Shown here in pieces: positions 1 to 64,000 of a stretch of 64,000 nucleotides of DNA. The notes under the pieces were generated by a model, which saw only the letters and a program-made list of their open reading frames with translations, did no database searches and was not told the origin of the DNA. The translations under genes were made by a program, and so were the position numbers. Source of the stretch: Tubiluchus corallicola (lineage: Eukaryota > Priapulida > Priapulimorpha > Priapulimorphida > Tubiluchidae); the NCBI GenBank assembly GCA_030141605.1, contig JAQGDQ010000426.1:102001-166000 (forward strand). Reading direction: 5' to 3'. Each line of letters begins with the position of its first letter. The stretch's first letter is position 1.

Positions 1-387
1 CAAGGATAAAAATCATCTGAAGCTGTGCGAAAATGAACTCAGAATATTTGCTAAATCAGGTAAAATGATGAAAATACATTGCGTGGCGTGTGCTAGTGAT
101 ATTATGAACTGGCAGTGGTATCTTAGCAACAACAAACTAAGATGAGATACTGAACTGGCAGCAGTGTCTTAGCAACAACAAACTAAGATGAGATCTTGAA
201 CTGGCAATGATATCTTAGCAACAGCCATCTAATGTGAGATACAGAATTGGCTGCAGTATCTTAGCAACAACAAACTAAGATGAAATACTGAACTGGCAGT
301 GGTATCTTAGCAGCATTTGAAAGTGAAAAAATTAGTGAATAATGTCCAAAGAACGTTTGGCTGCTAAAGTCTGTTTATACATTTTAG
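1..387 (+). repeat. ECHDC3 intron with about 48-bp tandem repeat
   Basis: Intronic sequence upstream of the first visible ECHDC3 exon. From about 106 to 315 it carries four to five imperfect copies of a roughly 48-bp unit containing GAACTGGCAG and TATCTTAGCAACAAC. I see no coding potential here. Confidence 0.7.
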
Positions 388-524
388 GTTGTCGATGATG
401 ACAAACTTGAAGATGAATGTATGAAGATTGCCAAACGTATCTGTGAGACTAGTCGATCCGTCACTGCAGTTGGCAAAGCGTGCTTTTACTCACAATTGAT
501 GATGGATCGTGAAGAAGCTTACAG
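388..524 (+). CDS. ECHDC3: ECHDC3-like penultimate exon
   Basis: Preceded by TTTTAG and followed by GTGAGA. It is read from GTT in phase 0 and ends with two bases of an Arg codon completed by exon 2892-3018. It encodes the C-terminal helical segment (VVDDDKLEDE through REEAY). Confidence 0.82.
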
Positions 525-3018
525 GTGAGAGAGTTTGCGATAATTATAGCATTAGAGACGTACGTTGTAAGCAGTACTGAGAAACTAATTGGCATGACAT
601 CAAAACTGTTGTAGAGATCGCTGGCGTCTATTAGAATTACATGGAACATCGTAGAATGTTCCGTTGGAATGATCGTCTTACCGTCTGGAATGTTCTGGAA
701 CAAAACTTCTGGAAGCTTCTTGGGCGCGCTATATAAGGTGAAGCAGGCTGCTGAGACGAGAGTTTGCTGATTCACACGGACACCACTTACACATTCTCTT
801 GTATACTTGTATGTTCAGATATACTTAAACGTTTTCCAGATTTTCATGTTTACTGTAATCATTTCGCATTCCTTCATACTTTTGTGTTGTAGAATTCTCG
901 CTTAATAAACTAGTTTAATTTGATGAAGTGTTTTCTGGTTTTCTCTGCGAGCCTTCCGACAAAAACACAAGATAATTAATATCATAACTTTGGATTGGAA
1001 GACTTAGAGAAAGAATTACTAGGCTTTAAAGGCCAAGAAAAGGGGCATCTGAAGTTGGTGTCAGAAAAATCGCCTTAAAAAATTCTACTACTTTACAGCA
1101 ATTTTATGCACATATCGTACTCGCGTTGAAAGGCATTTTTGTTTGCTTGCATTTTAAATGTCCCGCAATACTGTTCCGACGGCGCGATTACGTGACGTCA
1201 CTACGCTACATAAATCAGGGGAAGAAAAGGCAATGTTAAATTATGACCCAAAATTTTACTTAATTAACAGCATGTATGCTACGAATGCTCTGATTATTTT
1301 TTCAAACTGTACTATCATCTAAGCTTGTTTTAAACGACTTACCATTAAAATGGCTGCACCTAACGGTCATCGCGGGAATTTAAATTTACACGTTTTATAC
1401 AGCGTTACGGCTGATGCAAGCCCTGCATACAAAAAGGTAGTATGTAAGTGGTATAAAATTTCGAGACGAATTTTTTAAGCTTTATGTAAGTGGAGGGTTT
1501 CCTTGTGCTGTAATCTCAGGCAGTAGTTTTTTAACACGAAAACTTTGGATGAGAAAATGCCAATGACAAATTTAGGCAAGAGTGAGATATTTCTGCAGGT
1601 TGATCTTCAATGAAATATAAGTGACTGAGTGACTGAGTAATCTTTTAATACCAAGCTCATCACTCTATGTTATTTCTGAGCTGAGATAATCCACGTTGAA
1701 AGTGAGGTGCAGGCTATGCACTGGAAAACATAATCTTGAGAAAATCACTGTTAAAGTCAGCCATTGTTTTTCATCGCGTCTCTACAAAACACTTAGCAAC
1801 CGTACAAAAGTGTTGATGCTTTGGACTTTGCAAGAGCACAATGAAGTTCTGTTTAAATCCAATAGATGGCTCTTCCTGACGAAGATTTGGGTTTAGTAAC
1901 AGAAGATCATAAATTCATTTATATTCAAATTACCCTAAGCAATCAATCACAATGTTTGATCAATATAAATGAATTTATGGGCTACCACACTAAATCAATA
2001 TTCAAAGCCGTATCAAACGAATAAACTTTAAAAAATTACGAACTAATGATTTTAAACACGGAAATGTTTTTTTTAATTTAGCACATTTTAGCATTTCTAG
2101 TGTTCAATGTCTTGATATGCTCTTACGTATTTTAATTTTTATCACTAATTTATAAATTTAGTCGATTTTAATATTATATTATTTACGTAAACTTCAAAGT
2201 TTAAAAAATATAGCTCATCGCTTATTGTACCGAGTACGCGATTGTGGTATTATGTGATCCATTTAATTGTCAGTCTACTACACTAAAGTACTGATTTAGT
2301 CTATGCTGCCATCTGCAGTCGTTGTTTTACTATAATTGTACAAAGTTTGTCTGAGATTGATTTTTGTTTCTAAATATTGTTTCCTTTTGCTTTTATAGAT
2401 ATTCATTAATCAGAGTAATTAGATTGTTAATTTCATGCTTTAATTCTGGATCTAACTCCTATTCAAGTTAAAATAGAAAAAAATTCTAACATTATAACAC
2501 AGCTTTCTGTAATCCAATAATCTTTATTCTGCTATCAAAGAAGCCAAGTAGACTTTGATTTTGGTTTAACTAGTAGTCTGTAGAGTATAAGTGACCTTTC
2601 CATTTATGGTCTGTATGTATGAATGTAATGTACCTTCCAATAGGAACTTGTATGTCTGGTCATGTGATTAGAGCTTTATTCTCTCAGGCATGCAAGTTTC
2701 AGTTGATCTAGAGACAGCATTGAGAAAGGATGCAAATTTTCTACTGTTAAATATCATATTGCTAACTTTGTGACTGTTTGTTCAATTTCATGGTCTGTGA
2801 ACGTTGTATACGTTTTATAATAAAGTGATTGCAAATTTCTGCAGCTCACAAGTTCTTGTGCCAGAATTATATTTTAGTTTCATAATTATAGGCATGCCAG
2901 CAAAACCATGATAGCAAATCTTCAAATGGCCGACGCGCAGGAGGGCATCGATGCTTTCATTAAGAAGAGACGGCCCAAATGGTATCACACTAACAAACTG
3001 TTTGAACTAGATTCGTGA
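388..3018 (+). CDS. ECHDC3: ECHDC3-like enoyl-CoA hydratase/isomerase family protein, 3' end (partial)
   Basis: C-terminal part of a crotonase-fold protein resembling enoyl-CoA hydratase domain-containing protein 3, a predicted mitochondrial protein. Two exons are visible, 388-524 and 2892-3018, ending in TGA at 3016-3018. The acceptors are TTTTAG and TTATAG, the donor is AG|GTGAGA, and the split Arg codon (AG+G) joins the exons in frame. The encoded tail runs through a helix with KIAKRICETSR, VGKACFYSQL and REEAYR, then QEGIDAFIKKRRPKW near the C terminus. That is the usual ECHDC3 ending, in which an EGI-x-AF-x-x-KR-x-P-x-W motif closes the protein. The catalytic crotonase core lies upstream, outside the window. 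The assignment rests on remembered family motifs, and a related ECHDC paralogue is possible. Confidence 0.82.
607..961 (+). mobile_element. Solo LTR with 5-bp target-site duplication
   Basis: A 355-bp element starting TGTTG and ending CCGACA, flanked on both sides by the same five bases AAAAC (602-606 and 962-966). It has LTR organisation: an upstream promoter block with heat-shock-type motifs, TATATAAG at 730-737, and a polyadenylation signal AATAAA at 904-909 followed by a short U5-like tail. No internal retrotransposon coding region adjoins it, so it looks like a solo LTR left by recombination in the last ECHDC3 intron. It is oriented with the gene. The superfamily (Gypsy, Copia or BEL) cannot be decided from the LTR alone. 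Confidence 0.8.
654..737 (+). promoter_or_regulatory. Heat-shock-element cluster plus TATA box in the solo LTR
   Basis: Two perfect three-unit heat-shock elements: GAAtgTTCtgGAA at 688-700 and TTCtgGAAgcTTC at 707-719. A further GAAtgTTC lies at 654-661. TATATAAG follows at 730-737, so transcription would start near 760. This is the arrangement of a classic HSF1-responsive promoter. Confidence 0.8.
1015..1500 (+). repeat. Dispersed repeat family A, copy 1
   Basis: Similar over most of its length to 20325-20955 in the same orientation. Shared blocks include CAGAAAAATC near the start, TACGTGACGTCA / TACATGACGTCA, GGCAATGTTAAATT, and TATGTAAGTGGTATAA near the end. It is non-coding in both places. 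No terminal repeats are clear, so the class is unknown. Confidence 0.7.
1640..1905 (+). repeat. Dispersed repeat family B, copy 1
   Basis: The reverse complement of this stretch recurs at about 4090-4400, with shared blocks such as ATAATCTTGAGAAAATCACT, GTCAGCCATTGTTTTTCATC and TCCAATAGATGGCTCTTCC. A 17-bp inverted repeat (1909-1925 against 1963-1979) follows directly and may be the element's end. Confidence 0.65.
2892..3018 (+). CDS. ECHDC3: ECHDC3-like terminal coding exon
   Basis: Acceptor TTATAG at 2886-2891. The first base completes an Arg codon and 41 further codons lead to TGA. It encodes HASKTMIANLQMADAQEGI and ends KLFELDS. I did not find a convincing AATAAA within the next few hundred bases. 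Confidence 0.83.
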
Positions 3019-3120
3019 TTCTTCTTCTGTGACAGTGAGTGTAACTAGTGCTGTCGGGTTTTAGCTTGACCAGCGATTCAAGTGATGCAAATATTATGAA
3101 TCAATCAGTCATTCAATCAA

Positions 3121-3420
3121 TCAATCAATCACCTTTTCGTAGCTCAGTTTCGCACTAGGCAGCTCAAATGATTTATCTTTCCATGGTATGCAAACCTCAT
3201 AATGTCCATCCGTCATTTTCATGGATTTCTCTACTTTAGCTAAAGCGTTCGCTGCATCAATATCCAGAGTGCGGCAACTTGGCATCGTGCCAACTGAATC
3301 TATCTGCCAAAATTGTTCCAACGTCTCATCAAGCCGAATTTCACTAGCCTCGGCCGAAAAATACGTGTGAACGAAATTGGTGCGAACTCGGTAACTGTCG
3401 CAATCATTTGGTTGTCCTAT
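3121..3420 (-). pseudogene. BEL/Pao-type retrotransposon pol fragment
   Basis: Reading leftwards on the minus strand, an open frame contains LDETLEQFWQIDSVGT and then GHYEVCIPWKDKSFELP. A FW-x-I-x-x-x-G segment followed by DG-x-YEV-x-(I/L)PWK-x-x-x-x-x-LP is a hallmark just downstream of the protease region in BEL/Pao polyproteins. No further pol domains are recognisable around it, so this is a short decayed relic. Assigned by remembered motifs. Confidence 0.6.
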
Positions 3421-4089
3421 ACATGTCCATCCGAGTGGTGTTAATCTTGCTATTGTGTTACTCCAACTTATGAAATGTTAGTACGATCGCTAATTAGGCA
3501 ATTAATGTTAATTAATTAATTGCCCGACTACGGGAGCTTCGGCTGGGTCGGAATGGCTATGACGAATACCAGAGCGACCTCAGACCACGAAATACGCGTT
3601 GTGAAGTAAATCTGTATCTCCTTAGTGAGCATTGAGACACGACCAGGCGTTACAGTTATCTTTCCCCTCCAGTAGCTTGTAGACATTGTGGCGCCCCCTA
3701 TTCTAGCGCTGCTGAATTGTTTAGAGTTGTTGATTTTTAGCACCATGGCTAACTGTAATAACAGTTAGTTTTGTTAGGCCTGACAATCTACAGCTCTAGT
3801 TGTGTGCTTGGAAACCAAAGCCATCCATAAGTCGGCATTTTAAACTACATTATGATTCATAGTAATGTATCAAAATTTTGGTCTAATGTTAATTTTTTGT
3901 TTTTTTATAAAAACAAATGCTAAATATATTGGACTTTTATATTCTAGCATCAAATTATCAAGAAAATGTCGAAAATATACTAAAAATTCTATTTTATAAT
4001 CCTGTGCCCATTTCTCTGCCTAGAAACTAGTACTGCAATTGCAAAAAACTTGTATTTTCAAACTTCGATAGTAGCTCGTGGAAGCAGTC

Positions 4090-4400
4090 ATTTTGCTTCG
4101 TGTTTTTTCTGTTGATAAGCTCCAATCTTCGTTTGGAAGAGCCATCTATTTGGATTTAAACACAACTTCAATGTGTTCTTGCAAAGTCCATAACATCCAC
4201 CCTTTGGTACGATTGCTAAGTGTTTTGTAGAGATGCGATGAAAAACAATGGCTGACTTTACTAGCGATTTTCTCAAGATTACTTTTTTCAGTGATTTTCT
4301 CAAGATTATGTTTTTCATTGGTGCAGCCTGCACCTCAACTTCAATGTGGATTATCTCAGCTTAGAAATAACATACAGTGATGAGCTTGATATCAAAATGA
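4090..4400 (-). repeat. Dispersed repeat family B, copy 2 (inverted)
   Basis: Inverted copy of 1640-1905, so the two copies lie about 2.2 kb apart in opposite orientation, on either side of the ECHDC3 terminal exon. Non-coding. Confidence 0.65.
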
Positions 4401-4489
4401 TCCTCATGAAATGGAGATTCAGGGTATGTGAATAACTAGAAAACCTGATCCTTAAAGCCGACTTATGGACGATTTTGCTATGCAAGCAT

Positions 4490-4735
4490 ACAGTTGTGCA
4501 ATTTGTCATAAGTGAGTCATACTCACCAGACACAGTTGTGCAATTTGTCATAAGTGTGTCATACTCACCAGACACAGTTGTGCAATTTGTCGTGAGTCAT
4601 ACTCACCAGACACAGTTGTGCAATTTGTGGTAAGTGAGTCATACTCACCAGACACAGTTGTGCAATTTGTCGTGAGTCACACTCACCAGACACAGTTGTG
4701 CAATTTGTCGTGAGTCATATTCAACAGACACAAGA
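4490..4735 (+). repeat. Minisatellite of about 45-49-bp units
   Basis: About five copies of a unit containing ACAGTTGTGCAATTTGTC and then GAGTCATACTCACCAGACAC. Length variants differ by a few bases. Two copies include TGAGTCA, an AP-1-like heptamer, which may be coincidental. Confidence 0.85.
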
Positions 4736-5262
4736 CAAATCAATGCTTGTAAAATGATTTTTCATCAGACAGTGTCAGTAAGATTATTAAATTTTCGTCA
4801 TTATTAAAGGATTTTCGTTTAGCTAGAATCACCTGTGTGCCTTTCTTCAAGATTTCACGGGAGTGTTTTGGCATTTGGATCTTTACGAACAATTCAGCTT
4901 GCTGATTGATTAAGTTAAGGTTGAATGTGTAAAAGCTATTAAATATACATACCATTGGCTAGGGTAATATTAGCAGCAAATTTCAATACATGTGATTTTT
5001 CATTGATTATTTACATTTCATTATTATTTAAAAGCATATTCGCAATGTGCCATAGATTTATGTAACAAACGAAATAGGAAGTAATGAATTTCCAATCTGT
5101 TAAAATTTGTATAATTAGGAAATAAATTTAAATTTGTGTCAGAAATTATAAATGATTTTCTTTCCAAGTTAAATATTTTATACTGCTTTTCGTACATGAT
5201 GAATGGTGAATATCACTGACTGGTTGTGACACCTACAGGGAGAGAGTGAAATTATTAAGCTA

Positions 5263-5706
5263 TTAAAGGAAAACCGGACGATTGTGTAAACATTAGTTCA
5301 GAATAAAGAATGGTCTAAAATATTGAAAACTACAATAGATTGGCAACGGCGCCTTTTTTTGCGTGGCCGACATATAGAAGGCGGTACCGTGATAAAAATG
5401 ATCATGGACTGCAGTGTTAGTTTGTGACGCCATATGACGTAGACCCAATTTTCGCGACATCACGCGTTTAAGCAGTAAAACTTACGCAAACATGCTTGAC
5501 GGGCAAGGGAAGATGCCTGTCATTGCACAAACTGTGGTTAGTTTCTGACGTAAGCAATACCTGTGTTCGGCTGCCGTTAATTAACTTTCTAAGCTAATTA
5601 TTCAAATATAAGAAACAATTGTTAACTTTTATTGCAAGAAAATGTCAATTTTGGACGGTAAATTAAAATGAGATTGAGTCTAAACAATCGTCCGGTTTTC
5701 CTTTAA
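5263..5706. mobile_element. piggyBac-type MITE with TTAA duplication
   Basis: A 436-bp non-coding element (5267-5702) bounded by perfect 19-bp terminal inverted repeats starting AGGAAAACCGGACGATTGT. It is flanked on both sides by TTAA (5263-5266 and 5703-5706). TTAA target duplication is the signature of piggyBac-superfamily transposition. There is no transposase inside, so it is non-autonomous. The intact termini suggest a fairly recent insertion. Confidence 0.85.
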
Positions 5707-6832
5707 TGATGTTGATGAAGCCTTACCAACATTATTGTTATTATTGTTTGTGTGAACTTAATAAAACGTTTTCAAAACTTTGTAACCTCGTTGTAAAGCT
5801 CATAAATAACCAACTACAGAGTCTTTTACAATTCCATAGTCATTTAGATTATAAGTTACTTATGCTTTGAAAGCACTTTAGTAAATAGTAGAAATTACTG
5901 TTGAAGTCTGTACTTGTAGTTTGGGCTAGCTCTTGCCATGTAAATTCATTAAGTTTTTTTGCTTAATTTTGCTTCATAAATCTCATAAATCCAAAAATTA
6001 AAGTATATTTCCTGAATTTTGAAACAAAACACAAATGTCCTTGGGACATAGATGTCTTCAGGTGAATTTATAGCACAAGCAGTTTCAACAATACATGCAT
6101 GGGCTTCGTCTATTGTGTTTTATCTTGAAGCTTGCATACTTGGGTTAGGTTTCTCAGTGCAGACGTATTTTAAGAGCAAGCCCCCGTCTATTCTCAGCTG
6201 TTTTTGAAAGCGAATCCTTGCACCCCATGTTAAAATTCACTCTTTTCCGTCCAAGCTGCAACTGGTATCTCCAGTCAGTGAGCGATCTAAAACTTTCCGA
6301 GTTTCTCCACCAGGGTCCGCCGCTATCGCAGATTTTGAGAAGCCCATCAGGGCGTCGACACGTCGGCCAATCAGAAACCGTTTATACATAGACGACGCCC
6401 TTGTCCTACCTTATATGGCACTGGGCTTCAGTTTAGTGTAAGAATGCCTGCGGTAAGACGATCTACAGGCGAACTTTAAATATATTCTTAAAATTGTTTA
6501 TTTTACCTGGAAGTCAGGTTGTTACAGGAGTTGCAAATCATAGGCTTTCTGCCTTGTCTCAAATTCTCTAAAATTTAATGGAAAACGCGAGATTGTTTAA
6601 CTCACTAGTCGCGTGCTAGTGTTGTTTCAGTTGCGTTTAACTAAACACAAATACAAAACAACACGGTTTTTTGTTTTGTATTTGTTGATTATTTCATTTT
6701 AATCTCTCTTACTAAACTGTTGCACAGGTTTGACATTTACTGACAATTTTCATTGATTGCAATTGGCAAACTATTCAAGGTACCGTAAATTGTGGTTGCC
6801 TAACCTGTTTAGATTAAATCCCCTGTAATGTA

Positions 6833-7340
6833 TACAGTCAACCTCGGATATAAGAGACACCCCCGGACCGGGAAAAATCGTCCCTTATGTCCGATGTTCC
6901 TTATAGCGGAAGTTGAGTCGCGGAAACCGAGCTGTTTGAAGGCTGAGTTTGCGAAAAATTCAGGTTAAAAATCGACCAATTTCGCTTGAGCAACTTTTTT
7001 TTATATTTTCGACTAGTTACTCACATCATTAGAGCCACAAGACCTGACCGTAGTCCATGGGAATACAGTCAGGCCCACACGGGGTCTCGGCATAGACTTT
7101 TCAGGGGGTAAAAAATATTTTATCACAGGCTCCCTTATATGCGAGGTAATTTACCTGAGTTTTCATTACGCGGGATCTGAAGATATCGTCCTTTATAACG
7201 GAAAGTCCGTTATATCCGAGTATCTTATATATAAGATTTTTATAAGGAAAAACGTTACGAAAAATCGGGACCGGTGTTGGTGGTCCCTTATAAGCGAGTG
7301 TCCCTTATAAGGAATTACCTTATACCCGAGATTGAATGTA
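6833..7340. mobile_element. pogo/Tc1-mariner-type MITE
   Basis: Begins CAGTCAACCTCGGATATAAG at 6835 and ends with the imperfect inverse (reverse complement begins CATTCAATCTCGGGTATAAG) at 7338. TA lies immediately outside each end. CAGTC-x-ACCTCG-type termini with TA duplication are typical of pogo/Tigger-like elements. The 504-bp interior repeats blocks such as CCCTTATA and has no open frame. Confidence 0.75.
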
Positions 7341-7539
7341 TGTATACACAAATATATATGAAAGTTTTATTTTCATTACAAGAATACAAGGGGCTATAAT
7401 CTAAATAAGCTGGTAAGCCAAACTTCTTTACATTAACGGTATGAGTAGTCACGATTGTTTTGCATTGTTTTTATCACTTCTGTATACTAACCAATTTAAC
7501 CGAAAGAGGCAAAGTGATATAACGACATAAAAATATAAT

Positions 7540-8575
7540 GACAAAGTATATAATGACAATATATAATGACAGTATATAATGACAGTATATAATTACAGTA
7601 TATAATTACAGTATATAATGACAAAGTATATAATGACAGTATATAATGACAGTATATAATTACAGTATATAATTACAGTATATAATGACAAAGTATATAA
7701 TGACAAAGTATATAATCACAAAGTATATAATGACAGTATATAATTACAGTATATAATTACAGTATATAATTACAGTATATAATGATAAAGTACATAATTA
7801 CAGTATATAATTACAGTATATAATTACAGTATATAATGACAAAGTATATAATGACAGTATATAATTACAGTATATAATTACAGTATATAATGACAAAGTA
7901 TATAATGACAGTATATAATGACAGTATATAATTACAGTATATAATTACAGTATATAATGACAAAGTATATAATGACAAAGTATATAATGACAGTATATAA
8001 TTACAGTATATAATTACAGTATATAATTACAGTATATAATGATAAAGTATATAATTACAGTATATAATTACAGTATATAATTACAGTATATAATGACAAA
8101 GTATATAATGACAGTATATAATTACAGTATATAATTACAGTATATAATGACAAAGTATATAATGACAGTATATAATGACAGTATATAATTACAGTATATA
8201 ATTACAGTATATAATGACAAAGTATATAATGACAGTATATAATGACAGTATATAATTACAGTATATAATGACAAAGTATATAATGACAAAGTATATAATG
8301 ACAAAGTATATAATGACAGTATATAATTACAGTATATAATTACAGTATATAATGATAAAGTATATAATTACAGTATATAATTACAGTATATAATGACAAA
8401 GTATATAATGACAGTATATAATGACAGTATATAATTACAGTATATAATGACAAAGTATATAATGACAAAGTATATAATGACAAAGTATATAATGACAGTA
8501 TATAATTACAGTATATAATTACAGTATATAATGATAAAGTATATAATTACAGTATATAATGACAAAGTAACATAA
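7540..8575. repeat. AT-rich minisatellite, about 1 kb
   Basis: A long array of interleaved short units TATATAATGACA, TATATAATTACAG and TATATAATGACAAAG, with higher-order repetition. Its open frames on the minus strand (poly-SLYT) are only a product of the repeat. Confidence 0.92.
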
Positions 8576-9009
8576 TGACAAAACAATGCTGCATGAGCAA
8601 AGTGACTAGGAAAACTAAGCTATTTCTTATTGACGGGATGAAGAAGTCGTGTCATGTTGTGCATGTTCATAATTTGTCATACAGACGATTATTAAAATTT
8701 AGTAATACTGATATGCACTCCAGCTGACAATTTGCCAAAATTTAGAGAATAAATGTAAAAATAGTTTGCTAAAAATATGAAAAAACGTGGCAGCTTCAAG
8801 GTTAACTAGGACGTCTAAATGCCTCTTGTAAGCATGTAAAAACGTTGTGCGCATGCGTGTGGTATAGTTAACTGTTAACAGAAAGATTGAAATTGAAATT
8901 CTTGCCATGAAATTTTAGCGCTTACCGGGTAACTTACGCGCAGTTAGAAGCGTTATTTTGGACTGTTACAAAGTTCTGCACAAACCACCACCAGGACACC
9001 TGCAATTAC

Positions 9010-9217
9010 GCGTCTTTCTTCATACTATCATACCTTTCATATGACAAGGCAGCAGTTTGCAATCCGGTGTTTCAGTGATGGAACCGGGTTAATTTCGAAT
9101 CAGTTGACAACAGTCCCAAGTTACATGTTCCTAAATGAATTGATAAAATGCGCTAGAATTACGTATGCGTCTTGCTAAAGTATTAGTATAAAGGTATGAT
9201 AATATGAAGACACGTCT
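9010..9217. repeat. Inverted repeat, about 25-bp arms
   Basis: CTTCATACTATCATACCTTT at the left pairs imperfectly with AAAGGTATGATAATATGAAG at the right (about 9190-9210), with about 150 bp between. This could be the termini of a small decayed MITE. No target duplication was identified. Confidence 0.5.
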
Positions 9218-9365
9218 TATCTTGGTTTTGCGGTACATGCTGTAATGGTACTCAGGACCACCGAGCCTCGTTTCTAGATGGATGGATGATTATTGCTGTT
9301 GGATGGTTTGACCAGAAGATATTTATTTCACCGAGCAAGAGTGCATAGACCTATATAATATATTA

Positions 9366-9828
9366 GTTATGGCAATACTGGAACAATTCATCAGTATGAG
9401 AAATAGGCAAAATTGCTTTACCCATGTTCAGGTATATGGGATAACAATACTGGAACAATACAGTTCAGCAATACTGGAACAATTCATCAGTATGAGAAAT
9501 AGTCACAATTGCTTTACCCGTGTTCAGGTATATGGGATAACAATACTGGAACAATACAGTTCAGCAATACTGGCACAATCCATCGGTATGAGAAATAGTC
9601 ACAATTGCTTTACCCGTGTTCAGGTATATGGGATAACAATACTGGAACAATACAGTTCAGCAATACTGGCACAATCCATCGGTATGAGAAATAGTCACAA
9701 TTGCTTTACCCGTGTTCAGGTATATGGGATAACAATACTGGAACAATACAGTTCAGCAATACTGGAACAATTCATCAGTATGAGAAATAGTCACAATTGC
9801 TTTACCCGTGTTCCAGTATTGCCATAAA
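9366..9828 (+). repeat. Minisatellite of about 96-bp units
   Basis: Four to five near-identical copies containing GAGAAATAGTCACAATTGC, GGTATATGGGATAACAATAC and repeated AATACTGGAACAAT. Because the unit is a multiple of three, one frame stays open for 152 codons. There is no sign of a gene (no promoter, splice context or known domain), so I call it a repeat. Confidence 0.85.
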
Positions 9829-9829
9829 T

Positions 9830-11010
9830 TATTAGCGTAATCAAATCAAATTAAATCATTTATTTTTTAGACACTGTCACTCGCGATTTTAAGAATAATC
9901 AATTTGTATAAAAATAAAAATATTAGTAAAAATTCTCATTAGTGTTGCTCTGATATTAGCATATTGACAGACATTTGACTCGTGCGTAGAATATGCACGC
10001 ATTGTAGCTCAACCAAGGTCATCATCGGGTCACGCTGCTTGACCGGGAACCTGGTGACCACGGTAAAATGAGGCAGGTCAGTTAATTTCTCGGTTTTCGT
10101 ATTAACAGTAAAAGAGGTTGCTGAACCGATATTCACAATACAACAGGCAATCTGAATTCTTGGTGATGTTAAACAATTCAATTAAGAAAAATGATTTTGC
10201 AAAAATGAAACATGTTCGTGTTAGTTTGCTAGTTGAGCAAGGTACAAGCATCAAATGTGTAAATCACACGTCTGCAATATCGATTCACCTCTAATTAAGA
10301 AATCACAGATTGAACATGGATGATTTCATAAACACGAAAAACTCTTAATTGCTCGATTTAATGAGATACATGCTTGAGTTACACACGACAATCGATCCTA
10401 ATCTAATTATTGACTCAAAGCATGGTTTTAATTACTCTAGCCATGCTGTAGTCGTGGGAGGGGGATGGTACAGCAGCTGGTAGCCTGGGAAGCCAGCTGG
10501 TGAAGTGTTTTGTTACGGTCTAGTGGATCAGCACCAATGCTGATCAGTGGGATAGCATGTACATGTAATACCATCCAAATCAGTAAAGGCCATAAAAAGA
10601 TGTTTTGGTATCTTGCTTGTTACTAAATGAAAGTAAAGACTAGTGGGTGTATGTATACTTATGGTCTACTCTGTAATTTTGTGTCTTGTTCCTAAGTAAT
10701 ATGTGATGCGTTGATCTTAGTAGAGTTACCGAATCCTTTCTACCTATTCCTGTCTGTAGGTCAGAGCAAGGTTCATTTTGTTCACCTTGTATATTATCCA
10801 GTTTCCACCTCAAGAAGTGTAGCCACTCTTTTCCTTTTTGTCGCGTTCCCTGTTGTTTGAGCGAGGCTGAGTCCATACATCTCGCTCTAAGTCGTCTGAT
10901 GTGCATTTTGCTACAAGAAAAGGTTGACTGTTTCTCAGTTCCATAAAGTGTAAAAGGATGAAATCCACCTTCTAATACATTAAACAAAGGATGACGTAAT
11001 AAAGTCTAAA
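9830..11010. other. Intergenic stretch, nothing recognised
   Basis: AT-rich unique-looking sequence between two minisatellites. Short open frames at 9939-10181 and 10640-10987 show no family motifs. No RNA gene seen. Confidence 0.5.
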
Positions 11011-11011
11011 C

Positions 11012-12898
11012 ATCGTGGTAACAGAATCAAGGAAACCTTCTCGTGTACTGTGGTAACAGAATCAAGGAAACCTTCTCGTGTACTGTGGTAACAGAATCAA
11101 GGAAACCTTCTCGTGTACTGTGAAAAAAGAATCAAGGAAACCTTCTCGTTTACTGTGGAAACAGAATCAAGGAAACCTTCTCGTGTAATGTGGAAACAGA
11201 ATCAAGGAAACCTTCTCGTGTAGTGTGGAAACAGAATCAAGGAAACCTCGTGTAGTGTGGAAACAGAATCAAGGAAACCTTCTCGTGTACTGTGGAAACA
11301 GAATCAAGGAAACCTTCTCGTGTACTGTGGAAACAGAATCAAGGAAACCTTGTCGTCTAGTGTGGAAACAGAATCAAGGAAACCTTGTCGTCTAGTGTGG
11401 AAACAGAATCAAGGAAACCTCGTGTAGTGTGGAAACAGAATCAAGGAAGCCTTCTCGAGTAGTGTGGAAACAGAATCAAGGAAACCTTGTCGTCTAGTGT
11501 GGAAATAGAATCAAGGAAACCTTGTCGTGTAGTGTGGAAACAGAATCAAGGAAACCTTCTCGTGTAGTGTGGAAACAGAATCAAGGAAGCCTTCTCGTGT
11601 AGTGTGGAAACAGAATCAAGGAAACCTTCTCGTGTAGTGTGGAAACAGAATCAAGGAAACCTTCTCGTGTAGTGTGGAAACAGAATCAAGGAACCTTCTC
11701 GTGTGTGGAAACAGAATCAAGGAAGCCTTCTCGTTTACTGTGGAAACAGAATCAAGGAAACCTTCTCGTGTAATGTGGAAACAGAATCAAGGAAACCTTC
11801 TCGTGTAGTGTGGAAACAGAATCAAGGAAGCCTTCTCGTGTAGTGTGGAAACAGAATCAAGGAAACCTTCTCGTGTAGTGTGGAAACAGAATCAAGGAAA
11901 CCTTCTCGTGTAGTGTGGAAACAGAATCAAGGAAGCCTTCTCGTGTAGTGTGGAAACAGAATCAAGGAAACCTTCTCGTGTAGTGTGGAAACAGAATCAA
12001 GGAAACCTTCTCGTGTAGTGTGGAAACAGAATCAAGGAAGCCTTCTCGTGTAGTGTGGAAACAGAATCAAGGAAACCTTCTCGTGTAGTGTGGAAACAGA
12101 ATCAAGGAAACCTTCTCGTGTAGTGTGGAAACAGAATCAAGGAAACCTTCTCGTGTAGTGTGGAAACAGAATCAAGGAAACCTTCTCGTGTAGTGTGGAA
12201 ACAGAATCAAGGAAACCTTCTCGTGTAGTGTGGAAACAGAATCAAGGAAGCCTTCTCGTGTAGTGTGGAAACAGAATCAAGGAAGCCTTGTCGTGTGGCG
12301 TGGAAACAGAATCAAGGAAACCTTGTCGTGTAGTGTGGAAACAGAATCAAGGAAGCCTTGTCGTGTGGCGTGGAAACAGAATCAAGGAAACCTCGTGTAC
12401 TGTGGAAACAGAATCAAGGAAACCTTGTCGTGTAGTGTGGAAACAGAATCAAGGAAACCTTGTCGTCTAGTGTGGAAATAGAATCAAGGAAACCTTCTCG
12501 TGTAGTGTGGAAACAGAATCAAGGAAACCTTCTCGTGTACTGTGGAAACAGAATCAAGGAAACCTCGTGTAGTGTGGAAATAGAATCAAGGAAACCTTGT
12601 CGTCTAGTGTGGAAATAGAATCAAGGAAACCTTCTCGTGTAGTGTGGAAACAGAATCAAGGAAACCTCGTGTAGTGTGGAAACAGAATCAAGGAAACCTT
12701 CTCGTGTAGTGTGGAAACAGAATCAAGGAAACCTCGTGTACTGTGGAAACAGAATCAAGGAACCTCGTGTACTGTGGAAACAGAATCAAGGAACCTCGTG
12801 TACTGTGGAAACAGAATCAAGGAAACCTTCTCGTGTACTGTGGAAACAGAATCAAGGAACCTCGTGTAGTGTGGAAACAGAATCAAGGAAACCTTCTG
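11012..12898 (+). repeat. Minisatellite of about 37-bp units, near 50 copies
   Basis: A 1.9-kb array of the unit GTGGAAACAGAATCAAGG followed by AAACCTTCTCGTGTAGT. Variant blocks include CTTGTCG, CCTCGTGTA with an 8-bp deletion, and GAAGCC. Variants are clustered, for example a three-unit pattern repeated around 11800-12120, which indicates stepwise local amplification. Short METESRKP-type frames here are repeat artefacts. Confidence 0.95.
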
Positions 12899-12904
12899 GC
12901 ACAG

Positions 12905-14560
12905 AAAGGAATCATCAGAGTTGCCTTCTTCTGCAATTTACAAGTAGGGAAAACCAGACATGCTCAACAGAATGAAATCGACATGAACGGAGCCCATTCA
13001 AATTTAGACCTTGAATGAAACAAGTTTCTTCCCGCGGCACAAGCAGCCTGGCGTAAGTTTTGCTAATACAAATGAGATGATACCTGAAACGCTTAGTGTA
13101 AATTCAAAAAGCAGAATAAATGATTTTTTTCTTTCGTTCTACTGCACAGAAATGGGATGAAGTTCTACATAAAGATTTCATTTTGCTTCTATAGAGGAAA
13201 TCTACCACCATGAGAGCACAGGCGGTTTACATTAGGACGAAGAAGCCAGACGCTTAAACCAAATAACCTCAGTATCATTTAATGACCCAAGCCTTCCAAT
13301 AACAGCATGCTATTATGGGTAAAAATAAACAGTGGTTATGCGTCGTGATTACTGGTCAAGCTTGCAGCTTGGCTGCAAGTTACAATGTCAGGCTAATAAG
13401 TTAGTAATAATAACAGTTAACAATTTTAATGATATATATAAGTAATTGAATATCTCGTCTTTTTAAGTAGCGTTATATCTTTTCCTCATAATTTAAAACA
13501 AAATTTGAAATGTCACGAAACGACGATAAAGTTTTCAATTGTAACGTTAGAAACACAATAACAACGACAATGTTGTGACAACTGCAACGTCAACAATAAA
13601 ACAGCAATAATAGAAAACTAAAGCAGCTAAAATAAATAAATGGGAACAGCTTTCGCCAATTCGTCAGCGAAAAGAAAATAATTGCCGCCTAATTGGTTGT
13701 TTGTTAAGTATTTTTGTGCTGTGGTTTTTGTTTCATCACTTTGTAAAATTTCACGCGTATAGTTTTCTATAAACTAACGGATTACTCTGTTAGCCTCGAA
13801 TATTGGCTGTCTTATGATATTCAACAATGAAGTTCAGCTCCTTATAGCTTCATTATTAATGGCAGTACGGGGGGCATAAAACTCAATGCTGAGTACCAAG
13901 AAAGAAAAGATTGCGAAAATCGAAATACGCGTGGGAAAGTTACTAAATTCGTAACAGTAATTATCTTCAGGTTGTGTGAGCACGGCGACTTCAGGCCTGT
14001 ATACTTGGCTTCCTTAATTGAAGTAGGCTTATAGCAGAACAAAGGCAGAGATGTTGCACAAAAAATCATTCTACTACCGTTAACAGTGCAGAGCGGCAGC
14101 AACTTGGCTGACATCTTGACAAATTACAAAATTGTTGCTAAACCATGTACAGATTTCGGACATACTTTACGTCTATTGCAGTTAACTGTTATAATAATTA
14201 CTAGCCTATTAGCCTTTAAACCTTGGAGGACATATCGTGTTACAGGTTTCACCAGTGATTACGTAAGTCATGCACTGACTTAACTACAACTGTTTATTTT
14301 ATGCAATAGCATATTTTTATAGACAACTTTTACGTTTGGTGATGGTCAATATTGTTGTAGCAACGTTATACTGAGCCACAGAGGTGACAGTCAGACCAAC
14401 AAACAAGGAAACTGTTTCAAAATTACAGCTGCAAGAGCTATGCAATAAGGATTACTATTTTTATTATAATCAGGTGTAATAAAAAAACCAGGTGTAACCA
14501 AAACACTGGAATTTTTGTGCAAAAACGTGGTAAGTGCATTTGCCGAGAATCCCTGTCGGT
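12905..14560. other. Region upstream of arginine kinase
   Basis: About 1.6 kb of unique sequence between the minisatellite and the arginine kinase promoter. Nothing coding recognised. Presumably it contains distal regulatory sequence, but I see no defined elements other than those listed near 14566. Confidence 0.4.
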
Positions 14561-14565
14561 TCTCA

Positions 14566-14592
14566 TGACGTCACTCGTCTGTTTGTATAAAA
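14566..14592 (+). promoter_or_regulatory. Arginine kinase core promoter: CRE plus TATA box
   Basis: A perfect cAMP-response element TGACGTCA at 14566-14573 lies 12 bp upstream of TATAAAA at 14586-14592. A start site about 30 bp downstream (near 14617) would give a 5' UTR of about 75 bases before the ATG at 14694. A TATA-driven promoter fits a strongly expressed muscle or nerve enzyme. Confidence 0.75.
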
Positions 14593-14693
14593 CCTCCATA
14601 GATTCACGTGCGCGTCTTGCCCTTCGGTTTGTGTGTAGCTGCCGGTTTGAGTTTTCTCTTCGAAACGTGCGTGTTTCCTCACACTTTTCCAAG

Positions 14694-14850
14694 ATGTCTG
14701 CGGAATACGTTGAGAAAGCTTTCAGTGAGCTACAGGCTGATGCCAACTGCAAATCAATGTTGAAGAAATTTCTCTCACGAGATGTAGTAGACTCTTACAA
14801 AAGCACGAAAACATCGCTTGGGGCCTCATTGAAGGATTGCATTACGTCAG
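14694..14850 (+). CDS. AK: Arginine kinase exon 1
   Basis: Starts [10 protein letters not shown] at an ATG in the context AAGATGT and contains the [10 protein letters not shown] helix and TSLGASL. It ends with the first base of Gly53 before GTGCGT. Confidence 0.95.
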
Positions 14851-17800
14851 GTGCGTGATTAACATAAATTAAATAATTTTATTGTATTCGTTTAAAATAG
14901 CGATCAATTTCTAAACATAAATTTATCAGTAAAAAGTGCTTAAAGGTCCAGAAAGCAGCTGGAGCAGCACTTAATAAAGGTGACGGTTTCCCGCTATACA
15001 TTCGCCGATTTATTGTAGCGCGACAGGTGAATCGTTAGGGACTCTGAGTTGTTAATTCCCAAGAGCAGAGTAATGGTATCAGTAAACTGTGCAGTAATTC
15101 AACAAAACAAAATGAAAATGCTATGAGTTTTTGTCGGACAGTTTTGCGTGACAATTCTCCAACAGCCATAGCAACAGTTATGATTTATTTTAGAAGTCTA
15201 ATCTGTACACTTTTAGTATTAACGTATAAATGAGGTGTATATTAAAGGTAGGCCTATCGATACAGGACTACTGACTACTCGGTTTCAGGAATGAGTAGTG
15301 TCTTACCGATAATTTTCTTTTTTAATAATATAGCATGGGCTGTTTTGTAATTAGTATACTCTGTTTGCTTTAATAATCGTTGCAGAGATTATTTGCCGTG
15401 CACACATTTTTATTTACGATACACTTACATATGAATGATTTAGTTTGTTTTGCTGGGATATTTTCCGCAATGAACGTATTCAGTCTGGAATAGTGCCATT
15501 TGTTACGTACCCGTTTGCTACGTATCCATTTATTGCTACGTATCCAGGTAACAGCCCTTGAACTTTATAACATTGTTTGAGTTAAGTAGAGATTTTTGTA
15601 TGTTCGCACTAAAGTGACTAGCTATGATAATATCGACCGGTGGCTAGTCGGCTGTTTGTTTCTCAGCCTCGCTATAGGTGAAAAATGCCATTAATACAGA
15701 GTTTTATTTGACTACTCATCGCTGTTACGCAATGTATTCTTCATTTGAAATTAAATTCACGGCAGTTTACGTTTGAAGCGTCCAGTTTGAGTTAGGTTTC
15801 ATACAATGTAATGACAATACAAGCCGGTTCTCCCTCATTAAACAAGTCTCAGTGGTATACAATACAAGTTGATCCTGTATATAAAAATAACTGTCGAATT
15901 ATTGAAGTATATTGAAGCATTTTCTTAGCGAAGATACTTGAGAACAGTTCTCGGTGTATCTAAAAATCTATAAAAAAAGTTATTAATGTCCGTTTAAAAT
16001 GTTGTTACACCACTCAACATTGGGGCGGAACTTAGGCCAAGTCCCTGGCTTCAGCTTCCGTTCTCTTTTCCCAGGTTTCACCGTGCATTCCTTTAGGAAG
16101 TTCAGTAAGTGCTTAATGGCTTCTGTTTAGCAACAAATATAGTACGGCTTCCTTGGCTACTACACTTAACCTTGACCAAGCGGAAGTATTCATAGTACCT
16201 CTTCCTCCCGTATTGCCCACTCTCCCTATAATGTTCACGGGCAGCTACGCTTCCTGTATTAATTAACCCGTAATTATATAAATTCACATAATTAAAAATG
16301 AGTAAAAAATTGCCTAAGCTGAGATACTCCCACCCAGACAGACTCCCAACTTAAAATTGCGGGGTAGCTTGCAATATTGTAAATTGTAAAACTCAAATGT
16401 AGGCCTAATTAGTGTCCGTTGACTTGACGGTGGGAACCATAGGTGGTTGCGAATCTCCTGCATCTGTACTGTTGATACTTTGCCCCGGATATCATTAGAG
16501 TTATCAAAACTAATCAACCTGTTTAAACAATCACCATGTTTTTACCTCTTCATATAGCTTTTTATCTCTGTTATGTCTGACATATTGTACTTTGATCGGT
16601 TACGCGAGTTTTGAACCATTAAATTTTTATTGAGGCCTGGTCATGTAGCTTACATGTGAATGTCAAAGACAGAATTGTATAAAGAGTTTATATAGTTTAG
16701 TTTGCTGAACATACAACATTGAGCATACAACATAAAGAGGCCAAAAAAACACATTGAGTCTGTACATAGGATGAAATGGCTCAAACGTAGTAAGTACGAG
16801 AATACCAAAAAAACATTATACTAACAAAAGCACAATAATAACAAATAAAAACAACAATAGTAAGAACACATTTTGTAGGCAAACAGATTAAAGTAATTTG
16901 CTATCCTGTTTTTCTTCCCCTTTCTTACTGATGTCGTATATAAATATATTTATTACTAAATTTCTCATCTCTACATCATTTAGGCCATTAATAAACCCTT
17001 CACTTATAGGCATTTCTGCAAAAGGAGGATATATATATTAAAAATATTTTCAAATACAACTTTTCTCTCATCTTGACAAAAATGCATTTCATCTTCCATT
17101 TCATTTAACATAAATAAGCTATATATATGTGTGTGTGTGTGTGTGCGTGCGTGTGTGCGTGTGTAGTATCATAATATTACATGACTGCGTCAATTAAATA
17201 TATGAACGTACAAAAAATTATAAAATTCCCGGCCGGCCGGGTGTACGATAGAAAATATTACCGGGGCAATTAGACGGAAACAGAATTATTTTTATTATCG
17301 GCCTGAGCTTATCAACATTTTACACCTTCTGTGTTTTGCTTGCTTGAAATTGCTTTCCCGTTAGGGTCGGCTTGACGACTGCTTTTGATCTTAGTACATA
17401 CAAAGCAGCGTTGGATAACAAAGGACCTAGATTTTAGTGTACTTGCCTTTTCCATTTTTTATTGCCCCGCGTGTTGCCTAGACTAAAGTGTAGCTAGAAC
17501 AGTAATTGTAACGCTTGTTTCAAAAGCAAAATGATTTTATATCGCAGCCGATGCAGCTGTTGTTTAACAATTCATGAACGCATTTAAAATTGATCAATTT
17601 GCGAAAGTATTAACTGTGTTATAACAATTCAGTTTTGCTTGGCATTGAGTGCAGCATGCGCCACATGCTGACTGTCACGTCGCCCGGACTAGACCAGACA
17701 TTCGTGCGATAAGATAAGAATAAACCAGCATGGCTCATGTGATGAGTTATTATGTGATTATCATCACTCGCATGCAATGAAATCCATAGTCCTTGGATAT

Positions 17801-20800
17801 GGTACATGTTGCTGGAGACATCATGCCATTGGAGGACATCCTAAGTTTTTAAAGTAACGCAGCCTAGTAACGTATGTTGTATGCTTTGGGGCATTTTCAC
17901 GATTTAAAAAAATTATGTCCAGAAAATTTCGTTATCAACCCCTACAAAGTTTAATGAACAAAAGACCACGTTAAACCACTTTAAATATTTTGATGACTTT
18001 CAAAAAATATGAGGAACCTCAAAGACACCTCTTCGGCTTTTCTTTCTTTACCTTTTATTGCATTATTGAATTATTATTCCTGAACAAGGAAAAGGGACTA
18101 CCTTCATGCATTCATTTCATGTACGTTGTTCATCACTGTAATTCACTTTTGTGACTTTGTGTCAAATCTCGTGAGAATACGTAATGCAAGGAAAGGCAAT
18201 TACTATGGCTGAGTATTGAGCATCGCCTAGGCTGCCTACTTGAATATTAATTAAACCGTTCAGTTCATTCATGTGCGGGTTTATGCAGTGACACAAAATT
18301 GTATTTGCTGAGCAAACATATTAAACTGTTTCAATTTTAGCAAAGCGAAACAAGCTGTGACAAAATACATAGTGCCTACGTTTGAACTTTGAACGTTGAT
18401 ATTTGAACTATAAGGCATTATGCGAAGAGTAAGAGTTTATATCGGAAGGGCTGGAATGCACCTGCTCATTTTAATCCACTCCACGTAGTTAGTAGGTGTG
18501 TAGTAGGTCGGTAAGTTCGATTTTCAGGTACAAAGAACATTAGGAACTATTATCACCCATTGAAGTTACAAGAATGACGTTGATATTTGAACTGTGAGGC
18601 ATTATGCGAAGAGTAAGAGTTTATATGGGAAGGGCTGGAATGCACCTGCTCCTTTTAACGTTGAGCAATCCGAAAATGAGTCCAATTTGCCAAGTAAGTA
18701 GGTGTTTAGTAAGTCAGTAAGTGCGTTATTTGCAATCGATTTTGAAACACATAGAACGTTAGTTCACATAGGAACTATTATCACCCACTGAAGTTACAAA
18801 GTTACAATGATTATTATAAAAACTAATACCAACAGGCAAATATTTGTAGAAACAAAATGAAGACAGATGGTAAGAGAAGCGAAGTAAGAGAAGAAAACGG
18901 AGCATGACAGGGAGGACAAACCACGTGGTAACACTACGTATTCATCACGGTTAAAATTTTGTAAGAAAATCGTTTTGTACCGCCAGAAACTTGGATGCCA
19001 TTGATGTTTGAAACAGCTTAAATTTGCACGATGATGTGCAGCTGCCGTAATGTTGTTGTAGTTATGTGTGACCGTTGTTGTTGTAGTTAAGTGCGACCGT
19101 TGTTGTTGTAGTTATGTGTGACCGTTGTTGTTGTAGTTAAGTGTGACCGTTGTTGTTGTAGTTAAGTGCGACCGTTGTTGTTGTAGTCATGTGTGACCAT
19201 TGTTGTTGTAGTTATGTGTGGCCATTGTTGTTGTAGTTATGTGAGACCATTGTTGTAGCCATGTGCCACCGTTGTTGTTGTAGTTATGTGAGACTGTTGC
19301 TGTAGCTATGTGCGACCGTTGTTGTTGTAGTTATGTGAGACCGTTGCTGTTGTAGTTATGTGCGACCGTTGTTGTTGTACTTATGTGTAACCGTTGTTGT
19401 TGTAGTTATGTGTAACCGTTGTTGTTGTACTTTCCTTTATACTTTAATTGTACATTTGAGAGCGTGCGTGTTATCTAAATAACTCTGACAATTTGTACTA
19501 ATATATCAAATATTTCAAATATTACTGGTTACTTGTACGCCGCGCATTGCAAACGAATCATTTAATTAGTTGCAGTAATTAAGAGAGGAGAACAGATTCT
19601 CTGTTGATTGTGTTGGGAAGGTTTGATATGGATTATGGATTACGGATTACACTGTCAATTGATGATGATAAGTCTTTATTAGCCCCTTTTTGCAGGCAAA
19701 AATATCTGTACTAACATTATACAATTTTACATAGACACTATACAGAGTGAATTCTACAATATTACATTTACGGATTCTGTAATTAGCTTTTCTAATTTGT
19801 ACGTATAACATTTCTTACAGTGATATTAAACAAGAAGTATTGAAGTGCGTGCTAAAATCAAGGTTATTAATGCAGCAAGTTTCCTGTGAAGTAACATAAA
19901 AATGCAGATAAATTAATATACCAAATTATTAGATTCCAATTCAATGTTTAAGTCCATACGAGTTACAATCAGTAATCTCAAGAACTACACAAATTTAATC
20001 CCTATTTTACTAAAAATTAACTAACCATGTTACATTGTCTAGCGGTACGTCAACACACAAACAGCATCAAAGTAAAGCCGCGCCGTACAAAAACGTTTTA
20101 ACTGACTCACAACTGCTTCAGAAACCACATTTCTCACCTTTGCATAACATTTCTGCAGTGGAGAAATTCTTGCTCTTTTCAACTGCTATGTCGCATGGCT
20201 TCTGCACATGGCATGCAAGAGTAGTTTGAGTTCCGAGCATGAAACGGAAAACGTTTAAAGTTTAAGTAGTATAGATCGCAAAATCATGTTGTGGCAGTTT
20301 TACTTTTCTGAAAAGTTTAAAGGATAAGAAAACGGGGTACCTGAAGTGGGTTTCAGAAAAATCCCCTTAAAAAATAATATTACTTTATAGCAATTTTATG
20401 CGTATATCATACGCTTGTTAAAAGGAATTTTTGTTTGTTTTCATTTTAAATGTCCTGCAATGCTGTTTCGTGCCGCGCTATTACATGACGTCATCTACGC
20501 ACAACGTAAATCAGAGGAAGAAACGGCAATGTTAAATTGTCCCAAAAAACTTTCCATGCAAATCTATCTTACTTAGCATTTCGCTTAACTGCTGGAAACT
20601 GTAACTAGAAACAGTAATTTAAAATGTTCGTGCCAATTGATAAAATGTCGCTAACTCACCTTCCAGGGTGCACCACTCACTAACCAAAAACATATTTTCT
20701 TCTTGACAAGATACAGTAATTTAAAATTTTAGTTATTAACATGTGTACTACGAATCCTCTGATTATTTTTTCAAACATTGCGCAATGTTATTTAAACTTG

Positions 20801-21781
20801 TATCAAACGACCACCATCGAAATTGCTGCGCTTGACGGTCATCGCGGGTGCTTAAATTTACAAGTTTTATACAGCGTTACTGCTGACGTAAGCCCTCCAT
20901 GCAAAAAGCAATATGTAAGTGGTATAACATTTCAAGAGCTCTATGTAACTGGATGATCTTAAGTAGTATTTAATTTGCAAACTTTATTGCATGTAGACTG
21001 TTTTGGTCAATGTATATTTCACGGGTCTGCAGTTTTTGAGGTGAGTAAGCTATACTGGACCAGGCATAGTAAAGGGACAAATACACTCGCGGCTTCGGAC
21101 TTGTATCCTTTCAGCCTTGTTCTGTTTAAGAGAAATTTATCCGGTTAGTAATAGATTCCAGTCATTTGGTAATTTTGTCATAAATATTCATGTATTTTCA
21201 GTAAAAGCTTCGACTGTCTGTTACGAAGTAAGGCGTTTTGAAAATTTTCTCTCCTGAGATAAATTTTATATAACAATTGATTCTGACCGAAAAGAGAACG
21301 GTCTGTATATGGGCTGGCATCCACTAATCCCCATGGCAACGGGATGCAGCGCATCGACCGGACGGAAACTGGCGACTGCCTGACAGAGGAATGTGCACTC
21401 GTCTGGAAAATTTCCTGAAAATCTGTGAACCATGAGCATTGCGCAGTGCTCCCCCTCCCCCCATTTAGCGTATGCAACTTATGCAGCTTTCCAGTGCTAG
21501 GGGCATTGCTTTATAAAGAGGATTGGATGCGCTCAGTCTTCGTGCAATTTCATCCCTTTTTTATTACTTGATGCAAGAAAAGGCGTGAAATCCGTGGGGG
21601 GGGGTATTACAGAACAGCCGTGTCAGTTGCATACTGTATATATCTGGAGAAACCAATAGTTAGACTAGCAGACGAACGAGGCTCACTTAGTTCATCCACT
21701 AACTTAGCGTGGTCTACTACAAATTGTACAATCTCAGAGAAGAAGCAATCGTTCGTAATTAGTAACCTGGAAAAATAAACA

Positions 21782-21858
<77 letters not shown>

Positions 21859-24800
21859 TGCGTGTGTGTGCGTGCGTGTGTGTGTTTGTGTGTGTGCGTG
21901 CGTGCGTGCGTGCGTGTGTAGGGCCTATACTAAGAACACGACTCAATAAAACAGTCTACTTGATGTTTTAAAGTCTAAAAGACAATTAAACTGTAGACGA
22001 GCGGCGTAAATAAATAAATAAATAAACTTATGCTAGCATCGCAACAGCATTGGAAGCAGGGTGCGAGTACGAAATTCCTCGGGTGAGAGGAATAACTGAG
22101 CAGTACTGTGACATGGCGACCAAATTTAAATGATCAACCTAGTTATCAGCTGGATTCATGAAATTCAGTTGTGGCCACAGTTACAGTGTCTGCATGCGAC
22201 ATTTGGGTATCCGTGGTCTCTGGGTATTTCATCTGAACCTGGATGAGATCCTTCTACTTATCGTTTATCAATTTGTTGACTGAGTTTGCGGCAATATTTT
22301 CTAGTGTATTGTTAGTTTGTTTTCCCTGCAGCAGCAGATCAGAAAACTTCTGAATCGTTACAAAGTCGATCAGTTGCTTTGTCGTGTGTCAACGGAAATT
22401 TATTCCGCAAATATTTTTCTGTGTGCGTATTTGTGCTAGGCCATGCGACACATCGATCGCCCGTATATTTAATAACCCTCGGGTTTCGTTTCAAAGAACT
22501 TTGCTTTGAACAAGAATGCGGTGTTTGCATGCGACATTTGACAGGTTTCTTCAGAGAAAGAAATTCAAATCGAATGGATTATGCAGCAATCAGGCGTACG
22601 TGCAGTTTGTGAAAATTGTATTTCATTCGTTTGAGAACTGAAAAGATTAATTGACTGCTTTTTTTGTTCATTATAGGAACGGAAAACCATGACAGTAATG
22701 TTGGAGTATATGCAGCTGACACTGAGTCATACACTACATTTAGTAAGCTGTTTGACCCCATCATTGACTGCTACCACAAAGGTACGTAGACTAGCATGTA
22801 ATCTATATAGCAAACATAAGATTGTATAACTATAACACTTTCATAAAGTCTTTATTTTTAACCACCAGCCCTGGGTTTCTTTTCTTCTGTTCTCTGTTTG
22901 GACCGTTTCACATTTAACCACATTTTGACCTAACCAATACCTGGGCTGGATTCAAATAGAAGCATACTTATTGAATTAATACAACTGAGCCGAGCATAAA
23001 AGATGACGCAAATGTTTTATTAAACTATCATGAATTCGCAAATGCTGAGTCTTGAAAGCATTAATCGGTTCTAAATGCAATCAGTTGAATTTCTAAATGA
23101 TTCCAGGATTTTTCGAAAGTTGCATTGGTTAAGGGTACTTAGACGTTCCTTCTTACTAAAATTACATTTTTTTTTGCTTACTCGCTTGCGAAACGTATAA
23201 AGAGGTCTCTTTCGTCGTGATGTTGACGCTATTCTCGTTTACTGAATGATGAAAGTTGGTAATTCGTTTCAGACTTGTGTTGAAGGCTTAGATTGGGTAC
23301 AGTTTTTACCTGTTTGTCGATTAAGTCATAAGTTATTTATTTCACCTTACACATTTACAATAGTTTCATGTACAATATATAGTGAAAGGGCCTACAATGA
23401 ACATAATACAAATAAGTTTTTATTGTTTCTGCACAAGAAGTCTCACACACTGTTCACCTATATACAAACGTAAATGTGTTGCGGGTAATCAAAAAGCAGG
23501 GCTTTCTTGGTAGTAATACGTTTATCTGTAATATGGCAGCGAGAAGAATTAGTAGACCTATACTTCCCTGATGTTACGTTATAGTAGACTCATACATGGA
23601 CATCAATAAAACTTCATAGCATTAGCACACGGAGCAGTGTCTTACTGGTTCCAGAAACGTATAGATGGTAAAAGCATAGTAAAGTTTAACTCTTTCATAA
23701 TTCGGTTATTCGTCGCTACTTGCTGTTCTTCGACTGCTGGAAGCCACATGTTGAAGAGGCTGAAACAGCAAAGGCATCACTTCCAGGAAAAGGAGGAAGG
23801 AGGTTATATTTGCTCCTTTAAAATACACGCGATCTGTTCACCGGCTTCTTCAAGGTCGCGCGAGCCCCAGGCGTATGAGAAGCTAAAGTGTGCGCGGGAT
23901 ACAGTGTTTTGCTCGTCTAAATTTATTCTAATTTCCCGGTCATCCGAGCTTAGAATTTCGCTGCATCTCACTTTGAACAGCGTCACGTTTCTTAATTAAG
24001 AACTAATCGATCATCATTACAATAGTAAGTCAGCATCACTGGCTATGCTTTGTCCATGTTATTTAGGAAACAGTCTGTCGGTGATGTAGACTTCGTCGAC
24101 TAATCCTGCCTTTAAGACCCATAATTACTTATAGTAGCCTACGTGATTGGTAATTGGTGGCTTAATAGAACGTTATAGTAGGACTAGTATATAAATAAGC
24201 GTCTTAAACCAACTAATTGCAGTGGTGCAAATCAACGATTACATTTTAATTATATTACCAATTATTATAATTTAGTTTATTGTTAAATCGACTAAATCAT
24301 AAAATTTGATGTCAATTAAGTCCAATGGGATGTTGGTTGTAGAATGCAATGCAATATTCCAAACGAACTTACTATATCTACACAAATACAAATACGTAAT
24401 TATCTAATAGCATACATTTTTTTACATACTATCATACTGATAATAGTAAAGTATATTTAAAAACCTAAATTCACAAAAACTCACATGTATTCATTCATGA
24501 AATGTAATAATGACAATATTCGAATAATCCTACATATTTGCTATTGTCTCAAGCATTAATTTAGACAAGCAAAGGCCTCGAAAAAAATTTTGCGTATAAA
24601 TACACGTATAATCAAAAATGCGCGAACATCCTACCTAGTGTTCGTTTACTTACCTAACGCAAAGTCAGCAGCAGCAGCTTTTACTGAATTAAAGTTATAA
24701 GGTTATAGGCAGAGTATAATGGATGACGTCAGAACAATGGCTTTGCGTCAGCAGTTTTCCAAGCGAAAATTGCCAAAAATAGAACATCTAATTAACTCGT

Positions 24801-27800
24801 CGGTACTCATCTTGGTGGACGTACCCTAAAATATAGCGCACATCATCGTGTAGCCCTGTTTTTCGTCTTTCTAAAGAGCTATATATATTTTTTCGAGAGT
24901 CCCACCAAGCGCCGCCACCAAAACGTTTTTCCTGCAGGTTGTTTGACCAAAATTTCGACAAAATCCGGAGTTGGGAACGGGAAAACGCCCGTTGCGGGAA
25001 GCCGTGGCCCTCTCGCAAATTCTAAATACGCCTATGACACCCACCGCTGAACGGGCTATCTATCCATGGCCGGCACCGCCCCTGGCTGGTTCCAGTTCTT
25101 CAGAAATAAGAGGTATGAGTTTTAGATACCGAGCATATGTATAACACATTGTTCTCGCGGTTGAAAGTATTGTCGCTTGGATTTTATTTTTTTTGAAGCA
25201 TTTTTGATACTTTGCACATAAGAATTCTTGGACATGTCGCAGAGTAAACAATTGAGTTGGTTCGTTCGCTTGCTGACCTTGCATTGTAAATTTTCCCTTA
25301 CGTGGTTTACACTCTAACATTGCTCGATCTACCGCGGTATTGAATGATATGCATGGCTGGCTTCGTAACAGAGCCGCGCCTGATGCCGTGAATACGGTGC
25401 AATCGATTGTTATACGATAAACCCATGATCTCAATTTCAGAGCTTTAACTCTAGTTGTTTAAGGTTCATGCATTGCGAAGCATTTTACTTAGGACGTACT
25501 AAGGAGTCTATTTGCTGATTCGTTTCATTTCGTGTGTGTTGGCGTCATTAAAATGTTTCTTACCATTAAATCATATCGACCATTAATATGTGGAACAACT
25601 TACCACAGAACATTCGTGAAATTACATCCATTTCACAATTCAAACAAGAGCTCAAATCTCATTTAAGTTTTTCGTTGCGTAAGAAACATTTTTCATTTGG
25701 TAAACCTCCAATATCAGTGCATCATACGCGCATGAGAATCGGATTTTCTCAGCTAAACTATGACCTTTTCTCTAAAGGCTGTAAAGATAATAACGGTCAT
25801 CCAATATTGCCGAATTGTAACTGTGGAGTTCGATTTGAGTCTGTTGAACACTTTTTGTTGCACTGCCCATTGTATCAACAAACTAGGGTTGTTATGTTTG
25901 ATAAATTAAATGAAATACTTCTGCCCGAAAACCTTAATATAGCTGCCTTAGGAAATAATGATCTGTTGAAGTTGTTATTATTCGGATAAGATGAATTTAA
26001 CTATGTTGCTAACTGTAAAATATTCCAACGTATACATGACTTTATATTACGTACTAAACGCTTCCAGTAGTTTCTATCTGATGTGAAATGCATCAGTCTT
26101 AAATATTCGTACATTAATACTTTCTAACCGTCATTTTCTACTAATGTCTAATGTAATCATGTAGTAAAACTTGTCAGCTTGTGTAGTTATAGTCTATTCT
26201 TACTGTAAATGTTTTTGAAAATAGTGTATAAAGTCTGTTGCGGTGAGGATCCTAAATCATGTTGTACAAACTGTCTGATCCAATCCTAAAATTATGTTTA
26301 AACTAAACTAAAATGTTTCTTGAAGCTAATCACGCAAATGAAAATGTTGAATTCGAAGACTTGGAATCGCCCAAATCCACATGAAGTGGCTTTCTGTAAG
26401 GACGAAATAATAATTATGAGTTTATGACAGTTATGCAAGGCTATAAAAGAAACAACTGTTTGGGCGCCAAATGAAATCTTCGCGTTTACATAGAATTTCA
26501 GCGTTATCTGACAAATCCGTTGTCAGAATGGCACCAAGGTGCAGCACTTTGTCGGAAAAGACATCGGTGTTGTTGAGTTTACTGTGGGATGTAAGTTGTG
26601 GGGAACATTCTTATGAGAATAGAAAATTATACATTTGCTCTTTACTTCGTCACGACTTATGTTTACGAAATCGATATCATAATTTCTGGCATTCTCTTCA
26701 CAAATTTTTAACATGGCGGGGAGAACCCGCATAGCCAACAGACATAAATCGTCAGCATATACGAGCCTGCCACAGCACCAGTTACCCAACAAACGTCCAA
26801 TTTTAGAATCCCGCAATAGTCCATCTACGTGCACGCCAAATCAAATTGGGGACAAGACAACACCCTGTCTAACCCCAGAGCATTTTCGACACTTTTAGGC
26901 TAATAGACAGCAACTCGAATTACTGTCTTTTACCAAAACACGGTAGCGTTGGCACAAGTAAAAAAAAATCTAGATTTGGTATTATGCCACGATAAACATA
27001 TTTGCTGGTTGATTAATAGCATTATTAACCCAAAGCGTTTTTATCATTTCATAACAATTTTGACCTGTATTTCACATAAAATCTAAATGCAATTTTTAGT
27101 TTAATCAAGATTGACCTTATTTTGTTGCTCGCTAATTAAACTACATGTATATTTTTTCTCTGGGTTATATAGAAAATGCCATAATTTTAAAAATTACTAT
27201 TGTTTCCTGAATTAAACTGATAACATTAATGCCCACCAGTGTCTAAAAATCTTTTTAACTATATTCGGTAAAGGATAGCAGACTAGGTGACTTTATAGTC
27301 TTTTCGCTATCCTTTCTCTAGTTCTAGATCAATCTATATATTTTAACCATTCTTCAAAACTTATGAGAGATTCTTTTATTAATCATGTTTTATTGTAACA
27401 CTATAAAGAGATAAATAAATTGAAATTGAATTGAATTGGTTCGTATACATATTTAATGACAATTTATATTAGCAGGAAGATTTTTCTGAAGCAGAAGTAT
27501 TTTCTTATCCAGTTCATTTTAGTCTGAAGTGTCCATCCTTTTCTCCTTGTGCTGCTTTTTGTTACTTTTTATCAGCCAGTTTCTTTTTTTGTGAATGATT
27601 TTGCGTGACTGGACTGACTGCTGCTTTCACTTGTGCTAAATCACGACATGACAGATGACAATGCGTGTGAAAATCCACTGGGATTCAGACAGGAGCCATT
27701 TGACGTGAAGCCATTGGTGTATGGCGTGAGTAATCGATAAATCAAGTGTCGACGTAAAGCACTTCTAATAGAAATTATTTACTTTTCATCTCCCCACTGA

Positions 27801-30800
27801 GTGAGATCGTTCGAGACCAAACGCAAAATTTTCAGAATAATTGTGAATTATGCCTCGTCTAAGTCATTTAGGCTGAATTACTGAAATGTCACGGAATTCA
27901 GTGAAAAATTTAATTGGTTCATTACTGAGTCTAGCCAGTGGTATTGATACCGAAATTGATGCTGAAAATTCTCACTTAGAAAGTTAGTTCTGTAGGCTGA
28001 CACGCTCAAAGACTGTCGCTGATGATAATTTCTGCAGCAGGCAATCTCGTAAATACGTTCGCGTTTACGTAATTTTAGTTAATTTATAATTTATCAGAGA
28101 AACTGAGCTAGCATTAGCTGTAAATATTTAATTTATTATTCAATTTTGTTAAAATGGAGTTTTAATGCGTAGATATGCGACTTTTAAAAAGCGAAACGCC
28201 GTGAAAACTCCAGTGACAAAACTCGCTTTGCGAACAAGTAGTTGATAATTTGCAAGAAATAACTGGTTGGCTTTTGGTTACTGCAAACTGGTTGCCTGAA
28301 CAAAATGCGCTCTGCGCAATGTGTAGTATTTGTACAGGATTTAATGAAAAAATTTTAATTTTTATATTAAGATAACCCACAGTTCAGGTAACCCAAACAG
28401 GTTCTGTGCTCTACCGTAGCGGTTGTCATCATTTGATCTCCACTTTGTTATGCTTTTGGCTTTTATTCCTGTTTACATTACAAGTGAAAAGAGGACCCGT
28501 CCCGGTTTTTCTTTGTCCGCGCTGGGCTTAAATTCTGATTGATCGCACCTTATACAGTTACATGTATAAATTAGGTTTATTATATGATTAGGTTTATTAA
28601 TATTATTCTTAAATCGTTACTTGCAGTTTCTCATGCAGTCGCAATATATGGCCTCCAATCAATTATAATGCTATTTTAATATACCTCTATGTAAATTAAA
28701 CATACACTGTGGTCGTTTCTTCTCCTCTTTTCCTTCTTCCTATCCCTAATCTTACTATTTTTTTCCATTCCATCATTTCTTCTGACCCTAACCATTCTTT
28801 CGTTCACTCATTTGTGCCACCTTAACAAGCCAAGCTTTCAACGTGTCATACAGCAACTCTTTTATTTGGTTAATTTGACTTCATCAACGTTTTTTTTACT
28901 TATACTGTTTTTTTTTGTTTCAATAATATTGTATGTTGATGAATTGTATATGTATTGCTGGAGTGAAATAAATTTATTGATTGATTGATTGACTTGCTTG
29001 TCTTTTGACAGTAGACTATTAAGTTGAATAACCATGATGCATGGGCTAGTGGTGTATGATTCACACAGCTTAGGCTACAAAATACAGCGCAGTTCTACAG
29101 CATTAAGTTTCTGATCCTGGGGACTTGTCTGGGACAAATCCTGGGTTTTCTCAGAGCGGGATCGCTTATACAAATCCGAATTAAAAAAATGTATATCCCG
29201 TGTTTCATGAGTGCTTCGTTAGTAAAAATGGGTTTATTGATTGTTTGGTGGTCTTTCATTTATAAATCCTTCATAGTCATCAGCATAAGTCCTTCACTCG
29301 GTATCGAACATATAACCCTTACTGTCTAAAATTTTGTATTTTCCCAAATCGTAAATTGTACCGCCAATCCCCTATAAAATCGAAAATTATTCTCGGTATC
29401 GAAATTCGTTATATTCGGTATATAACGAGTATTACAATAGTTCAGTCTCGCTGCGTTTTGGTTTTGAGATATTGTTTTACTGCCTCACTTCCCAGAAATC
29501 ACTATAATTTTGCGTTCATGGGATTCATATGCAATAGTCGTCACTTTTCATCTTGGATTGTGCAAATATTTGTTCAGCGTTCAGTTTTTCTTTTTTTATG
29601 TAACTGTGCAAGTTTATTTTATCTGGGAAAGTTTTTACGACTGTTCACATCAAACGATGAATTATACACAACAGTTATAAAAATGTTCAGATATGACACT
29701 GGGCGTAGTGAAGTAGCTTCATTAACTTTTAGTGCATAAATAATTACTATAATATATTTTAGGTTTTCCACCAAGTGCTAAGCATCCAACACCAACATTT
29801 GGTACAGCAGATCAGATTGCCGGATTCAAAAAGCTTGACCCAGAGGGCAAATTTATAGTCTCCACAAGAGTACGAGTCGGCAGGAGCATCCAGGGTTTCC
29901 CTTTTAACACCTTGCTCCAAGCTGATGTAAGTCCAAGTTATAAAAAGACGAATTATTTAACTAAATTTGTGTAATTAATGCCAGAGAACCACTGGCATAT
30001 TGACTGAAAGTTTAATTACTGAATGTATCTACAAAAATGTGTTAAAACATCCATATATTTTGAAAAATACAAAGAAATTTTAATTTCAAAACTATATTTT
30101 AAACTATATATTCTACATGTATGCAAATTCACGATGCACGAGGACTTCACTTATAATGCATACAAATAGAAAAATCAGCATTTAATCTTCATCGTATTAT
30201 CGAGGTTGAAAATTTCTTATCTAATGAATCTATCACAGATGTTCAATCTCTGTTTTACATGCACTGGCTAACGATTATAATTAGCTGTATATATAAACTG
30301 TTGGTTTTCATTTGCTGTCTTCTGTCTATCGTAAGTCTTCACCCATAACCTGCTATAAATTCCATGCAAGGTGTTTTGAACGGCTTATAAGGTGCCTTAA
30401 TTAAAATTATTACTACTCTTCAATGATATAAAATTGAACACAGAAGATATCAACATATATACAAAAATTTACAAAAAACCATAACCTGAGAACAACATTT
30501 TCAAGGAACAGTCATTAACGATAATGTTTCCAGATTAACTCACGTTAAAAATTTGCAGCGAGTGATCTCAAAGAGATTACAGTCTTTCCAAAATATCATC
30601 AAAGTGTGGCAGGTTTAAATTTACACAACTGGCTGGCATATAAGCCGTATGGAAGGTTAAATCTTTGAATAATATTCTATATCCTATTACATTTTTTTAA
30701 TTGGTTACCTCAGCTAAGCAAGCAAAGGAGTTTAATAAACCTCTGAACAGTAGGTTCTCTACATTGTGTTTATATTGTATTGTTGCGATAGAAAACAAAA

Positions 30801-33800
30801 TCATATATTAGAAATGCAGATTGGGTCTTATAACTTTGTTGCTAGGATTATAAATGACCTAAACGTTTTTCTTCCTCAAAAAAGTTCATGCAATTTCGAC
30901 TAATTTCACTTTCCCAATTTCCGAACTGTGATATCTAGCAGGTTTAGTACAAAATATATTTGCATTTTATAATATTAAAGGGAAGGACTGTACATATGTA
31001 TAGGTGTGTCTGTCAAATACTTAAACTCGGAAGCGGTAGACGCAGTTAAGCAAGTAATTTTACTTGTATTAAGTGTTTTATAATAATGCTTCCCAGTTAT
31101 ACCAACGCGCGCTTTATTTTTGATTTTTACAAAAAAATCAAATTGAACAACCTTATCCAGTACCTTATCCAACGAAATAAGGACCTAGATGGTAACTATC
31201 TATAAACGGTCCTTTCTCAATTGCCTTTTGAAACTGTCAACTGATGAAGCACTGATGGTTGATGATGAAAGATGATTCCATTGTTGAACTACACGATGCC
31301 CAAAGTATGATCTGATGTGGTTCTAGCTGGTTGCACCAACTTTGGTGAAAAAACCCCGCTTTCATTATTATATTATAGAGAAAACTGGGAACTTTACAGT
31401 ATCTGATGTTAGCTCTAGCTGGTTGCACCAACTTTGGTGAAAAAACCCTGCTTTCATTATTATATTATAGAGAAAACTGGGAACTTTACAGTATCCGATG
31501 TTGGTTCTAGCTGGTTGCACCAACTTTGGTGAAAAAAAACCCGCTTTCATTATTATATTGTAAGGAAAACTGGGAACTTTACAGTATCCGATGTTGGTTC
31601 TAGCTGGTTGCACCAACTTTGGTGAAAAAAAACCCGCTTTCATTATTATATTGTAAGGAAAACTGGGAACTTTACAGTATCCGATGTTGGTTCTAGCTGG
31701 TTGCACCAACTTTGGTGAAAAAAACCCGCTTTCATTATTATATTATAGGGAAAACTGGGAACTTTACAGTTAAGTTCATTTTCTTATTTTTGTACCACAA
31801 AAGTATTCCCGATGTTAACGTGCTTGCGTAAGCTCACAGGGCTTGTTAACTACGATCATTAAGGAACTAAAGGATAATCAACTAGGGAGATCAATGAAAC
31901 CTATACTTACGCTAAGCTGAAGAAGTATGGCATTAATGACTGATATTGAACCAATTAGCCTCTAGAGATCTTGATTAGTATACACACTGGCAGCTGGGTT
32001 TTCTTTCACGGCTGTAGAATAGGTGTGTTACTTGTTACTATCGTATTAGGGTGACTCAAAATGCCTAACCTCCAAGCGTAGTAGCTTACACCCACACACA
32101 GCAATTAAAAATACCTTTCAAATTATGCAATCTATGACTCTTAAGACCAAAACAGAAAATATTAAGAAATAAAACCTGGGCTGGATTTCATTAATTAATA
32201 GAAGGCCAACGTGACATTACTGGAACAGCCAGGAAGTAAAAATGAATCTCTTGAGCACCAGAAACATTAGTTCTTTATTAGCGTAATCGTTGTATCTCAA
32301 CTTACACACGAGTGTGAAATCACTAGTTGAACTTCTATATTTTACTGACTCTGTGAGTTCAGAGTTTTCAGTTAAGTTTCGTGCGTATATACATTTCCTA
32401 GAAGTCCTACATGCAAATGGACAGAAAGTAAAGGTTAGTGTAATTTAATGTGGAACCATTAAATCATTTACTACGAAAGGAGAAAAATTAAGGTTTTCCT
32501 TCAGTTTCCTTATTGCTAATCCAACAGGTGATTGCTGTGTTCCATATTGTTACAGTTTTCATTTTTAATATGTCATATGCACCTAGCAAAGGCAATTTTT
32601 CCTTTCATGCCATTAGCACATTTTGTTTTGTAATTTCTTGCAATTAACCTTAATAATTTTACCGTGTTCTTTTGTGTCGTTATAGCAATACTCTGAAATG
32701 GAACGCAGACTGAAGGAGGCGTTTTCCAGTTTTGAGGGAGAACTGAAGGGCAACTACTACCCGCTGCAGGGCATGGACGACGCCACCCGCAAGAAGCTGA
32801 TTGAGGATCACTTCCTCTTCCAGGAATGTGACAGGTATTGGTAATAATCCACGCTGCGAGGTCATTATGTGGACGTCTAACCCTAGCCATTTAATGCAGG
32901 CTTTTATTTCCAGGTTCTAAACATGTGTATTGCAAAATTGCATTCGCAACCCATTGTCATCATGGTCATCGTCATCATCATTATCATCATCCTCATGACT
33001 TGCAGCCTTTGGCCACGTTTATTGCAAATAATTCACACACCGAACCTATTATATGTCGGGATACTGCAAAACAATATGGTTACTATTGCCGTCTTTGCAA
33101 AGCAGGATTGGAATTTTCTTCGCTCCACATTTTTCGTGTTGATATTGCTAGAGAGCTAGATTTAACTTCCACATGTGGTATCAATTAGTGATAGTGTATT
33201 TAGATTTTATTATAGATGCGAATTTACTTATATAATAATAAAATGTTCTGCCAAAATAAACATGTCAAATTTCCAGTTTATGTATTTGTCTGTGAGATTG
33301 TCAAAGTAACAAATGGCAGGTGCGGTGCTGTAGCTAGACTTGCCGTATAATATGGCATCCAGTTTAATTTCCTGCACATGTGCATTTGAGAAATTATTAC
33401 ACTTTACTGGCAAGGGAAAAGCCCGATCCTTAAAACGGGCTGCTTATATCTACTAGGCAAAGTGACCACTTCTTGTCTTATCATTTTCAGATTCCTCAAG
33501 AGCGCTGGTGGGTACAACCACTTCCCTACCGGCCGTGGTATCTTCCACAACCCGGACAAGACCTTCCTCATCTGGGTCAATGAGGAGGACCACCTTCGCA
33601 TCATCTCCATGCAGATGGGCGGAGATTTGGGCGAAGTCTATAGACGCCTGATCAATGTGAGTATTCCACGTTTTGGTTTTTTTCTAATGACATTAAATAT
33701 TTTAATGTGACGGGTGCACATGTGACTGGATTTAAATCGGTTGTCAGTATATCATGTATATAGTTCCAACAAATTTAACGTTTAATTTGAAATTTATTTC

Positions 33801-36800
33801 AGAATTTGCATCAGGGATGTTACCGAAATTAAATTTTCTGTTCAATTTGCCGATAATTGCACTTTTGGTTAAGTTTCGGTTTCGGTGATATTTATTAAGT
33901 TTTGTAGCTGAAATTTCTGATAATTTTCTTAAGCATTTTTTAGAAGTTTCATTAGTATTTATCCAATTTACCTTTTCCTTTTTCATGGATGTCAAAAAAT
34001 GCTGAATAATCTTGGCTAAAATAGTTCAAATTTTCATTTACATAACAGTTTGTGACGTGCTTTTCTTAACAATGCGGTATATCTTCAGTAATGACCTCTG
34101 TGAAGTTTTAGGGTCTCCAGGCCCAAACAACCAAAATAAGTTATGAAAGACAGGCAACAAGATATCTACGAAATGAAATATCTTTATTTTAATGAAGCAT
34201 TATGATCTTTAAACGTTAATCATTATGGATACTTGAATCCAAAAACATTGTAACACATTAATTTTTCTAATGTGAGCCACTCCATCAAACTCGAGGTTCT
34301 ATACTATAAAACATTTTTGTTTTTATCAATAATTTTGAATCACAGCAAATAAAAGCAGACAAACAAAAAACAAAATATTTTACTTATTTTAGATTTTTTT
34401 CAGTTTTAATACTAGTTGGTTTTGCAAAAACGTTTCTGTTTGGTTTCGTTTCGGTGTCCGTTTCTTATGTTTGATAAATTTCAGTTTGTAAATTCAGTTT
34501 CGGTAACATCCCTGATTTGCATACAAATGTTGAACTGCTAACTGTATTGTCAGTTTCAAATGTTAGAACCACTATTTTGCAATTGTTTCGGTCTCTTGTG
34601 GCTACGCTACACGTAAGATTTTCTTTTATTTCGATTGCATTTGGGCGAATGTAGTCAGAGGTGTATCAGTGCCCTTATTTTAACCTTTTTTTATCATTTA
34701 AACATTTGTGTTTTAAAATGTACAATGTACAATGTTCATAGACCATACAGGCTGATATTAAATTATTATTATTATGCCATATCAGTCAAATTGCATAGAT
34801 AGTGAATTGCTTATTGTTGCCAGAATCCATTTTAAGCACATTTGTATTTGCTTTAAAAATTAAAATAGAGCATTGCACTCTTTCTGCATATGAACAACTT
34901 ACAACTTTGGCCTAGTAAAGGTCTTAGAATGATTTATTCATCACACAGACTGCATTGCATTTTTATACAATTTCAAAAAAGTTGAAATGAAATTAGCAAA
35001 AAATTCCACAATAACAAAAAAAGGGATTTTTCAATCTGTCACAGTGGATCTGTAATCTATTCCAGAAAAATTGCATTGCTTTTGTGACTGTTTTTCTTTT
35101 TTCCTTCTTACCCGAAGATTGTCCACGGTGCGGATGTAAGTGTCATGTGTTCTTTGTCTTTGTTGTGAAGGATAGTTTGTTAATTGCATAGTATCTATTG
35201 TTGTCACTGAAAATCATTTCTGCATTATTAACAGATAAAGTCAGTTTAATACTATAATCTTCTTCTTCTTCCCAGCTTTTCCCTGTTCGGGGTCACCGTT
35301 GTGAATGAGTCTTCTCCACGCATTCCTGTTGTTGACCATCTCTTCATTTATGTTCTTCTCTCTAAGGTCTCCATTAATACATTCAATGCATCTCCGCTTG
35401 GGTCGTCCTCTTCTTCTATTTCCATCCATCTCAACATCCTCATCTCCACCACATCCATTTTCTTCTCTTCAGTCTTCTTTAGAGAAGCTGCTTCCAGCCC
35501 ATAGATTAGAGCGGGTCTGACCACTGCTTTGTGGACTTTACTTTTAAGTCTCACCGACTCATTCATAAAAGATTTTGGCACAGTTTTTACAGGCGGATGC
35601 CCTTCCTGACCCTAACACTCCCTATTTATCCGGGCTTGGGACCGGCACTGAGTTGGGTTGGCTTGCCCCCCTCCCCAGTGGCTAGGTTAGTTTAATACTA
35701 TAATATTATAATAAATATATATTAAAAGATAAAATCAGTTTTATACTATAATATTATAGTATATATATATATATAGGGGTGTAAGCTCCCAGCTAGGTCC
35801 ACCCGGACAACAATACATTTTGCTGCATTTTAAACCACTTTTCTCCCTTCTAGAAGCCATTTCCTCAAGAAAACTGACCAGTTTAGTACAGGTGTCATCT
35901 CACCTTTGACTCAAAATTACGTATGAATCATTCATATACACTATACATGTATATGATTTACATAACTTTCATCTGTTTTCTTGTGATATATTATTTTTAC
36001 AGATATAAGGCACCTTTAGGGTCTAACAAATCGTTCTAATGCTTGTAATTCAGAGAAAATATTAATTTGGTGTGTTGTAGCTGCTGCTGTGAAATGGAGG
36101 GCCCAGGCCCTTTGGGCCCACACCCTAAATCCACCAATGATATTATACATACTGTATATATACTATATAGTTATACAAGGTATCGTTCACAATAATTATA
36201 ATATTTTCCTTGGTTATAACAGGGTGTTAGCCACCTCGAGAAACATCCTCAGATCAAGTTCACGAAATCCGACCGTCTTGGATACTTGACCTTCTGCCCA
36301 ACCAATTTGGGCACCACCCTTCGTGCCTCTGTGCATATCAAGCTACCAAAGACCTTGGACACGCCGGAAATGAAAGCTATTGTGGAAAAGCACGACCTCC
36401 AAGTCAGAGGTACATTGATGTTTCGCTACTGTTATTTAGCGAATTATTTGTGTAATTTTTAGTGCAATAATTGACATACACAGTAACATAATTAGGTAAT
36501 GAAAGATGAAAGGAACGAAGGTTTACAATTCCCCACGCAATTTAAATTAACCTAACTCTAACCCTAACCCCATTCCTCATCCTAACCCCAACCCTAACCC
36601 CATTCCTCATCCTAGCCCTAACCCTAACCCCATTCCTCATCCTAACCCCAACCCTAACCCCATTTCTCATCCTAACCCTAACCCTAACCCCATCCTAACC
36701 CCAACCCTAACCCCATTCCTCATCCTCACCCTAATCTCCCTCACCAGCTAATTTCTTGTGTGTGGGAATTGTAAACTTTGGCCAACAAAAGATTGTTTTT

Positions 36801-37298
36801 TTTTAATTTAAACCATGTTTTTTTTCCATTAATTAGTTGTTTTTTTTTGCTTTGTGAATTTATAGTTAAACATGTCTGTGAAGTATGAAGTTTGTGGACA
36901 CAGCTTTGTTTTGCCTTATTTGATCTGCGTAGTTGGTTCTATTAGACTCGCCTATCAGCCAAAACTCATTCAGGCTCATTTTGTTTCTTGTAGACTAGAG
37001 GATTTCTGATTTCAAATTGTCCACGTGTGAATAGAAATCAGTTTATGCATTCACTGTGTGAAGCTGGCTTTAGCTGGTTAGACACCACCACAGATTTCAC
37101 CAACTGCTGATTTCAGTTTTGGCAAACATGTCTATTCATCGTCTTTCGTTTTCAGGCACCATGGGCGAACACACCGAGACAAAGGGAGGTCTGGTAGACG
37201 TGTCAAACAAGCGTCGTCTTGGTCTGACAGAGTACGATGCAGTCAAGGCTATGTATGACGGCATCAAAGCCCTGATCGCACTCGAAGAGAAGAAGTAA
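14694..37298 (+). CDS. AK: Arginine kinase (ATP:guanido phosphotransferase), complete, 7 exons
   Basis: Reversibly transfers phosphate from ATP to arginine, buffering cytosolic ATP in invertebrate cells. Exons: 14694-14850, 22677-22781, 29763-29926, 32686-32834, 33491-33656, 36223-36409 and 37156-37298. All introns are GT-AG, phases agree throughout, and the 1071 bases give 356 residues plus stop, the normal length for a single-domain enzyme. Residues 1-90 form the N-terminal all-alpha domain with the guanidino-specificity loop DSNVGVY (58-64). The catalytic domain carries the phosphate-binding arginines in STRVRVGRS (R123, R125), NEEDHLR (223-228; E224 substrate contact, R228), the reactive cysteine in [10 protein letters not shown] (C272), R281, R309, and the flexible-loop GEHTE (E314), followed by [10 protein letters not shown]. 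Two oddities: the specificity loop has Asn where the horseshoe-crab enzyme has Gly64, and residue 312 is Met where many enzymes have Arg. Known catalytic residues are intact, so it should be active. Confidence 0.97.
18392..18800 (+). repeat. Tandem duplication, two copies of about 180-220 bp
   Basis: 18392-18571 and 18577-18800 share blocks such as GGCATTATGCGAAGAGTAAG, GGGCTGGAATGCACCTGCTC and GGAACTATTATCACCCA. The second copy has small insertions. Confidence 0.85.
19045..19432 (+). repeat. Minisatellite of about 25-bp units
   Basis: About 15 copies of a unit combining GTTATGTGTGACC with GTTGTTGTTGTA. Variants include GTGAGACC, GTGCGACC and GTGTAACC. Confidence 0.9.
20325..20955 (+). repeat. 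Dispersed repeat family A, copy 2
   Basis: Same orientation as copy 1 at 1015-1500, with an additional block of about 150 bp around 20540-20720. It includes TGACGTCA at 20486-20493. The 71-codon frame at 20741-20956 has no recognisable product. Confidence 0.7.
21785..21920 (+). repeat. (GT)n microsatellite
   Basis: About 70 bp of uninterrupted GT followed by GTGC and GCGT variants. Frames across it (poly-VC and poly-TH) are artefacts. Confidence 0.97.
22677..22781 (+). CDS. AK: Arginine kinase exon 2
   Basis: Acceptor ATTATAG, donor G|GTACGT. Encodes [18 protein letters not shown] and [12 protein letters not shown], the substrate-specificity loop and the link toward the catalytic domain. 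Both ends split a Gly codon. Confidence 0.96.
24600..25030. repeat. Dispersed repeat family C, copy 1
   Basis: Diverged relative of 45090-45660 in the same orientation. Both contain AATGCGC, TAGTGTTCGTTTA, ATGACGTCAGA-CAAT, CGTGTAGCCCT, AAACG-TTTTTCC/TTTTCT and GGGAA/GGAAAA-ACG blocks in the same order. Non-coding, class unknown. Confidence 0.6.
25588..25989 (+). pseudogene. LINE (non-LTR retrotransposon) ORF2 C-terminal fragment
   Basis: A 133-residue open frame beginning [20 protein letters not shown] and continuing with R[11 protein letters not shown] and [20 protein letters not shown]. The pattern WN-x-LP-x-x-IR, then a cysteine-histidine motif C-x-CG-x-x-x-E-x-x-x-H-x-L-x-x-CP, is the usual end of many non-LTR retrotransposon polymerases. 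The reverse transcriptase domain upstream is missing, so this is a 5'-truncated insertion. Confidence 0.75.
26523..26890 (-). pseudogene. Reverse transcriptase fragment (non-LTR retrotransposon)
   Basis: On the minus strand, reading leftwards: a GVRQG-x-VLSP motif near 26880-26850, then [11 protein letters not shown] with the YADD polymerase site, and [12 protein letters not shown] followed by KSKCIIF. These are consecutive motifs of a LINE reverse transcriptase palm. A stop or frame break lies between the first block and YADD, and nothing intact lies on either side, so it is a dead fragment. Confidence 0.7.
27000..27433 (+). mobile_element. LINE 3' tail, copy 1
   Basis: About 430 bp that recurs, with high similarity and in the same orientation, at 51918-52346. 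It ends in ATAAATAAATTGAAATTGAA, an AT-rich tail of the type found at the 3' end of non-LTR retrotransposons. Just before the end sits a stem-loop (27273-27312, GGATAGC pairing with GCTATCC). Confidence 0.7.
28700..28992 (+). mobile_element. Probable retroelement 3' end with ATTG tail
   Basis: C/T-rich tract followed by GGAGTGAAATAAATTTATTG and then a short (ATTG)n run. A polyadenylation-like AATAAA with a simple repeat tail resembles a LINE 3' end. No coding part is recognised. Confidence 0.4.
29763..29926 (+). CDS. AK: Arginine kinase exon 3
   Basis: Acceptor ATTTTAG, donor GAT|GTAAGT. Encodes residues 88-142, including [20 protein letters not shown] with the two phosphate-binding arginines. 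Confidence 0.97.
29927..32685 (+). other. Arginine kinase intron 3
   Basis: AT-rich intron with a tandem repeat at 31315-31770. Otherwise nothing recognised. Confidence 0.6.
31315..31770. repeat. Minisatellite of about 115-bp units
   Basis: Roughly four copies of a unit with GGTTGCACCAACTTTGGTG, CGCTTTCATTATTATATT and GAAAACTGGGAACTTTACAG. The first copies are slightly diverged. Open frames on the minus strand are repeat artefacts. Confidence 0.9.
32686..32834 (+). CDS. AK: Arginine kinase exon 4
   Basis: Acceptor CGTTATAG, donor AG|GTATTG. Encodes [26 protein letters not shown] and [12 protein letters not shown], residues 143-192 (last codon split). Confidence 0.97.
33491..33656 (+). CDS. 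AK: Arginine kinase exon 5
   Basis: Acceptor TTTTCAG, donor AAT|GTGAGT. Encodes [28 protein letters not shown] (E224, R228) and [13 protein letters not shown] content is higher than in the flanking introns. Confidence 0.98.
33804..34522. mobile_element. hAT-type MITE with 8-bp target duplication
   Basis: A 703-bp non-coding element (33812-34514) starting CAGGGATGTTACCGAAA and ending with its inverse. It is flanked by the identical octamer ATTTGCAT on both sides (33804-33811 and 34515-34522). CAGGG-type ends with an 8-bp duplication define the hAT superfamily. It sits in arginine kinase intron 5 and has no transposase. Confidence 0.88.
35118..35135 (+). other. Candidate 18-base microexon in arginine kinase intron 5
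   Basis: An 18-base segment preceded by a long pyrimidine tract ending CCGAAG and followed immediately by a perfect GTAAGT donor. It is phase 0 at both ends and would add six residues, IVHGAD, between N247 and G248 without shifting the frame. The standard enzyme does not need it. It could be a cassette microexon or chance. Confidence 0.3.
35241..35600 (-). pseudogene. LINE ORF2 C-terminal fragment, deleted
   Basis: Minus-strand relative of 51341-51796. It contains [22 protein letters not shown], the [12 protein letters not shown] block, then after a deletion [21 protein letters not shown] and [19 protein letters not shown]-(K/R)-x-RW-like motif near the end is usual for a class of non-LTR retrotransposon polymerases. 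About 80 residues present in the other copy are missing. Confidence 0.75.
36223..36409 (+). CDS. AK: Arginine kinase exon 6
   Basis: Acceptor TAACAG, donor G|GTACAT. Encodes [19 protein letters not shown] with the reactive cysteine C272 and R281, then ASVHIKLPK and DLQVR (R309). Confidence 0.98.
36540..36750 (+). repeat. Telomere-like interstitial repeat
   Basis: Within arginine kinase intron 6, units alternate CCCTAACCCTAACCCC-like segments with CATTCCTCATCCTAA. CCCTAA is the animal telomere hexamer in the complementary orientation, here incorporated in a minisatellite of about 35 bp rather than a pure telomeric tract. Confidence 0.85.
37156..37298 (+). CDS. AK: Arginine kinase exon 7 (terminal)
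   Basis: Acceptor GTTTTCAG. Encodes [20 protein letters not shown] and ends ALIALEEKK followed by TAA at 37296-37298. Confidence 0.98.
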
Positions 37299-37730
37299 AC
37301 GAACCCCGTGTTCAACGAACGTTTTTTGTTGCTTTTTACTCCCCGTACAATAATGGCGTCCAGAAATAATTGGCAAAAAACTAATTGCGTTGATAATTTT
37401 CTGTGAGCAAACCATACATAGTTTCAGACTCTAGTACTGACGTTTCTTAATGGTTTTAGTGCAATAATTTATTGTTTTTCTCTTTTATTCTCTGCATTAT
37501 TGTGGAAATTCGAAAACGCACAATTTCGAGCAGCAAATTAAATTTTAGCAAGAACATTCATTTTATACTATGCAATTATGGTTAAGATTCTCAGTTGTAT
37601 TGTGATTATTAGGAGGGAAATCATCTGTATTCTATTGTTACTCTTTTACCAATATAAGTTATCATTAATCCGTACTCCGGATGTGTTAGTGTGTATATAA
37701 GTCAATAAAATACATGACAGAGTGGAAGAT
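37299..37730 (+). other. Arginine kinase 3' UTR with polyadenylation signal
   Basis: AT-rich untranslated region. AATAAA at 37704-37709 is the first canonical signal downstream of the stop, about 400 bases away, so cleavage is expected near 37725. Confidence 0.75.
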
Positions 37731-40700
37731 ACTTGTTTTCAGTGTTTCCACTGAAACCTACATAATTGTATTAAAATCCTCATACTGGACAATTAATGCT
37801 AAGGTAAAGAATCTATTAGACAATATGCCTACATGTATTTCCCTAATTTGACAGTATTGTTCTAACATTACATGTATTACAGGTGTAACACCTTGACACA
37901 GCTGCTAAAATGATTGACAATTGCAGTACAACATATTAAACACTAGCAACTGAGTTTTTTCTACATTTGTAAATTGCTACTTGTCGCATGCCAAAACAAA
38001 TTAGTAAATTTCAATTTTGAATTTCTTTGAGTTCTGAAGCGATGTAAAGCATTGGTTTCAAAAAGCATTGCTACAAGTGAACTTCTGTTAAAATAATTTG
38101 GTGCTTTTTGAATGCAATGTTTTTCGCTGATAATTAAACTAGAATTACAAAATATGTAATTCTGATCCGTGTGATTCTGACCGTGAAAACGTGCTATTTA
38201 AGAAAAATAAATTGGAAACAGAAAACAGAACAGAGACCCCAAACGACAATTTTCGCACTTTCTGCTTTTCCCATAATTACCAAGGTGGAGACTAATTAGC
38301 ATAATGTTCGTTTTAAACATGCATATCAGAGATTGATACTTTTTACAAGCAAATAATTAGTTACTTTCTAAGCTGACACTCAGCACTACACGACAGTGCC
38401 TGCTCAATGTGCAATCTTTGTGGTAAGACGGCAATTTAGATTTAGCACATTCCGTTATCACTCGTCTATACAGTAGTCAGTCTTAGCCCAAAATACTGCT
38501 GGTAGTGCGCTAACATCAATGCTTTTATGATAAAGCATGCTAATAAATTTGCATTAAGGAACTAAAACTGCATGCCCACTTGAATAACTGTAATTTGGCA
38601 ATATAATGTGCGCAGAAGAGTGAGGTATTCCGCTAACACAGAAATAGAAAACCTGCAGCACATGTTTATCGGTGCATAACACCGTGCTGCCATCTGGAGA
38701 ACGATTTATAGAACAAAGAGCAAAAATACGTTTTCACGAACAGACAAACTTCATCTGATTATAATCAGTTACTCATTTAAAAAAATAAATTGGGGGAATG
38801 TGTCCTCATTTAGACCCAACGTTCAAGCGTTTTACAAACTGACAAAAGTTTGACGACAGACGAGTTGAAGGAAATGTTTTATTTTCCCAACACAGATGGT
38901 GTACCCCCCACCCCCCAGAAAAAAATTCATCCCAAAACTGTAAAAATATGGAAATTAACAGGTGACAAGAGCCAAGAAAAGAAAAAAAAAATTGATGGAG
39001 TTGCAAATCGTCTCTTCTGTTTTACCACTTAAAGGCGGTCTACTTAGGCCTGCGTACATGTTAACGTCAGCTGTAACGGAACGTTATTGACGCTATATTA
39101 ACGTAATGTAATGTTATGATTTCTTGTAACCAGAAACTGAGTTTCGGGAAATTCTAATTAGCAATATAGTCCGAAAATTAAACGAGTTTGATGTGAATAA
39201 TTATGTATTCTTTCTCGGTCTGTCTGTGGTACTAACGGTATGAAGTTTAATTCACAGACCTATGGAACATTTGAAGAGCAAAATATGGTGCAGGTTACTG
39301 TATTTAGGGTTTTTTTTCATTACGACCGCCACTTTGATAATTTTCAAAATGTCGGAAAACAACATTACATTGCTCCAACATAAAGCGATACTAGACAACC
39401 ATGGATGCGATTTATTTCATTTTACGGCAGCAAAGGGTTTTCAGACACCAATATCCAACTTTTTTTACAAACAATATCAAGACTTAGTCTCTATTGATAT
39501 TTTGACAACTGAGATAAATTTTAAAAAAGGAATTTAAAACATATGCCACTCCAACTAATTAGAGACGGATATTGAAACGCCTTCTCACAGTAAGACTCAA
39601 AACAAACACTAAAGTAGACGAGTTCAAAAGACTTTAGGGCTAATCCTGTTAAAAGGAATTGCAAATCCCCGTTGGCTAAGATCGCCAGGTAGACACACAA
39701 TCCATTAACGTCACTTTATGCTGTTGACAGGGACTAAAAAAAATTATTTCGACAAAAAGCTAAACTCGTGTTAGAAAAGATGTGGAAAGTCCAGTTACGT
39801 AGAACTTAAATATGATTTTGTTGGGAAAAACTGATTTGGGAACGCTTTTAAATATTAAAAGGGGAGTACAGCAAATTTTAATACCTTTCATCACTTTTCA
39901 TACGTTTCAACTCACTGCAAGCAAAGAGAAACGGTTGACTATTATAGTGAATGAGTATGCGATCACATTATAACTTGCAAATTTTAATTCGTCTGTAATC
40001 TAATCTGTAATCTTTGCACGTGCATTAGCCAAGTATCCAACAAATAAACTATACCACATAATTATAACTGTAACTAATATAATAATGGCTGAGGAAAGAT
40101 AAGCATTTTATAAATTAGCGGTTATTGTACACTATGACACGCCTGCAAACAACACCGATCAACAAGGCCTGCTTATAAAAATTATCTTAGTTTTGACTTT
40201 ATTAAAAATTGTCTTCTCAAACGAGACATGGCAGTGGCGTCTGGCTAAAAATTATGAAGTATTGTCTTCTCAAACGAGGCATGGTAGTGGTGTCTGGCTA
40301 AAAATTATGAAGTCCCATCTTCTAAATAAAGCCGCAGAGGCTGGTGCAATGTACATCCTCGCATCTTCCGCTGCCCAACTCAGCAGAAGACAACCTAACA
40401 AATGCTTGTATCAGTTGTACGTTTGTTAGCGGCTCTCTTACTAGGTCAGAAACGCCTATAGAAGAAAATAGAATTCTTATACAGTTGAAAAGTTGAAGCA
40501 ACTGTTGCAGTCGCAGCTTACAATGATATTAGAGACAAAAGATGCGATCATACATCAAGTAGTAAGTGAGAAATTTGATCGCTTATAAATAATATAAATA
40601 AACTTGTGTTTTGCACACTATCAGTTTTTCTTTCATCATAACTATACAGTTTGGGTTTTATAGAGGGCTAACCGAAGCGTTCACGCTACGGCGTGAAACA

Positions 40701-41422
40701 CTGTAAATTATGCGATTGATATTCAATGCAAGATTTCAAAGTATCGTTTTCTAATTGTATGCCATCTTGTCATTTAAAATTTAGTTCTTACAGGTCAGAG
40801 TTTTATTTTTGCGACGGCCACTTTGACAGTTTATAAAATAGACAAACTTGGACAGGACTTATTTCATTTTAGAACTACGTACGTTTTGCAGCAAATGGTT
40901 TTCAGACACTAATATCCAGATTTTTTAACAACAACATTTAGTTTTTATTGATATTTCGACAAACGACTTAAACTTTAAAAGAGGAATTAAAACATATGCC
41001 ACTCCAACTAATTGCACCCTTTGCAAAATGTTGTGTCACCGTCAACGCCATACGTGAATCAAAGAGGACATATGCCCTCTCAAACAAGTTGCAGTCACCA
41101 TTTTGCTACGAAGACAAGTCTGGCGTTTTACTTTGGAATCTCTTTGTAAAGAAATCTTGGTTTTCAGTACACTTAAGATAAAACTTAACGAAAAGTGAAA
41201 CCTAAATGGAGTACACAAAAATTCTGCAAACAATGATCAGACAGAGAGGCTCGTACTTTTAAATTTTTTTGTATGAAGTTGTTCTCAATTAAGGCACTTA
41301 ATTCAGAGTGTGATGTAAAAAACATCTTAGCATCTTGCCCATGTGAATTTAAAGAAAAGATATACAACAACGCAACTAATGCTTACAATTGTTAATGTTT
41401 TAACACCTTCATTTTATCTATT
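37731..41422. other. Intergenic region between convergent genes
   Basis: Arginine kinase (plus) and the TSP3-repeat gene (minus) end toward each other here. It contains a direct repeat (39310-39560 and 40798-41012) and a short tandem duplication (about 40205-40310). No gene recognised. Confidence 0.6.
39310..41012 (+). repeat. Direct repeat pair (family D)
   Basis: 39310-39560 and 40798-41012 share CGCCACTTTGATA-like, GGTTTTCAGACAC-AATATCCA, TATTGATATTTTGACAA-like and AAAACATATGCCACTCCAAC blocks in the same order, separated by 1.2 kb of unrelated sequence. Non-coding. The coordinates span both copies. Confidence 0.7.
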
Positions 41423-44400
41423 TCACTTCGTTAAGCTGTCTTTTAATTTTGACAAAGTTTTTTGAATGTGGTCAAGTACGCCATCGCCATCGGCGTCTAA
41501 GTCATATCTGTCCGGTATACCATCTCCATCTTTATCCTGTTTGTGATCAGGTACACCGTCACCATCATGGTCATCATCTAAATGGTCCGGAATGCCATCC
41601 TTGTCCAAATCTTCATGCACATCTAAAATGCCATCATTGTCGTCATCATGATCATGAATATCTAGGATGCCATCACCATCTGTATCGCGATGAGCATCGG
41701 TTTTGCCATCACCATCTGCGTCCAAATCCCACCTATCTGGAATGCCATCTTTGTCTTTATCTTGTAAATGATCTAGTATGCCATCACCATCATGGTCTTT
41801 GTCAAGACTATCAGGTATTCCATCCTTGTCAGTGTCCTGGTGAACATCGAGAATACCGTCACCATCAGCATCTGCATCCCATCTATCTGGTATCCCATCT
41901 TTATCGGCATCTTGATGCATGTCCAAAATGCCGTCACCATCATAGTCACTGTCCAAATGATCTGGTATACCGTCGCCGTCAGTATCTTCTGCCTTATCTG
42001 GCTGGCCATCTCCATCATGGTCAAAATCATCATGTGTATCAATTATTCCATCTCCATCATGATCATGGTCCCATCGATCAGGAATGTTATCTCCATCAGC
42101 GTCTTTCAGAAAGTCTAGAATTCCATCACCATCATGATCAGCATCCAATGAGTCTGGAATACCATCAGAATCTTTATCTTGCAGTCTATCCAGTATTCCA
42201 TCTCCATCAGCATCTATATCCCAGCGGTCTGGGATTCCATCACGATCACTGTCCTTTAATCTGTCGGGTATGCCGTCACCATCATAATCTTCATCAACAT
42301 TGTCTGGTATTCCATCACTGTCATGATCTTCCAAATGATCAGGTATGCCATCGTTATCATCATCAGTATCTACACAATCCGGAATTCCGTCTTGATCAAA
42401 ATCTAATTTGTGATCATCACAGTATTTATCTCCATCACTATCATGGTCCCACCTATCTGGAATGCCATCATTGTCACGATCCTCATCTTTGTCTAATATG
42501 CCATTTCCATCTGCATCTGCATCTAAACTACTGATGATTCCATCATTATCGCGGTCTTGTATAGAATCAAGTATATAATCCCCATCTTTGTCAATATCCC
42601 ACCTGTCTGGAATGTTATCTCCATCTAAATCTTCTAACTTGTCTAAAATTCCATCACCATCATAATCAGGATCCATATAGTCTGGAATTTTGTCGCCATC
42701 TCTATCTGTTAATCTGTCCTGTTTTCCATCTTGGTTTGCATCATTGTCCCATCTATCAGGTATACCATCATTATCACCATCCTCATTATTGTCGGGAATG
42801 CCATCATTGTCAAAATCTGAATCTTTGTAATCAGGAATGGAATCATCATCTGTGTCCCAATCTTTGTCAGGTATACCATCACCATCTGCATCTCTATCCC
42901 ATCGATCAGGAATGTCATCTCCATCCATGTCCTCATCTTTATCTGGAATACCATTTCCATTAGCATCTTGATCTATACTATTAGGAATGCCATCCTGATC
43001 ATCATCTTGAAGGTAATCAGGAATTCCATCATTATCAGCATCTATATCCCATCGATCAGGAATACCATCTTTATCTAAGTCTTCAAGTAAATCTAAAATT
43101 CCGTTTCCATCCATATCTGGGTCATATTTATCTGGTATGCCATCTCTATCTGCATCTTCTGTATTATCAAGTTTGTTATCTCCATCATAATCACGGTCAC
43201 GTTTATCAGGAACACCATCATTGTCCATGTCATATTCATTATCAGGAACTCCATCGCCATTAACATCAATGTCCCATCGATCGGGAATTCCATCTTTATC
43301 TTTGTCTTCAAGTTTGTCAAGGATACCATTTCCATCAAAGTCGGCATCAAGCTTATCTGGAATACCATCCTTATCTAAATCCTGCAGATAATCTGGGATG
43401 CCATCCCCATCAGCATCTCTATCATATCTGTCAGGAATTCCGTCCCCATCACTATCTTCATTGAAGTCAATGATACCATCACCATCTGAATCGGAATCTT
43501 TGTAATCAGGTATACCATCTCGATCTCTGTCATGAAGTAAATCTTTCTTTCCATCACCATCTGCATCAGAATCCCATCTGTCTGGTATACCATCATTGTC
43601 TTTATCTTCTTGCCAATCAATAATTTTGTTGCCATCGTAGTCACTGTCCCACAAGTCTGGAATGCCATCATGGTCTGTATCTTCTATTAGATCAATAACA
43701 CCATCTCCATCAGCATCAGCATCGAGGCTATCAGGAATCCCATCACTATCCATGTCCTTGATTGTATCAGGAATTCCCTTTCCTGATGGGTCTACGTCCC
43801 AACGATCTGGTATGTTATCTTTGTCAGCATCCTCGTATTTGTCTATTTTTCCATTATTATCATAGTTAGCATCCATCCAGTCAGGTACACCATCTTCGTC
43901 AAAGTCCTGAAATTTGTCGAGAATATTGTCGTTATTTGCATCAATATCCCATCTATCAGGAATTTTGTCGTCATCAAAATCTAGTTGGCTATCAATAATT
44001 CCATCACCATCATAATCTGGATCAAGGTAGTCAGGAATACCATCTTTATCGAGGTCTTCAGCAGTATCTGGAATACCATCATTGTCATCATCAGGATCTT
44101 TACAGTCTGGTATACCATCTTTATCTGTATCTACATGACTGCAGTCATTAGTATCATGGTCCCAGCGATCTGGGATTCCATCTTTGTCGGAATCTTCTAA
44201 ATAATCTAGTATACCATTACCATCATAGTCAGGATCTAAGCTATCTGGTATGCCATCATTGTCTTTATCTTGTTTTCTGTCCATAATGCCATCACCGTCT
44301 GCATCCATGTCCCAACGATCAGGTGTTCCATCACCATCAGAATCTTTGTGTATATCTAATATACCATCTCCATCAAAGTCAGCATCTAAATGATCTGGAA

Positions 44401-45009
44401 TTGAGTCTTTATCTAGATCTTCTTTTCTGTCTGGTATTCCGTCACCATCTGAGTCATGATTTTCAGGCAAATCCCATATGCCATCTGCATTGTAGTCGTG
44501 ATCCCATCTGTCTGGAATTCCATCTTTGTCTTGATCTTCTAGATGATCAGCAATACCATCCCCATCAAAATCTGGATCAATTCTATCCGGAATTCCATCT
44601 TTATCATAATCTTGTTTCCAGTCATCAATGCCATCACCATCTGCATCATGGTCCCACCTGTCTGGAATTCCATCTCCGTCTGCATCTTCTAAATGATCAG
44701 GAATACCATTGCCATCATAGTCTGAATCAAGATGATCTGGAATACCGTCATTATCAGTGTCTTCTAGTCTATCAGGTATGCCATCACCATCAAGGTCGGA
44801 ATCGTGGTGTAAATCAAGTACTCCATCACCATCATGATCTAAATCCCATCGGTCAGGAATGCCATCATTGTCAGCATCCTCCTTATAATCGGGAATACCA
44901 TCACCATCGATATCATGATCGTGGATATCTAAAATACCATCTTTGTCTATATCATGATGCTTTTTATCTTCTACGTCATTGTAAGAGTATTGTGATGCAT
45001 CATTCAGTT
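41423..45009 (-). CDS. TSP3-repeat protein exon 2 (repeat array)
   Basis: A single 3587-base exon carrying the whole array and the stop codon. Unlike the ASPH array, units differ from each other at the DNA level by many substitutions while the D, G, I and P positions are kept, so the repeats look old and under selection. Confidence 0.9.
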
Positions 45010-46725
45010 CTGAAATAATAGAACAAAAAACAATCATTAGATGCAACATTAGAGGCTAGCCAAGACCCGGCAAAAGATTTTACTCATAAACGCCAATAAT
45101 GCGCAAGCATGCTACATAGTGTTCGTTTATTATCTACGCACTTAAAAATAATCTGTTAGATATTACCATTAACGCAAACCCAGCAGAATGGAATGACGTC
45201 AGAGCAATGCAAGCGTCAACGAGAATCGCCCGAAATGGAGCTTCCGAAAAACTCCTCTTGGCGAATGTTTCCCCAAAAGCGACTCACATAAACGTGTAGC
45301 CCTATCCCCCTCTTTCCAAATAGCTGCAGATCTTCCTCCCAGACCCCAATCAGGTGCCGCTGGGACGTTTTTTCTACAGTGTGTTCTTCTAAAAGTTCCA
45401 AAAAATCGGATAGATGTGTCGGGAAAAACGAGCGTTGAGAAAAGTCGTGGGTTTGAACTTGCCATCAAACTATTATGAGCACTATTATACCGCGTGAGAA
45501 ACAAGAGGTATAAATTTTCGCCCCTCCGTTCCTCCCGGTGTCCCGGATTCGAAAAATGAACCATCAACGAGGCGACATTTGATCGAGAATTTTCGTTTGT
45601 AATATAGAACACCGCAAATGATGCAATCATTAAAACTGTAGCCTCAAGTCTTGTATATAAAAAACGTGCCATACCACAGATATTAATATTATAGAAGATT
45701 TAGATGTAAAACCCAATTTTTTGTTTCGTTTTTTTTGGTGAAATGAAACACCCTTATTTTGGTAGAAAAAGAACTGTTGCTCAATGAACCTTAACAGCCT
45801 AATTTAAACGCTACAAGAACGTTTAGGAAAGACTAGTTGCAAGAAATCTTCGTTGTATAAATTCACGTAACTCAATCACACTTTTGACAATAATACCCGT
45901 TTATATTATTTATTTTTATTGTGTTTAATGCTTCACAAATTGACTAATGACTGGCAAAAAGATGTGATTAAAAGTTCATCTCAACCTGGAATCGACCACG
46001 CTCTGTTTGCAAGTCAAATCCTCTTTCTAATAACAATCAATTCGTTCAACGCTTTCAGCCACTGTAGCACAGTTTAAACAATAGTCTAACATGTAATACT
46101 ATTGTTTAAACTGTGACTGTAGTGTATAAGATAGCTTTATTTGTTAACAAACTGGACGCAAACGTCATCGGTTAATCGCTTAAATGAAAAAGACTGACTA
46201 TCACAGCGTGACATAATCAATGTGAAAAAAACGGAAGCGGAAATAATCCCTGTGTCGAATTAAGAAACCAGAAACCAAGATTTTAGTTTCGTGAAAAGAA
46301 CGGTTTTTACCAAGGCTGTTTTTACCGCGAAAGATCTTGAAGACTGCAGTAGCATGCATGGCAGACTATATTTATTTGTTATTTGTTTTATTCACTCTCC
46401 TCATATACACAAATTACAAAAAATACATATTTAATATAGAAATTTGGCATAAAGACTACACATTACTCAAAATAAATATCTAAATAGCATTTCAAAAATT
46501 TTGTGCATGACTAGAGAAAGGGAATGGTCTGCACAACGTAGGCCTACATAAACCTGTATAAACGTTGATCAGCAAATTCTAAAATGCATTCACACCTTTA
46601 TAGGTTAGTAAAATGAGTACCTCTCACTGATCTGTAAAATGAATATCATACTCACCTTGAGCAAATGTCAGATGAGCTGCATTCCAAAGAGCGGAAATGC
46701 ATAAAAAACAAAGCATTAACTTCAT
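41423..46725 (-). CDS. Secreted acidic thrombospondin-type-3-repeat protein, complete, 2 exons
   Basis: Encodes about 1218 residues. Exon 1 (46656-46725) gives a signal peptide starting MKLMLCFLCISAL and ending LTFAQ before a G|GTGAGT donor. Exon 2 (41423-45009) follows a strong TTATTTCAG acceptor, and the split Glu codon keeps the frame, so the mature protein begins near ELNDASQYSYNDVEDKK. The rest is continuous acidic repeats of D-x-D-x-D-G-I-P-D-x-x-x, an EF-loop-like pattern of thrombospondin type 3 repeats, arranged in about twenty super-repeats of roughly 50-55 residues marked by DGIPDRWD. The protein ends with a short basic tail, IQKTLSKLKDSLTK. Only four cysteines occur, in two similar modules ending DGIPDC. 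Expected role: extracellular (or ER/Golgi lumenal) high-capacity calcium binding. No adhesion, EGF or transmembrane domain is seen. An in-frame ATG at 45049 lies inside the intron and is not the start. Confidence 0.88.
45090..45660. repeat. Dispersed repeat family C, copy 2
   Basis: Diverged copy of 24600-25030. Shared landmarks include TAGTGTTCGTTTA, ATGACGTCAGAGCAAT and CGTGTAGCCCT. It carries TGACGTCA at 45194-45201. Confidence 0.6.
46068..46115. repeat. Perfect 17-bp inverted repeat
   Basis: CACAGTTTAAACAATAG at 46068-46084 and its exact complement at 46099-46115, with a 14-base loop. It could form a hairpin in the nascent intron RNA or be the relic of a small palindromic element. Confidence 0.75.
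46656..46725 (-). CDS. TSP3-repeat protein exon 1 (signal peptide)
   Basis: 23 codons plus one base: Met-Lys start, a hydrophobic core of about 15 residues, and Thr-Phe-Ala-Gln at the end, consistent with cleavage after Ala. Donor GTGAGT. Too short to be found as an isolated reading frame. Confidence 0.85.
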
Positions 46726-46830
46726 TATATCACCAAAAACAACCGACTAGACGCGATACGTGGAAACGACAAAATGTGCAGAACACAAAATTCGCTTTCC
46801 AGTGCGTTTTTGGCGACAAAATGGATCCAG

Positions 46831-46838
46831 TATTTATC
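46831..46838 (-). promoter_or_regulatory. Possible TATA-like box of the TSP3-repeat gene
   Basis: GATAAATA on the minus strand, about 106 bases upstream of the ATG. It would give a 5' UTR of about 75-80 bases. Weak match, no other core element seen. Confidence 0.3.
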
Positions 46839-46839
46839 A

Positions 46840-49800
46840 GGTGTTTAAAACAGCAAAACACGCCTCTGGTCAAGCGGGGCCAGTCATTAGGAAAGTGTCG
46901 TCTTTAGCGTGTTGCCTAGGAAGGGAAGCATTATAAATTACCACCTCGAGCAATATCAAACTTGTTTCAGGCAGTCAGGCAGTTTTTGTCGAATGTTGAA
47001 AAAGTTTACTTCAAACATGCATTTCTTTACTTACCAATGTCATTGTCAGGGACATTTTCATGTTGCTTCTTAATTAATATAAGTCTGCGTGGAAATGTTT
47101 ATTTAATTGAGGTTATTAATTATAAATGTGACGCAGTTGGCAAATTTATAAGAGAATTCTGTCTTGAGATTTGTTGAGTAGAATAGGATTGTGGATGCGC
47201 CCATTCCAGGCAAAGAAACGGCAAAAATCAGTATGGAACTGTGCGATAGACCTGCAATTTATTAAAATAACAGATCACAAAAAGTGCTTAAGAATGTGTT
47301 AAAGATTGGTCAAGATTTCGGACTGCAACCACGCAGTCCAGTGTTTAAGAATAGCGGGTGCCAGGGCCAAGGCAAATAGCCTACATTCGTTATTTGGGTG
47401 TTGCCTCCTTGCCTGTACTGTTGTCTGTACAAGACGCTAATCAGCCATTGTAAAGCAAAGTAAAGTAAAGTAAAGTAAAGTAGAAGTAGAAGTAGAAGTA
47501 GAAGTAGAAGTAGAAGTAGAAGTAGAAGTAGAAGCAGAAGTAGAAGTAGAAGTAGAAGTAGAAGTAGAAGTAGAAGTAGAAGTAGAAGTAGAAGTAGAAG
47601 TAGAAGTAGAAGTAGAAGTAGAAGTAAAGTAAAGTAAAGTAAAGTAAAGTAAAGTAAAGTAAAGTAAAGTAAAGTAAAGTAAAGTAAAGTAAAGTAAAGT
47701 AGAAGTAGAAGTAGAAGTAGAAGTAGAAGTAGAAGTAGAAGTAGAAGTAGAAGTAGAAGTAGAAGTAGAAGTAAAGTAAAGTAAAGTAAAGTAAAGTAAA
47801 GCAAACCAAAGTATAGAAAAGTAAAGTAAAGTAAACATTGGTGCCAATGTTGTCTGTTAAATGAACGACGGTAAAAAAATGTTGGCTTTGTCTTTGTCTT
47901 TTCGTTTGTTTTTATCGATAACTTTTTTATTTTTGATAACGCCCACTAGGTGACCTGGCATATTCGTCACGTGACTGGAAACATCCGGGCCAGTGGCAGA
48001 GGGCCAACGCTGCTTGTTTTTCGTGCGCCACCACGGAAGTGAATTTGGTGTCATATAATTCTTCAACCGGTTAAGACAATCTTTTTATTCTGATACAGCA
48101 AGCATCAATAGCAACTTCATTAACTTGAACGATAATGAAAAGTTAAAATTCGCAATGCGTGTGTGTGTGTGGGGGGGGGGGGGGGGATAGCGACTGCGTT
48201 ATAACCAAATTAGTCGCCCGTGACATTTTTAAGTGTTTTAAAAAAGGAGTTAAATAGTACTAGCATGGTAAACATTGATAACATTATTTATTATTTTTTC
48301 ATGATATGCTAACTGTATCTATATTAAAGTTACATAAATTTCTTGTTTGTTATGGGTATTTTTTTGGTTCTGTAGCTATAATGTAATAGCTCTGTTTCAT
48401 ACTTTTGTATTTTGTTGTTGTTTTGTTGTATGTATGTCATTGTAATGTAATATATGCCAATAATAAATTGTATAATTGTTGTAAGTGAACAGTAAGCAAC
48501 AATTACAATGCAAAAACTGGGAAGTGTTTTGTAAAGATTTTATTTGTTTTTGTAAAACAAATCAAATGTTTCCTAGTGTTGAAAGAGCGCACACGAGTTA
48601 CTTTTCATTTACAAAGCTTTTATTTACAGAAGCACAGCACCCTAAAATAGGTTTAAACGTTCGAAAAACTTAATGAGGTATTTACAGTTACTTCGTTAGA
48701 TTTTTCAATAATTCTCTATATAATTTTCTACAATTTCGTTAGTGCATGCCGCAGGTGGGCCAAGATGCTCTCGATCAAAAGCTTCTTATTAGATCACTCT
48801 AGCTGACAAAATTAGACCGATTAAATCTAATTTAAATCAGATTTTACAATGAACGGGTTTTTAATTATGGGCTTTCCTATATTAGATTTTAATCAATGTT
48901 ACTATAATCTGAAATCCATTCCATTTCTCAACATTTTGTGATTCTAAGTAAATGATATCAACGTACGTATAAGTAATTAAGCACAGAGGGTCAATATGAC
49001 ATGGTTAAGCTGTGAAAAACTTAGAAGCTCTACGTTTCTAGTTACATCTATAAAACAACAACAAACAATAACAAAAAGGCCTATTCATTTTCCTTTGTAT
49101 CACAGCATCCGTAAACGTGTGAAATACTATGTGTTTATTTAGCAACGTTACTAAGAATTAAAGTCAAAAATATTTATTTACAAAACATTCTTGATGGCTT
49201 AGATTAACAGCAAACAGTCTGTTTGCGACACCATATGTCCGCGACGAATGCAAGTAGAGTACCAATTTTCATGAATTTTTTTGGGGAAAAATGCATGGCC
49301 CAGTTTTACAAAACCGTTACCAACTTAAATATGTCGTTATTAATAGTTAAGCTAACGTAACAGAGACGACGTAAACTCAGTGACGACTTTGTGAAACTAG
49401 CCCCAGGTCTCAAATCTAAGACGTTTTAAAAATAATAACCTTGCTATCGATCTGAATGCATTGCAAAAAGGAGTTTTTATTCCCTGGTGCTGTACGTACT
49501 TTTGCTGTTACTAGGACACGTCGGATAAGACGAGCTAATGTCGTACACAGGCTAATATCGGACAATGAACTTCACGTTGTTAATAAAAACAAAGAAACAT
49601 TGACACCCCTTTTCCCCTTCTTTATTAATAAAGGAAAGGAAAAAGCGGTTCATTGTACTTTGTTATTTTTATTAAATCCTGAAGCTCATTGACCGACATT
49701 AGTCATTTCTGCCATGTACGTAATTATTATATTTCACGATTTCTTTGTATATAAACAAATTTTGCAATAACTGCGCTGCCACTTTAACATCAAATAGCAT

Positions 49801-50370
49801 TCATATCAAATATTAATATTTCTCAACGTTGTGTTATTGTTTTTTTTCGCAATTATGAGACAAATAAAGATGAACTTACTTTATTAGACCTAGGTGTTAT
49901 GTAAAAATAATTTCTTTACTAGAATACTAAAATAAGGCATCAGTATAGATCATCGAAACAATATGTGTTAAATGCGAAATGTATCAGTTTCTGCTTTTCG
50001 TTACGAGGCAAAAATTAAAATTTTTGTATAGCTTGATCAATCTTTAGAAACTTGTTAAAAGCCGTGTCATCAAACGCAGATAAAGCTGGACAATAAATTC
50101 TTCAGCCCAAAATCTTTTTCAAAAAAATGAAGGATTAAATTACTGTTTGAAGGAAAATTCCCTCTGTGACATGATTTATCTATAAATTATAATCGAAAAC
50201 GCTGACTGGCTGACCAGGCATATGTATCTGTCACGTGACTGTCACGAATACATCCGGGCTTATGTCACTGACAGACGGCTGATGCAACCTGCGCAGGAAA
50301 TTTTATGCGCCACCACCTCAAAGTTAATTTCGTGGCGCATCTTGTATTCTGTGGTCGGTTTTGTGGAATT
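46840..50370. other. Intergenic region between the TSP3-repeat gene and ASPH
   Basis: Contains a large AGAAGT/AAAGT microsatellite, a G-run at about 48170-48187, and two relatives of one repeat (47945-48065 and 50205-50345, sharing GTCACGTGACTG, ACATCCGGGC and GCGCCACCAC). No gene recognised. Confidence 0.6.
47455..47840 (+). repeat. Compound microsatellite (AAAGT)n and (AGAAGT)n
   Basis: Alternating blocks: AAAGT, then a long AGAAGT block, AAAGT again, AGAAGT again, AAAGT. The poly-Leu, poly-Tyr-Phe and poly-Ser-Thr frames on the minus strand are artefacts. Confidence 0.97.
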
Positions 50371-50376
50371 TTTATT
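50371..50376 (-). terminator. ASPH: ASPH polyadenylation signal
   Basis: AATAAA on the minus strand, about 135 bases past the ASPH stop codon. First canonical signal downstream. Confidence 0.65.
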
Positions 50377-50511
50377 TTTAAAACTTTCAGAATCAAATTT
50401 ATATATGGCTGACGTTGAAAATTTCAACACGTAACTTTTGGTATCTCCCTGATTTTAGTTGTACACAGCAGAGTGGAGGGACGAATAAATTGAGCATTGG
50501 TGATTTGCCTA

Positions 50512-50662
50512 TTATAGAGGTGACAGGGCTTCGATTTGGGCTTCCGTTAGATCCGGATGCCAGAAATCTACTAACAAAACTAGCCGATAGGCGTCGCCAT
50601 CGTTCCACACTTCGTGATCGAATGAGTCGTCGAAGATTATCACTTTGCCCTCTTTCCATGCT
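50512..50662 (-). CDS. ASPH: ASPH terminal exon (second iron-binding His)
   Basis: Acceptor TTTCTAG. Completes an Arg codon, then AWKEGKVIIFDDSFDHEVW, AYRLVLLVDFWHPDL and stop TAA (50512-50514). Contains the distal iron ligand and the 2-oxoglutarate-binding Arg. Confidence 0.96.
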
Positions 50663-53600
50663 CTAGAAATGAAAAAAGTGTGATACTATCTAGGATTACT
50701 TATATTTTTTATACAAAGACATTCAAGGCAGATCTTTCTTCGTAATTGTTGTCTTGCAAATGCTTTAAGTAATGCTTACAAATGCTTTAAGTAATGCTAA
50801 TCAAAAAATTTTATAATTTGAATCTGCAACACTCAACAAAATCTGCCAGTAGTAACAACAATCAACAATTTTTGTAACTGCATATTTTATTTGTGTAATT
50901 TAGCATCACTATGCCAAATGTTTTTTTCCATTTATATTCACTTACCAGACATTGTGTTTATGTAATCATACCAGCGTTCTTTAATTTTACATTTGCAGTT
51001 ACATAGTTACAAGTATAGTTACAGTTGTTCTAATTTCACTATAGAACGCATTTCTAATTTACTTTTTTACCTCATAAACTTAATATTTACAGTCATTTGC
51101 AAAAGTATCAGACCACCTCCAGAAATCCACCCCCGCATCACTTGTAGCTAATATGCCTCGCCGACTGCAAGCAGCCATTGATGCTCGTGGGGGGGGGACA
51201 CAACATACTGTAATATCTTCAACAGGACTCTTAAATACAGTAAGAATACGAATCTGAACATGTTGTGTTAATTTTTCTAAGATTAGACAACAATAATGTT
51301 TGTCTTATCAGTATATTGAGAATTATATTATTTACTATTATTGTCCAAGACAGTGAGACTTAAAGGTAAAGTTCACAAAGCAGTGGTCAGACCCGCCCTA
51401 ATCTATGGGCTGGAAGCTGCACCTCTAAAGAAGGCAGAAGAGAAGAAAATGGATGTGGCGGAGATGAGGATGTTGAGATGGATTGTGGGAGTAACAAGAA
51501 GGGATAAAATCAGGAATAGTAATATTAGAGGAACAGTGAAAGTAGTGGAAGCCTCGAAAAGTATACAAGAGGCAAGATTGCGATGGTATGGGCACCTGAA
51601 AAGAAGAGTTGGGGAGGATCACGTGGGAAGGGAGGTCATGGAAATGGAAGTGCTGGGAAATAGAAGAAGAGGACGACCCAAGCTGAGATGGTATGAATGT
51701 ATTAACGGAGACCTTAGAGAGAAGAACATAAATGAAAAGATGGTCAACAACAGGAATGCATGGAGAAGACTTATTCACAACGGCGACCCCGCATAGGGAA
51801 AAGCTGGAAAGAAGAAGAAGAAGAAGAAGAAGAAGAAGACTGTTATTGTCCAAGCCAGTAGATTTGTTCTTACTAGAAATAATGAAGTTGAACTCAAATG
51901 AAAATGTATTTAACTCCTGTTGTTGATTAATTGCATTATTAACCCAAAGTGTTTTTATCGTTTCATAACAATTTTGACCTGTATTTCACATAAAATCTAA
52001 ATGCTATTTTAGTTTAATCAAGATTGACCATATTTTGTTGCCCGCTAATTCAAGTACATGTATTTTCTTTACTCTGGATTATATAGCAAATGCCATAATT
52101 TTAAAATCATTAATGTTTCCTAAATTAAACTGATAACATTAATGCCCACCAGTGTCTAAAATCATTTCATCTATATTCGGTATAGGATAGCAGACTAAAT
52201 GACTTTATAGTCTTTTCGCTATCCTTTCTCTAGTTCTAGATCTATCTATTCATTTTAACCATTCTTCAAAACTTATTAGCAATTCTTTTATTAATCATGT
52301 TTTACCGTAGTGTTATAAAGACATAAATAAATTAAAATTGAATTGAAAAAATAAAGAATTTTATGTTTCCATAAAGTCACGTTTTCCTAATAAATGCCTT
52401 TTTCTCAGGGGTGGTGCGATACTTCTGCAAATGGCTTTATCAAATAAACAAGAAAATCACGTGACATTTAACATTTATACTGTTTCAGTTATACTTTCTC
52501 ACCTTGTTTCCTCTCCTACCCTCATTCTAGCTCCTCTAGGAACTTTTAGCCCCAAGTGTGCACGTATCCTAGTGTTTGTGGGACCCGTATGCGGCCAAAC
52601 GTGGGTGCCAGGTTGCATCAGTGAAAACGTGACCTATAAAATTATAATATAGTTATGAAATGACCTTGAAAAAATAATAATCGGCTGCCCATTTAACCTC
52701 ACATTAAAAATTGTTCATAACAGCGCCATTGCATGTACAATTTTGCATAATAAAAAATCGATTAAAATAAACACGAAAATAAAATAGTGTGACCTTGACC
52801 TTACCTGACCTCTCTTACAGTTCGCTGCTGCTTCAATCTCGTCGATTATTGCACACGTTTTGGATGCTCGTCTGCAGTTTTTATAAATTTTTTGGCCTGC
52901 AAAAACGTTCAAATACTAAAGGATCACGTTATAGTTATAATACTCCTAGTTCAAAAGCATATTATCGTTGTAAATAGGGCCGGATTATGACTTTTGAAAC
53001 CCCTAGGCTAATGAAATTGTAAGGGGCCCCTATGATGGAGCCACCCTCTAAGTTGCTCGCGCTCGACTCGAGTATTTTTTGCTTGTGATATATTTCAGCT
53101 AAATTTCCCATATTTCAAATAAAGGGCTTTAAAGAAGGGCCCTTATCTCAAATAGAGGGCCTCGAACAACCGCACTTCGTCTCAAATAAAAGACCTTAAA
53201 AGAGATCCTTTATCTCATATGAGAAGCCACTTTAAAATTGGATTTTCAGATTTCCTGGCATCCTTTTCTGAAATTGAAATTTTATTTTAAGTTATATGTT
53301 GTTGGCATCCTTCTGTCTCGGAAGACAATGGAGTGTGCGCCAAGAGAGTCAGTTATTGATCACATTGATGGAGCTGCAGCGTCGACGGAAGACAATGGAG
53401 TGTGCGCCCAGAGAGTCAGTTATTGATCACAGTGATGGAGCTACAGCGTCGACTGTGGCTGAGCAATGCGAATGTCTCCAGGGCGCACGCCTGGGCAAGG
53501 TGTATGGAGATCCTGAGTTGCCCAGACAACAGGAAGCCCTCTCTTCCTCCCTGGTGTAGTCCAAAGGAAAGCGGAGCGATACGTTTGGCACCAGGTTGGT

Positions 53601-56600
53601 TGCAGGAGCTGCCGGAGTCAGTGAGCGAAGGCATAAGTTATATAAATTATTCAATAATGCAAGGCATTGGCCTGCAAGCTTGAGGGGTCCTGGGCTGCAG
53701 CGTATAATAGCCTACAGAGTAATCCAGCCCTGATTCTAAGATTAATTAGTATTAATAGGCAACACTATTAATTTCCATGAATTAATTAAACTCTATGAAT
53801 TTGTTGCAAAACATTTATATTACCTTGTTTGAATAAATGAAACCTTTTCCAGTCGCCGTCGGTGTAACTAAGGCCCTCGTCTTTGTACATACCGCTGGAG
53901 GAGTCCATGTATTTTATTGCTTCGTCTCGTATAGTCTCCCAGTTGTTTTCTAGAAGCTAAAATGCACAAAAGATTGTCGGAAGAGCAAAACCCGATAACT
54001 GATCTAATAGTAAGTTTATTAATCCAATTAAAATGTGATTAATCGTGCGCGTGTCATCCTATCAACACAGCCTGTAAGTTAATGCAAAAATGAGCCAATC
54101 TGCTCAAGTGAAGAAGTCAATTGGTGCCTTGGTGGGTCATTTGGCTAGTCAGTCGGTCAGTCAGTTAGTCGGTGCGTTTAGCACATTAATTAAAGAGGTG
54201 CATTTCTGTTGACTGGTTGGTTTGAGTTTAAGGTTTTTTTACAATGCACATGTGTGAGTATAATATACACGTTATAATGAACACGTACAGTCATCTGATT
54301 GGTCAATGGACAATTGTACACGTACAGTCATCTGATTGGTCAATGGACAATTGTACACGTGTACAGTCATCTGATTGGTCAATGGACAATTGTACACGTG
54401 TACAGTCATCTGATTGGTCAATGGACAATTGTACACGTGTACAGTCATCTGATTTGTCAATGGACAATTGTACACGTGTACAGTCATCTGATTGCTCAAT
54501 GGACAATTGAATTCGTCAGTCAATTATTTTGTTGTATTTTAAAACCACAACGTTTGGCTATTAAAAAATACAGTAAAAACACACAGGTAACTAAGAGAAA
54601 ACGAGAATTATACTATCTTAATCACAAATTGCAGATGTGCAAATTTTATGCCAAAAATGTTGGTCAGATACAACATAACTAACCTCAATGGCTTTTACTT
54701 GTTTAAGTTCTTCTGGCGTCCACCAGGGTTTTGCGGTGAGACCTTCCACGTTGTAGATATTTGGGGATCTCTGCCACATAGATGGATACAAACCTTTTCT
54801 AGCTCCAGCCTTGTAAACTCGGTACGCCTGAAACAAACAAACATCATCATTTCAGTATATATTACATAGTTACATAGCACTTAAACCCTTCCATATATTA
54901 CATAGTTAGCACTTCAGCCCTTCCATATATTACATAGTTAGCACTTAAACCCTTCCATATATTACATAGTTAGCACTTAAACTGTTCCATATATTACATA
55001 GTTAGCACTTAAACCCTTCCATATACTACATAGTTAGCACTTAAACCCTTCCATGTATTACATAGTTAGCACTTAAACCCTTCCATATATTACATAGTTA
55101 GCACTTAAACTCTTCCATATATTACATAGTTAGCACTTAAACCCTTCCATATATTACATAGTTAGCACTTAAACCCTTCCATATATTACATAGTTAGCAC
55201 TTAAACTCTTCCATATATTACATAGTTAGCACTTAAACCCTTCCATATATTACATAGTTAGCACTTAAACCCTTCCATATATTACATAGATAGCACTTAA
55301 ACCCTTCCAAATATTGCATAGTTAGCACTTAAACCCTTCCATATATTACATAGTTAGCACTTAAACTCTTCCATATATTACATAGTTAGCACTTAAACCC
55401 TTCCATATATTACATAGTTAGCACTTAAACCTTTCCATATATTACATAGTTAGCACTTAAACTCTTCCATATATTATATTGTTATGTAGTCAGACATTAC
55501 ACAACACTTGAGTTAAAAAAGACAGCAGGTTGTTATAGGATTTACATGTCAAATGTAGACCTACGTTAAGTCAAATGTAGATTTAGGTAATTCAAATGTG
55601 TCTTGGTAGCTCAAATATAGTCTTAGGCAGTTCAAATGTGTTAACAATGGTTTTCAACAAATCTTAAGCGTTTTTTGGTAAGTCAAATGTAGACACATGT
55701 CAAGTCAAATGTCCTATGTCTACATTTGACTTACCTAAGTCACATTTGAACTTTCCTATGTCCACATTTGACGTGTAAAACCTATAGTGCCGTAAAAAAT
55801 AATAGTACAAAATTATTACCTTTAATAGACAACGTAATTACCTGCTTGGAATCACAACTGAACTATTACCACATCTATTCTCAATGCTTAGCTTTTGGTC
55901 ACTTCCCCCTAAACTCTCATTAGCGTTTCTGTTCTGGTATTTGACCCTACCTAATCAGTCTATAATGTGGCAATCTATTACAGCCCATAATAGTTTCTAT
56001 CCATCAGTTATAAATGTGACCCGTTGTTCTTGCCGTATTTTTGACAGCAAGCAACACCTGAATAAATGTCTTATTTAATATTGTTTTCACGTTTAATGTG
56101 GACCAATTCTTTAATTAACTAATGTGGATTTATTTAACGTTATTATTTTTGTTTTCAGTTCTTTTTGGATAATTTGTATCATTTATACTGTTTTTATTAC
56201 TATTTTTTCTTATTTGTTTTTGTTTTTGTTATCAGCGGCATCACCGTTAATTTTTTATTTACTAATCTATTTATAACAAAGGACAGGAGACTAGATGACC
56301 CTATGGTCCTTCCCTGCTCTGCTCCATGATTATAATTACTTATTATTTAAAAAACTTTTGATGTTAAACTAATTGGAGAAAATAAATGTTCTATGTCTAT
56401 ATGTCTATGTCTATGTCTGTTTCGAATGCAGGCAAGGATGCCTTTCTTACCTCATGTTTTTTACCATCTCTGTAATAAATGTCCGCTAGGTGGTAGAAGA
56501 ATTTTGCGTCTGATGCACCGACTTCTTCACACTTTATGCCTTGCTCTAGGTGTGGTACAGACTCTTGTGCCTTGTTGTACGTAGTTTTCAAAATGAAACC

Positions 56601-59600
56601 CATGTACGCATGCGCAAGACAATTTTCCGGATCTTTCTGAAGAACCTGGTTTAAAGACAGTTAAAAGAAGGCGGTCATTGTTTGGATTACACACTTTGGC
56701 AAATACATACACTAAGTGATGTTCATTAATCTTTTTGACATTTTGCATTTTATATTAATTATTTTTAACATTAATTCTTATCTGAGTATCGCCCTATTCT
56801 AAACTGTCAAAATGCATAAAACAAAACGTCGTAAAACCAAAAATAAGTTTCCCACAGGATAAAATTAAACAAATAAATAAGTAATTATTAACTAATAATA
56901 AGTAAATAAACAAAAATGCAAATATATGAAAAATATGAGCAACGCAGAACTTTAAACAATGTAGTACTGTACACTACATATGTGTTGGGCTATTACTAAA
57001 CTTTAACTAGAAATTCTATAAAAAAAAATCCCTCTGGGTTGAAAAACGCACAGTTAAGGTAGTCTCCTGATTCTAAAAACCATAACACTAAAAAGCAGCG
57101 TCATTTTGTAATTCAAATTTACCAAGCATTTTTGCTGCTGAAATGAAATCAATACTGTCTTTCTTCGTTGTTTTACAGTTCACAAAAATCTCAGTTTTTA
57201 ACACTTTGATTACCAAGTCAGAACGTTCAGATACAGTCAGCATGAAAAAGAGGGACTCCACAGACTCTGTGATACGGGAAAGGAAGCAAACAAAAGCAAG
57301 TTTACGTACGAATGAAATTACAGGGTTGTTTGATCTACAACAAATCGTTGAACATCAAATGGCAACAACAACTACTGTTCAAAATAAGATAGAACTGTTC
57401 CGAGACTGTCATAATCAGTAAGAGAGGTCAAAATGCCCCTGGGTCTCATTTTTTGTTTTCCATTCAGAAGCGCTGGTTCCTCGCGGACTTCATCAGATGA
57501 AATCAATTTAAAAGACGATTTACGTTATACAAGTTCAGCTGATAAACTTCCCGAGGCACGAAAGCTTATGAGGGAAAAATAAAGCATTTTTGAGACTCTG
57601 TTTTAGATATAAGCACGTGGTGCCTCCTTGTGTTTGTTTTTTTTTGCAAAATGAGGCTGTTGATCGACAGGTGAGCTAGGACTTGAATTAGGCCATTGGC
57701 CTCATTTTGGAGACAGGATAGGAAAGAAGTCATTTTTGTTCAGTATGTAGTATCGCTTCATGATAAAATTTATCAGTCGAGTTCTGTTTAGCAAGTTAGT
57801 AAGATGCGGCAAAGATGTAAGTTTGATTTCCTCATATTTCGTCATGTCATATTATTATTAATTATCGTTATACCAGTTACTTAATTTTGGATTAGCAGAA
57901 AGAATTTTTATTTGCTTCAGATAAAACGAAGTCGAGTCGCACATATTATGTTAGTCAGTCAGTCAGTCAGTCAGTCAGTCAAGTCTGTCATGATGTGATA
58001 GTGATTTCGGAATATGACGATAATTGGCCATTTTCCATTGTCATGATGACAATAAAAATCATGAATTACATCTAAAAGACTCGTATTTAGCGCATGTCGG
58101 GCACAGACCCTAAGGGCATTTTGATTCCTTTTGACATCTACCATTCGATATTCATATCGGCTATCTGTCGGCTGAATCTTTCATCCTTCGCATAGCCAAA
58201 GAATAAAAATCTTGTAGCAGTTCTAATTTTGCCATAAAACGTTCGACATTATAAACAATTTTCGTCGCTACTTGATTGGTTCACTTTTCCAAAATGAAAA
58301 CCCAGCACCAGTTTTTTTTGGTGCCTTTGCTACCTTCTCAAATATCTTTTCAGCTTCCATTGGCTTTCCGAAGTCGAGCAATCCTATCCCCTGCTCATTT
58401 CTCAGCTCCATGCTATTCGGATACCTTTCTACCAGGTCGTCCAAAACTCGCTTGGCTTTCTTTTGGAACCCTGACAACAGAAGAAATAAGCAAACCTAAT
58501 TACAAGATTCAATCAATGGTAAAACGCAAATTACTGTCAAGGATTTTAGATTATTTTATTACTTTAGTGTTTGTTAGTGTCTCTGAGAGGCATTTATGAC
58601 AACTTCAAAAGTCTCAGCTGAATTTTCATGAAACCACTGATCTTTATTTCTGCAATATTTAAAAATTAAAACAGAAAGGCAAAAGTGACTGACATTGGCT
58701 AATTTTATGAAAAGTTACATAGTTTAGTTAGATTGACAGTTATTTAGTCCATTCATAAATATCAGTGAATAAATCTAAATAAAAATTAATAGAAGTAAAC
58801 TTACATCGTTGCGGCATATATCTAATGAAATGTTTCGCTAGCTTGTACAAGACACATGTTCACTCATACTACATAACAGCATAATGAAAACATAACTAGG
58901 TCAATGCCCACACTTTAAACTTTCTAGCTAGATGGAGCCACCTTGGCTACAAAATTAAAATTTATTAAGTCAGGTTCACACTGGCCTTAATAGTGTTCAC
59001 TCATTCTTAACCCCCCCCATACTGTTTCTCTTTTCATTCATGTATGTATGTCTTGGCCTGGCTTCTTTTTGTCTGCTGACAGATCAAGTTACTTGGTCTG
59101 TTGGCAGTCTGTTCCTGTGTTGTTGCTTGTCTCAGTTAAACCATTTATTTGTCAAGAGTAGCAGAGTCATTATGTAAGTACATTTCTTGTTTCTCACTGT
59201 TATTTTATTATTAATTGCTTTGCTTCTTTTTTTAAGCTCAAATTAGTTTCTTATATTTTGTTGTGATTATTCTTACTTACGCAATAAAGCTACTCAAACA
59301 TGAATTCTTATTACGTATTGAGTAACATGACTCTTATTCTTACTTAAAAAAGCTACTCAAACACGAATTCTTATTACGTATTAAGTAACATGACTCTTAT
59401 TCTTACTTAAAAAAGCTACTCAAACACGAATTCTTATTACGTATTAAGTAACATGAAACTTATTCTTACTTAAAAAAGCTACTCAAACATGAATTCTTAT
59501 TACGTATTAAGTAACATGAAACTTATTCTTACTTAAAAAAGCTACTCAAACATGAATTCTTATTACGTATTAAGTAACATGAAACTTATTCTTACTTACG

Positions 59601-62600
59601 CAATAAAGCTACTCAAACATGAATTCTTATTACGTATTAAGTAACATGAAACTTATTCTTACTTAAAAAACTACTCAAACAGGAATTCTTATTACGTATT
59701 AAGTAACATGGAACTTATTTTTACTTAAAAAAGCTACTCAAACACGAATTCTTATTACGTATTAAGTAACATGAAACTTATTCTTACTTAAAAAAGCTAC
59801 TCAAACATGAATTCTTATTACGTATTAAGTAACATGAAACTTATACTTACTTACGCAATAAAGCTACTCAAACATGAATTCTTATTACGTATTAAGTAAC
59901 ATGAAACTTATTCTTACTTAAAAAAGCTACTCAAACACGAATTCTTTTTACGTATTGAGTAACATGAAACTTATTCTTATTAAAAAAGCTACTCAAACAC
60001 GAATTCTTGTTACGTATTGAGTAACATGAAACTTATTCTTACTCAAAAAAGCTACTCAAACATGAATTCTTATTACGTATTGAGTAACAGGAAACTTATT
60101 CTTACTTAAAAAAGCTACTCAATGAATATTTTGACTCTGGGCATCATGAAAGTAGTAATCTCCCCCAATTACGATGTTTGTAAACAACTGTAATGCTTAG
60201 AGATTATTGTTTGTCACTAGTTTTTCCAAATTCTACAATGAAATAAATAAACAAACTGGGAATTCGAACGAAATGGAAAAGCCTCAAGGGTTTTTGAATG
60301 TAGGACAACGTATATTTATTTCGGATGTTAGAGAGAAGTTTCCACTTACACTTATGTAAATACGGATCTGTTAGAAAACACACACGGAAATTACGAAAAC
60401 ATTCTTACCTTACTGTTGTCGTCTCAGTATCACTGGAAGAAAAATAAAATAATCGGTTACCTCTAAATCGGAGTGCCTCCACTTCCTTTATGCCTGCATA
60501 AATCACAAGAACCAGTGGGGCGTCAGGTATTTCTACAACGTGGCCAAACTCTGCTACAGCATCTTCCAATAATTTGTTGCTCTTTTTGAAATCTGCTAGT
60601 TCGTGAAGAACCAATCCTTTGCCGAAATGCGCTCTCGGACTCTTAGGATGCGATCGAAGAATCTCGTCATATTTGTCTTTGGCGGCGTGGTACATGCCCT
60701 GCGTTCATTAATTTACATTGTCACTCTTAAACAAGCAAATGTCCAGAGCACGCATTCGTAAATTTATCATATATGGTTATCATATACGGTTATTTTACAT
60801 ACGTAGAAGGGGACTTTAGGAAATGATTGCACTTCCAACTTCCTGTGTACTGAAGAAACCGAAAAGAATAGATAAAAATCTATTGCACTGTGAAAAAGAG
60901 TATTTAGTTTTACATAAAGGAGATTTATCATACCTAATGCCTGATAATACGCAGCACTGACCATGAATGGCCATGAATGTCCACGCGTTCATAATGGTTT
61001 CTCATCGAAAATGCCGCCATTTCTTCAACAAATTAACTGATTTTTTTTATTTTTAGCACTAAAATGTCGAAAGGATTTAAAAAACACGTTAAATAAAAAT
61101 CATTATAATGATTAGAATATTTTAAAAAATACATTAATATTTTAAGTATAGCTATCATTTCCTGATACCCCGTGTAATTTCTATTCCAACATTAGTGATT
61201 AAATGGTGTCAAACATATAAAATGCCTAAGTTGCCAAAATATGTGTTAACTCACAGTGTGAACAAAACCAGAACGCCATTAATTATGATCTCCGATTCCA
61301 AAATGCAGGTCCCAGATCTACAATCTCAGGACACCAAAAGACTTTATCTTAAACCTTGATATTGAATAGGTAATGCTGTAGGCAACTGGTGATTATGAAT
61401 GGCATTACAAAAGAAAAAATTGTTGGAAAACTGTGCGAGAAATGCTTGTCAAAGCTTTTTGATTACTGTGCCAGAAAGGCAAAGTTTGTTTTACCTTGTG
61501 CAATAAGTCATCTGCCATGTCAAGGTCTTTACGAATCTTGCTGTCATATTCATTTGTGATGTCTTTATTTCTGTACTTCAGCCGCTTGCCAACTCCCAAA
61601 TCTTGTTCCCTTTCAGCTGCTTCTCGTGCACTTACTAAGTTCAGGGCATCAAAATCTTCAGCTACTGTTGCATCACTGACAAAGCTATCAGATTCGTCTA
61701 CGTCGCTTTGACCACCTTTACGAGCGTAGCCATGAGGTTGTGCTTTTTGGAGTGAATCTAGTATGCCATCGCCGTCAGCATCATCATCCAGGTAATCAGG
61801 AATTCCATCACCATCTGTGTCAATCTGCTTCCAGTCTGGAATTCCATCGCCATCCTTGTCTTGCAGCTTATCTGGAATGCCGTCACCATTTGCATCATCG
61901 TCTAGATAATCTGGAATTCCATCGCGATCCGTATCAATTTGTTTCCAGTCTGGAATTCCGTCACCATCTTTGTCTTGTAGATGATCAGGTATGCCATCGT
62001 TATTGTCATCGTCATCAAGATAATCCGGAATTCCATCACCGTCGGTATCAATTTGTTTCCAGTCTGGAATTCCATCACCATCTTTGTCTTGCAGGTGATC
62101 AGGTATGCCATCATTGTTATCATCGTCATCCAAATAATCTGGAATTCCATCACCATCTGTATCTATCTGTTTCCAGTCTGGAATTCCATCACCATCTTTG
62201 TCTTGTAGGTGATCAGGTATGCCATCATTATTGTCGTCATCATCAAGATAATCTGGAATTCCATCACCATCTGTGTCGAGGTCTTTGTCTTCCTCAATAC
62301 TTGCAAGTTTTCTTTTTTTGAAACCACTTCCTTGTTTACTGTCTGGAATACCATCACCATCTGCATCATCATCCAAATAATCTGGAATTCCGTCCCCATC
62401 TGTATCGACTTGCTTCCAATCTGGAATTCCATCACCATCTTTGTCCTGTAAGTGATCTGGTATTCCATCATTATTATCATCATCATCTAAATAATCTGGA
62501 ATTCCATCACCATCTGTATCAATCTGTTTCCAGTCTGGAATTCCATCTCCATCTTTGTCCTGTAAATGATCTGGGATGCCATCATTGTTATCATCATCAT

Positions 62601-64000
62601 CTAGGTAATCTGGAATTCCATCTCCGTCAGTATCGATTTGTTTCCAGTCTGGAATTCCATCTCCATCTTTGTCCTGTAAATGATCTGGGATGCCATCATT
62701 GTTATCATCATCATCTAGGTAATCTGGAATTCCGTCTCCATCAGTATCAATCTGCTTCCAGTCTGGAATTCCATCTCCATCTTTGTCTTGTAAATGATCT
62801 GGGATGCCATCATTGTTATCATCATCATCTAGGTAATCTGGAATTCCGTCTCCATCAGTATCAATCTGCTTCCAGTCTGGAATTCCATCTCCATCTTTGT
62901 CTTGCAAGTGATCAGGTATGCCATCATTATTGTCATCATCATCTAGGTAATCAGGAATTCCATCACCATCTGTGTCAATCTGCTTCCAGTCTGGAATTCC
63001 ATCACCATCCTTGTCCTGCAACTTGTCTGGAATACCGTCACCATTTGCATCATCATCTAGGTAATCTGGGATTCCATCACCATCAGTGTCTATTTCTTGC
63101 CAGTCTGGAATTCCATCTCCATCTTTATCACCTTGTAGTCTATCTGGTATACCGTCGCCATCTGCATCATCATCAAGGTAGTCAGGAATACCATCACCAT
63201 CTGTATCAACCTGTTTCCAGTCTGGAATTCCATCACCATCTTTGTCTTGAAGATGATCAGGTATGCCATCATTGTTGTCGTCATCATCTAGATAATCTGG
63301 AATTCCATCACCGTCTGTATCAACTTGTTTCCAATCAGGAATTCCATCACCATCCTTATCCTGTAACTTGTCTGGAATACCATCTCCATTTGCATCATCA
63401 TCTAGGTAATCTGGGATCCCATCACCATCAGTGTCAATCTCCTGCCAGTCGGGAATTCCATCTCCATCTTTATCACCTTGTAGTCTATCTGGAATGCCAT
63501 CGCCATCTGCATCATCATCAAGATAATCAGGAATGCCATCCCCATCAGTATCAATCTGTTTCCAGTCTGGAATTCCATCACCATCTTTATCTTGTAAATG
63601 ATCTGGGATACCATCATTGTTGTCGTCGTCATCTAGGTAGTCCGGAATTCCGTCACCATCAGTATCGATTTGTTTCCAATCTGGAATTCCATCTCCATCT
63701 TTGTCCTGTAAATGATCTGGGATGCCATCATTGTTGTCGTCATCATCTAGGTAATCTGGAATTCCATCGCCATCAGTATCAATCTGTTTCCAGTCTGGAA
63801 TTCCATCTCCATCTTTGTCCTGCAGATGATCAGGTATGCCATCATTATTGTCATCGTCATCTAGGTAATCTGGTATTCCGTCCCCATCAGTATCGATTTG
63901 TTTCCAGTCTGGAATTCCATCTCCATCTTTGTCCTGTAAATGATCTGGGATGCCATCATTGTTATCATCATCATCAAGGTAATCAGGAATGCCATCACCA
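50512..64000 (-). CDS. ASPH: Aspartyl/asparaginyl beta-hydroxylase with TSP3-type repeat array (5' end outside window)
   Basis: Fe(II)/2-oxoglutarate oxygenase that hydroxylates Asp/Asn in EGF-like domains in the ER lumen. Nine exons, 5' to 3': 64000(open)-61495, 60698-60461, 58470-58334, 56645-56451, 54827-54684, 53956-53824, 52896-52805, 52633-52503 and 50662-50512. All junctions are GT-AG and in phase. The order is a repeat array of at least 740 residues, a 90-residue linker, TPR-like helices (RSHPKSPRAHFGKG, GFILKTTYNKAQESVPHL), MWQRSPNIYNVEGL, KPWWTPEE, a two-cysteine segment, then the oxygenase core. That core has the first iron His in WPHTGPTN (codon at 52589-52591) and the second in FDHEVW (50614-50616). 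2-Oxoglutarate contacts are conserved: Ser in FSLMQPG, the second Arg of TRIRAHL, and Arg in AYRLVLL. It ends LTEAQIEALSPL. Human ASPH has an Asp/Glu-rich linker rather than a DGIPD array. The N-terminal cytosolic and transmembrane part lies beyond 64000. Confidence 0.95.
51341..51796 (+). pseudogene. LINE ORF2 C-terminal fragment
   Basis: A 151-residue frame: [69 protein letters not shown] and [15 protein letters not shown]. This is the post-reverse-transcriptase region of a non-LTR retrotransposon, with the RLRWYGH and RGRPK-x-RW motifs. It lacks the polymerase, so it is 5' truncated. A GAA tract (about 51812-51838) follows. It lies antisense to ASPH. Confidence 0.85.
51918..52346 (+). mobile_element. 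LINE 3' tail, copy 2
   Basis: Closely similar to 27000-27433, from the ATTATTAACCCAAAG-TGTTTTTATC region to the end ATAAATTAAAATTGAATTGA. Carries the same stem-loop at 52185-52224. Length differences are a few small indels. Confidence 0.7.
52503..52633 (-). CDS. ASPH: ASPH exon with first iron-binding His
   Basis: Acceptor TTTATAG, donor AG|GTGAGA. Encodes VTFSLMQPGTHVWPHTGPTN and TRIRAHLGLKVPRGARM. This is the most conserved part of the family. Confidence 0.96.
52805..52896 (-). CDS. ASPH: ASPH exon with the two-cysteine segment
   Basis: Acceptor TTTGCAG, donor CAG|GTAAGG. Encodes GQKIYKNCRRASKTCAIIDE and NCKRGQ. The C-x6-C pair matches the disulfide-forming pair of human ASPH. Confidence 0.94.
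52974..53732. mobile_element. Probable hAT-like element in ASPH intron
   Basis: Left end TAGGGCCGGATTATGACTTT and right end whose complement begins CAGGGCTGGATTACTCTGTA, with CCTAGGCTA and GGGGCCCC just inside. CAGGGCYGGATTA ends are common in hAT elements. I find no clear 8-bp duplication, so this is tentative. A 70-bp internal direct duplication (about 53320-53455, AGACAATGGAGTGTGCGCC) lies within it. Confidence 0.5.
53824..53956 (-). CDS. ASPH: ASPH exon (linker before the catalytic core)
   Basis: Acceptor CATTTTAG, donor G|GTAATA. Encodes LLENNWETIRDEAIKYMDSS and DGDWKRFHLFKQ, matching the human segment that precedes the cysteine pair. Confidence 0.94.
54285..54515 (+). repeat. Minisatellite of about 39-bp units with CACGTG and ATTGG
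   Basis: Six copies of a unit with CAGTCATCTGATTGGTCAATGG and ACAATTGTACACGTGTA blocks. Most units include the 12-bp palindrome GTACACGTGTAC (core CACGTG) and an inverted CCAAT. Located in an ASPH intron. Several overlapping frames (QSSDWSMDNCT and similar) are repeat artefacts. Confidence 0.92.
54684..54827 (-). CDS. ASPH: ASPH exon (PWWTPEE segment)
   Basis: Acceptor TTGTTTCAG, donor GAG|GTTAGT. 48 codons encoding AYRVYKAGARKGLYPSMWQR and GLTAKPWWTPEELKQVKAIE, aligning closely with human ASPH. Confidence 0.96.
54862..55490. repeat. Minisatellite of about 32-33-bp units
   Basis: About nineteen copies of TTCCATATATTACATAGTTAGCACTTAAACCC with single-base variants, in an ASPH intron. Confidence 0.95.
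55500..56420 (+). mobile_element. ASPH intron segment with a LINE-like 3' end
   Basis: 55500-55790 holds imperfect inverted and direct repeats of TCAAATGTAGAC. From about 55880 to 56410 the sequence resembles a retrotransposon 3' end: a stem-loop GGACAGGAGACTAGATGACC through CCCTGCTC (56281-56320) like those in the two LINE tails above, then AAATAAATG and a short TATGTCTA repeat tail. Confidence 0.5.
56451..56645 (-). CDS. ASPH: ASPH exon (TPR-like helices)
   Basis: Acceptor AAACCAG, donor GAG|GTAAGA. 65 codons, including VLQKDPENCLAHAYMGFILK and FFYHLADIYYRDGKKHE, corresponding to the human FILK-x-x-x-K-x-AESIPYL region. Confidence 0.95.
56646..58333 (-). other. ASPH intron
   Basis: AT-rich, with a short (GTCA)n run near 57951-57980. 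A plus-strand 92-codon frame at 57143-57421 has no recognised motif. Nothing else seen. Confidence 0.6.
58334..58470 (-). CDS. ASPH: ASPH exon (TPR-like helices)
   Basis: Acceptor TTGTCAG, donor AAG|GTAGCA. Encodes FQKKAKRVLDDLVERYPNSM, LRNEQGIGLLDFGKPMEAEK and IFEK. The reading frame continues past the donor, but joining at AAG to VLQKDPEN of the next exon matches the family alignment. Confidence 0.92.
58471..60460 (-). other. ASPH intron with large minisatellite
   Basis: Most of the second half is the array at 59275-60125. The first half is AT-rich with nothing recognised. Confidence 0.7.
59275..60125. repeat. Minisatellite of about 62-bp units
   Basis: About thirteen copies of a unit with AAAAAGCTACTCAAACATGA, ATTCTTATTACGTATTAAGT and AACATGAAACTTATTCTTAC. 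Three units carry a TTACGCAAT insertion, spaced as if copied together. Confidence 0.95.
60461..60698 (-). CDS. ASPH: ASPH exon (first TPR-like helices)
   Basis: Acceptor GAACGCAG, donor G|GTAACC. Encodes GMYHAAKDKYDEILRSHPKS, RAHFGKGLVLHELADFKKSN and EIPDAP, aligning with the human YPQSPRARYGKAQ region. Confidence 0.94.
61495..64000 (-). CDS. ASPH: ASPH exon with TSP3-type repeat array (runs off window)
   Basis: Open throughout to the window edge, at least 835 codons. About 18 units of 38 residues are visible: QDKDGDGIPDWKQIDTDGDG, IPDYLDDDDNNDG and IPDHL. Each unit holds three D-x-D-x-D-G-I-P-D-type calcium loops. Most 114-bp units are nearly identical in DNA. One unit near 62281-62340 is broken by a basic insert, GSGFKKRKLASIEEDKD. 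After the array come SLQKAQPHGYARKGGQ, an acidic/Ser stretch, and REAAEREQDLGVGKRLK through DDLLHK at the donor AAG|GTAAAA. The array start and its upstream exon are not in the window. Confidence 0.93.

What the first reader, a model, noticed from the sequence alone, without database searches (positions are those of the whole stretch)
61495..64000. Asp/Asn beta-hydroxylase carrying a giant TSP3-type calcium-repeat array
The exon with the DGIPD array reads in frame through a linker and a phase-0 splice into unmistakable ASPH TPR and oxygenase exons. Human ASPH has a short Asp/Glu-rich lumenal linker at this position, and I know of no described ASPH with tandem EF-loop-like TSP3 repeats. Such an array could tether or sense lumenal calcium, or space the catalytic domain far from the membrane. 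The splicing and architecture are seen in the sequence. The novelty and function are inference.
Basis: partly seen in the sequence, partly recalled or inferred. Interest (0 to 1): 0.85.

Follow-up and report, generated by a model that had tools for sequence, protein, structure and literature searches.

The report
Hydroxylase enzyme with giant calcium-repeat arm
An animal-type gene appears to encode a membrane-anchored protein-hydroxylating enzyme whose usual spacer is replaced by 64 repeats of a calcium-binding type, next to a separate gene for a secreted protein made almost only of the same kind of repeat.

Summary
A complete ASPH gene model runs on the minus strand from window 64624 (off the window; C1070:166624) to 50512: ten exons, nine GT-AG introns with matching phases. 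The predicted protein has 1380 aa: a 21-residue hydrophobic segment, 64 cysteine-free TSP3-type repeats (aa 59-890), a linker, then TPR and oxygenase domains (human AspH, E about 1e-118). The array exon itself encodes the start of the TPR domain, and two intronless ASPH paralogues in the genome carry that stretch uninterrupted, which argues against a separate gene. Repeat units differ in DNA but hardly in protein (dN/dS about 0.02). Iron and 2-oxoglutarate residues are kept, but two residues that hold the substrate carboxylate in human AspH are changed (Gln627 to Arg, Lys666 to Thr). Outside this gene, a genome search with the array found DGIPD-type repeats only in the adjacent gene (46725-41423), a secreted-looking protein of about 90 repeats. 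Best reading: an ASPH that captured a calcium-binding rod from its neighbour, perhaps with altered substrate choice. Function is inferred; transcripts and other species are missing.

The parts
61495..64000 (-). ASPH exon 2, part inside the window: TSP3-type repeat array, linker and start of TPR helix 1. It continues to window 64307 (C1070:166307). Exon 1 (start codon, hydrophobic segment) lies off the window at 64624-64516.
60461..60698 (-). ASPH exon 3, TPR
58334..58470 (-). ASPH exon 4, TPR
56451..56645 (-). ASPH exon 5, TPR
54684..54827 (-). ASPH exon 6, end of TPR region and hinge with PWWTPEE
53824..53956 (-). ASPH exon 7, start of oxygenase domain (Gln627 position is Arg)
52805..52896 (-). 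ASPH exon 8, oxygenase, conserved cysteine pair (641, 648)
52503..52633 (-). ASPH exon 9, oxygenase (Lys666 position is Thr; His679, Arg688, His690 kept)
50512..50662 (-). ASPH exon 10, oxygenase (His725, Arg735) and stop
46656..46725 (-). Neighbour gene exon 1: signal-peptide-like start (judged by eye), phase-1 donor
41423..45009 (-). Neighbour gene exon 2: about 90 TSP3-type repeats, mostly alternating 13 and 12 residues; protein 1218 aa

Best explanation
This is a complete, probably active, membrane-anchored aspartate/asparagine beta-hydroxylase (ASPH) in which the lumenal linker between anchor and TPR domain is a rod of 64 cysteine-free TSP3-type repeats. The array most likely came from the adjacent gene for a secreted TSP3-only protein, through the phase-1 intron that both genes have just before the array, and then grew by duplication of a 38-residue three-repeat unit. 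Most likely mechanism (inferred): in the calcium-rich secretory lumen the repeats bind many calcium ions and form a stiff negatively charged arm that holds the TPR-oxygenase head away from the membrane and places it beside calcium-rich clients, with the product of the TSP3-only neighbour as first candidate. The changed substrate pocket (Gln627 to Arg, Lys666 to Thr) suggests that this copy has shifted its substrate, while the two array-less paralogues may serve ordinary EGF domains. Shown: gene model, domain order, constraint on the array, catalytic residues, neighbour. Inferred: calcium binding, topology, rod shape, origin, client.
For: Ten-exon model, one stop, all nine introns GT-AG in phase. 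The head matches human AspH (9fvu_A 323-755), E 1e-118, starting inside the array exon; Asp_Arg_Hydrox 2e-56. His679, His725, Ser668, Arg688, His690, Arg735 kept (roles from passages of PMC6817910). Array: TSP_3 5.7e-16; COMP type 3 repeats 3.2e-6 for the whole sequence, best stretch alone 0.0011; 64 loops [DN]x[DN]xDGIxD, net charge -252, no cysteine in 832 residues. dN/dS 0.02 between units. Exon 1: 21 hydrophobic residues after MEGKGSNK, donor score 10.5, phase 1. Of 11 genome matches to the array, 2 are the array itself, 5 the adjacent gene (54-61% identity), 1 the array's opposite strand; the 2 at C872 hold no DGIPD loop and the 1 at C688 has 13 stops. The common ASPH unit fits the last three repeats of the neighbour best by score, 25 of 38 identical, same 13-12-13 lengths.
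Against: No transcript, protein or read evidence. No structure could be predicted (tool switched off). Calcium binding was not tested. The 21-residue segment could be a cleaved signal peptide; both paralogues seem, by eye, to start with one. Origin by capture rests on adjacency, intron phase and similarity: the best-fitting neighbour segment (148, 25 identities) is only slightly ahead of the next (142, 26 identities), and repeats of this kind could converge; similar arrays are common in prokaryotes. A genome search with the neighbour protein as query did not complete. The Pfam TSP_3 genome search found nothing although arrays exist here, so other TSP3 genes may have been missed. Human AspH is not inhibited directly by calcium (PMC6817910 section 12), so a simple calcium switch on the head is not supported. 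Pocket residues vary in the paralogues too (C618 has Glu at 627).
Confidence: 0.6

Rival explanations
1. The array is a passive spacer: length and negative charge matter, calcium and clients do not. It simply replaces the linker of other animals.
For: Human AspH also has roughly 250 residues between anchor and TPR domain. The array is strongly acidic, net charge -252.
Against: A mere acidic spacer would not need to keep every loop position: of 64 repeats, 44 have 13 residues, with D5, D9, G10, I11 and D13 in 44 of 44, and 18 have 12, with positions 2-12 the same in 18 of 18; dN/dS 0.02. Recent duplication or gene conversion could produce part of this uniformity, though the DNA of the units differs.
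Confidence: 0.22
2. The enzyme and its neighbour are a dedicated enzyme-substrate pair: the ASPH hydroxylates Asp or Asn in TSP3-type repeats, its own or those of the neighbour.
For: Adjacent genes, same strand, related arrays, the only DGIPD-type repeats that the genome search with the array found. This copy alone of the three has lost Lys666; at Gln627 it has Arg, C404 keeps Gln, C618 has Glu.
Against: No report of TSP3 hydroxylation appeared in the listings seen, but it was not searched for by itself. Human AspH prefers substrates with a cysteine 3-4 disulfide loop (PMC6817910, passages); the ASPH array has no cysteine and the neighbour six, two of them in its signal-like start. Calcium-loaded Asp side chains would be poorly accessible (inference).
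Confidence: 0.15
3. The array grew from the single EF-hand-like loop that follows the anchor in other ASPHs (human YDADGDGDFDVDDAK), not from the neighbour gene.
For: The human chain has such a loop just after its hydrophobic segment, about where the array begins here; short stretches of it align with the array at 57-60% identity over 14-15 residues, E 1.9-4.9.
Against: The N-terminal family Asp-B-Hydro_N, which spans that loop, was not found in residues 1-107 of this protein nor in the genome (no working positive control in that tool); the array matches the neighbour over hundreds of residues.
Confidence: 0.1
4. Annotation or assembly artefact: the array exon belongs to another gene.
For: No transcripts were available; tandem arrays are prone to misassembly.
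Against: The exon carries ASPH sequence; splice phases fit on both sides; no N in the window or the fetched flank.
Confidence: 0.04

Closest known systems
Human AspH (ASPH, PDB 9fvu, 5jqy and others)
   Same: Hydrophobic anchor, linker, TPR and oxygenase order; 41.4% identity over 430 aligned residues; Fe and 2OG residues kept.
   Different: Linker is a 64-repeat TSP3-type array; no Asp-B-Hydro_N match; Gln627 and Lys666 replaced; His493 and Arg526 of the substrate-tyrosine pocket are Tyr and Lys; Arg620 is Ser.
Thrombospondin and COMP type 3 repeats (PF02412)
   Same: DxDxDG loops at 12/13-residue spacing; sequence match to COMP, 3.2e-6.
   Different: No cysteines and 64 repeats; no other thrombospondin domain found beside them (the thrombospondin layout is as in PMC4034032, passage).
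Bacterial TSP3 proteins (MtsC, BamM, CglD; many GTDB loci)
   Same: DGDGIPD-type arrays. NCBIfam partial matches, all below curated cut-offs: ASPH array BamM 2.1e-24, MtsC 2.5e-23; neighbour CglD 1.5e-11, BamM 7.4e-10, ClfB 1.1e-5. 79 loci kept from a capped scan, best segments 31-58% identical. That such bacterial arrays lack cysteine is recalled, not checked.
   Different: Not seen fused to or near an ASPH oxygenase: 0 of 79 fetched loci at E 0.01.
Intronless ASPH paralogues C404:62127 and C618:15568 of the same genome
   Same: TPR and oxygenase, 45.1 and 46.0% identical to the head.
   Different: No array, single open frame, signal-peptide-like start judged by eye.

Membership tests
ASPH (Asp/Asn beta-hydroxylase with TPR and oxygenase) | Asp_Arg_Hydrox domain | tested here: met
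   PF05118 2e-56, 190.6 bits against cut-off 22.6
ASPH (Asp/Asn beta-hydroxylase with TPR and oxygenase) | Two-histidine iron site and 2OG residues | tested here: met
   His679, His725, Ser668, Arg688, His690, Arg735 all present (roles)
ASPH (Asp/Asn beta-hydroxylase with TPR and oxygenase) | Substrate-carboxylate residues Gln627 and Lys666 | tested here: not met
   Arg and Thr in this protein; C618 has Glu at 627. Their roles are known from human AspH; whether they define the family was not tested, so this is read as a variant, not as non-membership.
ASPH (Asp/Asn beta-hydroxylase with TPR and oxygenase) | TPR domain aligned with human | tested here: met
   continuous alignment to 323-755 of 9fvu_A; several Pfam TPR families over cut-off
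ASPH (Asp/Asn beta-hydroxylase with TPR and oxygenase) | N-terminal membrane anchor | tested here: inconclusive
   21 hydrophobic residues after MEGKGSNK; anchor or signal peptide not decided
ASPH (Asp/Asn beta-hydroxylase with TPR and oxygenase) | Asp-B-Hydro_N region of vertebrate ASPH | tested here: not met
   no PF05279 match to residues 1-107 at E up to 1; human stretch as control 1.6e-41. A feature of vertebrate members; not required of all ASPHs as far as known to me.
TSP3 repeat proteins (PF02412) | Repeated DxDxDG loops | tested here: met
   PF02412 5.7e-16; 64 loops
TSP3 repeat proteins (PF02412) | Calcium binding | not testable with these tools
   needs protein
Thrombospondin family | Cysteine-bearing type 3 repeats with EGF and lectin-like C-terminal domains | tested here: not met
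   no cysteine in the array; no further thrombospondin domain in the Pfam scans

The most novel reading that the evidence does not exclude
A gene pair in which an ASPH that acquired a TSP3-type calcium rod, and changed its substrate pocket, is the dedicated hydroxylase or assembly partner of the adjacent secreted TSP3-only protein: calcium-controlled beta-hydroxylation or docking on a non-EGF repeat.
Probability: 0.15. Interest if true: 0.85.

Novelty: new variant of a known kind. Interest (0 to 1): 0.62.

Why it matters
What the lumenal linker of AspH does, and whether AspH enzymes act on anything but EGF domains, are open as far as I know. Here a natural variant combines a calcium-repeat linker with changes at Gln627 and Lys666, residues that contact the substrate Asp or Asn in human structures, beside two array-less paralogues in one genome. 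That gives ready comparisons for testing substrate choice. The neighbour is an unusual protein of its own, about 90 TSP3-type repeats and little else.

Tried and rejected
Rejected: array as a separate gene. Rejected: a 21-nt microexon upstream of the array, which I took from the DNA and which proved to be the end of exon 1. Rejected: the two array matches at C872 (25-26% identity), frames of an unrelated tandem repeat without DGIPD or DxDxDG loops; the matches C1070:+ (opposite strand of the array, 23 stops) and C688 (13 stops). C1961 is another oxygenase family member, by eye with a hydrophobic segment (the name ASPHD-like is recalled).

Led nowhere: the two viral-contig scans gave no relative of the ASPH head or of the array; Rfam and tRNA scans of the window were empty; an attempt to name the organism from assembly size. 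Genome family searches with PF02412 and PF05279 found nothing, and their controls did not ring either. No animal protein collection was on hand, so presence in related species could not be tested. A genome search with the neighbour protein did not complete.

Papers seen: PMC6817910, passages and section 12; PMC13168262, passages; PMC11547318, one passage, an earthworm peptide DDDDDGDGIPDSK assigned to a protein named Ofus.G011730; PMC4034032, passages. Others only as search listings.

Full report
Observation. On the minus strand the frame 61405-63999 is open and consists of DGIPD repeats followed by a linker. Further exons follow at 60698-60461, 58470-58334, 56645-56451, 54827-54684, 53956-53824, 52896-52805, 52633-52503 and 50662-50512, every join GT-AG and in phase, ending in a stop. 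The joined product after the array matches human AspH (9fvu_A 323-755) with E 1e-118 and the Asp_Arg_Hydrox family with E 2e-56.

Beyond the window. The window is C1070:102001-166000 of a 343.5-Mb assembly of 2344 contigs. The upstream flank to the contig end was fetched. The array frame continues to 64307 (window numbering), where an acceptor TTTTATTTTAG stands. A scan for start codons followed by a hydrophobic stretch and a fair donor gave 12 rows at four places; one place lies just upstream of the array with a phase that fits: 64624-64516, MEGKGSNKLTFCVLFVFLLLVGGVFFFVLDTDATVQ, donor score 10.5 (the other rows 6.4-7.0), phase 1. The complete model has ten exons and 1380 residues with a single stop at the end. 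The array covers residues 59-890 with 64 DGI[PL]D motifs, net charge -252, no cysteine. I read the hydrophobic segment as a type II anchor because it is 21 residues long with basic residues before it and acidic ones after; a cleaved signal peptide is not excluded.

Does the array belong to ASPH? The last codons of the array exon encode DITNEYDSKIRKDLDMADDLLHK. Human AspH aligns there (84-residue tail of the exon: score 47, best of 5000 shuffles 41). Two paralogues in the same genome, C404 and C618, are single open frames and carry NITSDYDFNMQGVLDAADDLL and NITNDYDFKIKKKLDSASERL directly joined to their TPR sequence (scores 54 and 67, shuffle maxima 51 and 53, 0 of 5000 as high for either). This supports the junction without transcripts.

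The array is a constrained protein sequence. Of 20 units starting at YLDDD in the window, 16 are full 114-nt units; three of other length and the terminal tail were set aside. (A first run, that kept the tail among 17 units gave 0.06.) All 16 differ in DNA, with 5 protein versions; the ten with one identical protein differ from one another by 5 to 19 nucleotides. pS is 0.63, near saturation, and pN 0.027, dN/dS 0.02. Other frames gave 2.3, 2.6, 1.8, 15.7 and, for one antisense frame, 0.07, which I ascribe to coinciding third positions. Of the 64 repeats, 44 have 13 residues and 18 have 12, with the loop positions invariant or nearly so.

The neighbour. Downstream on the same strand, 3.8 kb past the ASPH stop, lies a two-exon gene model: 46725-46656, a signal-peptide-like start (by eye), and 45009-41423, about 90 repeats, most of them 13 or 12 residues in alternation (41 and 38 of 93 pieces), 1218 residues in all, 34% Asp. 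Its intron has phase 1 and sits just before the array, as in the ASPH gene. A genome search with 534 residues of the ASPH array gave 11 matches: two are the array itself, five lie in the neighbour gene at 54-61% identity, one is the array's own opposite strand, two are at C872 (25-26%) and one at C688. The C872 frames hold no DGIPD or DxDxDG loop; the C688 and opposite-strand matches contain 13 and 23 stops. So no third array of this kind was detected by this search; it scores only the best candidates, and the family search with PF02412 missed even these arrays. The common ASPH 38-residue unit fits the last three repeats of the neighbour best (score 148, 25 of 38 identical; next 142, 26 of 38). 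I infer capture of an array from the neighbour, or from a common tandem ancestor, followed by expansion of one three-repeat unit. The uniform ASPH array against the diversified neighbour suggests this direction; it does not prove it.

Active site. By alignment, His679, His725, Ser668, Arg688, His690 and Arg735 of human AspH are kept. Gln627 is Arg and Lys666 is Thr; C404 keeps both, C618 has Glu and Lys. In human structures Gln627 and Lys666 contact the substrate carboxylate (PMC6817910), and Gln627 changes conformation for Asp or Asn substrates (PMC13168262). His493 and Arg526, which hold the substrate tyrosine, are Tyr and Lys here; His493 is changed in both paralogues too and Arg526 in C404. 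In the acidic loop Glu615 and Arg620 are Lys and Ser, Asp616 and Glu617 are kept; a gap makes that part of the alignment uncertain. The enzyme should therefore bind iron and 2OG but may choose substrates differently.

Mechanism. Type 3 repeats of thrombospondin bind calcium cooperatively (PMC4034032, passage). I take the array to be a calcium-filled, stiff arm in the secretory lumen. Calcium does not inhibit the human head directly but stabilises some substrates against it (PMC6817910 section 12). A calcium-dense arm could hold the head at a distance and near calcium-rich clients such as the neighbour protein. This part is inference.

Known and new. The head is an ASPH with an altered pocket. 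The repeats are of a known kind, and lack the cysteines of thrombospondin repeats; similar DGDGIPD arrays are common in prokaryotes. None of the 79 fetched prokaryotic loci with such arrays held an ASPH oxygenase in the fetched stretch. No paper describing the fusion was seen, which reach open-licence PMC papers only and list part of the hits in two cases. Without an animal protein collection I cannot say how widespread it is. Verdict: very probably a real and, as far as could be checked, undescribed domain architecture of a known enzyme.

Noticed in passing
window 46725-46656 and 45009-41423, minus strand: Predicted secreted protein of 1218 aa made almost only of TSP3-type repeats; 18 RWD motifs, six cysteines of which two lie in the signal-like start.
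   Followed up: yes
G000:C404:62127-62588 (L011) and G000:C618:15568-16023 (L012): Two intronless ASPH paralogues with signal-peptide-like starts and no array; they may be retrocopies that became soluble lumenal enzymes.
   Followed up: partly
window 36220-36459, plus strand, and about 14700: Exon of a phosphagen kinase, closest to taurocyamine and arginine kinases in the PDB; a further exon near 14700 is judged by eye.
   Followed up: partly
window 59267-60122: Tandem array of a 63-nt unit, 13.4 copies, inside the ASPH intron between exons 3 and 4.
   Followed up: no
window 11015-12897: 35-nt unit repeated about 55 times.
   Followed up: no
window 51320-51796 (plus) and 35351-35611 (minus): Reverse-transcriptase-like fragments of a LINE (recognised by eye), the first inside the last ASPH intron.
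   Followed up: no
ASPH array, window 62379-62251: One repeat unit carries a basic insertion GSGFKKRKLASIEEDKD (protein position 696 onwards); possibly a protease site, not tested.
   Followed up: no
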